From Clostridia bacterium (lineage in GTDB: Bacteria; Bacillota; Clostridia; Oscillospirales; Acutalibacteraceae): a stretch of 55,217 nucleotides of DNA. Shown here piece by piece: positions 1-55,217 of this stretch. Every line of letters begins with the position of its first letter. Positions within the stretch are counted from its first letter, which is position 1. Location: the NCBI GenBank assembly GCA_017430145.1, contig JAFRNP010000147.1, positions 1-55,217 on the forward strand, in the 5' to 3' direction. The notes beneath the pieces are model-generated. The model did no database searches and had not been told where the DNA came from. It was given only the letters and a program-made list of their open reading frames with translations. A program made the translations under genes and the position numbers.

Positions 1-266
1 CACGCCTTGCTTGATATTTATTCCGTCATCCTGCACAGATTTTCCTTGCCAACCGCCAGGTTGACGGCGTCAAATCTGTACAATCTGACGAAAAAATCTA
101 CTGCGCAATCCGCACACCGGAATTATGCGGTGTTGCCTTAAAATTGCTTCCCGCCGGTTCCCGGGCAGGCTTTCGGCTGTTGCCGATTATCTTCCGATGC
201 GGATCGGTCGACCGGTCCGCACCTGCTGCCCGGATTCTGATAATGGCAGCAACGAAACAGAAAAAC
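1..266. other. Left-edge non-coding stretch, no supported gene
   Basis: I see no open frame here with a ribosome site or a recognisable product. The stretch lies downstream of the flavodoxin gene. It contains a near-perfect 22-bp palindrome at 199-220 (one mismatched pair, centred on GGTCGACC) and a weak inverted repeat ACAGATTT/AAATCTGT at 35-42 and 72-79. Neither is followed by a convincing T-run, so I do not call a terminator. Part of the stretch could belong to a gene lying outside the window. Confidence 0.4.
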
Positions 267-743
267 TTACAGAAGAGGGGAAGCCCATTGTCTCAGCGCC
301 TCTTCATTGTCGTCCGGCAGAAACCGTTTTGCAGCGACGATATCGATCTCACCCGGGATCTGCGCGCGTAGCTTATCCGCCGTTTTGCCGATATCGCTGC
401 CGCCGGAGGTCGCAAACAGGGCGATCTTTTTTCCTGCCAGGTCGTAGGACTTCAGAAAGGTCACGATGATATTGGGCGCGCCGTAATACCAGATCGGGAA
501 GCCGACGAAAATGACGTCGTACCCGTCGAAGTTTTCGATACGCCCGCTGATCGGCACGTCTTTTTTCCCAATCTTTTCTTTGTTGCACCGCGCAAGCGGG
601 TTCGTCCACTTCAGGTCTTTTTCGGAATACGGCTGCACAGGGCTGATCTCAAACAGGTCTGCATCCACTGCGTTTGCAAGCCTTGACGCGACCTTTGCCG
701 TCACGCCGCTTGCGGAAAAACAGGCTACCAATGCTTTTTTCAT
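267..743 (-). CDS. Flavodoxin family protein (158 aa)
   Basis: A short-chain flavodoxin-like protein expected to bind FMN non-covalently and carry electrons in the cytoplasm. Visible evidence: the N-terminal beta strand runs into a phosphate-binding loop of the S-x-S-G-x-T type (about residues 9-15). A W-Y-Y-G-A-P segment near residue 86 matches the second FMN-contact loop, and a later SGGSDIG segment matches the third. The length is normal for a flavodoxin. The start is supported by GGAGGAAAG just upstream of the ATG. It lies 46 bp downstream of the metallo-hydrolase gene and is probably co-transcribed with it from the promoter at 1636-1664. The physiological partner is not visible. Confidence 0.9.
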   Translation of the reverse strand: MKKALVACFSASGVTAKVASRLANAVDADLFEISPVQPYSEKDLKWTNPLARCNKEKIGKKDVPISGRIENFDGYDVIFVGFPIWYYGAPNIIVTFLKSYDLAGKKIALFATSGGSDIGKTADKLRAQIPGEIDIVAAKRFLPDDNEEALRQWASPLL

Positions 744-789
744 GCTTCTTTCCTCCGTTCGTTCATTTTTTATGAGGATCTGCAGATTT

Positions 790-1572
790 TCAGTCCAGAA
801 GATCCAGCGTTTTTCCTGCCTCGGGAATGATAAACCGGATATCCGGATGGTTCCGGGCGACGGTATTTTTGAGCCGGGTCAGGTCCATCTCCCGGGTCGC
901 CGGCGGAAAGGCGTTGTCGAAATGGTCCACCAAAATCGCCTTCGGTTTATATTTTGCAATAAAATCCGCCGTGCGCTCCGGCACGTAGGTACAGCCGCCG
1001 TTGGCAAGCACCAGCAGGTCCATATCGTGCGGATAATCAATCTCGGGCGTATCCCGGAAGGACCCGGTCAAAAAGATGCGCTTATCGCGACAAAGGATCT
1101 CGTAGGCGACGATCTCCCCTTTGTCGGGCATTTTTTTGTTGATATACGCCTGCCAGAAGAGCACCGGGAATTCCACCACGCACTTCGGCATGACCGAAAG
1201 GATATACCACGGGTCGAACACGACGTGCCGGAACTTCCAGACCCGGACCGTAAATGCACCGGCCGTGATCTCATCCATGGGTCTGATCACGTGGATCCTG
1301 TCCGCGGGCGCGCCCCTGCCGACCAGCGTCTTTTTGGGCGTTTCGGTACAGTAGACCGGAACCTTTTCATCCAGCCGCATGATCTCAGGGATGCTGTAAA
1401 TATGGTCAAAATGCCCGTGAGTAACAAATATGGCGTCAAACCCCGTAAAACCGTCAACCTGCGTCGTCGTTTTCCGCATACGCAAGTTCATACGCACGAA
1501 CGGATCGAACAGGAGTTTCGTATTCCCGTCGTCGATCCCGATCGTCGCCGTTCCGTACCATGTGACTTTCAT
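790..1572 (-). CDS. MBL-fold metallo-hydrolase (260 aa)
   Basis: A metallo-beta-lactamase-fold hydrolase. The metal-binding signature THGHFDH is at residues 51-57, preceded by an N-terminal W-Y-G-T-A segment as in UlaG/RomA-like members. Further likely metal ligands lie in the FRHVVF and DHFDNAF segments. The substrate cannot be told from sequence; this branch includes lactonases and RNA- or phosphodiester-processing enzymes. The frame is open back to 1623, but I chose the ATG at 1572 because it has GGGGGAAAA about 7 nt upstream and restores the family's usual N-terminus (MKVTWYG). First gene of a two-gene unit with the flavodoxin. An extended -10 promoter lies about 60 nt upstream. Confidence 0.87.
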   Translation of the reverse strand: MKVTWYGTATIGIDDGNTKLLFDPFVRMNLRMRKTTTQVDGFTGFDAIFVTHGHFDHIYSIPEIMRLDEKVPVYCTETPKKTLVGRGAPADRIHVIRPMDEITAGAFTVRVWKFRHVVFDPWYILSVMPKCVVEFPVLFWQAYINKKMPDKGEIVAYEILCRDKRIFLTGSFRDTPEIDYPHDMDLLVLANGGCTYVPERTADFIAKYKPKAILVDHFDNAFPPATREMDLTRLKNTVARNHPDIRFIIPEAGKTLDLLD

Positions 1573-1635
1573 TTTCTTTTCCCCCGCAGATATAACCGGG
1601 CGCTCAACTCCCGGCGTTATCATTTTTCGTTTGTA

Positions 1636-1664
1636 ATTTTAGCATAAAAAGCGACAGACTGCAA
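1636..1664 (-). promoter_or_regulatory. Promoter of the hydrolase-flavodoxin unit
   Basis: On the minus strand, TTGCAG (-35, 1664-1659) is followed after 17 nt by TAAAAT (-10, 1641-1636) with a TGC extension directly in front of the -10. Transcription would start about 60 nt before the hydrolase ATG at 1572. Sequence match only. Confidence 0.6.
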
Positions 1665-1745
1665 GCCGTTTCCGAAAAGCTTTTTGCAAAAATATGGCAT
1701 AATTTTTAAACTTTTTTTGACTGTTCTGTTTTCACCCGGAATCCC

Positions 1746-1774
1746 TTGACATTTATATAAAAAAAATATATTAT
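1746..1774 (+). promoter_or_regulatory. Promoter of the giant surface-protein gene
   Basis: Consensus TTGACA at 1746-1751, a 17-nt spacer, then TATTAT at 1769-1774, inside a very AT-rich block. A start near 1781 would give a 5' leader of about 120 nt before the ATG at 1904. Confidence 0.7.
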
Positions 1775-1903
1775 ATATTAAGAAGTCTGCCCATTTTTCA
1801 GATCGGAAACGGGTCGTCGCGCAGCGGATACCGCCGCCGCACACCGACAGGATCAAACGCAGACAAAAAGAAACCGGCGATTTCGGATACGGAGGGTGTA
1901 TAT

Positions 1904-4900
1904 ATGATCAACAAAGCGAAAACATCCGGATTTTACAAAAAAGGGAGGGTATTCCTGTGCCTTCTCTTATTCCTCTTACTTACGACCCAGACGCTGTTGC
2001 CGTCTGCGGCCGTGTTTGCCGCCGCGCTTGACGACGAAACTGCAGCGCCTGTAATGACGACGCTCAGCGCCACGTGCAGAGGATCGGACAACAAAAATTA
2101 CAGGATCGTCGCCTCCTACGGCGAAGACGCCGGCATCCCCGCCGACGCCGCGCTGTCCGTTTCGGCGGTCACGTCGAGCGACGCGACGTATGAGGGTTAT
2201 ATTTCGGAGGCGGAGCAGACGCTCAACTGTACCATCGATCCGGAGACACAGATCCAGCTGTTCGATATCTCCATCGTCAGCGGGACGGATAACAGCGTCG
2301 TCTATCAGCCCGCCGAGGGTTCCGCGGTCGATATGAAGGTCCGCCTTGCCGACGAGCCGGAAACGGAATTCGGCGTTGTGCACTTCGGCGAGGAGACCGA
2401 GCGGATCGACAGCGCCGTGGACGGCAGGACCCTTACCTTTGAGGCGACGGGCTTCTCCGTTTATGCTTTCGTCAACATCGTCACCGAGGACATTGCCGTG
2501 CATTCCGTGGATGACTTTGCAACGGCGCCGATCTACCTCTCAGCGACCACAAAAACCGGTTCGACTTACTTTATCTCCTCGGGCATCACAAACGTATCAC
2601 AGACAGGCCCCGTCATCAACAGGACCGATAAAGGCTCAACCGCAGGCGCCGCCGCCTACTGCTTTGAAAAGCTGGAAGGTACCGATAACCAGTTCTATAT
2701 GTACCTGCCGGGTGAAAACGGCGCAAAACAGTATGTTCTTATAACATACGGCGGAAGCGGCAAAACGAACGCCAGCTATACCTCCGCCCCGGGGACCGTC
2801 TTCACCATCGTTCCCTGCGCGGCAACGGACCGTTTCTATCTTTCTTTCCCGCTGAACAATATCATGCACTATCTCAACCTGAGAAAGGATGAGAGCGGTA
2901 AAGGCTTTAACGGCTCCACTTATAATACCGAGGGCAGCCAGCTTTCAGCGTATTTCGCCCTCCCGTCGGAAGAGGACCTTCTGAACCTGGACGGCAAGAC
3001 CTACGCGCTTGCGACAAAGGGCGACAAGAACTCCGCTTTGACGGAAAACACGGTAAACGTCCTGACTACTAATATCCGGGACGACGGCCATTCTCTTGCC
3101 GCCAACTCCGTTCCCACCAGAGCAAACCCGCTGAACGAAAGCGAACTGACCATGATCAAGGTCGGCGGCGACGTGGACCTGTTCACGTTCCGGCTGAAAG
3201 AAAACAACCGGTACCAGATCACCACGCAGATCGGCAACAGCACAAAATATCTGAGCATCAGCGGGAACGCCCTGAGTCTTCTGGACGAACCGGACGACTC
3301 CTGTCTGTTCAAGATCACGGTCGGGACCGGAGAGAATCAGGGCAAGATCCGGATCACAAACGGCAACACCGCGCTGAGTCTGACGAACGGGACTGCCAGC
3401 GGCGGTTTCTCCGGCCAGAACAGGTTTTCTGTTTATGAATTCTTCTCTCTTGCCGAACCGACGGAAATTCTGGAAGACGAAGATTTCGTGCCCTACACCG
3501 CGATCAAGGTCAGCGTCTCCGATAAATCCCAGGTTTACAACGGCGGGCAGGTCATCGTTTACACCCGTATGTGGAACGAGACCAATAAACGGTATGAGTT
3601 TTACGCCATCGACCATGACGGCTCCCTCCACCGCGTGTTCGACGAAGGCGACACGATCCGCTGGGCAGGTACGCAGATCAACACGCTGCTGTGGGATTTT
3701 ACCGAATACTATTATTACAGCTGGCTGTCTACGCTTTTCCCGAACCTGTTCCCCCCGCAGCCGAACTACTACTACGAGCTGCAGAACCACTATTCAAAAA
3801 AATACCTTGCGCCGCAGTACCACTCGGGGCAGATCCTTTCCGACAATACCATCGGCATCAACCTGAACGGCAGACGGTATGGGGATTATTATTCGACCAT
3901 CCTCGCATGGGACGATTACCGCTACGATTACGCCGGTCTGAAAGCCGAAGGCGATTCCGTTGTCGCCGTTCCCATGTCGCGGGCGCAGGACTTCTACTTT
4001 GCCGTAATGGAAGACCCCATTGCGCAGGAGTTTTCAACGGTTGAAACCGTAGATAACAACCAGCACGGCATCCGGATGCGGATGGTCAACTTCCAGGGCC
4101 CGAAGTACGGCACCAACGGCGGCGCCGGCGGCCGTGACCAGGGACAGACCGACGTCATGGGCACAGGCACCGACTATCCGCCGGACAACAACTTCAAGAT
4201 CCCCACACGGGATCTGGTTTCCAACAAACTCGCGGACGACGGGTATCCGGTCGCGACCCTCACCGACAAATCCCTGCAGGAGCTTTTCGGGGCGGCGACC
4301 GACGCAAACCATCTGTTCATCAAGAGCATCTACGACGAGAGCGGATACTTTGAGTACAACTGCTGCCAGACCTTCGCGACACTGCTGGAGGGCGGAAACT
4401 TCCGTGTGTATAACCAGCTGGGCACGCCCGAGACCGGCACCATCAGCCAGGGCCACGGCCAGTTCATGCCCTATAACGATATCGACCCGGCGCTGATCAG
4501 TGACTATACAAACCTGACAAACGTGTACAACCAGGCGCTACCCGCCAACGACCCGCGTCTCGGCGAGACGCTTTACAAGATCCCCTTCCAGGACGCCGTC
4601 TACCACTTCGGCATGGAGATGGAGGCAAGCTTCATCCAGAGCAAGAACGGCCTGGACGCCTGGGGACACGACATCATCTTTGAGTTCGCGGGCGACGACG
4701 ACTTCTGGCTGTACGTGGACGGCGAGCTTGTGCTGGACCTGGGCGGCGTCCACTCCGCACTGGTCGGCAAGATCAACTTCCGTACCGGCGAGGTCGTGAT
4801 CCCCGATCCGGAAAAAACAGACGGCAGCTCCACGACGACGACGCTGCGCGCCCTGTTTGAAAAGAACTACTGCGAACGCAACGGCCTTCAGCCCGGCGAC

Positions 4901-7900
4901 CCCGCCGTGGAGGCGCACCTGGATTCGATCTTCACCCCCGGCACCAGCGTTTTCAAGGATTACACCGCCCATACCATGAAGATGTATTACATGGAACGCG
5001 GCGCCGGCGCCTCGAACCTGCACATGCGCTTCAACCTGACCACCGCCGTGGACGGCCAGCTTCTGCTGAGCAAAACCGTCAGCGGCACCGACAAGGAGGA
5101 TTACGCCAGCGCCGAGTTCCCGTTCCAGATCCACTATCTTGACCGAAACGAGGAGGACACGACCGTCACCCGCCGCGAAGTGACCGACGGAGACGATACC
5201 TACCTGTACTATGAGGGCGTGACCTTTGTAAACTACAAAGGGACGAGCGAACCGGTCCCCTTTGAAGAAAACTATCACGGGTACGAAAACGTCTTCTTCC
5301 TAAAACCGGGAGAGACCGCCGAGATCCAGTTCCCCAGCGACGACATGGTGTACTACATCACGGAGTGCAGGATCAACCCGGATATTTACGACACCGTCAG
5401 CATCAACGACGTGCAAGCGGTGGGCGTTGCAAACGGCGCGTTCTACGATTACTCCTCACAGCAGGAGGTCATCGGACAGCGAAAGGTCGTCAACTTTGAC
5501 AACCACGTGTCTCAGAACGCGCTGCGCACGCTGCTGATCACAAAACGCCTGTTTGACGTAAACTACGAGCCGCTGCATTACGCGGACGACCCCACCGGCT
5601 TCCGCTTCCGGATCTATATCGGCGACGATCTGGACTATTACCGCTTTGACAGCTATTACGTCAAGGATCCGGACGGGTATTACTGCTGGTACAACTATAA
5701 CGACCAGATGTTTGAATCCCTCGGCGTGCTGAACTTTGATCAGCTGACCGACGAGCAGAAGGAGATCTGTACCTTCACAACCTCGCCCTCCGGCGCCGTT
5801 GACAAGATCCCCGCCGATTACAGCGTGGAGATCCGCAACCTGCTCATTGACACGAAATTCCGGATCGTTGAGCGGGATTCCGATATCCCGAAGGGCTACG
5901 ACCTGATCGGTTACGAACGGGTGGACGGTTCCTATTACGCCGAGGACGGCGAAAAGAACGAAGGCGTCATCCGTCCCAACGCCGACCCGCATATCGAGGT
6001 CGACAACCACCGGGGTTGGGGCCTGACCGTGGAAAAGGTCTGGTCAGACAGCAGCTTCATGACCTCGCACGACAACATCTATTTCGCCGTTTACTGCAAA
6101 GGCGAACTTCTCCCGGGCACCGTGCGCCGGCTGAAAACAGTGGTCGATGAGGAAAGCGACGCCCAGACTTCCCTGTATTACTACTTCAAGACTTTGGAGG
6201 ACGGCGCGGAGTTCTCCGACTACACCGTCAGGGAAGTGGAGCTGACCAACCCCGTCATGGATACCGAAGAGGGGTCCGACCGTGTGGCAAGCTACGACTC
6301 GCTCACGGTGATCGGCGGCGACATCCAGCTGCATAACGGCGGCGTCCCGGCGCAGACAGGCGTCCACGGCAACTTCACCTACACCGCCGCGTATTCGACC
6401 GGCGCACCCACCGGACCCAACAGAAACGTGCGCACGGATACGGTCACGAACACACGGCCGGGCATCCGGATCCTCAAAACGGACGCCAACGGGCAGCCGC
6501 TCAGAGGCGCGGTATTCACGCTGAAGGACGGGAGCGGCAACGACGTCACGAAGGCAAGCTACACCTCCGACGCATCCGGCCTCGTCACCACCGCCTATCC
6601 GGAGGACGGCGTCACCTACACGCTGACCGAAATTTCGACCCCCGACGGATATTCCGCCATCATGGACGGGATCAAACTGACCGTGAACGACGGCGTACTG
6701 ACCGTGACCAACGCGAATGAGCAGGAAGGCACGCTCTCATCCGCCGTTACGGTCTCCGAACCGGCTGCAGACGGCACGATCACCATCACGATCAAAAACT
6801 ATCAGTCTTCATTCTCCGCAATTAAGGTGGACGCGGACAGCACGAATAAAACGCCGATCGAGGACGCCCACTTTGCGCTGTACCGGCAGGTGGACGGCAG
6901 AGACGGCCCCCGTAAGGATTATTTCCCGATGACCGGCTACGAGGATCTTGTCACCGACGCAAACGGCGTGATCCCGATGATCGACATGAGCCTGCCGGTG
7001 GGCGCGTACTACCTGTGCGAAACAATGACGCCCGACGGCTATCTGGCGCCTGACCATGACGTCTGCTTCTCGATCGACGCAGACGGCGACGTCAACCTTC
7101 TGAACCAGGCGGACTTTGCAGACGAAACCTTCAGCCTGCTCACGTCTCAGATCACCCAGGATCAGGAACTGGTCTATACCCTCTACGTCCCGAACCACCG
7201 GTCGTTCCTGTCGGTCGAGGTGGAACCGCAGACGTTTGTGGCGGACTTCGGGCTTGACATCCTTTACAACGTAAAGACGAACAACTACCAGGTTCCCGAC
7301 GGGACAGATTACGTCTATATCGGCATCACCGACAAGAGCAACTGGGACGACTACGGCACGCAGAAACGCCCGCGGCTGATCGGCGAGACCGAAGAACAGT
7401 ATGCGGCCGCGCTTGAAAGAGACAAGGCGACGGAGACCCAGGCGGAAAGACAGGCAAGGATAGCCGAAGAAAACGCGTACCAGGGCGTATTCGAAGGCGC
7501 ATTCGGTAAGCTGACGCTGGACGCCCAGGGCAACACCCGCTATGAGATCGGCAGCATGAAGTTTACCGCAGAGGATGAATTCTGCCTGGTGGCGAAAGTC
7601 AGACAGATCGGCGAAACCGTAACAACGGTGTACGTCTGCGAGATGCTGACCTACCTGCCGGCGACGACCATCTACTACGAGGACGATTTCCTGCTCGACG
7701 ACATTGACCTGCCCATCGACGAAGAGAACATGACGCAGGAAGAGATCGATGCGATCTTAGCGAAGCGGAACTACCACGACGGCGTGGAGGACTCCGAGAC
7801 CGGCCACAACTTCGGCAAGTGGACCAGAGCCGGCTCCGGCCAGCAGCAGACCGCGCAGGCGGCTGACCAGGCATTCTCCAAGGACGCCAACATCTTCGGC

Positions 7901-9880
7901 TACGACCCCGCCTATACCAATTTCGCGACCTTCTCCAACAACTACTCCCACGTGGTCTCCGTCAGTGAGGTCAACAGCAACTCCGGCGGCATGAACGGTT
8001 CCTGGCCCTACATGGAGTTTGACTTCGCGGGTACCGGCTTTGATATCGTCAGTGTGACCGGCGGCGACACGGGCATGTTTACCGTGCGCGTATATTCGAC
8101 CTCCACGGACAGCAACGGCAACGTCGTTGTAGGCAGCCAGGTCAAGAGCCAGGTCGTCGATACCTATTACGGCTACACCTACGGCAGGATCTATATTGAC
8201 GGCAACGGCGCGCCGACGCTGACCCAGACGAACACGCCGGTGTACTTTGCGACAGACGCGATCGTTGAGGAAGAAGCCCAGAACGAAAACGCGACCAACC
8301 TGCTGAAATCCGGCGGCAAGTTCTACACCCGTACGCAGACATACTACGACGTCAACGGCAGCATCACCGAAGAGGTCCGCTACTACAACGCCGAAGGGAA
8401 ACCGACCGCGGACGCCTACTACGTCAAGAAGACGGACGCCTCCGTGGTCATTCCGGAAGCGGAGATCCCGGCGGGCGAAAGCGCACAGTACGAACCGAAC
8501 TACGCCTACGCCTACGGCGAAGGCTGGGTAATGGACAACACCGACGCCACCTCCCTCTACCAGATCCCCGCCATCAAGATCAAGGGACTTGGCTACGGCA
8601 CCTACCGGGCCAAGGTGGAACCGCGGTTCACGACCCGCTACGGCCATTATGAGACGACTGCCGACGGATACAAGTATTATGACCTGTATGTAGACGCCAT
8701 CCGCATCTACGACCCCGCCGGCGTCGGCGACGACGGCACCCTGACCTCCGAAACGATCCGGGAGGCGTACAGCTACTCGAGAGAGTCCTACGAAAAGTTC
8801 ACGACCCTTAAGAGCATGATCGTGGGCGCAGAGACTATGGGCACCATCGACGACGGCACGAAGGCCCCCGAGGACGGCATGGTGGTCGTGGACGGCAGCG
8901 TGCCGCTGACCTCCGCAAGGCTCAACGACTATACGCAGGTCGGACCGAACAACGAGCTGTACCTCAGCAAGAACATGTCGGTGGCGTTTGAACTGAAATC
9001 GACTGTGATCCCGAGCGACATTCAGATCCAGCTCAAAAAGATCAGCTCCGCCATCCCGACGCTCAAGGTCACTTACGTCAACAACAAATCCACCGTATAT
9101 GAACGCACCATTGATATCGCCACCTCCACGGACCTCAGCTACTCGCTGATGAATCTGATCGGCAGAAACAATATCACATGGCAGACGCTGAAATCCGGCG
9201 AAAAGACCTCCGGGCTGATCATCGTTTCCAACGTCGGCGAAACGAACAGCCTGATCTCCGTTACCAACCTGAAATGGACGTTCGGGACCGAGGGGCAGAA
9301 CTATACGAACGTTGACGGCGACTTCGGCGTTTGCGTCAGCAATAAGAACGTGACCAGCGCAAAACGTGTGCTTGCATTTGCGAAGCGCCAGCTCGCGGTC
9401 GCACCCGACGCACAGGAGCCTACGGTCAACGATTCCGGCGAAGTTACTCTGAGCGTTCTGACCTCCGACAGCGTGGAATCGCTGGTCGTGAAAGACCGCG
9501 CCGGCAACGTGATCGACGAAAGCCTGCTGGACATCACCTATGATGATCTGGACGACCAGCAGCGTCAGTGGACGGTGACCGTGTCTGAAGACTATGAGGG
9601 CGCGCTCACCTTCCAGGTGGCGGCTGCAAGCGACGGGCTTGTCTCCGGCGATTCCCTGCAGATCAAGGTCGCCGTTCAGAGCGAGCAGCCGCAAACGACC
9701 GATCCCGAGGACCCGACCGATCCTGATGATCCTGCCGATCCCGCGGATCCGGGCGATCCCGACGAACAGACGCAGCCCACAGGCTTTGCTGCGTTCGTTG
9801 AACGGATCCGCAGCGCATGGCTGCGCCTGATCGACCTGATCAAACTGATCCTGTCCCTGTTCGGGATCAGCTGGTCATAA
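1904..9880 (+). CDS. Giant secreted fibro-slime/Cna-B surface protein (2658 aa)
   Basis: A very large secreted adhesin-like protein. A signal peptide covers residues 1-40 (basic start, Leu-rich core, cleavage near AVFA/A). Residues 42-200 form an N-terminal module of a type I recall from large gut Firmicutes surface proteins. A fibro-slime/PA14-like domain lies at about 780-1050, with the hallmark DDDFWLYVDG and a LGGVHS loop near 910-935. A pilin/isopeptide-like beta domain follows at about 1050-1165. Prealbumin-like SpaA/Cna-B domains are clear at about 1510-1590 and 1630-1720, each with a Lys near the start and E-x-x-x-P-x-G-Y near the end. The C-terminus is an Asp-Pro-rich linker (about 2595-2625) followed by about 34 residues of Leu/Ile-rich amphipathic sequence ending FGISWS. 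There is no LPxTG motif or dockerin, so the attachment mode is unclear. Monocistronic, with its own promoter and terminator. RBS GGAGGG sits 7 nt before the ATG. Role inferred: cell-surface adhesion. Confidence 0.88.
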   Translation: MINKAKTSGFYKKGRVFLCLLLFLLLTTQTLLPSAAVFAAALDDETAAPVMTTLSATCRGSDNKNYRIVASYGEDAGIPADAALSVSAVTSSDATYEGYISEAEQTLNCTIDPETQIQLFDISIVSGTDNSVVYQPAEGSAVDMKVRLADEPETEFGVVHFGEETERIDSAVDGRTLTFEATGFSVYAFVNIVTEDIAVHSVDDFATAPIYLSATTKTGSTYFISSGITNVSQTGPVINRTDKGSTAGAAAYCFEKLEGTDNQFYMYLPGENGAKQYVLITYGGSGKTNASYTSAPGTVFTIVPCAATDRFYLSFPLNNIMHYLNLRKDESGKGFNGSTYNTEGSQLSAYFALPSEEDLLNLDGKTYALATKGDKNSALTENTVNVLTTNIRDDGHSLAANSVPTRANPLNESELTMIKVGGDVDLFTFRLKENNRYQITTQIGNSTKYLSISGNALSLLDEPDDSCLFKITVGTGENQGKIRITNGNTALSLTNGTASGGFSGQNRFSVYEFFSLAEPTEILEDEDFVPYTAIKVSVSDKSQVYNGGQVIVYTRMWNETNKRYEFYAIDHDGSLHRVFDEGDTIRWAGTQINTLLWDFTEYYYYSWLSTLFPNLFPPQPNYYYELQNHYSKKYLAPQYHSGQILSDNTIGINLNGRRYGDYYSTILAWDDYRYDYAGLKAEGDSVVAVPMSRAQDFYFAVMEDPIAQEFSTVETVDNNQHGIRMRMVNFQGPKYGTNGGAGGRDQGQTDVMGTGTDYPPDNNFKIPTRDLVSNKLADDGYPVATLTDKSLQELFGAATDANHLFIKSIYDESGYFEYNCCQTFATLLEGGNFRVYNQLGTPETGTISQGHGQFMPYNDIDPALISDYTNLTNVYNQALPANDPRLGETLYKIPFQDAVYHFGMEMEASFIQSKNGLDAWGHDIIFEFAGDDDFWLYVDGELVLDLGGVHSALVGKINFRTGEVVIPDPEKTDGSSTTTTLRALFEKNYCERNGLQPGDPAVEAHLDSIFTPGTSVFKDYTAHTMKMYYMERGAGASNLHMRFNLTTAVDGQLLLSKTVSGTDKEDYASAEFPFQIHYLDRNEEDTTVTRREVTDGDDTYLYYEGVTFVNYKGTSEPVPFEENYHGYENVFFLKPGETAEIQFPSDDMVYYITECRINPDIYDTVSINDVQAVGVANGAFYDYSSQQEVIGQRKVVNFDNHVSQNALRTLLITKRLFDVNYEPLHYADDPTGFRFRIYIGDDLDYYRFDSYYVKDPDGYYCWYNYNDQMFESLGVLNFDQLTDEQKEICTFTTSPSGAVDKIPADYSVEIRNLLIDTKFRIVERDSDIPKGYDLIGYERVDGSYYAEDGEKNEGVIRPNADPHIEVDNHRGWGLTVEKVWSDSSFMTSHDNIYFAVYCKGELLPGTVRRLKTVVDEESDAQTSLYYYFKTLEDGAEFSDYTVREVELTNPVMDTEEGSDRVASYDSLTVIGGDIQLHNGGVPAQTGVHGNFTYTAAYSTGAPTGPNRNVRTDTVTNTRPGIRILKTDANGQPLRGAVFTLKDGSGNDVTKASYTSDASGLVTTAYPEDGVTYTLTEISTPDGYSAIMDGIKLTVNDGVLTVTNANEQEGTLSSAVTVSEPAADGTITITIKNYQSSFSAIKVDADSTNKTPIEDAHFALYRQVDGRDGPRKDYFPMTGYEDLVTDANGVIPMIDMSLPVGAYYLCETMTPDGYLAPDHDVCFSIDADGDVNLLNQADFADETFSLLTSQITQDQELVYTLYVPNHRSFLSVEVEPQTFVADFGLDILYNVKTNNYQVPDGTDYVYIGITDKSNWDDYGTQKRPRLIGETEEQYAAALERDKATETQAERQARIAEENAYQGVFEGAFGKLTLDAQGNTRYEIGSMKFTAEDEFCLVAKVRQIGETVTTVYVCEMLTYLPATTIYYEDDFLLDDIDLPIDEENMTQEEIDAILAKRNYHDGVEDSETGHNFGKWTRAGSGQQQTAQAADQAFSKDANIFGYDPAYTNFATFSNNYSHVVSVSEVNSNSGGMNGSWPYMEFDFAGTGFDIVSVTGGDTGMFTVRVYSTSTDSNGNVVVGSQVKSQVVDTYYGYTYGRIYIDGNGAPTLTQTNTPVYFATDAIVEEEAQNENATNLLKSGGKFYTRTQTYYDVNGSITEEVRYYNAEGKPTADAYYVKKTDASVVIPEAEIPAGESAQYEPNYAYAYGEGWVMDNTDATSLYQIPAIKIKGLGYGTYRAKVEPRFTTRYGHYETTADGYKYYDLYVDAIRIYDPAGVGDDGTLTSETIREAYSYSRESYEKFTTLKSMIVGAETMGTIDDGTKAPEDGMVVVDGSVPLTSARLNDYTQVGPNNELYLSKNMSVAFELKSTVIPSDIQIQLKKISSAIPTLKVTYVNNKSTVYERTIDIATSTDLSYSLMNLIGRNNITWQTLKSGEKTSGLIIVSNVGETNSLISVTNLKWTFGTEGQNYTNVDGDFGVCVSNKNVTSAKRVLAFAKRQLAVAPDAQEPTVNDSGEVTLSVLTSDSVESLVVKDRAGNVIDESLLDITYDDLDDQQRQWTVTVSEDYEGALTFQVAAASDGLVSGDSLQIKVAVQSEQPQTTDPEDPTDPDDPADPADPGDPDEQTQPTGFAAFVERIRSAWLRLIDLIKLILSLFGISWS

Positions 9881-9919
9881 GGCGTCCGCCTTTGATACGC
9901 CTGCATCATTTACCAACTG

Positions 9920-9961
9920 CCGGACCCGTGCCGCCTTCAGGCACGGGCCCGGTTTCTCGTT
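9920..9961 (+). terminator. Rho-independent terminator after the surface-protein gene
   Basis: A strong GC stem (CCGGaCCCGTGCC at 9920-9932 pairing with GGCACGGGcCCGG at 9940-9952) is followed by the T-rich run TTTCTCGTT. It lies 39 nt after the stop codon. Confidence 0.8.
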
Positions 9962-10024
9962 GCGCCGGATACCGTCGGCAGACCGGATTCAGCGGTACGG
10001 GAATACTATACCATAATATAATGT

Positions 10025-10067
10025 AAAATAAAATTAAGAAAGCCGGTCCGTCAAAAACAGACCGGCT
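10025..10067 (-). terminator. Terminator of the peptide-modification operon
   Basis: On the minus strand, AGCCGGTC and GACCGGCT form an 8-bp stem (10067-10041) followed by TTCTTAATTTT. It lies just after the PqqD stop codon and converges with the surface-gene terminator, insulating the two units. Confidence 0.8.
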
Positions 10068-10090
10068 GCAAACCGTTTATATCCAAACTT

Positions 10091-10372
10091 TTAATCGGCG
10101 GCGTCATCGTCCAACAGGATCCCGTACTGCTGAAGCTGTTCAAAAAACGCAAGGGTATCCTGACGGGCGATCTCTATATCGACCGCAAACTGCTCCGCCA
10201 AAAGCGCGGCGGCGCCGTCGGCGTTTTCACCTTTAACGATCGCATCGATCAGGAGCGCCCCGGTTTCCGAAAGCGTAAAGATCCCGTTGAATTCCTTCGT
10301 CTTTTCACCGATGGGCATCAGCAGCGTCTCGCCGCAGACTTTTCTGCAGATAAAATCCTCACTCAGCTTCAA
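10091..10372 (-). CDS. PqqD-family RiPP recognition protein (93 aa)
   Basis: A stand-alone PqqD-like winged-helix protein. In RiPP pathways such proteins bind the leader peptide and present the precursor to the radical SAM enzyme. Visible evidence: the length is typical, the N-terminus is short (KLSEDFICRKVCGETLLMPI), and a central N-G-x-F-x-L-S-E-T-G-A segment matches the family's beta-turn-helix pattern (usually L-N-x-T-A-A-x-I). A helical C-terminal half follows. The start codon is TTG at 10372, with GGGGGAGAAGG just upstream. It overlaps the end of the radical SAM gene by 14 bp, which implies translational coupling and supports a shared pathway. Last gene of the five-gene operon. Confidence 0.85.
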   Translation of the reverse strand: MKLSEDFICRKVCGETLLMPIGEKTKEFNGIFTLSETGALLIDAIVKGENADGAAALLAEQFAVDIEIARQDTLAFFEQLQQYGILLDDDAAD

Positions 10373-11495
10373 TTGCCTTCTCCCCCTTGTTCAGACGCAA
10401 CAGTTCCTGCTCGATGCAGCTGCTCATTTCGCACAGATACGCCGGCGCCGTCGAAAAATCTCCGGTCTCTGCAAAGCAGGCAGCGGGACAGACGCAGCAG
10501 TAGGGCCTGAGCGAACAGTTCGTGCACTTCTTCGGCATACGAACCGTTTGCATCAACGCCCGCGTTTTCTGCCAGCAGGACAAAAAGCCTTCCTCCGGCA
10601 CGCTTCCCACAGGCAGCGGGACCATCCCGCACATCATCATCTGCCCTTTTGTATCGATCCAGTAAGCGGTGTGACCGGCACGGCAGCGCACCCCTTCCCC
10701 CCGGGCGTTCCCGTCGTCACACTCACTGACGCGCAATAGCTTTCTCAGTTCTTCCGCCGATTCCGGGGTCGGCGTTTTGCCGCACATCAGGTCCCACTGT
10801 ACCCGCAGTTTCGCAGCGGCTTCCGGGGAAAGTCTCCCCTGCGCCGCCGTCGGGGACGTCCTGCGCACCGGCGGATACATGTATACCGACGTCTGGCAGT
10901 GGAGATCCAGTTCCCGCACAAGGGCAGCGATCTCCCGGAAACGGTCGGCGTTATATTCCGTAAAGGAGACGTTCAGCTTGATCTGTACGCCCGCAGCTTT
11001 CATGCGACGGATATTGGAAACGACGTTTTCATACGCATCCGCCCCGCACTGTCTGCGGTATCCCTCCGGCGTATCCGCATAAAGGGAGATATTCAGGCGC
11101 ATCGGCGGATTTTTTTCAAACAGCGCCGCCGTGTCGCCCGTAATGAGCGAGCCGTTGGTATTGACCGAGATCATCATGCCCAGTTTTTTAAGGCCCGTAT
11201 AGATTTCTGCAAAGTCCCTGCGCAGCAGCGGCTCGCCGCCGGTCAGCAGCAAAAAAACCGTTCCGGCGTCCGCCGCCTCTTTTCCGATCGAAAGCCACTG
11301 CGCAGCCGTCAGCTCCCCTGCCTGCGGGTCCTTTGCGCCCCCGTCATGGATATAGCACATCCGGCAATTGAAGTTGCAGCCGGACGTCAATTCAAAGGTC
11401 CCCGAGACCGGCGTCCCGAGTCTTCTGCCGATGGCGTGCAGCTTTCTCGACACAGGCGGCTCCGACGCGGTTGTAACAGCTTGCAGTTCGTTCAT
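10359..11495 (-). CDS. Radical SAM/SPASM peptide-modifying enzyme (378 aa)
   Basis: A radical SAM enzyme with a C-terminal SPASM-type auxiliary cluster domain. The CxxxCxxC motif that binds the SAM-cleaving 4Fe-4S cluster is C40-C44-C47 (CNFNCRMC). A GGEPLLR segment follows as the SAM-binding GGE motif. The C-terminal third carries the SPASM pattern: a Cys, about 13 residues, G-x4-C near residues 268-287, then a Cys-rich CTNCSLRPYCCVCPAAC block near 325-341 and two later cysteines. Enzymes of this layout install thioether or carbon-carbon crosslinks, or other changes, on ribosomal peptides. The adjacent PqqD-like protein and the Cys-containing small peptide at the head of the operon make peptide modification the likely role. 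The exact chemistry cannot be read from sequence. RBS GGAAGAGAG precedes the ATG. Confidence 0.9.
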   Translation of the reverse strand: MNELQAVTTASEPPVSRKLHAIGRRLGTPVSGTFELTSGCNFNCRMCYIHDGGAKDPQAGELTAAQWLSIGKEAADAGTVFLLLTGGEPLLRRDFAEIYTGLKKLGMMISVNTNGSLITGDTAALFEKNPPMRLNISLYADTPEGYRRQCGADAYENVVSNIRRMKAAGVQIKLNVSFTEYNADRFREIAALVRELDLHCQTSVYMYPPVRRTSPTAAQGRLSPEAAAKLRVQWDLMCGKTPTPESAEELRKLLRVSECDDGNARGEGVRCRAGHTAYWIDTKGQMMMCGMVPLPVGSVPEEGFLSCWQKTRALMQTVRMPKKCTNCSLRPYCCVCPAACFAETGDFSTAPAYLCEMSSCIEQELLRLNKGEKAIEAE

Positions 11496-11518
11496 TTCTC
11501 TCTTCCTTCACACGTCGG

Positions 11519-12370
11519 TCAAAGCGTCCCGAGGGCACGGGAAAGCGCCTCCACCGCACCGGTATCCGGCCGGCAAACCAAACGGAAGCAGCGGCATCCC
11601 GCCGCAACATCCTCCGTCAGAAGCACCGCGCGTTCCTGCGCGGCAGGATCCTCCCGGGTATAGCTGATGCAGCCGATCAGCTCCTTGAACCCCGCGATCG
11701 CCGAAAGCTGCGCCACGGCGTTTTTTTCTCCTTTTTCAGGAAAAACGATCGCCCGGATCGGACGCACCGTGTTCATACAGCTCTTAGAGGACCCGCAGAA
11801 CGGAATCCCGTAGGCAAGGAACCCATCGCCCGACCGAAGGATCAGCGCGCGGTCGCCGTTGATGACCACAGCGCTGCGATGCGTCTGCCAAAGCGTCGCC
11901 TGCGTGGTTTTTCCGGCGCCGCTGGGGCCTGCAAACAGGATCCCGCCGTCGCCGTCGCCGACAAACGCTGCGTGGAAAACGCCGGCGCCTTCCTCCAGAA
12001 ACAGGTCCGGCAGCCCGACGGCGTCAAATACCATCGTATCCCAAAACGGCGCGTCATACTGTACGTACAACAAAACTTCCCGCCCCTGCCGAACGGCGCA
12101 GGCATACGGCACGTGCGCCCGGTGCTGCGCGTCGGAAAAACAGGTATAGTCGTAGTTCTCCCCGCCGAAACGGATCCTGTGGTGGTGCCCGCCGCACTGA
12201 AGGGAGATCCCGGCAGGCGCCGGCAGTTTTGCCCGCTGCACGCGCACCAGGAAGTCGGGAGGTACGCCGTCGTCGATACGAAACAGCGGGAAAAAATCCG
12301 CGTCAAGGATCGGCTCTTCGGATTCCAGCCGCAAAACGAACACGCCGATCCGGTAAGTCTTAAGATTCAT
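11519..12370 (-). CDS. HPr kinase-like (peptide kinase?) protein (283 aa)
   Basis: A P-loop protein related to the C-terminal kinase half of HPr kinase/phosphorylase. The Walker A motif GPSGAGKTT lies near residues 149-157, preceded by FHAAFVGDGDGGILFA, and a VVINGDRALI strand takes the place of the second phosphate-handling acidic motif. The N-terminal half is all-beta and unlike the DRTGG domain of true HprK, so the protein is not carbon-catabolite HprK. Related HPrK-like kinases occur in some lasso-peptide clusters (paeninodin PadeK type), where they phosphorylate the precursor's C-terminal serine. Here the operon's small peptide also ends in Ser, so a similar role is plausible but inferred. 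It overlaps the lipoprotein gene by 11 bp and has no obvious RBS of its own, so translational coupling is likely. Confidence 0.78.
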   Translation of the reverse strand: MNLKTYRIGVFVLRLESEEPILDADFFPLFRIDDGVPPDFLVRVQRAKLPAPAGISLQCGGHHHRIRFGGENYDYTCFSDAQHRAHVPYACAVRQGREVLLYVQYDAPFWDTMVFDAVGLPDLFLEEGAGVFHAAFVGDGDGGILFAGPSGAGKTTQATLWQTHRSAVVINGDRALILRSGDGFLAYGIPFCGSSKSCMNTVRPIRAIVFPEKGEKNAVAQLSAIAGFKELIGCISYTREDPAAQERAVLLTEDVAAGCRCFRLVCRPDTGAVEALSRALGTL

Positions 12371-13052
12371 AGGTCGAAAATACTACTCTGCTGGTATTCG
12401 GATGTATGCTGCGGGCCTGGGCCTGCCGGATCTCTCCGGCTGGGATCTCTTTGAACAGCGTCCGGTAGGTGATCCCGCCGAGATATCCGTTTGCATCCAG
12501 ATTCTTATAGTAGATATAAACGTTTTTGAGCGTTTCGTCCGTCAGATTCTCGACGTTCAGAAAACCTTCGGCATAGGTGATCTTCAGCGCTTCCAGATGT
12601 ACGGACGGGGTCTCGTAAAACGGCGCGGCAGAAATGACCTCCGCGCCGAGGATCTGTCCGTTTGCAAACGGCGTTTTCTCTTCGCAAAGGACCGTCATCA
12701 CGTCCCCCGCAAAAAGTGTGGAGGCGGAAAAAGTACAGTTCCCGCCGGCGGTCTCCAGCGTAAAATGCAGATACTGATAATGGACGTCGGAACGGTTCTC
12801 AAGCCTGACGGCGCAGATCCCTTCGCATTCGTCGTTGCTGCCGTCCTCCACGTAGGGGCCGCTGTATGAGAAAAGCTCTGTTATATAGATCCCGTCAGAA
12901 AGCAAAAAACCGTCCGCGTCGGCAACAGGATCCGTCTTCCCATCGGAAAGAGAAGGGGCGGCCGGATCGGTATTTCTGTCGTCGGTGCAGGCGGAAAAAG
13001 GGATCCAAAGCACAAGCAGGAGGCTGATAACAAAAAACAGCTTTTTTTTCAT
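12360..13052 (-). CDS. Predicted lipoprotein of the peptide operon (230 aa)
   Basis: A secreted, probably lipid-anchored protein. A lipoprotein signal covers residues 1-22 (MKKK, hydrophobic core, lipobox-like FSAC with C22), followed by an Asp/Pro/Ser-rich low-complexity linker. The rest (about 50-230) looks like two beta-rich modules with repeated 'N-x-S/T-D' turns, a VRLENRSDVHYQYL strand and a VENLTDETLKNVYIYYKN segment, resembling Ig-like or FxLYD-type domains. I assign no enzymatic function. It lies between the precursor-like peptide and the kinase, so a role in binding, exporting or protecting against the peptide product is possible but unproven. RBS AAAGGA lies upstream of the ATG. 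Confidence 0.75.
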   Translation of the reverse strand: MKKKLFFVISLLLVLWIPFSACTDDRNTDPAAPSLSDGKTDPVADADGFLLSDGIYITELFSYSGPYVEDGSNDECEGICAVRLENRSDVHYQYLHFTLETAGGNCTFSASTLFAGDVMTVLCEEKTPFANGQILGAEVISAAPFYETPSVHLEALKITYAEGFLNVENLTDETLKNVYIYYKNLDANGYLGGITYRTLFKEIPAGEIRQAQARSIHPNTSRVVFSTYES

Positions 13053-13108
13053 CGGGGCGTCCTTTGTCCGGTTCTTAATGGCATTCGGTGGCTTTGCTGT
13101 CTATTCGG

Positions 13109-13342
13109 TCAGGAACCGAAAACGTTGCTCCCCGCGGCGGGAACGTGGTAACAAATATAGTAGTCGTCGTTGGACCAGTCACAATTCATCTCTGTAAAAA
13201 CCGTTTCATTGTTCCACTCCGGAATTTCGATCGGACAGAAAAATTCCGCAAAGGAAATATCCATGGTGCACCCTGCAGAGACATTGGTGCCCATAGAAAG
13301 CTCCTGAAAAGCGATGATCGGTTTTACATAATTCTTTGCCAT
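13109..13342 (-). CDS. Candidate RiPP precursor peptide (77 aa)
   Basis: First gene of the operon. The N-terminus Y5-V-K-P8 resembles the YxxP leader motif that recognition proteins bind in lasso and related precursors. The leader-like part runs to about residue 20. The remainder holds four cysteines (C25, C36, C54, C64), many aromatic and acidic residues and the block ICYHVP (63-68), and it ends NVFGS with a C-terminal serine (S77). It resembles small clostridial peptides I remember with a K-P near the N-terminus and a CYHVP block, but I cannot verify this family without a search. A good RBS (GAGGTG, 8 nt before the ATG) and a consensus promoter support expression. The next gene starts 56 nt downstream. 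Modification type, cleavage site and activity are unknown. Confidence 0.78.
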   Translation of the reverse strand: MAKNYVKPIIAFQELSMGTNVSAGCTMDISFAEFFCPIEIPEWNNETVFTEMNCDWSNDDYYICYHVPAAGSNVFGS

Positions 13343-13402
13343 TTATCGTTTCACCTCAAAGATCTTTGCGCCAGGCAGCTGCGCATATATCTTTACAAAA
13401 TA

Positions 13403-13431
13403 ATTATAGCACGCAAATATAAAAGTTTCAA
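13403..13431 (-). promoter_or_regulatory. Promoter of the peptide-modification operon
   Basis: On the minus strand, TTGAAA (13431-13426), a 17-nt spacer and a perfect TATAAT (13408-13403). The predicted start is about 55 nt before the precursor ATG. This is among the best promoter matches in the window and suggests the precursor is made in quantity. Confidence 0.8.
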
Positions 13432-13526
13432 TATAAAATGATAAAATCCGAAGTTTTTACATTTCATTCAAAAAAAACTTAAAATAACGCAAAATACGCC
13501 GTATTTTCATACAAAAAAATGGGCGT

Positions 13527-13546
13527 CAGGCCGGGGAAACTGCCTG
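13527..13546 (-). terminator. Possible terminator between LRR gene and peptide operon
   Basis: CAGGC and GCCTG (13527-13531 and 13542-13546) form a 5-bp stem. On the minus strand it is followed by seven bases and then a T7 run; on the plus strand it is followed directly by TTTTTT. It lies 17 nt after the LRR-dockerin stop. The stem is short, so termination may be partial. Confidence 0.5.
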
Positions 13547-13563
13547 TTTTTTACGCGTTGGGG

Positions 13564-14982
13564 TTAAGAGATCCGCTTCCAGGAAGCAGGATCCTCCAGA
13601 TCCACCGATGCGCGGAGGATCAGACGGGCGTCGGTGGCCGTGACGGTTTTGTCGGCGTCCACGTCGCAGGCAAGGAACTGCACGGAGCCTTCCCCGTAGG
13701 TTTCCAGATCCACGGATCTGCGCAGCGCCAGCCGCGCGTCCACTGCGGTGATCTCACCGTCCAGGTCCACGTCGCCGGGCATATAATCTTCCGGCTGCTC
13801 CGGTTCCTCGGGATCTTCGGGATCTACGGGATCTTCGGGATCTACGGGATCTACGGGATCCTCCGGAGACTGTATTCCGGCAGTGATAACATCATTTTTT
13901 TCCTCGATCACGATCGCGTTCCACTGTTCTTCGGACCCGGCATAGTCAAGGTCGCGGATCCCATTGCAGTTATAAAACGCGCCTTCATTGATACGGGTCA
14001 GAGACGTCGGCAGAGAGACCTCGGCCGCGGCATAACAATTACGGAAAGCGCCCTTATCGACTTCGGCAATACCCTCGCCGAGGATGATCGCCTTTGCACC
14101 GGAACAGCTGTGGAAGGTCCCCTCGCCGATCGTTTGCACCGAACCGGGAACATTAATCTCCTCCAGATGATAGCAGTGGTAAAATGCAAAGATACCCAGA
14201 CCCGTCAGAGAATCCGGAAGCTGCGCCTTTCTGAGCGCATAGCAATCCATAAAGGCGTGATGCCCGATCGTTGTAAGGCCTTGAGGCAGCGTGATCTCCG
14301 GCAGCGTCTCACAGGAGCGGAACGCAAAATTCCCGACCGTTGTCAAACTGTCCGGCAGCGTCACTTTTTGAAGCGATTTGCAGCCGTAAAAACAATAGAT
14401 CGGCAGTTCCTTTACGCCTTCGGGGACCGAGATCTCGGCAAGCGACTCACATTCGGCAAACATGAAGGAGGAAAGCGCCGTCAGCGTAGACGGCAGCGTG
14501 GCCTTCTGCAGCGACTTGCACTGATAAAACGCGTGTTCCCCGGTCTGCGTCAACCCCTCCGGCAGCAGCGCCTCCTTCAGAGCGGTACATTCGCGGAAGG
14601 CATGCGCGCCGAGATTCACAAGCCCGCTGCCGAAGTTGACGGTTTCCAGGTTTTCACACCGGAAAAAAGCATAGGATCCGATGCTTTTCAACGAATCCGG
14701 CAGCGAAACCGTTTTCAGGGTCGCAAGTTCGGAAAACGCCATCTTTGAGACGGTCGTCACACCCTCTTCGATAACGACGGCAGTGATCCCGCCGAGATCC
14801 GCCCAGGGAAATTCGGTATAGCCGTGCATCTCCCCCTCGCCGCTTACTCTCAGCGTCCCTTCCGCATCCAAAGACCAGGTCAGGTTGTCGCCGCATCTTC
14901 CGGATGCGGGAGAAGCGAAAGAGACGGTAATAAATGAAAAAACAAACAGAACAGATAAAAGTACGGAAACAGTTTTTTTCAT
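13564..14982 (-). CDS. Secreted BspA-like LRR protein with dockerin (472 aa)
   Basis: A signal peptide (MKKTVSVLLSVLFVFSFITVSFA) is followed by about a dozen 23-residue leucine-rich repeats of the Treponema/BspA (LRR_5) type, with the pattern L-x-x-I/V-x-x-x-A-F-x-x-C-x-x-L. A Pro-Asp-Glu linker comes next, then a type I dockerin with two calcium loops (DVDLDGEITAVDA and DVDADKTVTATDA). LRR_5 proteins usually bind host or polymer surfaces; the dockerin should attach it to a cohesin-bearing scaffold, none of which is in this window. The linker is encoded by 9-bp tandem repeats (13809-13862). The frame extends to an ATG at 14994 that sits inside an 86-bp repeat shared with capG. I prefer the ATG at 14982 because it begins a normal signal peptide, but neither ATG has a close RBS. 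No strong terminator separates it from capF upstream, so it may be transcribed with the capsule locus. Confidence 0.87.
   Translation of the reverse strand: MKKTVSVLLSVLFVFSFITVSFASPASGRCGDNLTWSLDAEGTLRVSGEGEMHGYTEFPWADLGGITAVVIEEGVTTVSKMAFSELATLKTVSLPDSLKSIGSYAFFRCENLETVNFGSGLVNLGAHAFRECTALKEALLPEGLTQTGEHAFYQCKSLQKATLPSTLTALSSFMFAECESLAEISVPEGVKELPIYCFYGCKSLQKVTLPDSLTTVGNFAFRSCETLPEITLPQGLTTIGHHAFMDCYALRKAQLPDSLTGLGIFAFYHCYHLEEINVPGSVQTIGEGTFHSCSGAKAIILGEGIAEVDKGAFRNCYAAAEVSLPTSLTRINEGAFYNCNGIRDLDYAGSEEQWNAIVIEEKNDVITAGIQSPEDPVDPVDPEDPVDPEDPEEPEQPEDYMPGDVDLDGEITAVDARLALRRSVDLETYGEGSVQFLACDVDADKTVTATDARLILRASVDLEDPASWKRIS
13809..13862 (-). repeat. Six 9-bp tandem repeats (Pro-Asp-Glu/Val linker)
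   Basis: Six consecutive 9-bp units (cgggatctt/cgggatcta/cgggatcct on the plus strand) encode the D-P-(E/V) linker between the LRR domain and the dockerin. Copy number is likely variable by slippage. Confidence 0.85.
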
Positions 14983-14985
14983 GAC

Positions 14986-15071
14986 AATCGCCATGCGATT
15001 CAGAATTCACACAAAAAGGGATGATAATCCGGCCTTTTATGCCCGAATCGCTCCTTTCTTCAGATTTTTCA
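14986..15071 (-). repeat. 86-bp leader repeat, copy A (before the LRR-dockerin gene)
   Basis: Aligns without gaps to 17488-17573 with 77 of 86 bases identical. In the minus-strand sense it holds GAAAGGAG, an inverted pair GCGATTC/GAATCGC about 40 nt apart, and at its end AATCGC-ATG-GCGATT, a 6-bp hairpin with an ATG in the loop. That ATG (14994) is in frame with the LRR gene. Function unknown: structured leader, small palindromic repeat or miniature element. Confidence 0.85.
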
Positions 15072-15118
15072 CACCAGATTCTCCGGGAACATGATTATTC
15101 TTTGCAATTGCCCGCCGT

Positions 15119-16318
15119 TCAGACGGGTTCAAAAAAGGTGTCGGGGTGCGCGGGGTCAAATTTCTCGTTCGCCCACATCAGTGTGATCAGGGGCTCGGAA
15201 TCCGAGAGATTCGTGATACTGTGGGTATATCCCGGCAGCATGCGCACCGCCGTAGGGGTGCTGCCGGAGACCCGGTACTCAAAAACGTCTTTGCCGCCGA
15301 CGCAGCGCTGGCGGATCAGCCCTTCGCCGGAGACGACGATAAACAGCTCCCATTTGCTGTCGTGCCAGTGCTGCCCCTTGGTGATCCCGGGCTTAATGAC
15401 GTTGACCGAAAACTGCCCGCAGGCGTCGGTCTTCAGCAGCTCCGTAAAACTGCCGCGCTCGTCCGCATGGACGCACAAAGGATACGCCGCGTTTTGCGCA
15501 GGTAAAAACGAGAGAAAGGTCGAATACAGTTTCTTTTCAAAAGACCCCTCCGGCAGCGGCGGCACCGTGAACGTTTCAGGGAGCAGCGTAAAGGAGCGGA
15601 TGGTTTCGGCGATCTCACCGAGGCGCGCTCTGTGGGCGCCCGGCGCATAGCAGAAATCGCCTTCTGCATCCGGGACCGCCGCCGCGCCTTCGTACCGGCA
15701 GCGGGATACGCGGCCTTCAAGGGCGTCGAGCAGAACTGCCACCAGATCGTCGATATAGAGTAACTCCAGCTCCGCCGCCGGGTCGTTGACCGTGATCGGC
15801 AGCCCGCGGGCCAGCCGGTAACAGAAAGTGGCGACCACGCTGTTATAATCCGGGCGGCTCCACTTGCCGAACAGATTCGGCAGCCGGTACACGAGCACCC
15901 TTGCGCCGGTATTCAGCGCGTAGTCAAACGCCAGACGTTCCGCTTCGGCCTTGCTCTCCCCGTAAGGGGAACCGGCATAGCGCCCGACGAGGGTCGCCTG
16001 TACGGAGGAAGAGAGCATCACGGGACAGCGGTTGCCCGCCTGTTTCAGCAACGACAGCAGCTCCCCGGTAAACCCGGCGTTGCCTGTACGAAACGCTGCG
16101 GGATCCTTTGGACGGTTGACGCCCGCGAGATGGAACACGAAATCGCAGTCCCGGCAGGCAGTCTCCAGCTCTTCGGGCGCACAATCCGCGTCGTATAAAT
16201 ACAGGCGGTCGATCTTCAGGCCCGGCCGCGTCCGGTTTTTGCCGTCTTTTATATTGTTGAGCGCTTCGGTCAGGTTCCTGCCGAGGAACCCCCTTGCGCC
16301 GGTGATCAGGACCTTCAT
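15119..16318 (-). CDS. capF: CapF: bifunctional SDR-cupin of UDP-L-FucNAc synthesis (399 aa)
   Basis: CapF/WbjC-type enzyme. It reduces the CapE product to the 6-deoxy-talose form and also has a cupin-type epimerase activity on the pathway intermediate. The N-terminal SDR domain (about 1-245) has the NAD(P) motif TGARGFLG (residues 6-13), the SS-V-Q-A-T serine segment and the YGESK catalytic Tyr-Lys pair near 120. The C-terminal cupin (about 270-399) carries KPGITKGQHWHDSKWE with its metal-binding histidines and ends in the MWANEKFDPAHPDT signature. The length and layout match Staphylococcus CapF closely. The start overlaps the capG stop by 4 bp (ATGA). capE and capG lie just upstream. Cytoplasmic. 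Confidence 0.95.
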   Translation of the reverse strand: MKVLITGARGFLGRNLTEALNNIKDGKNRTRPGLKIDRLYLYDADCAPEELETACRDCDFVFHLAGVNRPKDPAAFRTGNAGFTGELLSLLKQAGNRCPVMLSSSVQATLVGRYAGSPYGESKAEAERLAFDYALNTGARVLVYRLPNLFGKWSRPDYNSVVATFCYRLARGLPITVNDPAAELELLYIDDLVAVLLDALEGRVSRCRYEGAAAVPDAEGDFCYAPGAHRARLGEIAETIRSFTLLPETFTVPPLPEGSFEKKLYSTFLSFLPAQNAAYPLCVHADERGSFTELLKTDACGQFSVNVIKPGITKGQHWHDSKWELFIVVSGEGLIRQRCVGGKDVFEYRVSGSTPTAVRMLPGYTHSITNLSDSEPLITLMWANEKFDPAHPDTFFEPV

Positions 16319-17514
16319 TGATTTTCTCTCCAGACTGTCTTTTTTACGATACCCGTATAACTCTGGATGAGCTTTGCGACCTTCCCGGAGACGTTCCGGT
16401 CCGTATAGTCCGGGACCGGTACGCCGTGATCCCCGCTGCGATGCAGCAGCAGCGCCGTATCCACCGCCTGCAGCAGATTTTTTTCATCGATGCCCGCCAG
16501 CACGAAGCAGCCCTTATCCAGCGCCTCCGGGCGTTCGGTGGAGGTGCGGATGCTGACCGCCGGGAACGGGCGCCCGACGGACGCAAAAAAGCTGCTCTCC
16601 TCCGGCAGGGTCCCGCTGTCGCTGATAACGGCAAAAGCATGCATCTGCAGGCAGTTGTAATCGTGGAAACCGAGCGGTTCGTGCCGGACGACGCGCTTAT
16701 CCAGCGAAAAGCCTGTTTCGTCCAGTTTTTTCGCCGAGCGCGGATGGCAAGAATAGAGCACGGGCATATCGTAAGTCTCCGCCAGACGGTTGATCGCCGT
16801 AAAGAGGGACGTAAAATTCTTTTCGGTATCGATATTCTCTTCCCTGTGGGCGCTGAGCAGCAGATACCCTCCCTTTTGCAGCCCGAGCCGCGTGTGTACG
16901 TCGCTGTTTTCGATCTGCTGCAGGTTTTGGGAAAGGACCTCCGCCATGGGGGACCCGGTCACGAACACCCGCTCCGGCGGCAGGCCGGTCGCGATCAGCC
17001 AATCCCGCGCGCGCTCGGAATACGCAAGGTTTACGTCCGAGATCACGTCCACGATCCGGCGGTTGGTCTCCTCCGGCAGACATTCGTCTTTGCAGCGGTT
17101 GCCCGCCTCCATATGGAAGATCGGGATATGCAGCCGCTTTGCGCCGATCACCGAAAGACAGCTGTTGGTATCGCCCAGCACCAGCACGGCGTCGGGCTGC
17201 AGCTGCGCCATCAACGCGTAGCTCCCGGCAATGATGCCGCCCATCGTTTCGCCGAGATCCTGCCCGACTGCGTCAAGGCACACGTCGGGAGGGCTGAGCC
17301 CCAGATCCCGGAAAAAAATGCCGTTGAGCGTATAATCGTAATTCTGCCCGGTATGGCAAAGGATCGTATCGAAGCAGGCGCGGCATTTTTTAATGACCGC
17401 AGAAAGCCGGATGATCTCCGGCCGGGTACCGACGATGATCAATAATTTCAGCTTTCCGTTGTTCCGGAACGCGGCGTCGTATTTCATAATCGCCATGCGA
17501 TTCAGTATTCGCAT
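16315..17514 (-). CDS. capG: CapG: UDP-N-acetyl sugar 2-epimerase (up to 399 aa)
   Basis: Non-hydrolysing UDP-GlcNAc 2-epimerase family, CapG/WbjD branch, which performs the final C2 epimerisation to UDP-L-FucNAc. Visible evidence: IVGTRPEIIRLS near the N-terminus, HTGQNYD, GDTNSCL, HMEAGNRC with the E-E-T-N-R-R catalytic segment, SAHREEN, and SDSGTLPEES in the UDP-binding domain. It sits between a nucleotidyltransferase-like gene and capF. The start is uncertain: the frame opens at 17514, with further in-frame ATGs at 17496 and 17487. All three lie in or at the edge of an 86-bp repeat also found before the LRR-dockerin gene. The only good Shine-Dalgarno (AAAGGAG) is about 36 nt before 17514. 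The true protein may begin at 17487 (MKYDAAF). Confidence 0.93.
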   Translation of the reverse strand: MRILNRMAIMKYDAAFRNNGKLKLLIIVGTRPEIIRLSAVIKKCRACFDTILCHTGQNYDYTLNGIFFRDLGLSPPDVCLDAVGQDLGETMGGIIAGSYALMAQLQPDAVLVLGDTNSCLSVIGAKRLHIPIFHMEAGNRCKDECLPEETNRRIVDVISDVNLAYSERARDWLIATGLPPERVFVTGSPMAEVLSQNLQQIENSDVHTRLGLQKGGYLLLSAHREENIDTEKNFTSLFTAINRLAETYDMPVLYSCHPRSAKKLDETGFSLDKRVVRHEPLGFHDYNCLQMHAFAVISDSGTLPEESSFFASVGRPFPAVSIRTSTERPEALDKGCFVLAGIDEKNLLQAVDTALLLHRSGDHGVPVPDYTDRNVSGKVAKLIQSYTGIVKKTVWRENQ

Positions 17515-17573
17515 AAAAAGGGATAAAAATCCGGCTTTTTATGCCTGAATCTCTCCTTTCTTCCGATTTTTCA
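17488..17573 (-). repeat. 86-bp leader repeat, copy B (before capG)
   Basis: Gapless partner of 14986-15071 (77 of 86 identical). The inverted pair is kept with shifted bases (GATTCAG/CTGAATC here), and the terminal AATCGC-ATG-GCGATT hairpin is identical. The repeat begins exactly at the stop codon of the preceding nucleotidyltransferase-like gene and ends next to the first ATG of the capG core. Confidence 0.85.
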
Positions 17574-18782
17574 AACGATGTCCTCCTTCGGATCGTCAAA
17601 CAGCCGCAGCTTTTCATAGAGCTCCGTGCGCGCCTTTGCGCCCGCCAGCGCTTCCCGCGCGTACAGCTTGGGCCGCTTGCCCGCCGCGACGCGCACGGCA
17701 TAGCGCGCGGTATAGAACGCCAGGCCCACGGGGACCAAAGGTTTTATTTTCTTTGAGACCGGCCATTTTTGGTAAACCATATCGGTAAGCACCGTTACCA
17801 TACGGCGCATAGAGGAATCCGTCTTTTTGCCGGCGGTGATCAGATAGGCCTGCCGGCTGCGGACGACCGCCTTCTGCCCGAAATTGCCGCCGGCAAACAG
17901 GTCGGCAAGCAGCGCGTCCGAAACCGCTTCATCCGCTTCCTTTGCAAATCCCACCGGCGTGACACCCAGATACCGCACGCAGATATCCGTGAGGCAGCAG
18001 GCAAAGGACCAGAGTCCGAGCTGTTTGAGCGGCGTTTCAAACAGTGCCCGGAACTGCGTTTCCGGCAGCGTCTGGATATAGACCGCCCAGTCGCACAGGT
18101 GCCGCAGCCCGATCCCGCTGTGGGTCAGGTGGTGCGCGGTATGCAGCAGCAGGATCAACCCGTGGTGGAACACGTCCGGCAGGCGCATTTCGCCGAAATC
18201 CGTATGCCGCACGGCGGACCTTCCGATCAGATCCGTAAAATACGACCGGCACCTGTCCGCCAGCGCGCTGTCGGGGACCCCCGGGATCTCATAATGCAGC
18301 TCGAACCGGCAGCCGTCCTTACGGAACACGTGGTGAAAGCTGTGGCTCATTTTTTCGGGGACAAACCCTTCTTTCAACAGCAGCGCCTCGGTGCGCTCCA
18401 CGTAAGCAGGATCCACATAAAAATCGATATCCCCCAGCTGCCGCATCTCCGGCTGCGGGTACCAGATAGCGCTGGCATACCCCTTGATAAGCACGTGTCC
18501 GATCCCTGCGTCCTCCAACAGGCAGCTCAGCTTTGCATGGGACACGGCAGTACGGATATTTGTTGCCAGAAACCGGTTGACGCAATAGTGGATCTCCTCC
18601 AGCAGCGCCGGCGGGAACGCTTCGGCGTCGGCGTCCCTGAGCGCGGTCAGAAACACCGCCTGATAATTCGCTTCCGTCCACAACGCCGCAGGATCATCGA
18701 TCCGGACCCGTCTTTTCGCATCAAACAGGGTATTGGCAAGCAGATCCAGCAGCGTTTGCTGTATCGGGTTCAGATGCGCCAT
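17571..18782 (-). CDS. NTP_transf_5-type nucleotidyltransferase family protein (403 aa)
   Basis: Matches the poorly characterised nucleotidyltransferase family (PF14907 type) found in both exopolysaccharide and RiPP loci. The nucleotidyltransferase-like core has HVLIKGYASAIWY followed by LGDIDFYVDP (about residues 115-125), whose two acidic residues fit the metal-binding DxD of the pol-beta fold. The flanks are helical, with a Cys/His-containing H-HGLILLLHTAHHLTHSGIGLRHLCDW segment near 195-225. The true substrate is unknown for the family. It starts 1 bp after the capE stop and lies directly before the leader repeat of capG, so it is embedded in the UDP-FucNAc gene group. Modification of a sugar or a carrier is possible but not shown. 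Confidence 0.8.
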   Translation of the reverse strand: MAHLNPIQQTLLDLLANTLFDAKRRVRIDDPAALWTEANYQAVFLTALRDADAEAFPPALLEEIHYCVNRFLATNIRTAVSHAKLSCLLEDAGIGHVLIKGYASAIWYPQPEMRQLGDIDFYVDPAYVERTEALLLKEGFVPEKMSHSFHHVFRKDGCRFELHYEIPGVPDSALADRCRSYFTDLIGRSAVRHTDFGEMRLPDVFHHGLILLLHTAHHLTHSGIGLRHLCDWAVYIQTLPETQFRALFETPLKQLGLWSFACCLTDICVRYLGVTPVGFAKEADEAVSDALLADLFAGGNFGQKAVVRSRQAYLITAGKKTDSSMRRMVTVLTDMVYQKWPVSKKIKPLVPVGLAFYTARYAVRVAAGKRPKLYAREALAGAKARTELYEKLRLFDDPKEDIV

Positions 18783-18783
18783 C

Positions 18784-19824
18784 TTATTCGGTCCCCAACT
18801 GCTGCCGGATATAGGGAAGCGTCAACAGCTTCGCCGTCACGGCATCCACATCCAGCCGCGTCGTATTGTCGCTGGTAAACTCCGTCAGCGTATTGCGTTC
18901 GGCGTCTCCGTTGGAAAAGTAATTGTCGTAATTCAGCGTCCGGTTGTCGGCAGGCACCCGGTAAAAGTCCCCGAGATCCTGCGCGCGGGCGCACTCCTCG
19001 TTGGTCAGCAGCGTTTCCGCCATCTTTTCTCCGTGGCGGATACCGATGATCCGGATCTGAGATTCATCCGTCCCAAACAGGCTGCAGACGGCCTTTGCCA
19101 AAGTCAGGATCGTACAGGCGGGCGCCTTCTGGACGAGGATATCGCCGGAATGCCCTTCGCGGAAGGCAAATTCCACCAGCGCCACCGCCTCCTCCAGAGA
19201 CATCAGAAAGCGCGTCATATCCGGATTCGTCACGGTGACGGGCCGCCCTGCCTTGATCTGGTCGATCCAGAGCGGCACAACGGAACCGCGGCTGCAGAGC
19301 ACGTTTCCGTACCGCGTACAGCAGATCTTTGTCTGCGCCTCCGGTACCGTGCGGGACTTTGCGGTCGCGACCCGTTCCGCAAGCGCCTTCGTGACGCCCA
19401 TGGCGTTGATCGGGTAGGCGGCCTTATCTGTCGAGAGGCAGATCACCGCGCGCACCTTCTCGTCGATCGCCGCAGTCAATACGTTATCAAGCCCGATCAC
19501 GTTGGTTTTCAGCGCCTCCATCGGGAAAAACTCGCAGGAGGGCACCTGCTTGAGCGCCGCCGCATGGAAGATATAGTCCACGCCGTGCATGGCGCCGCGC
19601 ACGGAGGAGAGCTCCCGCACGTCGCCGATGAAAAACAGCAGTTTCCCGGCGTATTCGGGATAGGAGACCTGAAACGCATGCCGCATCTCATCCTGTTTTT
19701 TTTCATCCCGTGAAAAAATGCGGATCTCCCCGATATCCGTCGTTAAAAAGCGGTTCAGCACCGCATTGCCGAAGGAACCCGTGCCTCCGACGATCAAAAG
19801 CGTTTTTCCGGTAAAGTCTCCCAT
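18784..19824 (-). CDS. capE: CapE: UDP-GlcNAc 4,6-dehydratase/5-epimerase (346 aa)
   Basis: Extended SDR of the CapE/FlaA1 type that converts UDP-GlcNAc to the 4-keto-6-deoxy-L-talo intermediate, the first step to UDP-L-FucNAc. Visible evidence: the dinucleotide motif GGTGSFG (about residues 13-19), FSRDEKKQDEMRHAF as in this family, FHAAALKQVPSCEFFP, and the STDKAAYPINAMGVTKALAE segment, where Met replaces the usual catalytic Tyr (M-x3-K), a feature of the inverting dehydratases. The length is normal. With capG and capF the pathway set is complete. It lies 4 bp downstream of a GT32-type gene. Confidence 0.95.
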   Translation of the reverse strand: MGDFTGKTLLIVGGTGSFGNAVLNRFLTTDIGEIRIFSRDEKKQDEMRHAFQVSYPEYAGKLLFFIGDVRELSSVRGAMHGVDYIFHAAALKQVPSCEFFPMEALKTNVIGLDNVLTAAIDEKVRAVICLSTDKAAYPINAMGVTKALAERVATAKSRTVPEAQTKICCTRYGNVLCSRGSVVPLWIDQIKAGRPVTVTNPDMTRFLMSLEEAVALVEFAFREGHSGDILVQKAPACTILTLAKAVCSLFGTDESQIRIIGIRHGEKMAETLLTNEECARAQDLGDFYRVPADNRTLNYDNYFSNGDAERNTLTEFTSDNTTRLDVDAVTAKLLTLPYIRQQLGTE

Positions 19825-19828
19825 ACCG

Positions 19829-20614
19829 TTACCTCCGTTTCAGGATCAATTGTTTTATCTTCTCCAAGCGGTCGTCGCCGAACAGCTTTCGGAAGAACCC
19901 GCCGAAGATCTTTCTGCGCCTGAGTTTTTTCAGGCGTTTTTGTTTATGTTTCCAGCTCGCCAGCTTCTCCTGCTTTTTATCGTCGTCGAACCAGGAAGCG
20001 TCAAAATGGTGGATGGAATAGGTGTTTTTCGTTTTCCGGACGACCCCGTCGTCAAAGGATTTCGGGCAGAAGTATTCCGACGGAAAAACCGTCATCCCGT
20101 CAAGCGCCTGCAGGCTGTCGGCAGGCCTCAGCCCGCATTTCTCGACCAGCGTACGTGTGTTCAGCGTCGGGGACGGCGTCAGATCACATGAGCCGTCGGG
20201 CTGCCGGAAATGAAGGTCCCGGTAGCTGTCCATGAGGATCTTCAGCACCGGGTTGCCTGCCTCGGCGCCGAAGCCCAGTCCGAGAGCAACCTGCGTTTCA
20301 TCCTGAAATCCGGCAAACCCCTGCAGCTTCAGCAGCGGATCCAACGGCCGGATGATCTCCACGTCCGTGTCCAGATAGATCCCGCCGTGGGTATAAACGA
20401 TATCGAGCCGCGCGTAATCGGGCACAAAGCCCCACTTCTTTTCCTCGTACGCCTCTCTCATATACGGGACGGATGAAAAATCATAGTTCGTCTCGTTCCA
20501 TTCGATGATTTCATAATCCGGGCAGCGCTTTTTCCAGCTTTTGATGCATTTCTTTACGCTCTCAGGCAGAGGATTGCCGCCCACCCAGCAGTAATGGATC
20601 TTTTTCGGGATCAT
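19829..20614 (-). CDS. GT32-type glycosyltransferase (261 aa)
   Basis: A small GT-A glycosyltransferase of the capsular/Och1 type (GT32). The N-terminus IPKKIHYCWVGG is characteristic, and GGIYLDTDVE holds the DxD metal/nucleotide-sugar motif (D82-D84). The C-terminus is a very basic tail rich in Lys and Arg, which fits association with the inner face of the membrane. It should add one sugar residue to the growing repeat unit; donor and acceptor cannot be told. It lies 14 bp downstream of an acyltransferase and 4 bp upstream of capE, clearly in the operon. Confidence 0.9.
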   Translation of the reverse strand: MIPKKIHYCWVGGNPLPESVKKCIKSWKKRCPDYEIIEWNETNYDFSSVPYMREAYEEKKWGFVPDYARLDIVYTHGGIYLDTDVEIIRPLDPLLKLQGFAGFQDETQVALGLGFGAEAGNPVLKILMDSYRDLHFRQPDGSCDLTPSPTLNTRTLVEKCGLRPADSLQALDGMTVFPSEYFCPKSFDDGVVRKTKNTYSIHHFDASWFDDDKKQEKLASWKHKQKRLKKLRRRKIFGGFFRKLFGDDRLEKIKQLILKRR

Positions 20615-20628
20615 AGAAAGGCCTCTCT

Positions 20629-21684
20629 TTAAACAAGATACCGGTTGACAAACGGGATCTTATTCAGGATATAGGAGATGAGCAGCGCCGACAGGAATAC
20701 AAGGACCGACAAGACCGGGATGTACAGCGCCGGCGGCCCGAAATGCTCGCCGAACCCGAGATACAAAAACCCGATCCGGAGCAGCAGAATATGCACAAGG
20801 TAGACGCCGAAACTGCATTTGGAGAGCGTCGGCAGGCACCTGCAAAACGCTTTTTTTTCAAAGACAGGGGCAAGCTGCTTCATCAGGACAAAGAGCGCGA
20901 TGGAAGGGGCCATAACGCCGATGAAGAAGAAATCATAAAAGGTCGTGTCCATATACCCTCTTTTCAGAGAGATCTGACGGGCCAGAACCGCTGTCGCCGT
21001 CACACCGAGCACACCGAAAACATACAGAAGGATCCTTCCTGTTTTTTTGATCTCATGCGTGTGCAGAAAATGGCCGAGTACAAAGTAACCGGAATAGCCG
21101 ATCACAAAATGCAAGCCGACTTTGTCGGAGACAACGTCCACCCAGCGGGCGTACAGATCCCCGAACCAGGAGACGAGCAGCCGGAACGTCGGCAGCAAAA
21201 CGGAAACCAGCAGCCATAATACCAGGAAATAAACGGTCAGACGTCGGGATTCCGTGAGCTTTCTGAGCAGCGGAATGATCAGATAGAGCCCTGCGATCAT
21301 ATACAGGAACCACAGATGGTCATGTCCGGTGATAAAATTGAAGGCGACGGTCCGAAGCCGGATCCCCTGCAGATAATCAAGCACCGCATACCCTGCCGAC
21401 CAGAAAAGGAACGCCGCGGCGACCCGGACGAAATTCTTTTTGTAGAACCGGCGCGGATCCCACTCCCGTTTCGGATCCAGCAGCAGCGCGCCGCTGATCA
21501 TCACAAAAACCGGAACGCCCCAACGGAAAACGGAATCAAAAATATTCATGACGTTCCATTCGGCGGAGGCGACGTCGGCATTATAGATCTGAAACGTCGC
21601 CGTGTGCAGAATGACCACGGAAAAAGCGGCGGCCGTACGCAGTGCGTCGAGGTACAGGATACGATTGTTTCGGGACTGTTCCAT
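20629..21684 (-). CDS. Acyltransferase 3 family membrane protein (351 aa)
   Basis: Integral membrane acyltransferase (OafA/WecH-like, acyltransferase 3 family) with about ten hydrophobic segments. The N-terminus LDALRTAAAFSVVILHTATF contains the conserved histidine (H27) after the first transmembrane helix, and PVFVMISGALLL is the usual next motif. Such proteins O-acetylate or otherwise acylate sugars of surface polysaccharides at the membrane. It is flanked by glycosyltransferase genes in the same direction, so decoration of this capsule is the natural role. Confidence 0.9.
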   Translation of the reverse strand: MEQSRNNRILYLDALRTAAAFSVVILHTATFQIYNADVASAEWNVMNIFDSVFRWGVPVFVMISGALLLDPKREWDPRRFYKKNFVRVAAAFLFWSAGYAVLDYLQGIRLRTVAFNFITGHDHLWFLYMIAGLYLIIPLLRKLTESRRLTVYFLVLWLLVSVLLPTFRLLVSWFGDLYARWVDVVSDKVGLHFVIGYSGYFVLGHFLHTHEIKKTGRILLYVFGVLGVTATAVLARQISLKRGYMDTTFYDFFFIGVMAPSIALFVLMKQLAPVFEKKAFCRCLPTLSKCSFGVYLVHILLLRIGFLYLGFGEHFGPPALYIPVLSVLVFLSALLISYILNKIPFVNRYLV

Positions 21685-21743
21685 AATCTCTCTCCTATTT
21701 CCGGGGGGTCTCCCCGTTTTGTTTCCCTTTGAAATTCTGTTCT

Positions 21744-22757
21744 CTATTTGCCGGAAGGGCCGGGATCCTTCTTTTTTATTCTGCTGCCGAACAGGTTCCG
21801 GATCTTTTTTCTGATCCGGAAAAGCAGCGGGTGCGCCGCTTTCAGCAATTTGTCTTTCTCTCCGGCGCTTAAAGAAAACACTTTTTTATTATTCACCGCA
21901 ATACGGACCGCCCGCCTGACCACCCGGCGGGAAAGCTTCGGGTCGTTCAGCTCCGTCCGGATCCGTTTTGCGAACCAGAGCGCGCTCCGGATATACTCCC
22001 GGGCAACGGCGCCCTGCATCTGGGCGTATCCGCAGGCCTGATAAAAACGCAGCTGCTCCTCCAGCGCCCAAAGAAAATCCAATCGCTTCGGACTGAACGC
22101 CGTATGCATAGTCCCTGTGGGGTTATCTCTGTAAAAATACAGCGGTTCCCTTATCTGCACGACACATTTCGCTGCGGTCAGCCATTTGCATGCGATCGCG
22201 TTATCCTCCATGATCCTTCCGGGTGTAAACGGATATTCCTCAAAAATCCGTCTTTTTATCATGCACGGAAACGGCGTCCAGTATACGGTCTCCTGTTTTT
22301 CCATCAGTTCCAGCAACACGCCTTCATCTATATACAGCCTGTTCGCTTCCGGTTCTTTCTCAAGCGGATCAAAAAAACCATCCGGCGGTTTTTCGCCCTG
22401 TACCCGCCCACAGGCGGCCATGCCGACTTCGGCACTGTTTACCGCGCAGTAAAAAATATCCAATAAAGACGGATGGACCATATCGTCGGCGTCGAGAAAG
22501 CACAGCAGATCCGTATTTGCTGTGGAAACGCCCGCGTTCCGGGCGGCAGCCTGTCCGGTGTTTTTCTGATGCACAACAACGACTCTGCTGTCGGTTTCCG
22601 CGTATTCATCACAGATCCGCCCGCAGTCGTCGGAAGACCCGTCGTCCACCAATATCAGCTCAAAATCCGGAAACGACTGATTCAATATGCTGTCGATGCA
22701 CGGACGAAGGTATTTCTCCGCATTATATACGGGAACAATGATCGATACTTCCGTCAT
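21744..22757 (-). CDS. Family 2 glycosyltransferase (337 aa)
   Basis: GT2 enzyme: VSIIVPVYNAEKYL at the N-terminus, ILVDDGSSDD near residue 37, and CFLDADDMV near residue 90 giving the DxD motif. The C-terminal 100 residues are helical and basic, ending in a Lys/Arg-rich tail, which fits peripheral membrane binding. It probably adds a sugar to the lipid-linked repeat unit. The start has AGAGGAG directly upstream. It is separated from the Wzt-like gene by about 200 bp, the longest gap in this part of the locus. Confidence 0.92.
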   Translation of the reverse strand: MTEVSIIVPVYNAEKYLRPCIDSILNQSFPDFELILVDDGSSDDCGRICDEYAETDSRVVVVHQKNTGQAAARNAGVSTANTDLLCFLDADDMVHPSLLDIFYCAVNSAEVGMAACGRVQGEKPPDGFFDPLEKEPEANRLYIDEGVLLELMEKQETVYWTPFPCMIKRRIFEEYPFTPGRIMEDNAIACKWLTAAKCVVQIREPLYFYRDNPTGTMHTAFSPKRLDFLWALEEQLRFYQACGYAQMQGAVAREYIRSALWFAKRIRTELNDPKLSRRVVRRAVRIAVNNKKVFSLSAGEKDKLLKAAHPLLFRIRKKIRNLFGSRIKKKDPGPSGK

Positions 22758-22956
22758 AAACTCCTCTTTTACACGCTTCCCATAACGGCAATGTCAACAA
22801 TTTCAGAAAAGGAGCAACCGGACCGCTTCCGTCCGTCAGGAGACAGTTCCCCGCCTGTATTGCGTCAATCGGGATAACCGTCCCCGTGGCTCGGCCTCGC
22901 GAAGCTGCCTGAGATCGTTGATATTGCCCGTAACCGACGTGGACGTTCCGGCTCCG
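22758..22956. other. 199-bp gap between wzt-like gene and GT2 gene
   Basis: I see no promoter, terminator or small gene that I can support here. It is an unusually long gap for this otherwise tightly packed locus and could be a remnant of a lost gene or junction of two operon modules. Confidence 0.4.
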
Positions 22957-24270
22957 TTACGATGAAAAAGTTTTTCCGCTCCGCAGCTGACGAATGGACA
23001 TCTTGCCGAAATCACACTCGCCCCACCAGGAATGGTGCCAGCGGAGATTCCGGTATTCTTTGTTTTCTACGATATGGAAATGGACGATCCTGTCGACGGC
23101 GGAATCCAGATACTCCTCCCCGTCGCGGTTATACCCGCAAAGCTCCAGCCTGAGCTTGTAGATCCCGGGGGCAAGAACGGCGGTATGGCAAGTGCCTTCA
23201 AACAGGTTTTCGCCCTCTTTCAGGCGGAAATCTTCCGTCGTCGTATCCGTCATACCCAACAGGGAATCTTCCTTATCATAATAGATGATGCGGAAAAACA
23301 TGGCGTCGCTGTCTTGTTTTGCCCGGACCTGCAAAAAGAAATGCATATCGCTCCCCTGCGGAATATCAAAGCCGTTCTTCTCTGCAAACTGGAACTTTTC
23401 AAGCATAAACTGCGCGTCCGGCTGATGCAGAGAGATCTGGTTCGGCGCAAACTCCCATTTCTCCATATACTGTTCTTCGCCGATCTGCGGCAGATAGAGT
23501 TCGATCGCCTTATCCGGGTCGCCGTCAAAAACGATTTTTCCGTGCTCCATCACAATGCACCTGCTGCAAAGCTGGCGGATCGTCTGCATATTGTGGCTGA
23601 CGTACAGGATCGTCCTGCCCTCGTCCTCCGCCGCCAGACGCATGCGCTCGATGCACTTTTTCTGGAACGCCATATCGCCGACCGCCAGCACCTCGTCCAT
23701 GATCATGATCTCACTGTCCAGATGCGACGCGACTGCAAAGCCGAGCTTGACGTGCATACCGCTGGAGTACCGCTTGACCGGAGTATCGATAAACTGCCCC
23801 ACCTCGGAGAACTCCACGATCTTATCAAACCGTTCCGCGATCTCCGCTTTCGTGAGGCCTAAGATCGCGCCGTTGAGATAGACGTTTTCCCGTCCCGTCA
23901 GCTCTCCGTGGAAACCGGTACCCACCTCCAGCATGGAGGTGATCCTGCCGTTCATGCAGATCTCACCGGTCGTCGGGGTCGTAACGCGGCAGATCAGCTT
24001 CAGGAGCGTGGATTTGCCCGCGCCGTTGTGGCCGATGATCCCGACCCGCTCGCCTTTTCTGATTTCGAGCGAAATATCGTCAAGCGCAAGGAAGCGCTCG
24101 TTTTTCGTATGCGCCTTTTGCCCGATCTTCAGATTCGGGTCCTCTTTTCCCCTGAGACGCGCAAACTTTGACTGCAGCTCCTCACGCAGGGTGGCGCCGC
24201 CGATCATGCCGAGGCGGTACTCTTTTGAAACGTGCGAAATTTTGATCGCCAAATCGTTCATACGGTTCAA
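22957..24270 (-). CDS. wzt: Wzt-type polysaccharide ABC transporter ATPase (437 aa)
   Basis: ATP-binding subunit of an O-antigen/teichoic-acid-type exporter. The nucleotide-binding domain spans about 1-260: Walker A GHNGAGKST near residue 78, the family-specific E-V-G-T-G-F-H-x-E-L-T-G-R-E-N block, signature YSSGM, and Walker B IMIMDEVLAVGD. After it comes a separate beta-rich C-terminal domain (about 275-437) like the Wzt carbohydrate-binding domain that recognises the end of the finished glycan. It pairs with the permease gene 19 bp upstream. Full-length Wzt with this domain usually implies that a completed lipid-linked polymer, or a capped glycan, is exported. Confidence 0.92.
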   Translation of the reverse strand: MNRMNDLAIKISHVSKEYRLGMIGGATLREELQSKFARLRGKEDPNLKIGQKAHTKNERFLALDDISLEIRKGERVGIIGHNGAGKSTLLKLICRVTTPTTGEICMNGRITSMLEVGTGFHGELTGRENVYLNGAILGLTKAEIAERFDKIVEFSEVGQFIDTPVKRYSSGMHVKLGFAVASHLDSEIMIMDEVLAVGDMAFQKKCIERMRLAAEDEGRTILYVSHNMQTIRQLCSRCIVMEHGKIVFDGDPDKAIELYLPQIGEEQYMEKWEFAPNQISLHQPDAQFMLEKFQFAEKNGFDIPQGSDMHFFLQVRAKQDSDAMFFRIIYYDKEDSLLGMTDTTTEDFRLKEGENLFEGTCHTAVLAPGIYKLRLELCGYNRDGEEYLDSAVDRIVHFHIVENKEYRNLRWHHSWWGECDFGKMSIRQLRSGKTFSS

Positions 24271-24289
24271 CTCCTTCCCGAATCCTGCG

Positions 24290-25150
24290 TCAGACGGTAT
24301 CCATAAAGGTCTTTTCCACCTTGCTGAACATGTGCACGCCGATCATGGCGATCACGGCGGTGGTGACCAGGCTGATCCCGTAGTACAGCCAGTCGATCTC
24401 CCCCGTACCGATAAAGCCGTACCGGAACATGTTGATAGGCGGCGTTATGGGGTTGAGCATGTAGAAGTAATAGGCAAGGCGGCGCTCATACAGGGAGCGT
24501 CTGCCGAACATGTCGTAGGCGATGGGGGACGCATACTGCCAAAGGGAGACGAAGAAACCGACCGTCATACTGAGGTCCCGGTATTTGGTGGTCAGGGACG
24601 ACACGATGATCCCGATGCCGGTACCGAGCACGGAGACCTGGATCAGGATCAGCGGCAGAAACAGCGCATACCAGTTCGGGTGTACGCCCTCGCCGAAAAT
24701 CACAAAGAACACGATCGCAAGGATCAGAAATGCAAACTGGATCGCAAAGGTAATGAATTGGGAGATCGCAGTGGCGATCGGCATGACGAGCCGCGGGAAA
24801 TAGACCTTGCCCATGATGCCGGCGTTGGATACGAAAGTACCGGCATTCTGGATCAGGCTTTGTGAAAACAGCGTCCAGATCACCGTACCGCTGAGATAAA
24901 ACACGAAATTGGGAACGCCCTGCGCGCCGAGTCCTGCGATATCGCCGAACACCAGCGAAAATACCACCGTTGTAAAAAACGGCTGAATGAGCGCCCACGC
25001 AGGGCCCAGGACCGTCTGTTTATAACGGGAAACAAAGTTTCTGCGCACCCAAAGAAAGATCAGATCGCGGCTGTTTCTGAGCCCTTTCCAGTCGACCTTG
25101 ACCTTCTTTTCATTGGCGACTATGACGACGTCCCATTGTTGGTCTTCCAT
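24290..25150 (-). CDS. wzm: Wzm-type ABC-2 permease (286 aa)
   Basis: Membrane subunit of the polysaccharide exporter: about six transmembrane segments, with the family's N-terminal amphipathic region (RDLIFLWVRRNFVSRYKQTVLGPAWALIQPFFTTVVFSLVFG) and a PITPPINMFRYGFIG segment near the C-terminus. The frame is open to 25204, but I prefer the ATG at 25150 (MEDQQWD), which has AAAGGA 11 nt upstream. It directly precedes the Wzt-like ATPase. The acetyltransferase stop (25155) lies 4 bp upstream of this start. Confidence 0.92.
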   Translation of the reverse strand: MEDQQWDVVIVANEKKVKVDWKGLRNSRDLIFLWVRRNFVSRYKQTVLGPAWALIQPFFTTVVFSLVFGDIAGLGAQGVPNFVFYLSGTVIWTLFSQSLIQNAGTFVSNAGIMGKVYFPRLVMPIATAISQFITFAIQFAFLILAIVFFVIFGEGVHPNWYALFLPLILIQVSVLGTGIGIIVSSLTTKYRDLSMTVGFFVSLWQYASPIAYDMFGRRSLYERRLAYYFYMLNPITPPINMFRYGFIGTGEIDWLYYGISLVTTAVIAMIGVHMFSKVEKTFMDTV

Positions 25151-25154
25151 CCCG

Positions 25155-25742
25155 TTACCGTCCTTTCTGTTCTGAATCGATCCGATGCGCCGGTACGCCG
25201 ACAAGCACGCTGCCGGGCACGTCGCAGGACCGGGTCACGACCGCCCCGGCGCCGATCACGCAGCCGTCCGCGATCCGGATATCGCCGATCAGAATCGCCC
25301 CTGCGCCGATATCAACGCCGTTTCCGATCACCGGCGTCTGACCGTGTCCGCTTTTTCCTTTATTGCCGATCACGTTTGCGCCGTGCAAAATACAGTTATC
25401 TCCCAGCGCGCCGTTAATCACGATATTGCCGTGCCAGATATCGGGACACTGCCCGATCCGGCTGCCAAGCCCGATCTCGATCCCCGCCGCGGCGCCGAAG
25501 CGGTTGCGCCGCCGGTCGTAATACCGGAACAGCAGCCGGGCGGCGTTTCTTTGCCCGGTCCCGCCGCTGCGGTCCTCGCGCCGCTCATTATAAAACTGCG
25601 CCAGGCGGAAATCCCGCAGCGCCCGCCAGATACAGTACCGTTTATGGCAGGCATATTTCATCTGCCGCCGTTTTCTCTTGTTTTCGCCCATATACAGCCG
25701 CTTTTCGGCGGCAAGCAAGGCTGTCAGTTCCTGTTTCGTCAC
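25155..25742 (-). CDS. Hexapeptide-repeat acetyltransferase, SAT-like (195 aa)
   Basis: A left-handed beta-helix acetyltransferase resembling serine acetyltransferase. The C-terminal half has repeated hexapeptides (IVINGALGDNCILHGANVIGN and later G-A-G-A-I-L-I-G-D turns), ending VPGSVLVGVPAHRI. The N-terminal third is basic and lacks the helical domain of CysE, so an O- or N-acetyltransferase acting on a capsule sugar is more likely than cysteine synthesis. The start is GTG at 25742, overlapping the preceding GT2 stop as GTGA with AAAGGGAGA upstream. Confidence 0.85.
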   Translation of the reverse strand: MTKQELTALLAAEKRLYMGENKRKRRQMKYACHKRYCIWRALRDFRLAQFYNERREDRSGGTGQRNAARLLFRYYDRRRNRFGAAAGIEIGLGSRIGQCPDIWHGNIVINGALGDNCILHGANVIGNKGKSGHGQTPVIGNGVDIGAGAILIGDIRIADGCVIGAGAVVTRSCDVPGSVLVGVPAHRIDSEQKGR

Positions 25743-26767
25743 GGTTTTCCGTCTCCCTTTTTCAACAGCGTTTTCGCGAACCGGACCGCGTCCCCCGGCG
25801 GCAGCGTACAAACATACCGGAGCCGTTTGAACGGGTCTTTTTCATAGGCGATCCCATAGTATACGATACTGAACCAGCGGTCGCGGAACACCCGCCGCAT
25901 CGTTATCTGATCATAGATCTTATATTTCCGGTTCTGCCTGCACAGACGCGCCATCCACTTTTTATACCGGATATCATAAGGCTTTCTTCCGTTCAGCAGA
26001 CACATGTGCACGGCAGGATCGTATTCGGAAGGCGCGATCTCCAATTTTGACAACAGCTTTTTCTGAACGTTCTCACTGCATACGGCGGATTCCTCTTTGT
26101 GCCGCACGGTGATCCGGCTTTCAAGCGGCGCCTGCCGATACAGGATGACCGGCTCCTCCAGAATGCCCGCCGTCCCACAGTCGGCGCAGCGCGTCCAGAA
26201 TTCATAATCCTCCGTATATCGGTACGCCGGGTCTTCACTGTAGCGCAGCCCGTTTTTCTGCAGAAATTCCCTGCGGAAGATCACCGTCGGGTGTACCAGC
26301 AGCGGCCGGTTTGCAAACAGCAGCCGGATCCGGTACTCCTCCTGCGGGCACATAACGGGATCGAAACGCGCCGTAACCACGTTTTCATCGGTTTCAAACT
26401 GATCCGCCCACGCACCTGCGAACATCACGTCCGGGTGGCTCTCCATATAGTCCACCTGCCGGGCGAGACGGTCCGGAAAACAGATATCGTCCGTGTCCAT
26501 GCGGGCAACGTACTTGCCGGTACATGCGTCCATGGCGCGGTTCAGGGACTTCGGCAGCCCGAGATTTTTTTCGTTTTCGATCAGACGGATGCGCGGGTCT
26601 TTCGCGGCGTATTCCAGCAGGACCTCCCAGGACGCGTCCTTTACGCCGTCGTTGACGATCACCGCTTGAAAATCCGCAAGCGTCTGGGCGAGCATACTGT
26701 CCAGCGCCCGGCGCAGAAACGCCGGCGGCGTCTGATAATTACTCATTAAAAAGGATACGGTAGGCAT
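25739..26767 (-). CDS. Family 2 glycosyltransferase (342 aa)
   Basis: GT2 enzyme with VSFLMSNYQTPPAFLRRALDSMLAQT at the N-terminus, IVNDGVKD in the place of the usual DDGS, and VARMDTDDIC near residue 93 as the metal-binding motif. The C-terminal part is basic and helical. It should transfer one sugar in repeat-unit assembly; specificity is unknown. It overlaps the downstream acetyltransferase by 4 bp and starts 9 bp after the end of the interrupted GT4 gene. Confidence 0.9.
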   Translation of the reverse strand: MPTVSFLMSNYQTPPAFLRRALDSMLAQTLADFQAVIVNDGVKDASWEVLLEYAAKDPRIRLIENEKNLGLPKSLNRAMDACTGKYVARMDTDDICFPDRLARQVDYMESHPDVMFAGAWADQFETDENVVTARFDPVMCPQEEYRIRLLFANRPLLVHPTVIFRREFLQKNGLRYSEDPAYRYTEDYEFWTRCADCGTAGILEEPVILYRQAPLESRITVRHKEESAVCSENVQKKLLSKLEIAPSEYDPAVHMCLLNGRKPYDIRYKKWMARLCRQNRKYKIYDQITMRRVFRDRWFSIVYYGIAYEKDPFKRLRYVCTLPPGDAVRFAKTLLKKGDGKP

Positions 26768-26776
26768 TGTTCTCCT

Positions 26777-27961
26777 TTATTCTGACAAAAGTTTCTCCCA
26801 TGCAGCTGCATAAGCTTCTTTTTCCGCCGGATCATCCTGCATTGTGTACAGATTTTCAAAAGCAGCGCGTCGGGAAGGGTCGCAGAGCAGCTTTCCGATC
26901 CCATCTGCCAGACCGACGGCTGTGACCGGCGTCAGGATACCGCGTTCCCCGTTTTTCAGTATCGCCGCACCGCCGACCGTATTCGTTGAAACGATCGCTT
27001 TCCCGAGGATCTGCGCCTCCATGATCGACAACGGCTGCGCTTCCTCATACGACGGCTGCACATAGAGGTCGCAGGCCTTGACATACGGGAACGGGTTCAA
27101 AAGAAACCCGGTGAGTACGATCCGGTCCTGCAGCCCGGCGTCGGCGATCATCCGTTCAAGTTTTTCCCGTTCGTCGCCGTCGCCCACAAAATACCACCGG
27201 AAATCCGATCCCTGTTCTTTCAGAATCGCCGCAGCCTCCACCGCCAGGTCGAAGCCCTTTTCCCGGCTGAGCCTGCCGCAGGTACAAAGGACCGGCGCCT
27301 CCCCGCGTTCGGGCGGCGTGCCGTCGAGCGCCTTTTGCCGAATCGCGTCGGCGTCGACATAATTCGTAACGGTCAGCAGCTTCTACCGGTACGCAGGGTA
27401 AGCATCCGCAAGGACCTGCCGGACGCCTTCGCTGACGGCGATCAGCCCGTCGAACCGTCTGAGCGCTTCAGCGGTCTCGTCGGGGAAGAATTCCGCTTTG
27501 CTGCTGTGGAACACCGCATATTTTTTATTGCTCCGGATATACGCCGCCGTCGGGGCACAGCGGGGGACCGTGTTTGCGACGACGACGTCGAAATCGCTTT
27601 TACGGAAACAGGTTTTCGACGGCGCTCTGTATTTTTTCTCCCGGATCCGCCGCCGCACCTTTTTATTAAGCGTCTCGGCGCTGTCCTTCGCTTTCACGAG
27701 CGACGCAAAACGGGCGAGCAGGTGCAAAAGGGCGACGTCCGGCGCTCTGTAATAATGCGCGCCGTCCTCTCCGATCATAACGCGTACTTCCTTCGGGAGG
27801 GCTTCAAGCATCTCCCGCTCCGTTTTTGCGCCGGGAAGGATATACAGCGTTACGTCAAATTTATCATAATCAAGGGTATTCAGGACCTGCTGCAAAGAAC
27901 GAAACACGCCGCTGCCGCTCCAAAGGGAATCGTTGATAAACAGGATCTTTCGTCTTGGCAT
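26777..27961 (-). pseudogene. GT4 glycosyltransferase interrupted by one in-frame TAG
   Basis: A single GT4 gene of 395 codons broken by a TAG at 27385-27383. The first part (192 aa from 27961, with AAAGGAG upstream) holds the N-terminal Rossmann domain and ends ADAYPAYR. Past the stop the same frame stays open for another 201 codons, reading KLLTVTNYVDA, LCTCGRLSREKGFD, YFVGDGDERE and QPSYEEAQPLSIMEAQILG, i.e. the UDP-sugar-binding domain with the E-x7-E motif. The neighbouring full-length GT4 at 29065-30237 aligns through the break, with Glu at the TAG position (YPAVAEK), so GAG to TAG is the simplest change. There is no frameshift. It is either a recent nonsense mutation, a sequencing or assembly error, or a read-through codon. 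Confidence 0.88.
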
Positions 27962-27991
27962 CCGGCGTCGTCTCCTTTCGTATGTATTCCG

Positions 27992-29050
27992 TCAGCGCGG
28001 TAAAACCTTTTTTTTCAGGGTCCTGAGCGTATCGACCCGCTTTTTCTTTTTGAAGTGCTTTGTAAGCCCCTGTACGTCATTGTCCAGCATCATGGAAAAC
28101 AGCGCTTTCTGCGCATCATTCAGATAAGGGTTCGTCTTAAAGGCTGCGATACAGTCCGCCGGGACGAGCGTTCGCCAGTCGCAGCCCAGCAGGCGCCGCC
28201 GGTCTCCGGCGTCCGGCATGTTTTTATAAAACCGGTCCAAGAGGTATACCGCCTGCGCCGGGTACGCCGCCTGCAACTGCAGCAGCGTCTCTTTTTCCGG
28301 CAGCCCCCACCGGACGATGCAGGCCTTCTCAAACGGGTACAGCACGCAGGAATTGAACCGGTCCAGCGCCTCGGGCGTATACATGCGCGTTACGCTTCCC
28401 GGAAAGCGGCGGTAGATATACAGCGGCTGCGGCAGGTAAACGACCGTATCGGCGCCCGATACCATGACCATGGACTGCAGGCGGTCCTCCGCGCAGCGCA
28501 GCGCGGAAAACGGTCCGTAATCGGGATGCGCCCCGGAGAACACCGACCGCTTCACAGCCTTCGTCCACACGTTGTTGAGCCCCGACCCTTTGAAAAACAG
28601 GGCGTAGAGCTCGGTTTTCTCCTCTTTCCGGAATATGCGTTCGGACGCAAACAGCTTGTCCGCCTGCCGCCGTTCGCCGTCCGGTTCCTCATAGAAAAAG
28701 GAATAGACGATCATATCCGGCGCCCGGTACCGTTCGATCGCGTCTGCAAGCGTTTGCAGGCAGTCCCCGGCCAGCAGGTCGTCCGCGTCCAGAAACAGGC
28801 AGTACTCCCCTTCTGCCGCCGCGACGCCGGCGAGCCGGGACATAAGCTGCCCGGCGTTTTGTTGATGCAGGACGCGGATCTGCGGCGAATCCTTTGCAAG
28901 CGCGTCGCACAGCGCCGCCGTGGGCGCGTCGGACCCGTCGTCCACAAGGATCATCTCAAAGTCGGGGCAGCGCTGCCGCAGAACGGACTCCACACATGCG
29001 GGCAGGTAAGCCTCCGCGTTATATACCGGTACGATAATACTGAATTTCAT
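27992..29050 (-). CDS. Family 2 glycosyltransferase (352 aa)
   Basis: GT2 enzyme: FSIIVPVYNAEAYLPACVESVLRQ at the N-terminus, ILVDDGSDAP, and LFLDADDLLAGD as the DxD region. Its C-terminal half is helical and basic. The frame is open upstream to 29227, but the ATG at 29050 starts the family's conserved N-terminus (MKFSIIVP). It begins 15 bp after the GT4 gene at 29065 and ends 31 bp before the interrupted GT4, making a repeated GT2-GT4 arrangement with 31544-32503 and 30313-31527. Confidence 0.9.
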   Translation of the reverse strand: MKFSIIVPVYNAEAYLPACVESVLRQRCPDFEMILVDDGSDAPTAALCDALAKDSPQIRVLHQQNAGQLMSRLAGVAAAEGEYCLFLDADDLLAGDCLQTLADAIERYRAPDMIVYSFFYEEPDGERRQADKLFASERIFRKEEKTELYALFFKGSGLNNVWTKAVKRSVFSGAHPDYGPFSALRCAEDRLQSMVMVSGADTVVYLPQPLYIYRRFPGSVTRMYTPEALDRFNSCVLYPFEKACIVRWGLPEKETLLQLQAAYPAQAVYLLDRFYKNMPDAGDRRRLLGCDWRTLVPADCIAAFKTNPYLNDAQKALFSMMLDNDVQGLTKHFKKKKRVDTLRTLKKKVLPR

Positions 29051-29064
29051 GCGGTCCCCTCTGT

Positions 29065-30237
29065 TTATCCGTCCAGCAGCGCGTTCCAGGCGCTGCAAAA
29101 AACTTCGCGCGCACTGCCGCAGTCTCTCCGGCGCAGCGCTTCCTGCATATGCGCGTACAGCTCCCGGTCCGCGAGCAGCGCGGCGGTTTTTTCTGCGAGA
29201 TCTGCGGCGGATACCGCCGAGATACATCCGGTCTCGCCGTCTCTGACGTTCGAGCGCCCGCCCACGGTCGCCGTGGCCACCACCGGACGGCCGAGGATCT
29301 GCGCCTCGGCGATCGTCAGCCCGTAGGATTCCTCTCTGGACGGCTGCACATAGATATCACAGCCGGCGATATACGGACAGGGATTTTCAAGCATGCCGGT
29401 GAACCGGACCCGGTCCTCCAGCCTGAGCGCCGCTGTTTTTTCTTCCAGCGCCGCGCGTTCCGGCCCGTCGCCGACAAAATACCAGATAAACGCCTGCCCG
29501 CAGTCCCGCAGCAGGGCGGCCGCATCCAGCGCCAGGTCAAAGCCCTTTACCGGCGTCATTCTGCCGCATGTACACAGAACGGCAGGACCGTCCGACCGGT
29601 CGACCGGGTATGCCGCAGCCCGGGCGCGGACGTCTTCGGCGTCCACGTAGTTTTCTATATACGTGATCTTTTCGGCGACAGCGGGATACAGCGCCCGCAG
29701 GATATCGCGGCAGCCCTCGTTTACCGCGGCGATCACGTCAAACTGCGGCAGGATGCGCGCGTGCAGGGCATGGTCTTCATCCACGCTGCCGTGGAACAGT
29801 ACGATTTTTCGTTTTGCGTCCACGGCTTCCGCCGCAAACCGCGCGGGACCTCCCTGTTTAAAGGCGACCGCAACGTCAAACTGTCTGTCTGCAAACGGGA
29901 ACCGCTTTTTTTCGTACAGCAGTTTCTCCTCCGCCACGTAGGCGTTGAGCGCCTGCGTGTACGCTTCCGCATTTTTACCGCCGGCCTTCGCCGCACGGAT
30001 CAGACCGGCGTACCAGACGGCGCGCGGCCGCCGGTAATACCGGGTCTCGTCCCGGTTCACATAGATCTCCCGCACGTTCGGGTTGACACGGCCGATCAGC
30101 TCGGTCCTGTCCTGCTGCACGTACAGCGTAACCTCAAACCGGCTGTAATCCAGCGCGTCCAGCGCCGCGAGCAGCGCCTTCTGCACGCCGCCGATATTCA
30201 ACTGGTGCACAACGAATAGGATCAGTTTTTTTTCCAT
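29065..30237 (-). CDS. Family 4 glycosyltransferase (390 aa)
   Basis: GT-B retaining glycosyltransferase: N-terminal LFVVHQLNIGGVQKALLAAL (the nucleotide-free acceptor domain with G-G-x-x-x), a central VLCTCGRMTPVKGFDLAL, YFVGDGPERAAL, and near the C-terminus PSREESYGLTIAEAQILGRPVVA with the E-x7-E sugar-nucleotide motif. Full length. It is a clear paralogue of the TAG-interrupted gene at 26777-27961, suggesting a local duplication. It is preceded by a 75-bp gap after the neighbouring GT4 gene. Confidence 0.92.
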   Translation of the reverse strand: MEKKLILFVVHQLNIGGVQKALLAALDALDYSRFEVTLYVQQDRTELIGRVNPNVREIYVNRDETRYYRRPRAVWYAGLIRAAKAGGKNAEAYTQALNAYVAEEKLLYEKKRFPFADRQFDVAVAFKQGGPARFAAEAVDAKRKIVLFHGSVDEDHALHARILPQFDVIAAVNEGCRDILRALYPAVAEKITYIENYVDAEDVRARAAAYPVDRSDGPAVLCTCGRMTPVKGFDLALDAAALLRDCGQAFIWYFVGDGPERAALEEKTAALRLEDRVRFTGMLENPCPYIAGCDIYVQPSREESYGLTIAEAQILGRPVVATATVGGRSNVRDGETGCISAVSAADLAEKTAALLADRELYAHMQEALRRRDCGSAREVFCSAWNALLDG

Positions 30238-30312
30238 GTTTTTTCAGTCATGAGAGGCGGCACATCCTTCCGGGTCCCGCCCTTCCGGTTTTCGCATACT
30301 GCGCAAGTTGTA

Positions 30313-31527
30313 TCAGTCCGTCAGCCGCAGCCACCGCCCGGCGATCGCAGGCAAAGAGAGCGATTCCCGCAGCAGCGCCGCGTTTTTTGAGACCCGCGCG
30401 CGGAGCGCCGGATCGTCGGCAAGCCGCCCCATCGCGTCAGCCAGCGCCTGCGGGTCCTGCATCGGCACCAGCAGCCCGTTTTCGCCGTCCGTGATCACGC
30501 TGCGCGCGCCGCCCACCGGACAGTCGGTACATACGACCGGCAGCCCGATCGCCATGGATTCCAGCATGGCGTTGGAAAGCCCCTCAAAGTCGGAGGAATT
30601 CACATACATGGCGTCGCCCAGGATCTCCTGATGGACGGTGCTGCTAAACGGATAAAACCGGACGGCGTCTGCAAGCCCCGCCTCGCGGATCTGCGCTTTT
30701 ACCTGCGAGAGCACCTGCTCTCCCTCAACGTTTGGCGCGTCGCCGTAGACCGCCAGGGAATGCTCGGGGAAATCTTTGTGAAACCGGGCGAAAGCATCGA
30801 TCAGCAGGGGCAGGTTTTTCTGCCGGGAGATCCGGCAGAACGTGACGGCGCGTTTCGTGCGCTCCCCCGTGAACGGGGCGGGCAGCCCGGCCTTTAAGGG
30901 GTTCGGGATCACGACGCCCTTTTCGGCGATCGCGGAGGGATAGGCGTCACGGGCGTATTCGGTCTGAAAGACGACGGCGTCCGCCCGCCGGTAGTATTTT
31001 TCGATAAATTTTTTGCCGTAGCGTTTTTTCATCAGCCGCCCGGCGTCCCCGCGCTCCGACAGGACCACGCGGTTTTCAAGCCCCCTTGCCGCCAGCACCG
31101 CGATAGGCATGGCAGGCTGCGCAAAGGCGATCAGAGACAGCTGCGGGTCGTTTTGCAGGGTCTCTCTCAGCCAGCGGATCTCCCGGTGGTACTGCACGGT
31201 CAGCGAGAGCCGCGCGAAATCGGCGGGGACCGGCAGACGCAGCCATTCGAAGGGCTTGCAAAGAATATAGGTCAGCAGCTTCAGGCAAACCCCGTATTTC
31301 AGGCGTTCGCCGAACGTCTGCGCCGGCAGGATCTCGGGCAGAAGCACAAGCTCCGTGCGCCCGTCCAGGTCGCAGCGCACCACGTCCGCCGCCCGGTCCC
31401 CGGTCAGCGCCATCTGCGTCCGGGCGCCCGTATCGGCAAAGGCGTTCATCAAAAGGGACGCCACCCGTTCCGCGCCGCCGCCCACCATATGCGGCATCAG
31501 CAGCAGGATCTTTTTTGTATCCGGCAC
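30313..31527 (-). CDS. Family 4 glycosyltransferase (404 aa)
   Basis: GT-B enzyme of the GT4 family: ILLLMPHMVGGGAERVASLLMNAF at the N-terminus, RAVTFCRISRQKNLPLLIDAF in the middle, then SSDFEGLSNAMLESMAIGLPVVCTD with the E-x7-E motif. The frame continues to 31635, but the GTG at 31527 has AAAGGAG 9 nt upstream and gives the expected N-terminus; the extra upstream part is Arg-rich and reads like a non-coding extension. It lies 16 bp downstream of a GT2 gene. Confidence 0.9.
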   Translation of the reverse strand: MPDTKKILLLMPHMVGGGAERVASLLMNAFADTGARTQMALTGDRAADVVRCDLDGRTELVLLPEILPAQTFGERLKYGVCLKLLTYILCKPFEWLRLPVPADFARLSLTVQYHREIRWLRETLQNDPQLSLIAFAQPAMPIAVLAARGLENRVVLSERGDAGRLMKKRYGKKFIEKYYRRADAVVFQTEYARDAYPSAIAEKGVVIPNPLKAGLPAPFTGERTKRAVTFCRISRQKNLPLLIDAFARFHKDFPEHSLAVYGDAPNVEGEQVLSQVKAQIREAGLADAVRFYPFSSTVHQEILGDAMYVNSSDFEGLSNAMLESMAIGLPVVCTDCPVGGARSVITDGENGLLVPMQDPQALADAMGRLADDPALRARVSKNAALLRESLSLPAIAGRWLRLTD

Positions 31528-31543
31528 AGCGTGCGCTCCTTTC

Positions 31544-32503
31544 TCATCCGGTGATTTTCTGGATCGCCCGGCGCGCCGCCCACAGCGCCTTGCCGTAGCA
31601 GCGCATGCGCAGCGCGGGGTCGCCGTAGGCGTCATGCGCGAGGATATCCTTTTTTACGTCGGCCAGCTTCCCGGCGACGGACTTCCGTTCCGCTGCATTC
31701 AGCGCCTCGGCGCAGGTCAGAACGTTATACGCCGCGCGGGCAAGGTACGCCTGCGGCACGACGTTATCGTTATGTTCCGAAAAATCGCGCACACCGTAAT
31801 AGACGGTCCCGGCGCTGATGAAGTTTTTCATCGTCTTTTTCGCCGTCATCACGGAATTCGCGTGGTACAGTCTGTAATAGAGATATTCGGGAACGTAGCT
31901 CACCTTTTCGGCCAGGCAGTACGCCGCGCAGGTAAACAGGATATCCTCATAAATGATCCCCTCAACGAAACGCAGCTTCGTGCGCTCAAAAAAGGACCTT
32001 CGGTACAATAACTGCCAGACGCCGACGTGAAAATCCTTGTTCGCCGTCATTTTTGCCATCAGGTTTTTGCCGGCGTCCGGCTGATACCGCTCATGATGGC
32101 CGTAGTTGGTTTCGGAGACGCGTCCGGTCTCCTCATCGACGGCGTACGCGTCAAAAAAGACCAGTTCGCTGCCTTTTTCTTCAGCCTCGGCGCAGAGCTT
32201 TTCGAGCAGCTCCGGCACGATCCGGTCGTCGCTGTCGAGAAAATAGATAAAGTCCCCCGACGCGGCGTCGAGCCCCGTGTTGCGGGCGGAGGAGGCGCCG
32301 CCGTTTTCCTTATGGATCACCCGCACGCGGGCGTCCCGTTTGGCATAGCCGTCGCACAGTTCCCCGCTGCCGTCGGCGGAACCGTCGTCCACCAGCAGGA
32401 TCTCCGTATCCCGGTACGTCTGCCGGAACACGCTCTCCATACAGGTATCCAGATAGGCGGCGGCGTTATAAACGGGGATGATGACGCTGACCGTCCGGCT
32501 CAT
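31544..32503 (-). CDS. Family 2 glycosyltransferase (319 aa)
   Basis: GT2 enzyme: VSVIIPVYNAAAYLDTCMESVFRQT, EILLVDDGSADGS near residue 35, and FIYFLDSDDRIV near residue 88 as the DxD motif. The C-terminal region is helical and basic. It overlaps the preceding gene by 4 bp (ATGA), so the two are translationally coupled. Donor sugar unknown. Confidence 0.92.
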   Translation of the reverse strand: MSRTVSVIIPVYNAAAYLDTCMESVFRQTYRDTEILLVDDGSADGSGELCDGYAKRDARVRVIHKENGGASSARNTGLDAASGDFIYFLDSDDRIVPELLEKLCAEAEEKGSELVFFDAYAVDEETGRVSETNYGHHERYQPDAGKNLMAKMTANKDFHVGVWQLLYRRSFFERTKLRFVEGIIYEDILFTCAAYCLAEKVSYVPEYLYYRLYHANSVMTAKKTMKNFISAGTVYYGVRDFSEHNDNVVPQAYLARAAYNVLTCAEALNAAERKSVAGKLADVKKDILAHDAYGDPALRMRCYGKALWAARRAIQKITG

Positions 32504-33429
32504 TTGCGTTTCTCCTTCATCAGGACCAGCGTCCTTGCCCCGAACCGTTTGAGATCCGAGAATGCGCCGCCGGAATAGAATTCCCGAAGCCGTCTGCGGA
32601 TCGCCTCATCCGGCGCGACGAACTTTACTTCCGGGTCCGCGACCGCCTTTGAGAGATCCACCGCCGCCGTTTTTTCGTCCACAGCCTTGCTGTGTACGCC
32701 GCTGTTGTCGCACCCGATGTTGCGGATCAGCGAATACCGCGGGTAAACGGTGAGCATATCGTTTTTTACCAGATGCAGGCCGAACCGCACGGACCAGGAG
32801 CTGCCGTCTCCGGTCGTCTGCCGGTACAGCCGCATAAACCGGTCCGTCCCGTCGGCGTTGAACCGTTTGACAAGCGTTTTGTCCCGATAGAAGCCGTCGA
32901 TATCCTTCAGCTCCCAATCCACGTTCTCCCAGCGGTCCCGCCAGGTCGCCCAGCCCCAGCTGCACGAACGGTAGCAGGTGAACACGTCCGCCCGGTACGT
33001 TTCGGGAAATTCGATGGGGGGCGCGTAGCCCGCGACCGCCCCGATGCGCCGGTCGGCCGCAAATGCACGCAGCGCCGCGTTCATGAACCTTAGGAAATAC
33101 GGCGAACACACGCAGTCGTCCTCCAGCACGACGGCGCTGCCGCAGGCTTCGATCACCTCGGTCACGCCCGCGATCACGGAGGCGGCAAGCCCCCTGTTTT
33201 CGGGCGATTCGGCAATATGTACGCTTTTGAACGCGCCGGTTTCCGCCGCCTCGCGCACGGCCCGGCGGCACGCGTCCACCTTTTCCTGTCCCGCGGGGGA
33301 CTTTGCGCCGTCGGCAAAGATATACAGATCGGTCTCCTTTGCCTCCGGACAGGCGGACAGCGCCGCAAAGGTCTCAGCAAAGTGGTCGGCGCGGTTATAG
33401 ACAAACAGTACGACGGGGGCGTACGTCAT
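32500..33429 (-). CDS. GT-A glycosyltransferase, GNT-I-like (309 aa)
   Basis: Begins PVVLFVYNRADHFAETFAAL, continues with VVLEDDCVCSPYFLRFMNAAL (an acidic E-D-D metal motif) and CYRSCSWGWATWRDRWENVDW, a combination typical of the sugar-transferase family related to eukaryotic GnT-I that is common in capsule loci. The later SWSVRFGLHLVKNDMLTVYPRYSLIRNIGCDNSGVHS block is also characteristic. Coupled by 4-bp overlaps on both sides. Sugar specificity cannot be told. Confidence 0.87.
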   Translation of the reverse strand: MTYAPVVLFVYNRADHFAETFAALSACPEAKETDLYIFADGAKSPAGQEKVDACRRAVREAAETGAFKSVHIAESPENRGLAASVIAGVTEVIEACGSAVVLEDDCVCSPYFLRFMNAALRAFAADRRIGAVAGYAPPIEFPETYRADVFTCYRSCSWGWATWRDRWENVDWELKDIDGFYRDKTLVKRFNADGTDRFMRLYRQTTGDGSSWSVRFGLHLVKNDMLTVYPRYSLIRNIGCDNSGVHSKAVDEKTAAVDLSKAVADPEVKFVAPDEAIRRRLREFYSGGAFSDLKRFGARTLVLMKEKRK

Positions 33430-34340
33430 GGTTTTTTCCTCAGCTTTCTTTTACAAAAAACAGAAATCTTTTTCCAGGCGGCAAACAGCAGATAAACGGG
33501 CCTGCTCTCAGCCGCTTTCACAGTCAGCGCGCCGCGGCCTTTGCAGATCAGGTCCAGCACGAACGTCTGCTGCGCATACAGCCCCTCTTGTGCGGCTTTT
33601 CTGGAAGAAAAATGCAGCAGGCTGCAGTCTGTCAGCGGGCGGCGCCAGACGGTCAGGTCCAGCTTCCCTTCTGACAGGCTGATCGTCCGGATCTTTGAGA
33701 CGGACGGCAAGAAAACGCACTTCCCCGCAAAGGGATCCGCCGCGCAGGCGCAGCCGCTGCGTTTCATGGCGAGAAACAGAACGGGGTCGTCCCTTACTTT
33801 CCCTCTGCAGTACAGTTCGGCGTCGTTGTCAAACGCGGGGTCCGCCCGGATCTCCGCCACGATCCGCATGGCGTCCCGGAAGATCGCTTCGCATTTCCCG
33901 CCCCGGCGGATAAACAGATACCCCGGGTTGAAAGCGGGCGCGCAGGCGTCGGGGCTTCCGAGAAATTTTTCCGCCGCGTACGCCGGGTCCTCAAAAAACG
34001 CCGGCGGGCATTCGTTGTAGCCGAACGCCGTCAGATCGTATTCTTTTGCCAGCAGCTCCCAGAAGCTGTCCAGCGAACGGTAGATCAGACAGTCCGTTTC
34101 AATAAAAATATTCTCGTCGTACGGGCAGTCGGTCAGCAGGAAAAATTTGTCCAGATAGGATCTCTGCGCATTTTTCAGGATCACCGTATCCGTAAACGCC
34201 CGCGTATATTCGTTTTCCCGGTCGCAGAGGATCGCGAAAGGGGTATCCGGATGGAACAGCCGGAAAGACCGGAGCAGCTGATACGCCTGCCGGTAATATT
34301 CCTCTTTTCCGGTCGCAACCGTCACAAATCCGCGCGTCAT
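33426..34340 (-). CDS. GT-A-fold glycosyltransferase-like protein (304 aa)
   Basis: Starts FVTVATGKEEYYRQAYQLLRSFRLFHPDTPFAILCDR and contains NIFIETDCLIYRSLDSFWELL, where the E-T-D fits the DxD position of GT8-like enzymes. The middle has FNPGYLFIRRGGKCEAIF, resembling the acceptor-side motif of such enzymes. The C-terminus is basic. I cannot place it in a named family with certainty, but the fold and context support a glycosyltransferase. It overlaps both neighbours by 4 bp. Confidence 0.75.
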   Translation of the reverse strand: MTRGFVTVATGKEEYYRQAYQLLRSFRLFHPDTPFAILCDRENEYTRAFTDTVILKNAQRSYLDKFFLLTDCPYDENIFIETDCLIYRSLDSFWELLAKEYDLTAFGYNECPPAFFEDPAYAAEKFLGSPDACAPAFNPGYLFIRRGGKCEAIFRDAMRIVAEIRADPAFDNDAELYCRGKVRDDPVLFLAMKRSGCACAADPFAGKCVFLPSVSKIRTISLSEGKLDLTVWRRPLTDCSLLHFSSRKAAQEGLYAQQTFVLDLICKGRGALTVKAAESRPVYLLFAAWKKISVFCKRKLRKKP

Positions 34341-35164
34341 GTCTGCCTCCGATATTCCGTATAATCACGGTCAAGGTCAACGATCGCCACCTCATGGCAG
34401 CCGCCGCCGCGCTTCTCCGGCGGGGGCGGGGTCATATAATCGCCGTATACCTTTGTCAGATACGCGTCCCACGCCTTCATGGCGGGCAGCATATGGCCTT
34501 CAAATTCCACCTCGCAGGTTTCGGCGAACCACTCCCGACGGAACCGGGGCACGAAGGTTTTTGAGCCCCAGAGCGCGTCGCAGCAGGGATATTCCGAATA
34601 CTCCCTGAACACAACGGCGTAAACCAGGTTCACCCACAGCCGTACAAGGCCCAGCGGGATACAGTGCAGCAGTTTGCTGTAAACGGACAGTTCCCGCCAC
34701 GGCAGGGTCTCCATACGCTTTTTCAGGATCTTTTGCGTACCCCTGGCGCGGCGGATCAGCTCAGACCGCTTTTTCTCATCCTCCGGGACGCCGATCAGCG
34801 GAAACACGTCCACCCAGACGCCCTGATGCATGTTCTGCCGCTCATACCCTTTTTCTATAAACGTCGTCCCGCTCTTTCTGACCTTTGAAAACCAGCGGTG
34901 CGTACGGTCGGTATTGAAGTTTTGCAGAAAATACGGTTCGCGCATCTCTTTTTTTGCCGCGCGGCAGAACCGTTTATATTCGCTCAGGGGCATCAGGATA
35001 TCGATATCGTCGTCCCATGGGATAAAACCCTTGTGCCGGACGGCCCCCAGCAGGGTGCCGGCGTCAAGAAAATACCGGATATCATGTTTTTTGCAGATCC
35101 GATCGATCTCCAGAAGGATATCGAGCTCGGTCAGCTGCAGTTTCCGCAGATCAACGTCTCCCAA
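34337..35164 (-). CDS. LicD family phosphotransferase (275 aa)
   Basis: LicD-type nucleotidyltransferase-fold protein, expected to transfer phosphocholine or another phospho-alditol to a sugar of the glycan. The signature DAGTLLGAVRHKGFIPWDDDIDI (34-56, overlapping stretches G-T-L-L-G and D-D-D-I-D) contains the catalytic acidic residues. A second conserved block is PRFRREWFAET with FEGHMLPAMKAWDAYLTKVYGDYMTPPPPEKR near the C-terminus. No choline uptake or CTP-choline (LicABC) genes are seen, so the transferred group could be something else. It overlaps the next gene by 4 bp. Confidence 0.92.
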   Translation of the reverse strand: MGDVDLRKLQLTELDILLEIDRICKKHDIRYFLDAGTLLGAVRHKGFIPWDDDIDILMPLSEYKRFCRAAKKEMREPYFLQNFNTDRTHRWFSKVRKSGTTFIEKGYERQNMHQGVWVDVFPLIGVPEDEKKRSELIRRARGTQKILKKRMETLPWRELSVYSKLLHCIPLGLVRLWVNLVYAVVFREYSEYPCCDALWGSKTFVPRFRREWFAETCEVEFEGHMLPAMKAWDAYLTKVYGDYMTPPPPEKRGGGCHEVAIVDLDRDYTEYRRQT

Positions 35165-35200
35165 TCGACTCTCTCCTTTTTTTGCCTGCGTAAGACCTTC

Positions 35201-36232
35201 TCAAGCCGGCAGCTTTGAAAGCAGGTATCCGCTGAATTTCTTTTCGACCAGATACCACGAAACCCACGAGATCCCCCACGTTGCAGCCGTGACCGCCGCC
35301 GCAAGCAGCAAATTACGCAGGCTGAAGCTGTTGATCCCGAGCAGCCGCGCGCTAAGCGTGACGGTGTAATAATGGATCAGATAATAGGAAAAACTGATAT
35401 TGCCGGGTATGACCAGCACACGCGGCGTGCCTCTGCCGCAGGCGGACCAGAAAAGCCCCGCGCATAATACGGCAAAAAACATGAACAGGTCGTACCACAC
35501 GGAGGTCTCCGTAATAAATACCGGGACCGCGAACAGCGCGGCCGCGGCAGCGCCCGCGATCGGCAGGGCGCCGGTTTTCAGAACGATCACGCGCCGCTGC
35601 AGCAGATCAAAGATCCCGTAGCAGGCAAGCCCCGCGATAAAGGCAGCCCAGGCGTATCGGTTCGCGGTATAGAAATGGACGACCGGTTCCTTTGTGGGGA
35701 AAAAGACCCCGACCAGCGCAGCCGCGGCGGCAAAGCCCGCCGCAATATACCCGCGGCGCTTATGGCTGATATGCATGGCGACCATAAAGAACAGATAAAA
35801 CAGCATCTCATACTGCAGCGTATGGCCCAGACCGACCAGCGGCCGGATCGCCTCACTTGCCCTGGCCGTGGCCCGTCGGTAGGGAATGAACAGCAGGGAT
35901 TTTATCAGCTGTTCCGCCGTCGGCCGGTAACCGATCAGAGAAGGGAACATAAGCCCCGCCGCAAAGGTCAGTACGGTCAGCCCCCAGTACAGGGGCAGCA
36001 CGCGTATCAGCCTGCGGGTAAGGAAAAACTTCTTTTTTTTCGGGTCATCCGTCGACAGCATCACAACAAAACCGCTGACCATATAGAAGAGATAAACGGC
36101 GTGTGAGAAATCGAACGGCAGGCTCCCCTGGATCCCGCTGAAATGATAGACCGTAATACACATCGCTCCGAAAAACCGGAGCGCCTGCAGCGAATCTATG
36201 CGGGCGGGCAGACGGAATCGTTTCGTTTCCAT
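35201..36232 (-). CDS. Acyltransferase 3 family membrane protein (343 aa)
   Basis: The second acyltransferase 3 family protein of the locus: SLQALRFFGAMCITVYHFSGIQG with the conserved His (H30) after the first hydrophobic segment, YMVSGFVVML, then RRLIRVLPLYWGLT, and about ten transmembrane helices. Likely O-acylates a capsule sugar. It starts at the stop of the upstream GT4 gene (TAATG, 1-bp overlap). Having two such enzymes plus a hexapeptide acetyltransferase suggests a heavily decorated glycan. Confidence 0.9.
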   Translation of the reverse strand: METKRFRLPARIDSLQALRFFGAMCITVYHFSGIQGSLPFDFSHAVYLFYMVSGFVVMLSTDDPKKKKFFLTRRLIRVLPLYWGLTVLTFAAGLMFPSLIGYRPTAEQLIKSLLFIPYRRATARASEAIRPLVGLGHTLQYEMLFYLFFMVAMHISHKRRGYIAAGFAAAAALVGVFFPTKEPVVHFYTANRYAWAAFIAGLACYGIFDLLQRRVIVLKTGALPIAGAAAAALFAVPVFITETSVWYDLFMFFAVLCAGLFWSACGRGTPRVLVIPGNISFSYYLIHYYTVTLSARLLGINSFSLRNLLLAAAVTAATWGISWVSWYLVEKKFSGYLLSKLPA

Positions 36233-37488
36233 TACTTTGCTTTCAGGATATCAAGGTACACGCCGTAAAGCGTCCTTGCGTTTTCATCCGCGTCATGGGT
36301 CTCCTGCGCCCTTCGGCGGGCGTTCTGCGACAGGTGCGTCGCCAGCGCGTCGCTGTCAAAAATACGTTTGACGCACCAGGCAAGCAGCGCCGGATCGTCG
36401 CTGCGGTAAAACAGCGCCTCTTTCCCGTCCGTCGCCATATCGGGGGCGCCGCCCACATACGCGGAGATGCAGGGCGTGCCCACCAGCATCGCTTCCCCGA
36501 GGGTATTCGGGCTGTTTTCGGCAACCGAAGTCAGGACGTAGGCGTTGACCTTTGACAGCCGCCGCGCCACTTCCGCCGCAGACAAGGTCCCTGTGAATTC
36601 GATATGCCCGCCGACGCCGAGGGCGCCGATGCGTTTTTTGAGATACATGCCGTACCCCTTTTTCAGGATGGAACTGGGCTCGTCAAAGGGTTTGTGCCCC
36701 GCGACGTACACCTTGATATCCGGATATTCCCGGATAAGCTCCGGCAGCGCCTCCACCAGAAAATGGAACCCCTTGAGCGCGTAGTAGCTGTTGCCGACAT
36801 ACAGCGTATGCCGCTCCATCGTCCCTATATCCCACTGCGTCTCATAAAACGGTGCGCGCAGCACCCTTGCGCAGCTGTAATACTTTGCCTTCGGGTTGAC
36901 GGCGTAGGTGTGCGCCCGGTCCCAGGTGGTTCTGCCGAGGAAATACTCCGCCTGCCCGAGCAGCGCCCGTTCGGGCTTCATGCGCGGCGCGTACCAACGG
37001 GTCTTGCGCAGGTGGAGCGTCAGGGCGGAGAACACCGAAACGGGATCCGGCGAAAGCAGCATGTCGTCGATCGGCAGCAGCCCGCACTGGTACCCGTACT
37101 GTCCGTTCAGGATCCCCTGCATAGAAGCCACCGTGGGGATCCGGCGCGCTTTTGCCGCCAGCAGCATGGCGCTTGCATGCAAAAACTCCGTGCCTTCGAT
37201 ATGGATGATATCCGGCGCATGATCCCGGATGATCCTGTCGCAGACCAGCGTCAGGGTCCTGAGATCCGCCCCCCGCCGGTACGGGATGGCGCAGTAGGTC
37301 ACGCCCCCGCACTCTATACGGAAATCCCGTCCCGTATCGGATTTGCAGGCAATGACCAGCCGCACGCCCTCAATGGTTTTCAGGCGCGCCGCCATTGCTT
37401 CCACCCAGCCGCCCAACACGTCGCTTTTGATTGAAAGCGCCGCGGCAGCGTCGCGCGGGATCAGGTTAACCGTCCAAAGAATCGTCAT
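36232..37488 (-). CDS. Family 4 glycosyltransferase (418 aa)
   Basis: GT-B retaining enzyme: an N-terminal domain with VVAGWVEAMAARL-like start (GGWVEAMAARLKTI), DIIHIEGTEFLHASAMLLAAK, and a C-terminal domain with LYVGNSYYALKGFHFLVEALPEL and TSVAENSPNTLGEAMLVGTPCISAYVGG giving the E-x7-E motif. Length is normal. It overlaps the preceding polymerase-like gene by 23 bp and the following acyltransferase by 1 bp. Specificity unknown. Confidence 0.9.
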   Translation of the reverse strand: MTILWTVNLIPRDAAAALSIKSDVLGGWVEAMAARLKTIEGVRLVIACKSDTGRDFRIECGGVTYCAIPYRRGADLRTLTLVCDRIIRDHAPDIIHIEGTEFLHASAMLLAAKARRIPTVASMQGILNGQYGYQCGLLPIDDMLLSPDPVSVFSALTLHLRKTRWYAPRMKPERALLGQAEYFLGRTTWDRAHTYAVNPKAKYYSCARVLRAPFYETQWDIGTMERHTLYVGNSYYALKGFHFLVEALPELIREYPDIKVYVAGHKPFDEPSSILKKGYGMYLKKRIGALGVGGHIEFTGTLSAAEVARRLSKVNAYVLTSVAENSPNTLGEAMLVGTPCISAYVGGAPDMATDGKEALFYRSDDPALLAWCVKRIFDSDALATHLSQNARRRAQETHDADENARTLYGVYLDILKAK

Positions 37489-38707
37489 TGTCTTCCTCCG
37501 TCCATCTTATAATATCGGTATACATCACCGGGCAAAGGATCAGAAGCGGAAAATACACCTGGAACACAAAGGGGTCGAACAACGATACCAGTGCGATCAC
37601 CAGCGTATGGGCGTTGGCAGTCGCAAGGACCGTTCTGGAAGAACTCCGCTTTCTGAAATCATGGGGCGCATAAAAAATCATGAACAGGGTGGGCACGCCG
37701 CCCCAGACCCCGTATTTTGCAAACGTATCGAGGATCTCGGAGTGCCCGCCGTAATTCGCGTCAAAAAGCCAACCGCCGATAATGGGGTACTGCAGACAGG
37801 TCTGCAGGCTGTAACCGTATCGGGTGATACGCGTTGCGAAGGAATCCGCCGTTTCGCCCTCTGCAGTACTCAGAAGATCCTCGATCTTACGCACGACCTT
37901 GGTCCCGTCAAAGATCTGAAGGATAAAGTTGCGGAAGTCCTCCACATACACCAGCATCAGGACCCCGACAACGATCAGGACAACGGATAAGACAAAGGCA
38001 GGAAGGATGCTGCGCCTGCGGTAAAACAGCAGGATGATCAGCGACACGGCTGAGGAGATGATCGCAATGGAATAGCCCGCATTCAGAAGGACCCACCAGA
38101 AGGTAACGATCCACAGTATGCCGAGCACAAAAAACAACTTGTGCTGTTCAAAGGATTTCAGCGTCCATGCATAGACCACGGGCGAGATACAGACCTGAAG
38201 ATAGATATGCCCATAACCGCCGACACCCTGCCGCAGAAAATCGTAAAGTTCCTCCGAATCCCGCACCAGACGCCGGGCGATCGTCGCGTCCGCCGACAGC
38301 GTGGAAGCCGTACGGTAGTTGAAAAAAATCAGAAGGATCAGCGTTACAGGCACAATGACCTGATAATTCTGCCAGTTGTCCGAACTGTAGATATTGATAA
38401 AAAAGGCAAGGACCATCATATAGGTGGCGATCTCGCCGAGCACGCTGCCGGCGCCCTTTTTCAGATACGTGACGATTATGATCGCCGCCATGAACAGCGC
38501 GCACCAGATCTGCATCTTTGTAAATTCAAACCGGCGGAAAAACTCGATCAGAAACCACACCGCGGCCAGCCCCAGCGCGATCAGACGGAAGAGCATCGAG
38601 ATCTGAAGGGGCGGCGACACAGACCATGCCATCAGATACAGAACGGACACCATCTGCAGCACGGTCTGGACGGATTTATTGATCGGTACGGTCATTCTTT
38701 TCTGCAT
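37466..38707 (-). CDS. Polymerase/O-antigen-ligase-like membrane protein (413 aa)
   Basis: A polytopic membrane protein with about ten hydrophobic segments and a large loop between two late helices (about residues 275-340), the layout of Wzy polymerases and O-antigen ligases. The loop contains ATRITRYGYSLQTCLQYPIIGGWLFDANYGGHSEILDTFAKYGVWGG, whose H-S-E/N-x-x-L-D pattern is a common feature of this superfamily. As the only such protein in the locus it is the best candidate for the repeat-unit polymerase. Sequence conservation in the family is low, so the call rests on topology and context. RBS AAAGGA precedes the ATG. Confidence 0.78.
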   Translation of the reverse strand: MQKRMTVPINKSVQTVLQMVSVLYLMAWSVSPPLQISMLFRLIALGLAAVWFLIEFFRRFEFTKMQIWCALFMAAIIIVTYLKKGAGSVLGEIATYMMVLAFFINIYSSDNWQNYQVIVPVTLILLIFFNYRTASTLSADATIARRLVRDSEELYDFLRQGVGGYGHIYLQVCISPVVYAWTLKSFEQHKLFFVLGILWIVTFWWVLLNAGYSIAIISSAVSLIILLFYRRRSILPAFVLSVVLIVVGVLMLVYVEDFRNFILQIFDGTKVVRKIEDLLSTAEGETADSFATRITRYGYSLQTCLQYPIIGGWLFDANYGGHSEILDTFAKYGVWGGVPTLFMIFYAPHDFRKRSSSRTVLATANAHTLVIALVSLFDPFVFQVYFPLLILCPVMYTDIIRWTEEDNDDSLDG

Positions 38708-39825
38708 GGGATCCTTTCAAGCCACCGGCGGCAGCCGTCGGTGTAGCGTGCGTAATCAAACGTATCCCTGAGGGTACGGGGGCGGGACGGCCGGGCAAGA
38801 ACGTCCAGCATGGCGCATACGATCCCGTCGACGGTGATCTCCGGGACAATAAGGCACCGTTCATCCGCATATCGTTCTATGTCGCTGACGGCGGTCGTGA
38901 TCACAGGCACGCCGCAGGTACACGCTTCAACAAATTTCGTGGGGAAGCCCGCCGTGTTCCGACGGTTCGGCTCCCGCAAAAAAACAAAACAGCCGCAGCC
39001 GAGAATTTCCCGTACCGTCTCATCATGCCCGAGCCTGCCGGTAAATTCCACACCCGCAGGCACGCTTCCTTCGGCGTCCGGACTGCCTGCGGCATAAGCC
39101 CCGGCAGTCATCCCGATGATTCGCAGGACTGCTTTCCCGGCAGGCAGACGGGCAAACGCCTGCAGCAGCAGGTCCAGCCGATCCTTATCGGAAGGTTCGC
39201 CCGCGTAACAGAAGGTAAACGTATCGTTAAGCCGCGGCGTCTGCCGCCAGACGGCGGCGGCGGTATCCACCAGCGGCGGAAGAAGCAGCAGCGGCGTACG
39301 GCCTTCGTACCGTTTCTGCATCGTCGTACTGACGGCGATCAGGCCGTCGCAGCTTTCGGGAAGCCGGTTTTCGATCAGGCGGCTGTCCAGGGCCTTGACC
39401 GCCCGTTTCAGGGCGTTTCCCTCCGTATAGCCGTTCCATTCGGTACAGTCGTACAGCACACGGATCCCGCGTTTATGGAACGCGCGCCGCGCGGCAAGCA
39501 GCGTCGCATACTGCGTATTGTAAAGGAGGACGGCGACGGTATCCGGATACCGATCTGCCAGACGGCAAAGGCTGCCGACGTCAAAGATCTGCTTTACCCA
39601 CTGTCGGGTGGTCGCCGGGTACGCCTGCTCGTACATATCGAACCCGAAACCGTATTCCCGTCTGACGGTCCCGGAAAAGCCGCCTTCTTTACGGCTGACG
39701 CCGAGAAAGACCGTCTCGAACCCGAGGCGGCGGAACAGCTTTCCGTTGTTGACGACCCGGTGCGCGGCGGCGTTAAGGTCGGGCAGCTCAAAATTGCCCA
39801 TACAAATGATCGTACCGCCGGTCAT
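38692..39825 (-). CDS. GT4-like glycosyltransferase (377 aa)
   Basis: GT-B-fold glycosyltransferase. The C-terminal half has FTFCYAGEPSDKDRLDLLLQAFARL, VEFTGRLGHDETVREILGCGCFVFLREP and TAGFPTKFVEACTCGVPVITT, matching the UDP-sugar-binding half of the family though with a divergent E-x7-E region. The frame opens at 39846, but the ATG at 39825 (MTGGTIICMGN) has CAGGAGG 10 nt upstream and forms TAATG with the epimerase stop. It overlaps the polymerase-like gene by 16 bp. Confidence 0.85.
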   Translation of the reverse strand: MTGGTIICMGNFELPDLNAAAHRVVNNGKLFRRLGFETVFLGVSRKEGGFSGTVRREYGFGFDMYEQAYPATTRQWVKQIFDVGSLCRLADRYPDTVAVLLYNTQYATLLAARRAFHKRGIRVLYDCTEWNGYTEGNALKRAVKALDSRLIENRLPESCDGLIAVSTTMQKRYEGRTPLLLLPPLVDTAAAVWRQTPRLNDTFTFCYAGEPSDKDRLDLLLQAFARLPAGKAVLRIIGMTAGAYAAGSPDAEGSVPAGVEFTGRLGHDETVREILGCGCFVFLREPNRRNTAGFPTKFVEACTCGVPVITTAVSDIERYADERCLIVPEITVDGIVCAMLDVLARPSRPRTLRDTFDYARYTDGCRRWLERIPCRKE

Positions 39826-40799
39826 TACAGATGCCTCCTGTACCATTCGATCGCGGCGTTTATCCCGCGTTCAAAGGACCAGTCCGGCTGATAGCCGAGC
39901 AGCGCACGCGCCTTTTCGATATTCGCGTTGGAGTGTTTGATGTCGCCTGCGCGGTCCGGCCCGAAAACGGGCTGGATATCCACGCCGAGCGCTTTTGTAA
40001 GCCCGTAATAGATATCGATCAGGTATTCTCTGCCGCCGTAAGCGATATTGAACGCCTGCCCCGCCGCGGACGACGGCGCGGCGCACGCCTTCAGGTTTGC
40101 CTCCACCACGTTTTCCACATAGGTGAAATCCCGGCTCTGTCTGCCGTCCCCGTGGATCGTGGGACGCTCGCCTGCAAGCAGCTGCCGGATGAATTTCGGG
40201 ATCACGGCCGCGTACGCCCCGTCCGGATCCTGCCGCGGCCCGAACACGTTAAAATACCGCAGGCCGTAGGTATCGAGCCCGTAATGCAGCGTATACTGCT
40301 TCGCCCATTCCTCGTCGCAGCGCTTTGTAAGGGCGTAAGGAGAAAGCAGATTGCCCTCTCTTCCCTCCGTTTTCGGCAGGTTCGGCTCGTCGCCGTACAC
40401 CGAGGAGCTGGATGCGTACACAAACTTTTTTACGCCGCATCTTCTTGCGGCCTCCAGCATATTCAGCGTGCCGGAAATATTGTTGGCGCAGTAAAACAGC
40501 GGCATTTCGATGCTGCGGGGCACCGAGCCCCACGCCGCCTGATGGAGCACGTAATCCACGCCCCGGCAGGCTTCGAGGCACACGTCGGGATCCTTGACGT
40601 CGCCTTTGATAAACGTATAGGCGGGATCGTCAGCGAACAGCTGCGTGTTTTCCGCTTTTCCCGTTGAAAGATCGTCCAGGCAACGGACGGTATAGCCCAT
40701 GCGCAGCAGCGCCTCACAAAGGTTGGAGCCGATGAAGCCGGCGCCGCCGGTGACGAGAAAGACCGCGTTTTCCGGGAAAACGACTTCGGTATACCCCAT
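39825..40799 (-). CDS. WbpP/TviC-type UDP-GlcNAc(A) 4-epimerase (324 aa)
   Basis: Extended SDR with NAD motif TGGAGFIG (residues 17-24), the catalytic SSSSVYG...YALTK pair and the diagnostic AAWGSVPRSIEMP block followed by LRYFNVFGPRQDPDGAYAAVIPKFI. These blocks match the WbpP/TviC branch, which epimerises N-acetylated UDP-hexoses or UDP-GlcNAcA, rather than GalE. Together with the next gene upstream, the dehydrogenase at 40802-42118, it should supply UDP-GalNAcA (or UDP-GalNAc). The two genes are 2 bp apart. Cytoplasmic. Confidence 0.88.
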   Translation of the reverse strand: MGYTEVVFPENAVFLVTGGAGFIGSNLCEALLRMGYTVRCLDDLSTGKAENTQLFADDPAYTFIKGDVKDPDVCLEACRGVDYVLHQAAWGSVPRSIEMPLFYCANNISGTLNMLEAARRCGVKKFVYASSSSVYGDEPNLPKTEGREGNLLSPYALTKRCDEEWAKQYTLHYGLDTYGLRYFNVFGPRQDPDGAYAAVIPKFIRQLLAGERPTIHGDGRQSRDFTYVENVVEANLKACAAPSSAAGQAFNIAYGGREYLIDIYYGLTKALGVDIQPVFGPDRAGDIKHSNANIEKARALLGYQPDWSFERGINAAIEWYRRHL

Positions 40800-40801
40800 G
40801 C

Positions 40802-42118
40802 TTACAGCCTCCAGTACAGATATCCCCGGGCTTCGTATTCGCTGCGGGAGAAAAGGCCCTTCACGTCAAGCAGGACCTTTTTGCCGCCGCCGAAAAAGGC
40901 GTCCACGTCTTCGGGGGACAGCGCTTTGAAACAGTCGTGGGCAACGCTGAGGATAACGGCGTCCATATCGCGGATCTCCCCGGGCTGAGCAAAGGTGATC
41001 CCGTACAGCCGTTTTGCTTCCTCTTTGTCCGCCGCCGGGTCGCAGATCAGGGGCGTAACGCCGTACTCGCCCAGCTCTTTCACGATATCGATGACCTTGG
41101 TATTGCGGGTATCGGGACAGTTTTCTTTGAACGTAAAGCCCAGGATCGCAACGCGTGCGTCCCTTACGGGCTTGTGGGCGGCGATCAGGCTTTTGACCGC
41201 ATTTTCCGCCACGTATCTGCCCATGTCGTCGTTGATGCGCCGTCCGGCAAGGATGACCTCACTGTGGTAGCCCATGCGCTCCGCCTTATATGTCAGGTAA
41301 TAGGGGTCCACGCCGATACAGTGCCCGCCGACCAGGCCGGGGGTAAAAGGCAGAAAGTTCCATTTTGTTCCGGCGGCCTCCAGCACGGCCTTCGTATCGA
41401 TGCCCATACGGTTGAAAATGATCGAAAGCTCGTTCATAAAGGCGATGTTGATATCCCGCTGGCTGTTTTCGATCACCTTTGCGGCCTCCGCCACCCGGAT
41501 GCTTTCGGCACGGTACACACCGGCCTTAGCCACCAGCGAATACACGTCGGCAACGGCGTCCAGGGTCTCGGCGTCCATACCGGAAACGACCTTGACGATG
41601 GTCTCGAGCCTGTGTACGCGGTCGCCCGGGTTGATCCGCTCCGGCGAATACCCGATCTTGAAATCGGCGCCGCACACAAGCCCCGATTCCCGCTCGAGGA
41701 TCGGCTTGCAGACCTCTTCCGTGACGCCGGGATAGACCGTGGATTCAAAAACCACCACGCTGCCGGGCGTCAGGTTCCGGCCGAGGGTACGCGACGCGCT
41801 CTCCAGCGGGGAAAGATCCGGCGTATGGTCGCCGTTGACGGGCGTTGGCACCGCGACGATGTGAAACAGCGCCTCCCGCAGACGCGCCGGGTCCGCCGTA
41901 AAGACTGCCGACGTATTCCTGACCGCGGCATCCCCGACTTCCCCCGTCGGGTCGGCGCCGCCGAGATACGTTCCGATCTTTTTTTCGTTGCAGTCAAAAC
42001 CGATCACCTTTACGTGCCGTGCAAAGGCGACGGCAATGGGCATGCCCACGTAGCCGAGCCCGATCACGGAGAGCGCCGCCCTGCCTTCCGTCAGCGCCTG
42101 ACAGATTCCGGATGCCAT
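40802..42118 (-). CDS. tviB: TviB/WbpO-type UDP-N-acetylhexosamine 6-dehydrogenase (438 aa)
   Basis: Nucleotide-sugar dehydrogenase of the UDP-glucose/GDP-mannose family: NAD motif GLGYVGMP near residue 20, VAVPTPVNGDHTPDL, ESTVYPGVTEEVC, GYSPERINPGD, and the catalytic-cysteine block GGHCIGVDPYYLTYKAE near residue 266. The block and the length match the Vi-antigen TviB/WbpO branch that oxidises UDP-GlcNAc (or UDP-GalNAc) to the uronic acid. Both TviB-first and epimerase-first pathways exist, so the exact substrate is not fixed by sequence. It provides the acidic sugar of the polymer. Confidence 0.9.
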   Translation of the reverse strand: MASGICQALTEGRAALSVIGLGYVGMPIAVAFARHVKVIGFDCNEKKIGTYLGGADPTGEVGDAAVRNTSAVFTADPARLREALFHIVAVPTPVNGDHTPDLSPLESASRTLGRNLTPGSVVVFESTVYPGVTEEVCKPILERESGLVCGADFKIGYSPERINPGDRVHRLETIVKVVSGMDAETLDAVADVYSLVAKAGVYRAESIRVAEAAKVIENSQRDINIAFMNELSIIFNRMGIDTKAVLEAAGTKWNFLPFTPGLVGGHCIGVDPYYLTYKAERMGYHSEVILAGRRINDDMGRYVAENAVKSLIAAHKPVRDARVAILGFTFKENCPDTRNTKVIDIVKELGEYGVTPLICDPAADKEEAKRLYGITFAQPGEIRDMDAVILSVAHDCFKALSPEDVDAFFGGGKKVLLDVKGLFSRSEYEARGYLYWRL

Positions 42119-42135
42119 AGGATATCCTCGATTCC

Positions 42136-43254
42136 TCAGTATAGTTTTTTTATTTCATCGGTCAGCACACGGTTGACCGCGTAAACGTCGAATTTCTCTT
42201 TCGCAAAGATACGGGAATTGCGCCCCATTTCCGCCGTCATGTCGTCGTCGCCGCAAAAACGAAGCATCGCCGCCGTCAGGGACTCCACGTCGCGCGCCTT
42301 CACAAGCAGCCCGTTATAACCGTCCCTGACCGTCTCCCGGCAGCCGGTGGCGTCCGTCGTGATCACGGGGCGGGCGCATGACATTGCCTCCAGGATCACC
42401 CGCGGGGTCCCCTCGCGGTAATAAGAGGGGAACACAAAATACCGGATCGAGCGGAGAAAACCGGGAACGTCGTCGATCTCCCCGAGATACTCCACTTGCC
42501 CCGACGCGCACAGGCGATCGAGACGCGCCTGCGCAGGCGTATCTGCGATCCCGTCCGGCTCCCCCGCCAGACGGAGTTTTGCGTCCGGACAGGTTTCAAG
42601 GACCTTTTCAAATGCGCAAAGCAGCTCGCCGATCCCCTTTTCGGGATTCAGGCGGCCGGTATAACCGAAAATGCGCGCCTCGGGCAGCGGGTACGCCGGG
42701 TACCGGTCCGCGTTGACGCCCGAGCCGTTGACGTTGAGATACCGCGCCTCCCGCCCCAGCCGCAGAGAGGCGAACTGCCGGCGGTCGTCGAGGTTCTGGA
42801 AGACGATCCGGGAAGAATACCGCAGCGAAAAACGGATATACGGCAGAATCGCCAGCCGTTTGAGCTTGCCGGCGGCGCCTTCGGCGCCGAACAGGCTGCC
42901 GGCGCCGTTGATCACGTTCATACAGGGGATCCCGGCGCTGCGCGCGGCGTTGTTTGCCAGCGGCGCGAAACGGATCCCGTAAGAGAACAGCAGGCCGACG
43001 CCGAGCTCCCGGACCGTTCTGACGATCAGCGCCTTCGCCTTGTATTCCGCCAGCGGATCGACGCCCTTGCGGGTCAGGGGCAGCGCAATGTAGCGGATCC
43101 CCTCTTTTTTCAGCCACTTGTCGCCGAGCGCCTGAGGTTCCGGGCCGAACACGGTGATGACGTACCCGTCGCCCCGCAAGCTGTCAAACAGCTCCGGCCG
43201 GTACAGGTAAAGCCTGTGGGCGCAGGCGGACAAAATGCCGATCTGTTTAGCCAT
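42136..43254 (-). CDS. Family 4 glycosyltransferase, PglA/WbpY-like (372 aa)
   Basis: GT4 enzyme with the N-terminus characteristic of transferases acting early in repeat-unit assembly: HRLYLYRPELFDSLRGDGYVITVFGPE, followed by NNAARSAGIPCMNVINGAGSLF. The C-terminal half has FGYTGRLNPEKGIGELLCAFEKV and PSYYREGTPRVILEAMSCARPVITTDATGCRETV, the E-x7-E region. In similar loci this gene type follows the initiating sugar transferase and adds the second sugar. Here it overlaps that gene by 8 bp. Confidence 0.9.
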   Translation of the reverse strand: MAKQIGILSACAHRLYLYRPELFDSLRGDGYVITVFGPEPQALGDKWLKKEGIRYIALPLTRKGVDPLAEYKAKALIVRTVRELGVGLLFSYGIRFAPLANNAARSAGIPCMNVINGAGSLFGAEGAAGKLKRLAILPYIRFSLRYSSRIVFQNLDDRRQFASLRLGREARYLNVNGSGVNADRYPAYPLPEARIFGYTGRLNPEKGIGELLCAFEKVLETCPDAKLRLAGEPDGIADTPAQARLDRLCASGQVEYLGEIDDVPGFLRSIRYFVFPSYYREGTPRVILEAMSCARPVITTDATGCRETVRDGYNGLLVKARDVESLTAAMLRFCGDDDMTAEMGRNSRIFAKEKFDVYAVNRVLTDEIKKLY

Positions 43255-44041
43255 TGGTCACCTCCGCCGGTTCCTTGACCTGTTCCGAAGACTGTTCCTC
43301 TTCCGGTTCTTCCGGCATAAACGCCGTCGTATACAACTGTTTTGCGGGCTTATAATCCTTGCCGAATACCGTCAGGATCGTCATCAGGAAGATCTTCAGC
43401 TCATACCCCAGCCCCAATTTTCTGATGCCCAGCAGATTGTAATTCATTTTGTCGGGCAGGATCTCCGTCAGATAAAGCTTTTCGGGATCTTTATGCCCCA
43501 GCAGCAGATCGTTTTCGTTCCGGTAATAGATGCTTGCCAGGGACGTGATGCCTGCAGGCAGCAGGAACGTCGCCTTCATCTCATCCGTATAATGGTTCAC
43601 ATACTTCTGGACCTGCGGGCGCACGCCCACAAAGGTCATATCGCCCCGCAGCACGTCGATGAGCTGCCCCAGCTCGTCGATCTTATACTTGCGGATAAAC
43701 GCGCCGACGCGCGTGACCCGCGAATCGTTTTTCATGGTGAGCAGACGGCCCCTGTCCGACCCGATGTACATGGAACGGAATTTGTGGATCCTGAAATCCT
43801 GCTCATACGCCGTTTTTCGCGTCTGCCGGTACATGAACGGCCCCGGGGATTCGATGCGGATGGCGATCGCGGTCACAGCAAAAAGCGGAGACAGAAGGAC
43901 GAGCAAAGAAGCGGAAGCCGCCACGTCAAACAGACGCTTTATCACCAGATAGCGCCGCTTGCTTTGCAAAATGTCATAGTAGACCCGTACCGCGTCGTTC
44001 TGCATATCCTGCGGCAGCTGGTCCCAGTCCCTCAGTTTCAT
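43247..44041 (-). CDS. Polyprenyl-phosphate sugar-1-phosphate transferase (264 aa)
   Basis: Initiating (priming) transferase of the bacterial sugar transferase family, which loads the first sugar-1-phosphate on undecaprenyl phosphate. Visible evidence: a membrane helix (KRLFDVAASASLLVLLSPLFAVTAIAI), SPGPFMYRQTR, HKFRSMY near residue 90, and KYKIDELGQLIDVLRGDMTFVGVRPQ. The compact form, with a single hydrophobic segment and no WbaP-type N-terminal helices, fits the small monotopic class. A stretch of Glu/Pro residues ends the protein. Starts 3 bp after the ABC transporter stop. Confidence 0.93.
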   Translation of the reverse strand: MKLRDWDQLPQDMQNDAVRVYYDILQSKRRYLVIKRLFDVAASASLLVLLSPLFAVTAIAIRIESPGPFMYRQTRKTAYEQDFRIHKFRSMYIGSDRGRLLTMKNDSRVTRVGAFIRKYKIDELGQLIDVLRGDMTFVGVRPQVQKYVNHYTDEMKATFLLPAGITSLASIYYRNENDLLLGHKDPEKLYLTEILPDKMNYNLLGIRKLGLGYELKIFLMTILTVFGKDYKPAKQLYTTAFMPEEPEEEQSSEQVKEPAEVTNG

Positions 44042-44044
44042 TTC

Positions 44045-45784
44045 TTATTCCTCGTCAAAAGTCGGTATCGTTTTGTTTTCCAGCGGCGTCAGGCGCCCTT
44101 CGGCGGTCATGTCGCAGACCCGGGTACAATGGGCAAGCACGCTGTTGCGGTGTGTGGTCAGGATCACGATCTTTTTCGGGTCATCCCGGATGATATTGGA
44201 CAGGACCCGCGCCTCGGTCCCGGGGTCAAGGGCGCTTGTCGCTTCGTCCAGCAGCATGATCGGCGCCCCCCGCAGGACCGCGCGGGCGATCAGGAAACGC
44301 TGCAGCTGCCCGCGGGAAAGGTTGCTGCCGTTTTCACCGACCTGGCAGTTCAGCCCCTCCGGACGGGCGCTGATAAAATCGTCCAGGCACACAAGGCCCA
44401 ATACGTGCATCAGCTCATCGTCGGTGGCGTCGGGCTTTACAAGCCGCAGGTTCTCAGCCGCCGTGCCCGAAAACAGGAGGCTTTCCTGCGGCACGTACGA
44501 AAAGAAACGGCGGGTACTGTCGGAAATATCGATCGTCTCCCCCGCCACATGCAGCGCGGCATGGCCGGACGACGGGTGAAGAAGCCCCAGCAGGACCTTC
44601 AGAAACGTGGTCTTTCCGTTGCCGGATCGCCCCACCACCGCCAGCCGTTCCCCCGGGGCGATACGCAAAGTGATATCCCGCAGCACGTCCCTGCCGGTAT
44701 TGCGGTAGGAAAAGGTCACGCCGCTCACGTCGACCGTAACGCCGCCGTCCGCCTTAGCAAGCAGCGCCTCGGCACGTTCCCGGTCCGCGTCCGTCTCCGC
44801 CTCAAAGCGGGTGATCTCCATGATCCTGCCGGCGCCCGTGGACACGGAGACCATCTGCGGCGCCAGAGAAGCCAGCGACGAGAAGGAGGACGTCAGCATG
44901 CCGGAGATCTGCAGGAACAGCGTCATGGTCCCCACGGTGATCAGCTTGTTCCAAAGGCGGTAGATCGCCCAGCCGTAGCAGGCGTAAGAGACAAGCATCC
45001 CGAGAAAGGACAGGACCATCGTCATCAGGATATTGAATTTTTCATATTTCAGCCGCACCGTCCGGTAGGCTTCCGTCAGCTGCCGGAAGGACCCGATGTA
45101 CTGGTTAAGCAGGTCGAAGGCCTTGATGATCTGCAGGTTCTGCAGCGCCTCCTCCGAAAAGGAAAGGACCTTGCCGTTCATTTCCCGGCTCTCCTTATTG
45201 AATTCCCGGATCGTTTTGACCAGAAACCGGGAGGAGAACACGAAAAACGGGGCGCTGAGCAGCGCCAGAAACGCCATCACCCGGTCGTAATACAGCACGA
45301 CCGCAAAGGAGAGCACAAAGGTCAGCGCTTTGGAAAAGGCGCTGGGAATAAAATTGATCACCCCGGAGGTAACGGTCGACACGTCCCCCTCCAGGCGGTT
45401 GAGCAGCTCGCCGGAGTGGAAGACGCCGATCTTTTCCCATTCGGCGCGCACCACCCGGGAAAAGATCTCGTTGCGCAGCTCGATGCCGACCCGGGTGCTC
45501 AGTACAGCGGTGATCCGCTCGGAAAGCGCCTGAAACAGGATCTGGGCAACCATCAGCCCGATGACCGCCGCCGCGGCGTTCCACAGCACGGTCCGGTCGC
45601 CGCTTAAGACCGCGTCGATCAGATATTTGGAGGCCACCGTCCCGCCGACGGACAAAACGGATGCCATGATACCGAAAGCGATGTAGACGAAAATGGTCTG
45701 CTTATACCGTCTGATATAGCCGAAGATCCATTTCCATTCCCGCCAGATCGTTTTCAGGACTTTTTTGTTGAACGCTCTTTTCAT
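44045..45784 (-). CDS. ABC exporter with fused ATPase, possible LLO flippase (579 aa)
   Basis: A type IV ABC half-transporter: six transmembrane helices (about 1-310) then an ATPase domain. Walker A VVGRSGNGKTTFLKV lies near residue 390, signature LSRGQLQRF near 490, and Walker B IMLLDEATSALD after it. The size and order match PglK/MsbA-type exporters. Its position directly before the priming transferase and glycosyltransferases, and the absence of a MOP-type Wzx gene, make it a candidate flippase for the lipid-linked repeat unit. It could instead export another substrate. It overlaps the preceding kinase gene by 4 bp (ATGA). Confidence 0.88.
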   Translation of the reverse strand: MKRAFNKKVLKTIWREWKWIFGYIRRYKQTIFVYIAFGIMASVLSVGGTVASKYLIDAVLSGDRTVLWNAAAAVIGLMVAQILFQALSERITAVLSTRVGIELRNEIFSRVVRAEWEKIGVFHSGELLNRLEGDVSTVTSGVINFIPSAFSKALTFVLSFAVVLYYDRVMAFLALLSAPFFVFSSRFLVKTIREFNKESREMNGKVLSFSEEALQNLQIIKAFDLLNQYIGSFRQLTEAYRTVRLKYEKFNILMTMVLSFLGMLVSYACYGWAIYRLWNKLITVGTMTLFLQISGMLTSSFSSLASLAPQMVSVSTGAGRIMEITRFEAETDADRERAEALLAKADGGVTVDVSGVTFSYRNTGRDVLRDITLRIAPGERLAVVGRSGNGKTTFLKVLLGLLHPSSGHAALHVAGETIDISDSTRRFFSYVPQESLLFSGTAAENLRLVKPDATDDELMHVLGLVCLDDFISARPEGLNCQVGENGSNLSRGQLQRFLIARAVLRGAPIMLLDEATSALDPGTEARVLSNIIRDDPKKIVILTTHRNSVLAHCTRVCDMTAEGRLTPLENKTIPTFDEE

Positions 45785-47367
45785 TTGCCGTTGTCTTCGC
45801 CGCCGGACTTGCCGGAGGATCTGCGGCGCTTGGAGGCACGCTTCTTTTCAGGCGCATCGTCGCCGTAGCCCTTGCCGTAACCGTAGCCGTATTTGCCGTA
45901 CCGGTACCCGTAGCCGTACCGGTAGCCGTAGCCGTACCGGTAGCCGTAGCCGTATTTGCCGTAAAAGCTGTATCTGCTGTAGCCGTAATTTTCACCGTAG
46001 CCGGTGATCCCGCTCTCGGCGCCGTTGAATATGCAGCCGATCACCCGCGCGTCGCTGTCCAGCAGGTTTTCAAGCCCGTTTTTGATGCGGGAGATGCGGA
46101 CCGTATCCTGCAGGATCACGTATACGGCGGCGTCCACCGCCTGCGCGATCACGGAGGTATCCGAGATAAGCCCGCAGGGAGGCGTATCGATCAGAATGCA
46201 GTCATAGTCGTCGCGCAGCGTATCCAGCACTTCCTTGACGTACTCGGCGCGCATGCGCTTCCAGTAGTTTTTCCTGGACGGAAAGGTCATCAGCGAAATG
46301 CCGTACTCGGCGTTTTCCGTGATCCGGTAGGACGTGCCGTCCTCCGGCGCTTTGATGGTTTCGGGGTCGATATCCAACACCTCAAGGATACTCGGGTTGC
46401 GGATATCCCAGTCGACCAGCAGCACCTTTTTGCCCAGATCCGTCAGAGACAGCGCAAGATTTGCCGCGACCGTGGTCTTGCCTTCGCCGGGGGCGGTACT
46501 GGTCACGAGGACCGTTTTTTCCTCCGGGCGCATCGCATGCACCAATGTGTTTCGCAGCAGACGCAGAGATTCCATAAAGCCGCGTCCCACGTTCGGGTTC
46601 GTCCATAAAACGGACCGGTCGATCTGCTGCTTATAGCGTTTGAAAGAGACCCGGGGCAGCGTGCCGAGCGCTTCCAGCCCCAATACCTCGCTGATATCTT
46701 CCTTGGTGCGGATCGTCTTTCTGGAGATACAGTACAAAAGGATCCAGACTACGCCCAGAAACATTCCGACGACCGCCGCCTGGGCAGCGTCCCGGACAAA
46801 GGAATTCCTGTTGGACGGCGCTGTGGGCAGGTAGGGGTTCGTGATCATGGTAAACTTGATCTTACCGACGACGTACCTCGCCGCCTCCGGACATTTGTCG
46901 ATGGCGCACATGATCACGTCGTAGACCTGCTGCGGATCGCTGCCGCGGCAGGAGATCGTAAACATATTGGAGCCGGTTACGGATTTTGTTTCAAGGACCG
47001 CCGGCAGATAGGAATACCCCAGCTCCTCACAGATCGCGTCCTGCAGGATATTGCTCGCAAGGATATACGGGAACGCAGCGTCAAGCTGGGAGGTCATGGC
47101 GCTGTCGTAATAGTAGGAATAGGACGTCATACCGCCGTCGGTCCTGCCGGAGTTGGTAGACGTACTGATGGTAAAGGTCGCGTAGGTCGTATACTCCGGC
47201 CGGTAGGACTTGTAGCTGAAATAGAACCGCACGCCGCCGAACAGCACCGTCAGCAGCACCACAATCCACCAGAATTTTTTTGCGCCTTTTACAAAATCGC
47301 TGAAATAAAACGGTATGAATTCGTTCTTTTTCGCGCGCTTTTCCGTTTTTACAGCTTCCTCAGCCAT
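45781..47367 (-). CDS. Wzz-BY-kinase fusion with Tyr-rich tail, no. 1 (528 aa)
   Basis: A chain-length/co-polymerase protein fused to a bacterial tyrosine kinase. Two transmembrane helices flank an extracytoplasmic Wzz-like region (about residues 30-215). The kinase domain has Walker A STAPGEGKTT near residue 290, Walker A' LLVDWD, and Walker B CILIDTPP. The tail holds 18 tyrosines in G-Y/R-Y units, followed by a basic Lys/Arg stretch. Tail tyrosines are the autophosphorylation cluster in this family, but usually only four to seven are present. It probably works with the PHP phosphatase at 49866 to cycle phosphorylation and set polymer length. In many Firmicutes the two parts are separate genes; here they are fused. 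It is 34 bp downstream of a second, similar gene. Confidence 0.93.
   Translation of the reverse strand: MAEEAVKTEKRAKKNEFIPFYFSDFVKGAKKFWWIVVLLTVLFGGVRFYFSYKSYRPEYTTYATFTISTSTNSGRTDGGMTSYSYYYDSAMTSQLDAAFPYILASNILQDAICEELGYSYLPAVLETKSVTGSNMFTISCRGSDPQQVYDVIMCAIDKCPEAARYVVGKIKFTMITNPYLPTAPSNRNSFVRDAAQAAVVGMFLGVVWILLYCISRKTIRTKEDISEVLGLEALGTLPRVSFKRYKQQIDRSVLWTNPNVGRGFMESLRLLRNTLVHAMRPEEKTVLVTSTAPGEGKTTVAANLALSLTDLGKKVLLVDWDIRNPSILEVLDIDPETIKAPEDGTSYRITENAEYGISLMTFPSRKNYWKRMRAEYVKEVLDTLRDDYDCILIDTPPCGLISDTSVIAQAVDAAVYVILQDTVRISRIKNGLENLLDSDARVIGCIFNGAESGITGYGENYGYSRYSFYGKYGYGYRYGYGYRYGYGYRYGKYGYGYGKGYGDDAPEKKRASKRRRSSGKSGGEDNGK
45901..45954 (-). repeat. Three 18-bp tandem repeats encoding G-Y-G-Y-R-Y units
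   Basis: Three near-identical 18-bp units (one base differs in the first) code for the core of the tyrosine-rich tail of kinase no. 1. Slippage could vary the number of tyrosines. Confidence 0.9.
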
Positions 47368-47401
47368 TTGGTTTCACCGCCTTTGGTCGCAGCCGTACGG
47401 A

Positions 47402-49030
47402 TCATTCCGTTCCGTCGCCTGCCGTCTCTTCGCCGTCTTCGTCCGCTTCAGGATCATCGTACACGGACCCGTACCGGCTGTATCTTCCGTAACTGCCGTA
47501 CCGGCTGTACTTGCCGTAGCGGCTGTATCTGTCATATCCGCCGTACCGGCTGTATTTGCCGTAGCGGTTGTATTTTCCGTACTTGCCGTACTTTCCGTAC
47601 TTTCCGTATTTGCCGTACTTGCCGTAATGCCGGGTGTAGTAATACCCCGTCTCGTCAAAACCGATCTGCCCCGCGAAGGAGAATTCCGGGTACACGTCGT
47701 TGAGGATACAGCCGGCAAATCCCGCGGTAAGGTTATTGATCGTCAGGATCGAATCGTTGACGGTCGCCGCAGGCACCACGTCCGTACGCACCACCAATAC
47801 GCTTTTATCCACGAACTGGACGATCTCCGTCACGCCGGAATCCACCGTTATGGGCGCGGTATCGACGATGATATAATCGTATTCGTCACGCATGGCGTCG
47901 ATCGTGCGTCTGACGGTACCGTTGCTGATCCATTGCTGGGAGCCCTTATGCGCAGCGGTATTGACCGCAAAATAAAGGGTGCTCTTTTTGTATTGCCGCG
48001 CCTTGAATTTCTGCCCGGTTATTTTACCGGAAAGCAGGTCGCCGAGCTCGGCGTTCTCCTCGTATTTGAGTCCGAACAGTTTATACAGCGCCGGCTTTTT
48101 CTGGTCCATATCAAACAGGAGCACCCTGCTCCCCTTGCTCGCAAGCGCAAGGGCGATATTTGCCGCCACGGTGGATTTTCCCTCGTTTTCCGCTACAGAG
48201 AGGACCGCGAACACCTTTGCGCCGGACATCCGCTGCATATATGAGAGTTTGGCTGCGATCTGATAGAAGCTCTCGGAGAACTTCAGGCTGACCGCCATGC
48301 CCTCGTTGATCAGAAGCCCCCGCTTGCCCCTGCGGAACAGTCCCTGAAGGGGCTGGTTTTTCCGCTCGTGGGGGATCACGCCGAAAAGCTTCGCGTCGAT
48401 CTTGTCGGCAAACGCAGCCTCGGTCTTTACGGTATCGCGCAGGATCGAGAGCCCGACAAAACCGCCGACGGACAGGATGACCGCAAACACCATGATGGCG
48501 GCGGCGTTTGCCTTCGGCATCGAATTGGACGGATAATGCGCCATGGACGGCATTTTGATCACGTCGATCACCGCGTTTTCAAAAACGATATCGGAGATCT
48601 CCGGATACACCTTCAGCACCGCGCACAGCTCCCGGTAAGAGAGCTCCGGGTTATCGGTGGTAACGGTGAGCTGCAGCAGGTTGGTCCCTTCGATGGCTTT
48701 TGCCGTCAGCGCCCCCCTAAACCCGCCGGTCTCAAGCTGCTGGGCAGCCTTTTCCCGCATGGAGGGCTGCACGAACACCTCGGCGAACACCTTGGCCATT
48801 TCGGAAGAAACCGACAGGTTCGCGTAAGGGTTCGTGTTGCCGATCTTTGCGCTGACCACAAGCGTTGCGACGCTCGAATACTCCGGCGAGTACATACTGT
48901 CGCGCACGATAAAGATCCCCATGAGCCCGATCAGCACGCTCATCACGATAAAGATCAGATTTCTTCTGAGATCGCGGAATATGCTGTGCCATTCGATAAT
49001 GATTTTTTTGTCTTTCTTTTTTTCCTGCAT
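47402..49030 (-). CDS. Wzz-BY-kinase fusion with Tyr-rich tail, no. 2 (542 aa)
   Basis: Same layout as the kinase fusion downstream: an N-terminal transmembrane helix (RRNLIFIVMSVLIGLMGIFI), a Wzz-like extracytoplasmic region, a second helix near 155-180, and a kinase domain with Walker A SVAENEGKST near residue 283, Walker A' LLFDMD and Walker B IIVDTAP. The two kinases are clearly diverged in sequence, not a recent copy. The tail holds about 22 tyrosines in K-Y-G, R-Y-G and S-R-Y units, then an acidic end. It is the third gene of the transcript. Which of the two kinases acts on the other, or on other targets, is unknown. Confidence 0.93.
   Translation of the reverse strand: MQEKKKDKKIIIEWHSIFRDLRRNLIFIVMSVLIGLMGIFIVRDSMYSPEYSSVATLVVSAKIGNTNPYANLSVSSEMAKVFAEVFVQPSMREKAAQQLETGGFRGALTAKAIEGTNLLQLTVTTDNPELSYRELCAVLKVYPEISDIVFENAVIDVIKMPSMAHYPSNSMPKANAAAIMVFAVILSVGGFVGLSILRDTVKTEAAFADKIDAKLFGVIPHERKNQPLQGLFRRGKRGLLINEGMAVSLKFSESFYQIAAKLSYMQRMSGAKVFAVLSVAENEGKSTVAANIALALASKGSRVLLFDMDQKKPALYKLFGLKYEENAELGDLLSGKITGQKFKARQYKKSTLYFAVNTAAHKGSQQWISNGTVRRTIDAMRDEYDYIIVDTAPITVDSGVTEIVQFVDKSVLVVRTDVVPAATVNDSILTINNLTAGFAGCILNDVYPEFSFAGQIGFDETGYYYTRHYGKYGKYGKYGKYGKYGKYNRYGKYSRYGGYDRYSRYGKYSRYGSYGRYSRYGSVYDDPEADEDGEETAGDGTE
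47570..47623 (-). repeat. Six 9-bp tandem repeats encoding K-Y-G units
   Basis: Six 9-bp units of the form gta-(ctt/ttt)-(gcc/tcc) on the plus strand code for consecutive G-K-Y units in the tail of kinase no. 2. Degenerate units continue on both sides (about 47470-47570). Confidence 0.85.
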
Positions 49031-49031
49031 C

Positions 49032-49862
49032 TTACTCCACCACGACCGTCAGAACGGCGTGTCCCATTCTGGCAAGCGAGTCCGTCACATAATAATGGAA
49101 GCTGAAGATCCCTGTCTGCCCCTGCTGAAAATCATTTTCCATGAAAAGCGTTGAGGAAACGTCCGCTTCGAAACTGTCAACGGCGGAAACGAAATAGTTG
49201 AGCGGATCGATGGTCTTGCCCTTCGGCAGATAGATCAGGTAACTGGAGAGCGTCACCGCAGGCGCATTGATATTGCGGTCCTCCACGATCATCGGCAGGG
49301 AGATGGAGATCTGGTCGCCCTTGCTGTTGCTGACCTCCGCTTTAACGGTGTAGGTCCCAAGCACCCCGTACTCATAATCTGCGGACGTGATGATGATGTT
49401 GTCGCTGATATCCCCGTCCAGCACGTCCGTCGCGCCGATCACGCTGCCGGCGTTAATCGTTTCGAGCTGCGAAAAGCACAAAGACCGGTTCAGATAAAAA
49501 TGCGGGGAGACATAGCCCTGATAGGTGATCTTACGAAAAGCGCTGGCAACGTGGTTATCATTGTCGCACACCGCATAATAGACCTTGCAGATCCCCGGTT
49601 CGGAGAATTTGGAGATGGATTCCACAAATACGCGGTCGGTCAGATCGCCGTCCTTCTGGTCATACGCCGTCACACCCGCCAGCAGATCCTCATCCGTCGC
49701 GTGCAGAGACACCGTGAGCATCTCGCCGTCGATCGTAATGACCGGCGTCGTTTTATCGGCACGGACCTCGTCCCGGTACCAGTACCACCCGAACAGCGCA
49801 AGCGTTGCCGCAAACAGTACAGTGATCGCAATACGCAGCAATCGCATCATCGTTACTTTCAC
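49032..49862 (-). CDS. Membrane-anchored DUF5011/Ig-like protein (276 aa)
   Basis: One N-terminal transmembrane segment (LLRIAITVLFAATLALFGWYW) anchors a largely extracytoplasmic protein. It holds at least two bacterial Ig-like modules of the DUF5011 type: residues about 40-120 (ATDEDLLAGVTAYDQKDGDLTDRV, VYYAVCDNDNHVASAFR) and about 135-200 (VIGATDVLDGDISDNI, GTYTVKAEVSNSKGD), with a third, weaker one to the C-terminus. No enzymatic motif is seen. It starts 3 bp after the phosphatase and ends 1 bp before the kinase, so it is likely part of the regulatory machinery; sensing of the polymer or wall is only a guess. Unusual as a second gene in such an operon. Confidence 0.8.
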   Translation of the reverse strand: MKVTMMRLLRIAITVLFAATLALFGWYWYRDEVRADKTTPVITIDGEMLTVSLHATDEDLLAGVTAYDQKDGDLTDRVFVESISKFSEPGICKVYYAVCDNDNHVASAFRKITYQGYVSPHFYLNRSLCFSQLETINAGSVIGATDVLDGDISDNIIITSADYEYGVLGTYTVKAEVSNSKGDQISISLPMIVEDRNINAPAVTLSSYLIYLPKGKTIDPLNYFVSAVDSFEADVSSTLFMENDFQQGQTGIFSFHYYVTDSLARMGHAVLTVVVE

Positions 49863-49865
49863 CTC

Positions 49866-50600
49866 TCAATAAAAAGGATGTATCTCTTTGTCCCGGAGCA
49901 GAAGGCCGGGGTTTTCGGAAAACAGCAGCTCGGCGTAATCCAGCGAATACATGTCGCTGACCATTTCATGCACGTCCGCCATAAAGGGCGTCCGCACGTA
50001 AGGGCTGTGGGCGTCGCTGGCGATAAAATCGGCCAGCCCCTCCGCCAGAAAGCCGTGCGCCGCACGCTCCGAGGACCTGCCGAAATCCCCGAACAGGCTG
50101 CCGCTGTTGAGCTGCAAAAGACAACCTCTGCGCTTCAGGCGGTAAGCCGTATGCTCATCCTCCTTCAGCGCCTCGTACCTTTCCGGATGCGCCACCACGG
50201 GCACGACGCCCGCCGAAAGCAGCATATCGCACCGGTCAAGGATCGATTCGGCGCGGGAATAAAAATCAAATTCCGCCAGAAGATACCGGGAGCCGTTTAA
50301 CGTGATGATCTCGCCGCTTTCCAGAAGCCGGAGGATATCGCCGGTACAGAAGACCTCCTGCCCGGGACAGACCGTCAGCGGGATCTTTTTTTCTTTCAGT
50401 TTTTTGTTGAGACCGGCAAGCTTTTTGACAAGCATATCGCCCCATGGAAGTTCTCCCCTGCCCGGCGCGTTGGCGTGGGGCGTGGCGATGATCTGCTCCG
50501 TGCCGCTTTCGGCGGCGACCTTTGCCATTTCCACGGATTCGGCAAGGCAGTAGGACCCGTCGTCCACCCCGTCAAGGATATGGCAATGGATATCGATCAT
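49866..50600 (-). CDS. cpsB: CpsB/CapC-type tyrosine-protein phosphatase, PHP family (244 aa)
   Basis: Manganese-dependent phosphotyrosine phosphatase of the PHP superfamily, which removes phosphates from BY-kinase tails. Visible evidence: the metal motif HCH (H5-H7) in IDIHCHILDGVDDGS, ATPHAN at 39-44, GQEVF as the metal-bridging Glu segment, VVAHPERY, and FIASDAHSP near the C-terminus. It is the first gene of the polysaccharide operon, after a promoter at 50711-50739 and a leader of about 105 nt, with GGAGGTGA upstream of the ATG. Its targets should be the two kinase fusions 3' of it. Confidence 0.95.
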   Translation of the reverse strand: MIDIHCHILDGVDDGSYCLAESVEMAKVAAESGTEQIIATPHANAPGRGELPWGDMLVKKLAGLNKKLKEKKIPLTVCPGQEVFCTGDILRLLESGEIITLNGSRYLLAEFDFYSRAESILDRCDMLLSAGVVPVVAHPERYEALKEDEHTAYRLKRRGCLLQLNSGSLFGDFGRSSERAAHGFLAEGLADFIASDAHSPYVRTPFMADVHEMVSDMYSLDYAELLFSENPGLLLRDKEIHPFY

Positions 50601-50704
50601 ACACGCTCACCTCCGCTCCGTTTATCAGGCATTTTTCCGTAACTGCCGCCGACGGCGTAAAAAATCCGCGCAGCAGACGATTCCTGTCGTTTTTTGCCGT
50701 ATTG
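50601..50704 (-). promoter_or_regulatory. Leader of the capsule operon with possible attenuator hairpin
   Basis: The roughly 105-nt untranslated leader holds a small hairpin TCTGC-tgc-GCGGA (50677-50665) followed directly by T6 (50664-50659), which looks like a weak intrinsic terminator ahead of the first gene. It is followed by the palindrome CGCCGtCGGCG and GGCGGCAG. Such leaders can carry antitermination control in capsule operons, but the stem is short and no regulator gene is in the window. Confidence 0.4.
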
Positions 50705-50710
50705 TTAACT

Positions 50711-50739
50711 ATTATAACAAAATTCAAAAAAAGAATCAA
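50711..50739 (-). promoter_or_regulatory. Promoter of the capsule operon
   Basis: On the minus strand, TTGATT (50739-50734), 17-nt spacer, perfect TATAAT (50716-50711) with a TGT extension just before it, in an AT-rich block. This is the only strong promoter I could find ahead of the ~35 kb gene string. Confidence 0.78.
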
Positions 50740-50783
50740 TATCTGTATTAAAAATATTTTGGAAAAATCTAATATATAATAAA

Positions 50784-50826
50784 AATTAAAAAAGATAAAA
50801 CCGACGGCACCAAACAGCGCCGTCGG
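50784..50826 (-). terminator. Terminator of the dockerin protein gene
   Basis: On the minus strand, CCGACGGCgC and GtGCCGTCGG pair (50826-50801) and are followed by TTTTATCTTTTTT. It separates the dockerin gene from the capsule operon promoter. Confidence 0.85.
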
Positions 50827-50866
50827 CACATGGTTTTCACTTAGACGCGCACGGGAGGCAGGGCGC

Positions 50867-51913
50867 TCAGCCGAGTTTTTCCAGATCCTCAAGCCCGACG
50901 GAAGCGCGCAGGATCAGGCGGGCGTCGGTGGCGGTCACGATACCGTCGCCGTCCACGTCGCAGGCAAGAAAGGCGGGCGAACCCTCGGAATAATCCTCAA
51001 GGTCAACGGATCTGCGCAGGGCATAGCGGGCGTCCATGGCGGACACTTCACCGTCGCCGTCCACGTCGCCGGGCTTGACCGCCTGCTCCCCGGCTACCTT
51101 GAAGTACAGGTCGCCGCGGTATACCGCCATGGCGTTTTCCCAACCGATGGCGTTTTCTCCGAAAACGTGCCGCTGCTGGACGAACCGGACCGGCAGAACG
51201 CCTTGTGTACCGGCAGCAAGCCCTTCCCCGGCGCTGACGGAGGCATAGAACATATCGCCCTCAAAAACGGGGTCCTCCGGTACGGTAAAGCCGGCACAAC
51301 GCAGGCCGTCGGCAAACCAGCCCGGCACCAGGAACTGGGTTTCGGAAGTGCTCCATGCGCTTGAAGGGATCTCAGCGCCGCCGGTCAGATCAAAGCTCAG
51401 AAGGACCGTCTCGCCCGGCTGCAGGACCACGGTATCGCCGTCGTGATAGACTTTGCCGTCCTTCGTCGTCGCGACCAGCTCCTTTTTCTCCGCCGTAATT
51501 GTTGCGCAGGATTTACAGAAAACAGGGTCCTCAAAGCCCATGAGAAAACCGCCGCTCATCGCCATGCATTCGGGGACGTTCTCACTGACCGTGCAGCGGT
51601 AATACTGCTGTTGCGGCCTGCCGAACACGTCGGGCCCAAGCAAAACGGGCGTGGGGTCTACGGTAACATACGGACTCGCCAGGATCGGCGGTTCGGCGGG
51701 CTCTCCGTCTATCTCCTGCCGCACGTAGAACCGGGCGCCGGCAGTCAGGAACATGGCGGAATCCGGGCCGTAACTGACCAGATCGTTATAGACATAATAA
51801 ACCGCGCTGTGCTCGTCCTGTGCCGCAGCGGGGATCTGCGCCGCGGTGAAAACCGTCAGCATAAGGAGCAGGGAAAGCAGCAGGGCAACGCCCTTTTTGG
51901 CTGTTTTTATCAT
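50867..51913 (-). CDS. Secreted protein with C-terminal dockerin (348 aa)
   Basis: A signal peptide (MIKTAKKGVALLLSLLLMLTVFTAAQIPAAAQ) leads a beta-rich region of about 250 residues that I do not recognise, then a type I dockerin (about 285-348) with two calcium loops, DVDGDGEVSAMDA and DVDGDGIVTATDA, separated by a helix with L-R-R-S. The dockerin is close to that of the LRR protein at 13564, down to ACDVD-x-D-x2-V-T-A-T-D-A-R-L-I-L-R-A-S, so both should dock to the same cohesin type. The N-terminal part has two pairs of cysteines; it may be a ligand- or substrate-binding module. It has its own promoter and terminator, so it is outside the capsule operon. Confidence 0.85.
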   Translation of the reverse strand: MIKTAKKGVALLLSLLLMLTVFTAAQIPAAAQDEHSAVYYVYNDLVSYGPDSAMFLTAGARFYVRQEIDGEPAEPPILASPYVTVDPTPVLLGPDVFGRPQQQYYRCTVSENVPECMAMSGGFLMGFEDPVFCKSCATITAEKKELVATTKDGKVYHDGDTVVLQPGETVLLSFDLTGGAEIPSSAWSTSETQFLVPGWFADGLRCAGFTVPEDPVFEGDMFYASVSAGEGLAAGTQGVLPVRFVQQRHVFGENAIGWENAMAVYRGDLYFKVAGEQAVKPGDVDGDGEVSAMDARYALRRSVDLEDYSEGSPAFLACDVDGDGIVTATDARLILRASVGLEDLEKLG

Positions 51914-51952
51914 AAAGCAGACCTCCGAATCAATATATGGATCTTAGTCATA

Positions 51953-51981
51953 ATAATATGCTCAGTACCGGCGTTTGTCAA
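51953..51981 (-). promoter_or_regulatory. Promoter of the dockerin protein gene
   Basis: On the minus strand, a perfect TTGACA (51981-51976), 17-nt spacer and TATTAT (51958-51953), about 40 nt before the ATG. Confidence 0.8.
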
Positions 51982-52078
51982 GTGCGGCGCCTGCTGCAAA
52001 ACCGGACGCCGATTGCAAAAAAATGAGATCCAGGCGTTTTGTCGCACGCAAAGCGACCTTTTTTGAAACAAACCGACG

Positions 52079-52084
52079 TATAAT
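52079..52084 (+). promoter_or_regulatory. Possible -10 element of the BtpA-family gene
   Basis: A perfect TATAAT lies 33 nt before the ATG at 52118, but no good -35 box occurs at the usual distance. An activator or another start may be involved. Confidence 0.45.
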
Positions 52085-52117
52085 GGGGTCAACAACACGA
52101 AAGAGAGGTACAAAAAC

Positions 52118-52861
52118 ATGACGATGAACAACACGAGAGAGAGATTCCTGCAGGTATTCGGAACGGACAAACCCATCATCGGTATGCTGCACCTTTTGGG
52201 CAGCGACCGTGACGAGGTCCTGAAGATCGCGAGAGAAGAGACCGAACTGATGCTTGCCGCCGACGTCACCGCCGTGTTGGTCGAAAACTATTTCGGCTCC
52301 TCCTATGACGCGGAAGCGGTTCTGCAGATGCTGCAGAAGGACTATCCCGGCTGCATCCGCGGCGTCAACATCCTCGGGAACAGCCTGAGAAAGAGCTGGG
52401 AACTGGCGGAAAAATACGGCGCAAAGTTCATCCAGGTGGATTCCATCTGCGGACACCTGAAGCCCGAAACGGAAAACAGGTATTTTCAGATCGCGGACGA
52501 GCTGAAAAACAAAGGCGATATCCTGATCCTCGGCGGCGTCCGGTTCAAATACCAGCCGGTGAACTCCGGAAGGACCCTTGAAGAGGACCTTGCCATCGGC
52601 AGGAATCACTGCGACGCCATCGTCGTCACGGGGGAAGGGACCGGGATCGAGACGGACATTGAAAAGATCCGCACTTTCCGCGAATACCTGGGAGATTTCC
52701 CGCTGGTCGTGGGCGCCGGCATGACCGCCGAAAACTGCGCCGCGCAGCTCGCCCTTTCCGACGGCGGCATCGTGGGCAGCTACTTCAAACAGAGCGGCTT
52801 CGCCCATAACCGGATGGATAAAGAAAGAGTGGAAACGTTTATGGCGGCTTGCCGGCAGTAA
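52118..52861 (+). CDS. BtpA family TIM-barrel protein (247 aa)
   Basis: Resembles the BtpA/SgcQ family of TIM-barrel proteins. The N-terminal IIGMLHLLGSDRDEVLKIAREE fits the family opening. VLVENYFG, FIQVDSICG, ILGGVRFKYQPVN, DAIVVTGEGTG and LVVGAGMTAENCA follow in barrel order, and the last Gly-rich segments suit a phosphate-binding site. BtpA is tied to photosystem I stability in cyanobacteria, but in Firmicutes the function is not established and a sugar- or nucleotide-related enzyme is equally possible. RBS GAGAGG sits 9 nt before the ATG. Single gene with no related neighbour, convergent with lysS. Confidence 0.8.
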   Translation: MTMNNTRERFLQVFGTDKPIIGMLHLLGSDRDEVLKIAREETELMLAADVTAVLVENYFGSSYDAEAVLQMLQKDYPGCIRGVNILGNSLRKSWELAEKYGAKFIQVDSICGHLKPETENRYFQIADELKNKGDILILGGVRFKYQPVNSGRTLEEDLAIGRNHCDAIVVTGEGTGIETDIEKIRTFREYLGDFPLVVGAGMTAENCAAQLALSDGGIVGSYFKQSGFAHNRMDKERVETFMAACRQ

Positions 52862-52873
52862 TAAAAGCGGATG

Positions 52874-52910
52874 AAAAAGGAGGCTTTCCGCCGTACAGGG
52901 AAAAGCCTCC
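52874..52910 (-). terminator. Terminator of the lysS gene
   Basis: On the minus strand, GGAGGCTTTTCC pairs with GGAAAGCCTCC (52910-52879) and is followed by TTTTT (52878-52874). It lies between the convergent BtpA and lysS genes; the plus-strand side lacks a T-run. Confidence 0.75.
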
Positions 52911-52952
52911 GACCGTTCATGGAATGGCGGGACAGAATAAAAGCGCGCCGGT

Positions 52953-54971
52953 TTACAGGATACGCGTTCCCGCGGGGACGATATCGTCTACAAAGATCAC
53001 CTGGCAGCCGCAGGCGTTGTTGGTGGCGGCAAGCAGCATCCCGTTGCTTTCCACGCCCGTGATGCGGGCGGGTTCGAGATTGGCGACCACGATGATCTTT
53101 TTGCCGACCAGCTCCTCGCAGGTATAGTCGTGCTTGATGCTGGAAACGATCACCCGCTCGCCGATCCCGTCGTCCAGGGTCAGCTTCAGGCAGTTGTTGG
53201 ATTTGCGGATCTCCTGCGCTTTCACGATCTTACAAACGCGCAGGTCGGTCTTTTTGAAGTCGTCAATGGAGACGCGCGTCTCCAGCACCGGCGCCACCGG
53301 GTCGGGATCGCCGTAGACCTTTTGCGGCTTCTCCTCCTGTACGGGGGCTTCCTCCGGCTTCGCCAGCTCCGCCTCGGTCTTCGGGGTGGAGAAATCGAGA
53401 AGCGAAACGTAGTTTTTCGGGTCGATGGCGTACAGGAACAGATACAGGCGCGGACCCTTTTCCTTGTCGATCAGAAGCTTATATACGGTCTTGAAAAACG
53501 AGCCCTGGCAGGCCTTGAGCGTTTTTTCGTCCATATCGTAGCCGAACACCTGCTTCGGGATATCGTAGAGCGCGGTGTTGAGCTCGTCCAGCGTATAGCC
53601 GCCCTTTTCGATGTAGGCGTGCAGCAGGGAGATCTCCTTTTTCGCGCTGTCGTCCAGCTCCTCGTATACGTCCCAGTTGCGCAGCGTGCGCAGTCTGTTC
53701 ACGTTTTCGGGCGCGCAGGTCTGCAGCCAGAACTTGGCGCGTTCCAGCCGGTCGCTGAATTCGGCGTACTTGTAGGGCGTGCCGATCTTTTCAAACACGG
53801 TCTCCAGCATCGGGACGTTGAAATCCACAACACTGCCAAGCTGCACCAGCAGGCTCATGGGCACGGTGTGCAGCTCCCTGCCGGCGACCTCGGTATTGTA
53901 CATGATCGCCTTGTGCGCGTCGCTGGCGCTGCCGTCCTTTACGGCGTTGTACATTTTATCGAACTCAAAATACTGGCGCAGGATACCGTCGTCAAAGCAG
54001 AAGTCGAACGCCTTGAGCGGCTCGGTTCTGGAGTACAGCCAGAGGATGACCTCCGGCTCGTAGATCTTCAGCAGCGTTTCGGGCGTCAGGTTAAGGCCCG
54101 AGGAGCCGGACATTTTGCCGGTGGTCCCTTTGATGCCGATGAATTCGTAGCCCTGGAACAGCGGCGGCTCGTAGCCGAAGATCGCGCGGGAGATATCCTT
54201 GCTGGTATCGTAGCTGCCGTTGGGGCTGGCGTGGTCCTTGCCGCCGGGCTCAAAATCCACGCCCTCATACATCCAGCGCATGGGCCAGTCGACCTTCCAG
54301 GAGAGCTTGCAGTTGAAATCTTTCGTAAAATCAAAGTCCCCGCAGTGCCCGCACTTGCAGGTATACGTCGCCTTCGTGCAGTCGTCGGAGAGCGAGGTGA
54401 TCGTCGTGGTGTCCCTGCCGCAGGCGGGGCAGTAGATGCTGACGGGATAATACGCCTCCCGCTCCCCTTCCGCCGCGGTCTGGGTCCGGTGGGAATCGAG
54501 GATATCAAAGATCTCGCCGCGCTTTTTCAGGGCGTGGATCACCTGGTCGGCGTACTTGCCCGAACGGTACATCTGCGCCTGATAGCGGTAGTCCATATCG
54601 ATACCGAATTTCACGATCGAACGCATGAACTCATTTTCAAAGTATTCGGCGTAGGTCTTTTCCGGCGTGCCCGGGAACGGGTTTCTGACGTCCGCGTAGG
54701 GGAAGCCGATATACTTCTCCATATCGCCGTCCACGGCGGCGACGTTGACGGGGATCTTGCGGACGCGGTCAAATTCGTCCCATGAGAAAAGCAGGCGCGC
54801 CTTTTTTCCCTTTTTCCACAGTGCGCGCACCACAAAATAGCTGGTGGCGATATCCCGGAAGTTGCCGATATGGATGGAGCCGGAGGGGCTGATGCCCGCC
54901 GCGCAGACGTATTCCTCCTTGTCGGGGTTCCGTTTGATGATTCTTTCTGCGATTTCTTCTGACCAATGCAT
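52953..54971 (-). CDS. lysS: Class I lysyl-tRNA synthetase with C-terminal tRNA-binding domain (672 aa)
   Basis: Charges tRNA-Lys with lysine in the cytoplasm. It is the archaeal-type class I enzyme: the HIGH-like motif is in SGSIHIGNFRD (about residues 31-41) and the KMSKS-like motif is KMSGSSG near 286-292. A zinc-binding insert has paired cysteines in YCPACGRD and CKCGHCG. After the usual ~530 residues comes a Pro/Glu-rich linker and an OB-fold tRNA-binding domain (about 565-672: FKKTDLRVCKIVKAQEI, NLEPARITGVESNGMLLAA), as in MetRS C-termini and Trbp111. Class I LysRS alone is normally about 520-530 aa, so this is a fusion. The frame opens at 55067, but the ATG at 54971 (MHWSEEIAERI) is the family start and has AGAGGG upstream. 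Confidence 0.93.
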   Translation of the reverse strand: MHWSEEIAERIIKRNPDKEEYVCAAGISPSGSIHIGNFRDIATSYFVVRALWKKGKKARLLFSWDEFDRVRKIPVNVAAVDGDMEKYIGFPYADVRNPFPGTPEKTYAEYFENEFMRSIVKFGIDMDYRYQAQMYRSGKYADQVIHALKKRGEIFDILDSHRTQTAAEGEREAYYPVSIYCPACGRDTTTITSLSDDCTKATYTCKCGHCGDFDFTKDFNCKLSWKVDWPMRWMYEGVDFEPGGKDHASPNGSYDTSKDISRAIFGYEPPLFQGYEFIGIKGTTGKMSGSSGLNLTPETLLKIYEPEVILWLYSRTEPLKAFDFCFDDGILRQYFEFDKMYNAVKDGSASDAHKAIMYNTEVAGRELHTVPMSLLVQLGSVVDFNVPMLETVFEKIGTPYKYAEFSDRLERAKFWLQTCAPENVNRLRTLRNWDVYEELDDSAKKEISLLHAYIEKGGYTLDELNTALYDIPKQVFGYDMDEKTLKACQGSFFKTVYKLLIDKEKGPRLYLFLYAIDPKNYVSLLDFSTPKTEAELAKPEEAPVQEEKPQKVYGDPDPVAPVLETRVSIDDFKKTDLRVCKIVKAQEIRKSNNCLKLTLDDGIGERVIVSSIKHDYTCEELVGKKIIVVANLEPARITGVESNGMLLAATNNACGCQVIFVDDIVPAGTRIL

Positions 54972-55024
54972 GCGTTTGCCCTCTTTTCTTCTGCAGTCTT
55001 TTTCAGAATAAATATACGAAAAAG

Positions 55025-55053
55025 AGTATACACCTTTTCGGCAGTCTTGTCCA
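55025..55053 (-). promoter_or_regulatory. Promoter of lysS
   Basis: On the minus strand, TGGACA (55053-55048), 17-nt spacer, TATACT (55030-55025). Predicted leader about 50 nt before the ATG at 54971. Confidence 0.72.
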
Positions 55054-55067
55054 TACCCATTTTTCAC

Positions 55068-55217
55068 AAACCTGCGGCTTAGTGTAAAATTATCGTTGGC
55101 AAAAGATCAGTTCTAAGATTCCGAACCGGAGGCAAAAAGACAGCCACCCCGAAGGGGCATGCCCTTGCCGGGTTCTGAAAGAAATGCTACAATAGGGGAA
55201 AGGACGGAGACGGAAGA
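55068..55217 (+). promoter_or_regulatory. Right-edge region with promoter pointing out of the window
   Basis: A plus-strand promoter with TTGCCG at 55165-55170, 17-nt spacer, TACAAT at 55188-55193 and a TGC extension points toward a gene beyond the window; GGAAAGGACGGAG follows. Upstream, a CCCC-gaa-GGGG hairpin (55147-55157) is joined to the palindrome GGGCATGCCC (55155-55164). The rest of the stretch shows no gene I can support. Confidence 0.5.

Follow-up and report, generated by a model that had tools for sequence, protein, structure and literature searches.

The sequence-only reading of this DNA had placed a promoter, five genes and a terminator at positions 10025 to 13431 of the window (the whole stretch of 55,217 nucleotides analysed here), and we found all seven, on the minus strand (Table 1). 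The genes encode a precursor peptide (PEP), a lipoprotein (LIPO), an HprK-like kinase (HPRK), a radical SAM/SPASM enzyme (RSAM), and a PqqD-like RRE protein (PQQD). They are as tightly coupled as had been claimed, with gaps of 56 nt between PEP and LIPO and 23 nt between HPRK and RSAM and overlaps of 11 nt between LIPO and HPRK and 14 nt between RSAM and PQQD. The promoter is the sole site of its score; 9 promoter sites were found in 8 kb, versus 3.3 (SD, 1.7) expected. Terminator-like sites overall were not in excess of shuffles (13 versus 10.4; SD, 2.8), and comparison of the window with the regions upstream of the PEP genes of loci L066 and L117 revealed no convincing shared promoter site.

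Table 1. Features of the cassette and of its proposed partners in the window
Feature	Position	Strand	Basis
Giant secreted protein, 2658 aa, SpaA domain, convergent with the cassette	1904..9880	+	homology to 34 giant ORFs in peptide loci
C-terminal module common to the giants, residues about 1770-2600; core 8471-9400 with GP.NE.YL	7214..9703	+	
Intrinsic terminator, 12-bp stem	10041..10067	-	
PQQD, PqqD-like RRE protein, TTG start	10091..10372	-	PF05402, 47.1 bits (cut-off 23.4)
RSAM, radical SAM/SPASM enzyme	10359..11495	-	Pfam Radical_SAM, 2.2e-24
HPRK, HprK-like kinase: His133, P-loop with Lys154, NGD with Asp173	11519..12370	-	alignments, profile matches
LIPO, lipoprotein, weakly FxLYD-like, FSAC lipobox	12360..13052	-	FxLYD, 22.2 bits (cut-off 23)
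PEP, 77-aa precursor peptide: YxxPxI leader, Cys 25/36/54/64, Ser77 last	13109..13342	-	alignment with relatives
Promoter TTGAAA-17-TATAAT, TG before the -10	13403..13431	-	11/12 consensus matches
NTP_transf_5 nucleotidyltransferase (PF14907), polysaccharide operon; possible but unsupported accessory	17571..18782	-	
ABC exporter, candidate peptide exporter	44045..45784	-	subfamily also beside related cassettes

Among 22 PEP relatives, Y5, P8, C25, C54, C64, Y65, and S77 are invariant, and both the leader and the C-terminal ends are strongly conserved across several bacterial families. An NCBIfam search with 22 precursors gave scattered single matches and none common to them. We found that the last residue is Ser in 63 of the 65 complete distinct precursors, versus 57 of 875 control ORFs of at least 250 aa; in the remaining two, Ser is followed by a final Phe or Tyr. 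Three loci were set aside as incomplete before this count (L136, early stop; L138, two frames; L163, contig end), and the divergent peptides of L076, L078, and L079, which likewise end in Ser, were not counted. The partner proteins seldom end this way (kinase, 6/89; radical SAM, 3/93; lipoprotein, 7/43; PqqD, 3/78). Known HprK-like lasso-peptide kinases phosphorylate a C-terminal Ser, according to the excerpted text of PMC9266682, and this residue is near-invariant in PEP. We therefore propose Ser77 as the likely kinase target, by analogy.

His133, the P-loop including Lys154, and Asp173 do not vary in either kinase alignment, and this points to an active enzyme that uses nucleotides. The catalytic motif of the lasso-peptide kinases is given as His-Lys-Asp-Asp, with a DD pair, in the same excerpt (PMC9266682). 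Almost every member of the family studied here has Gly (NGD) in place of its first Asp, so the four-residue motif is incomplete. NCBIfam matches of the window's kinase were weak, and a PDB profile search with the family ranked HPr kinases first with weak similarity (E, 0.006 to 0.02). The excerpt of PMC10368454 describes an HprK-like RiPP kinase that is accelerated by an RRE protein. The target of another HprK-like kinase, BsfK, is given in excerpted text as Ser3 and not the last residue. Judging from these families, HPRK probably phosphorylates the last Ser.

The three Cys of the CxxxCxxC motif of RSAM (C40, C44, and C47) and seven Cys in its C-terminal part are invariant in 30 relatives; its match to Pfam SPASM scored 15.4 bits, below the cut-off of 21.5, and its best PDB profile match was the sactisynthase SkfB (7.1e-28). 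For PQQD, the best NCBIfam match was the lasso PqqD (1.9e-7; 31.2 bits versus a cut-off of 70). The LIPO lipobox was read by eye, some LIPO relatives lack the lipobox Cys and are apparently membrane-anchored, and a PDB profile search returned weak unrelated matches only. Three sequence hallmarks of RiPP radical SAM-SPASM systems are present, namely, a conserved adjoining precursor, CxxxCxxC plus SPASM-type Cys, and an RRE/PqqD protein. Family membership makes it very probable that the radical SAM enzyme acts on the peptide.

Of 398 genomes of the family, 25 had homologues of PEP in a profile search, as did 10 of 394 drawn from the order; the window's own genome is included in both counts. The search yielded 40 distinct loci. 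Within 6 kb, 23 of them have a radical SAM gene and 13 have all four partners, whereas 12 have no partner at all. The sequence-only reading had called for a check of conserved gene order. Across 68 distinct peptide loci, all four partner genes lie within 6 kb in 31, and 20 of those 31 have the window's order. L058 is one locus with all five genes. A radical SAM gene lies within this distance in 51 of the 68, and radical SAM and PqqD genes together in 44; PEP homologues thus do occur near both, contrary to the outcome that the sequence-only reading had named as refuting it. A small lipoprotein gene is present in 40 of the 68. At six loci with a radical SAM gene (L021, L024, L127, L128, L137, and L156), the kinase gene is absent within 6 kb and is found elsewhere in the genome. 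In L117, the kinase and radical SAM enzyme are fused in one 661-aa ORF; this kinase was entered by hand, the fused ORF having carried the radical SAM label alone. A 680-aa frame in genome G771, considered as a second fusion, proved to be two separate ORFs. These counts leave out shorter or second copies (L001 to L020, L029, L084 to L112, and L142 to L150) and retain weak family members (L033, L083, L139, L140, L179, and L180); the peptide of L114 is identical to that of L025. The genomes compared are related, and Fisher values therefore overstate independence. We concluded that the cassette is conserved in gut Clostridia.

The limits first drawn around the system, 10025 to 13431, were too narrow. 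Comparison with other loci indicates that the giant gene at 1904 to 9880 belongs to the cassette system, and such giants are the most striking neighbours of the peptide genes across loci. The giant has a signal-like start (by eye) and a fibro-slime match of 44.6 bits (cut-off, 45). Of 54 testable precursor genes, L136 and L163 being retained among them, we found that 33 follow directly behind an ORF of 1000 aa or more, at a distance of no more than 150 nt, versus 2 of 534 control ORFs. The other 21, including the window's own peptide gene, have no giant directly upstream. Among the 34 homologous giant ORFs, that of L114 duplicates that of L025. Their C-terminal module matched no Pfam family, and a PDB search gave no match (best E, 0.55). 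With a kinase threshold of 1e-60, chosen after the list was seen, the kinase occurs in 30 of the 32 module-bearing genomes versus 6 of the 366 others; two of the 32 are without the kinase, and in 10 no peptide was found. Some peptide genes stand alone behind a giant, with no neighbouring lipoprotein gene. The possibility that the giant is a hidden precursor was rejected, as the PEP profile found nothing significant in giants among the matches listed (best E, 0.13). From this gene linkage, the chances that the peptide has a surface role together with the giant seem evenly balanced; the modified peptide may act at the cell surface and is not necessarily an antibiotic.

It had also been claimed that no dedicated exporter is present. 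This fails for the window as a whole, which encodes a candidate ABC exporter at 44045 to 45784, within a polysaccharide operon. Its subfamily is present in 21 of 24 genomes that carry a precursor versus 0 of 28 control genomes, with 25 candidates scored per genome; of the 25 peptide genomes, G044 was omitted. The controls lay outside the 180 genomes with a kinase match; 18 were listed as negative, and 10 were taken as negative from non-listing. Gene linkage points, somewhat more for than against, to export of the peptide by this protein. The polysaccharide genes adjoin the cassette in the window; they were rejected as a general partner, as core genes are near only 10 of the 67 other peptide loci. 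The nucleotidyltransferase was rejected as a core part, with a homologue near the cassette in 2 of those 67.

What stands of the RiPP pathway first proposed is a conserved cassette of radical SAM-SPASM, PqqD, and HprK-like proteins around a small Cys-containing peptide; the claim of a missing exporter and the boundaries first drawn do not stand. In our model, the PqqD-like protein would bind the leader (YxxPxI) of the 77-aa PEP and present the peptide to two enzymes. The radical SAM-SPASM enzyme would most likely cross-link the conserved Cys (C25, C36, C54, and C64) to residues nearby; the HprK-like kinase would phosphorylate the almost invariant Ser at the C-terminus. Once the ABC exporter has secreted the product, LIPO and the giant's C-terminal module may hold or display it outside the cell. 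All of these data taken together are consistent with a RiPP pathway that makes a product acting at the cell surface alongside the giant secreted protein, to which we give a probability of about 0.5. More tentatively, the RiPP could be a dedicated partner of a surface module: cross-linked, Ser-phosphorylated, secreted through an ABC protein of its own, and either bound by the undescribed C-terminal module of the giants or attached to it. If so, it would be a structural or adhesive RiPP in gut Clostridia.

The same genes could instead make an antibacterial RiPP, a bacteriocin resembling the sactipeptides or ranthipeptides. In that case LIPO would confer immunity, the ABC protein would be the exporter, and the giant would be no more than a passenger or a device for contact or delivery. 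The four conserved Cys, the SkfB match of RSAM, the lipoprotein in more than half of the peptide loci, and the exporter linkage would all fit. Bacteriocins, however, are fast-changing peptides, whereas both ends of PEP are strongly conserved over several families. The tight tie of the peptide gene to the giant and its module, the solitary peptide genes behind giants with no lipoprotein gene nearby, and the lack of an NCBIfam match at the PapB or SkfB level also argue against a bacteriocin, which we consider unlikely.

Other alternatives concern the terminal Ser. The HprK-like protein may not be a peptide kinase and may have another ATP-dependent job or serve as a scaffold, the Ser being kept for recognition, anchoring, or attachment. 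The Gly in place of the first Asp and the weak similarity to HPr kinases would suit this, as would the rarity of a terminal Ser in type-B peptides (see below), which come with the same kind of kinase and end in Ser in 4 of 20 cases (counted by eye). Yet the nucleotide-site residues are invariant in both alignments, and the C-terminal Ser precedent closely matches the conserved residue, so that this alternative is on the unlikely side. Alternatively, phosphorylated Ser could be a handle for attachment of sugar or polysaccharide by the nucleotidyltransferase at 17571 to 18782, joining the peptide to exopolysaccharide. The excerpt of PMC9266682 offers a parallel in pseudomycoidin, where PsmN adds hexoses to phosphorylated Ser, and the window encodes both the PF14907 protein, in the adjoining polysaccharide operon, and the candidate exporter among polysaccharide genes. 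Against this, such genes are seldom near the other peptide loci (2 and 10 of 67, as given above), and we regard a sugar handle as highly improbable.

If the surface pathway is right, two RiPP chemistries are united on a single peptide, and HprK-like proteins of radical SAM clusters gain a specific predicted target, the last residue. It would also bring a giant surface protein together with a RiPP, for which an antibiotic role is the default guess. Attention would further fall on the GP.NE.YL module, which has no Pfam family, and the orphan peptide genes behind giants could be read as parts of one system.

This combination of chemistries did not come up in searches of open-licence full-text literature. 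The phosphorylated lasso peptides (paeninodin/PadeK, ThcoK, SyanK, and pseudomycoidin/PsmK) share with it a PqqD-type RRE, a YxxPxL-like leader, an HprK-like kinase, an ABC exporter, and a C-terminal Ser that is conserved where the kinase is present. Lasso systems have a leader protease and a lasso cyclase, whereas here there is a radical SAM-SPASM enzyme instead, with a larger Cys-containing precursor, NGD for the DD pair, a lipoprotein, and a giant surface protein. The B2-type transglutaminase-like protease domain (PF13471) had no match in the window's own genome (86.6% complete), in agreement with the earlier view that this is not a standard lasso set, and none of the five cassette genes encodes an asparagine-synthetase-like cyclase. 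Lasso membership was rejected on the missing B2 domain and the presence of the radical SAM enzyme, and the lasso peptides are kept as an analogy. The SynChlorMet cassette also combines HprK-like and radical SAM/SPASM proteins; membership was rejected on NCBIfam scores (bits/cut-off: ScmC, 20/125; ScmE, 81/400; ScmF, 68/400), and a literature search on SynChlorMet brought up unrelated papers. Sactipeptides and ranthipeptides likewise pair a radical SAM-SPASM enzyme (SkfB, PapB) with a Cys-containing precursor, but here the PqqD and kinase are separate and the Cys are spread along an 80-aa peptide, and membership was again rejected on NCBIfam scores (SkfB, 67/300; PapB, 58/340). The type-B relatives of Lachnospiraceae (L038 to L060) have unrelated peptides of about 110 to 146 aa with a GxTGxxW motif and no gene labelled as lipoprotein; as in the window's system, they have PqqD, a radical SAM enzyme, a peptide, an HprK-like protein, and the same exporter subfamily, in their case in one operon.

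We found all five genes of the cassette that the sequence-only reading had described, with their promoter and terminator, in the window. Successive genes are separated by 56 nt, an 11-nt overlap, 23 nt, and a 14-nt overlap. Pfam confirmed the radical SAM and PqqD identities. Direct matches for the HprK-like protein were weak (HprK_rel_B, 6.7e-5; ScmC, 3.6e-4); this assignment was strengthened by a 32-member kinase profile, since its best matches in the PDB were HPr kinases (E values of 0.006 to 0.02). The 3.03-Mb genome, which is in 180 contigs and 86.6% complete, carries one such peptide and one PqqD.

Features of the window that bear on the peptide cassette
Feature	Position	Strand	Remarks
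Gene for the 2658-aa giant surface protein	1904-9880	+	Convergent with the cassette; 160 nt separate it from the terminator
Five-gene cassette	13342-10091	-	11/12 promoter upstream; terminator with 12-bp stem downstream
ABC ATPase with permease	22957-25204		In the polysaccharide operon; ATPase by Pfam, permease by eye
ABC exporter, candidate for the peptide	44045-45784		Matches ABC exporters beside related cassettes

To follow the gene set, we used a peptide profile built from 22 precursors, which found homologues in 25/398 genomes of the family and 10/394 drawn from the order (the window's own genome is counted in both). Radical SAM relatives occurred in 14/117 genomes, this genome included, and at 45 loci in the search of genome contigs, the final few remote. 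Among the fetched loci, 68 distinct ones, including the window, carry the peptide. The window's gene order is seen at 20 of them, and the association of the peptide with radical SAM and PqqD genes held, with both within 6 kb at 44/68. Within the same distance lie a radical SAM gene at 51 loci, a kinase gene at 50, a lipoprotein gene at 40, all four partners at 31, and none at 12; these counts are lower bounds because many contigs end close by. Of the 40 loci that the peptide profile turned up, 23 have a radical SAM gene, 13 have all four, and 12 have none. The "lipoprotein" is the most loosely kept member; judged by eye, the Cys at the lipobox position is missing from at least 7 of 24 relatives, and these look membrane anchored. 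At locus L117, a single 661-aa ORF comprises both kinase and radical SAM enzyme, a fusion which suggests that the two act on one common substrate.

Some loci depart from this pattern. The peptide gene looks broken in two otherwise complete cassettes, by an early stop in L136 (6956-7093) and by a reading split over two frames in L138 (6743-6974). In a close relative (G024; L067, 543-4094), radical SAM and kinase genes keep the window's synteny beside LRR-dockerin and epimerase genes; no peptide, lipoprotein, or PqqD gene was found in that stretch, a reduced cassette that perhaps acts in trans.

In the 22 aligned precursors, Y5, P8, C25, C54, C64, Y65, and the C-terminal Ser77 are invariant, and C36, F49, and F75 nearly so. 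Their N-terminal part is similar to the YxxPxL motif in the leaders of lasso precursors (PMC10368454). A C-terminal Ser was found in 63/65 distinct complete precursors, some with little other similarity, although the profile spans the C-terminal end and could favor Ser-ending matches. L159 and L160 also end in Ser, and there the profile match stopped early (query positions 1-59 and 1-56 of 80). As controls, 57/875 ORFs of ≥250 aa, taken from all frames of these loci, end in Ser, as do 6/89 kinases, 3/93 radical SAM enzymes, 7/43 lipoproteins, and 3/78 PqqD proteins. The two exceptions, ending in Ser-Phe and Ser-Tyr, are both from one genome (G650; L155-L158), which has four precursors, two with a single aromatic residue beyond an otherwise terminal Ser. 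Very divergent peptides, left out of the counts, end in AFLS (L076, 600-830), AFIS (L079, 825-1058), and AFTS (L078, 835-1062), and a giant ORF of 1756 to 2058 aa parts them from the kinase and radical SAM genes.

A C-terminal Ser is the target of the kinase PadeK. Where lasso clusters encode a homologue of this kinase, that Ser is described as extremely conserved in their precursors, and a His-Lys-Asp-Asp motif is required (PMC9266682). In the cassette kinase family, His133, Lys154, and Asp173 never vary, but Gly takes the place of the motif's first Asp (NGD) in almost every member. The cassette kinase may thus work like the lasso kinases, with this one defining feature failing, or the HprK-like protein may be a kinase-like protein with another job. 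A strong kinase match was taken as an E value of 1e-60 or better, a threshold chosen after the list was seen, to separate Lachnospiraceae-type relatives. Such a match occurred in 23/25 peptide-bearing genomes versus 13/373 others, at least 2 of these 13 carrying a peptide that the profile search overlooked (L179 in G149; L180 in G182). It also occurred in 24/24 genomes chosen for carrying cassette genes, among them those in which the kinase is absent from the peptide locus (L021, L024, L127, L128, and L137) and the match lies elsewhere.

The sequence-only reading had seen no dedicated exporter, a view that no longer stands once the whole window is considered. We found that the window's candidate ABC protein matches exporters next to cassettes L030 (directly after PqqD), L033, L058, L075, and L083. 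It also matches an exporter that follows the solitary peptide gene in L125, and those of the 20 Lachnospiraceae-type loci with a seen peptide. These matches have E values of 1e-118 to 1e-199; L139 gave a weaker 1.7e-85, and all other ABC proteins found in these loci gave 1e-37 or worse. With a 10-sequence profile and a cutoff of 1e-100, the subfamily was present in 21/24 peptide-bearing genomes versus 0/28 genomes without the kinase; genome G004 has the exporter match and cassette genes, and its peptide was not found. In the window's candidate exporter, the only domains above cutoff were ABC_membrane, ABC_tran, and a marginal AAA match, none of which accounts for cleavage of the leader. The other ABC ATPase and permease of the window could serve the polysaccharide.

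The candidate exporter lies inside a large exopolysaccharide operon (15119-50600; CpsB, Wzz/Wzc-like, sugar transferase, and epimerases). Dockerin-bearing proteins flank it (13564-14994 and 50867-51913), one with BspA-type leucine-rich repeats. The same CpsB-Ig-Wzz-Wzc-exporter order is found in L125, immediately after a solitary peptide gene.

Most solitary peptide genes inspected lie directly behind a very long ORF. Upstream sequence of ≥3.2 kb was available for 54 peptide genes. Of these, 33 start ≤150 nt from the end of a same-strand ORF of ≥1000 aa (spacing from a 57-nt overlap to a 45-nt gap) and 21 do not. In controls, a giant was directly upstream of 2/534 unlabelled ORFs of ≥250 aa, 0/80 radical SAM, 0/65 PqqD, 3/77 kinase, and 1/33 lipoprotein genes. 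The window has no ORF of ≥1000 aa directly upstream of its peptide gene. Its secreted giant is homologous to 34 giant ORFs at other loci (L114 duplicates L025); the homologue in L021, with 44% identity, lies on the same strand as the peptide gene and stops 44 nt before it.

The giants share, wholly or in part, a C-terminal module (window residues about 1770-2600) and differ elsewhere (SpaA and PA14-like; VWA with Big_2; beta-galactosidase-like). GP.NE.YL is invariant in the module core of 23 sequences. The core matched no Pfam family, to none of which the module belongs, and no solved structure (best E value, 0.55). We found the module in 32 of the same 398 genomes. A strong kinase match was present in 30/32 module genomes versus 6/366 without the module (Fisher P = 8e-37), and the peptide in 22/32 versus 3/366 (P = 2e-25), relatedness being ignored in both tests. 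The module is patchy inside the genus (present in G000, G004, and G017; absent from G005, G013, and G021). By eye, the last 30 residues of the window's giant form a hydrophobic, amphipathic-looking tail with no LPXTG motif; many other giants have a similar tail, possibly an unusual surface retention signal.

Gene linkage strongly supports a partnership of peptide and giant; it would fit a peptide that the giant binds, one that is attached to it, or one that acts on it. The peptide may also be a bacteriocin. Most likely, in our reading, the small peptide would be tailored twice under the guidance of its leader, exported by the cell, and used at the surface, where the anchored protein and the giant would be its partners.

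Several known systems resemble parts of this one. The Lachnospiraceae-type operons (L038, L040-L056, L059, and L060) encode PqqD, a radical SAM enzyme, a peptide, an HprK-like protein, and an ABC exporter; their peptides (about 110 to 146 aa, with a GxTGxxW motif) are unrelated to the window's, and 4/20 have a terminal Ser. The kinase BsfK, which targets Ser3, is strongly stimulated by the RRE protein BsfB1 (PMC10368454). Butyrivibrio lasso clusters are reported to have HPr kinase and nucleotidyltransferase genes, and the term "radical SAM" does not occur in that paper (PMC7533575). Among the titles listed in searches of an open-licence full-text library, we found none on a radical SAM-HprK-PqqD peptide cassette, and strict combinations of terms gave no hits. 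Each cassette enzyme is a member of a known superfamily, and what appears new is their combination.
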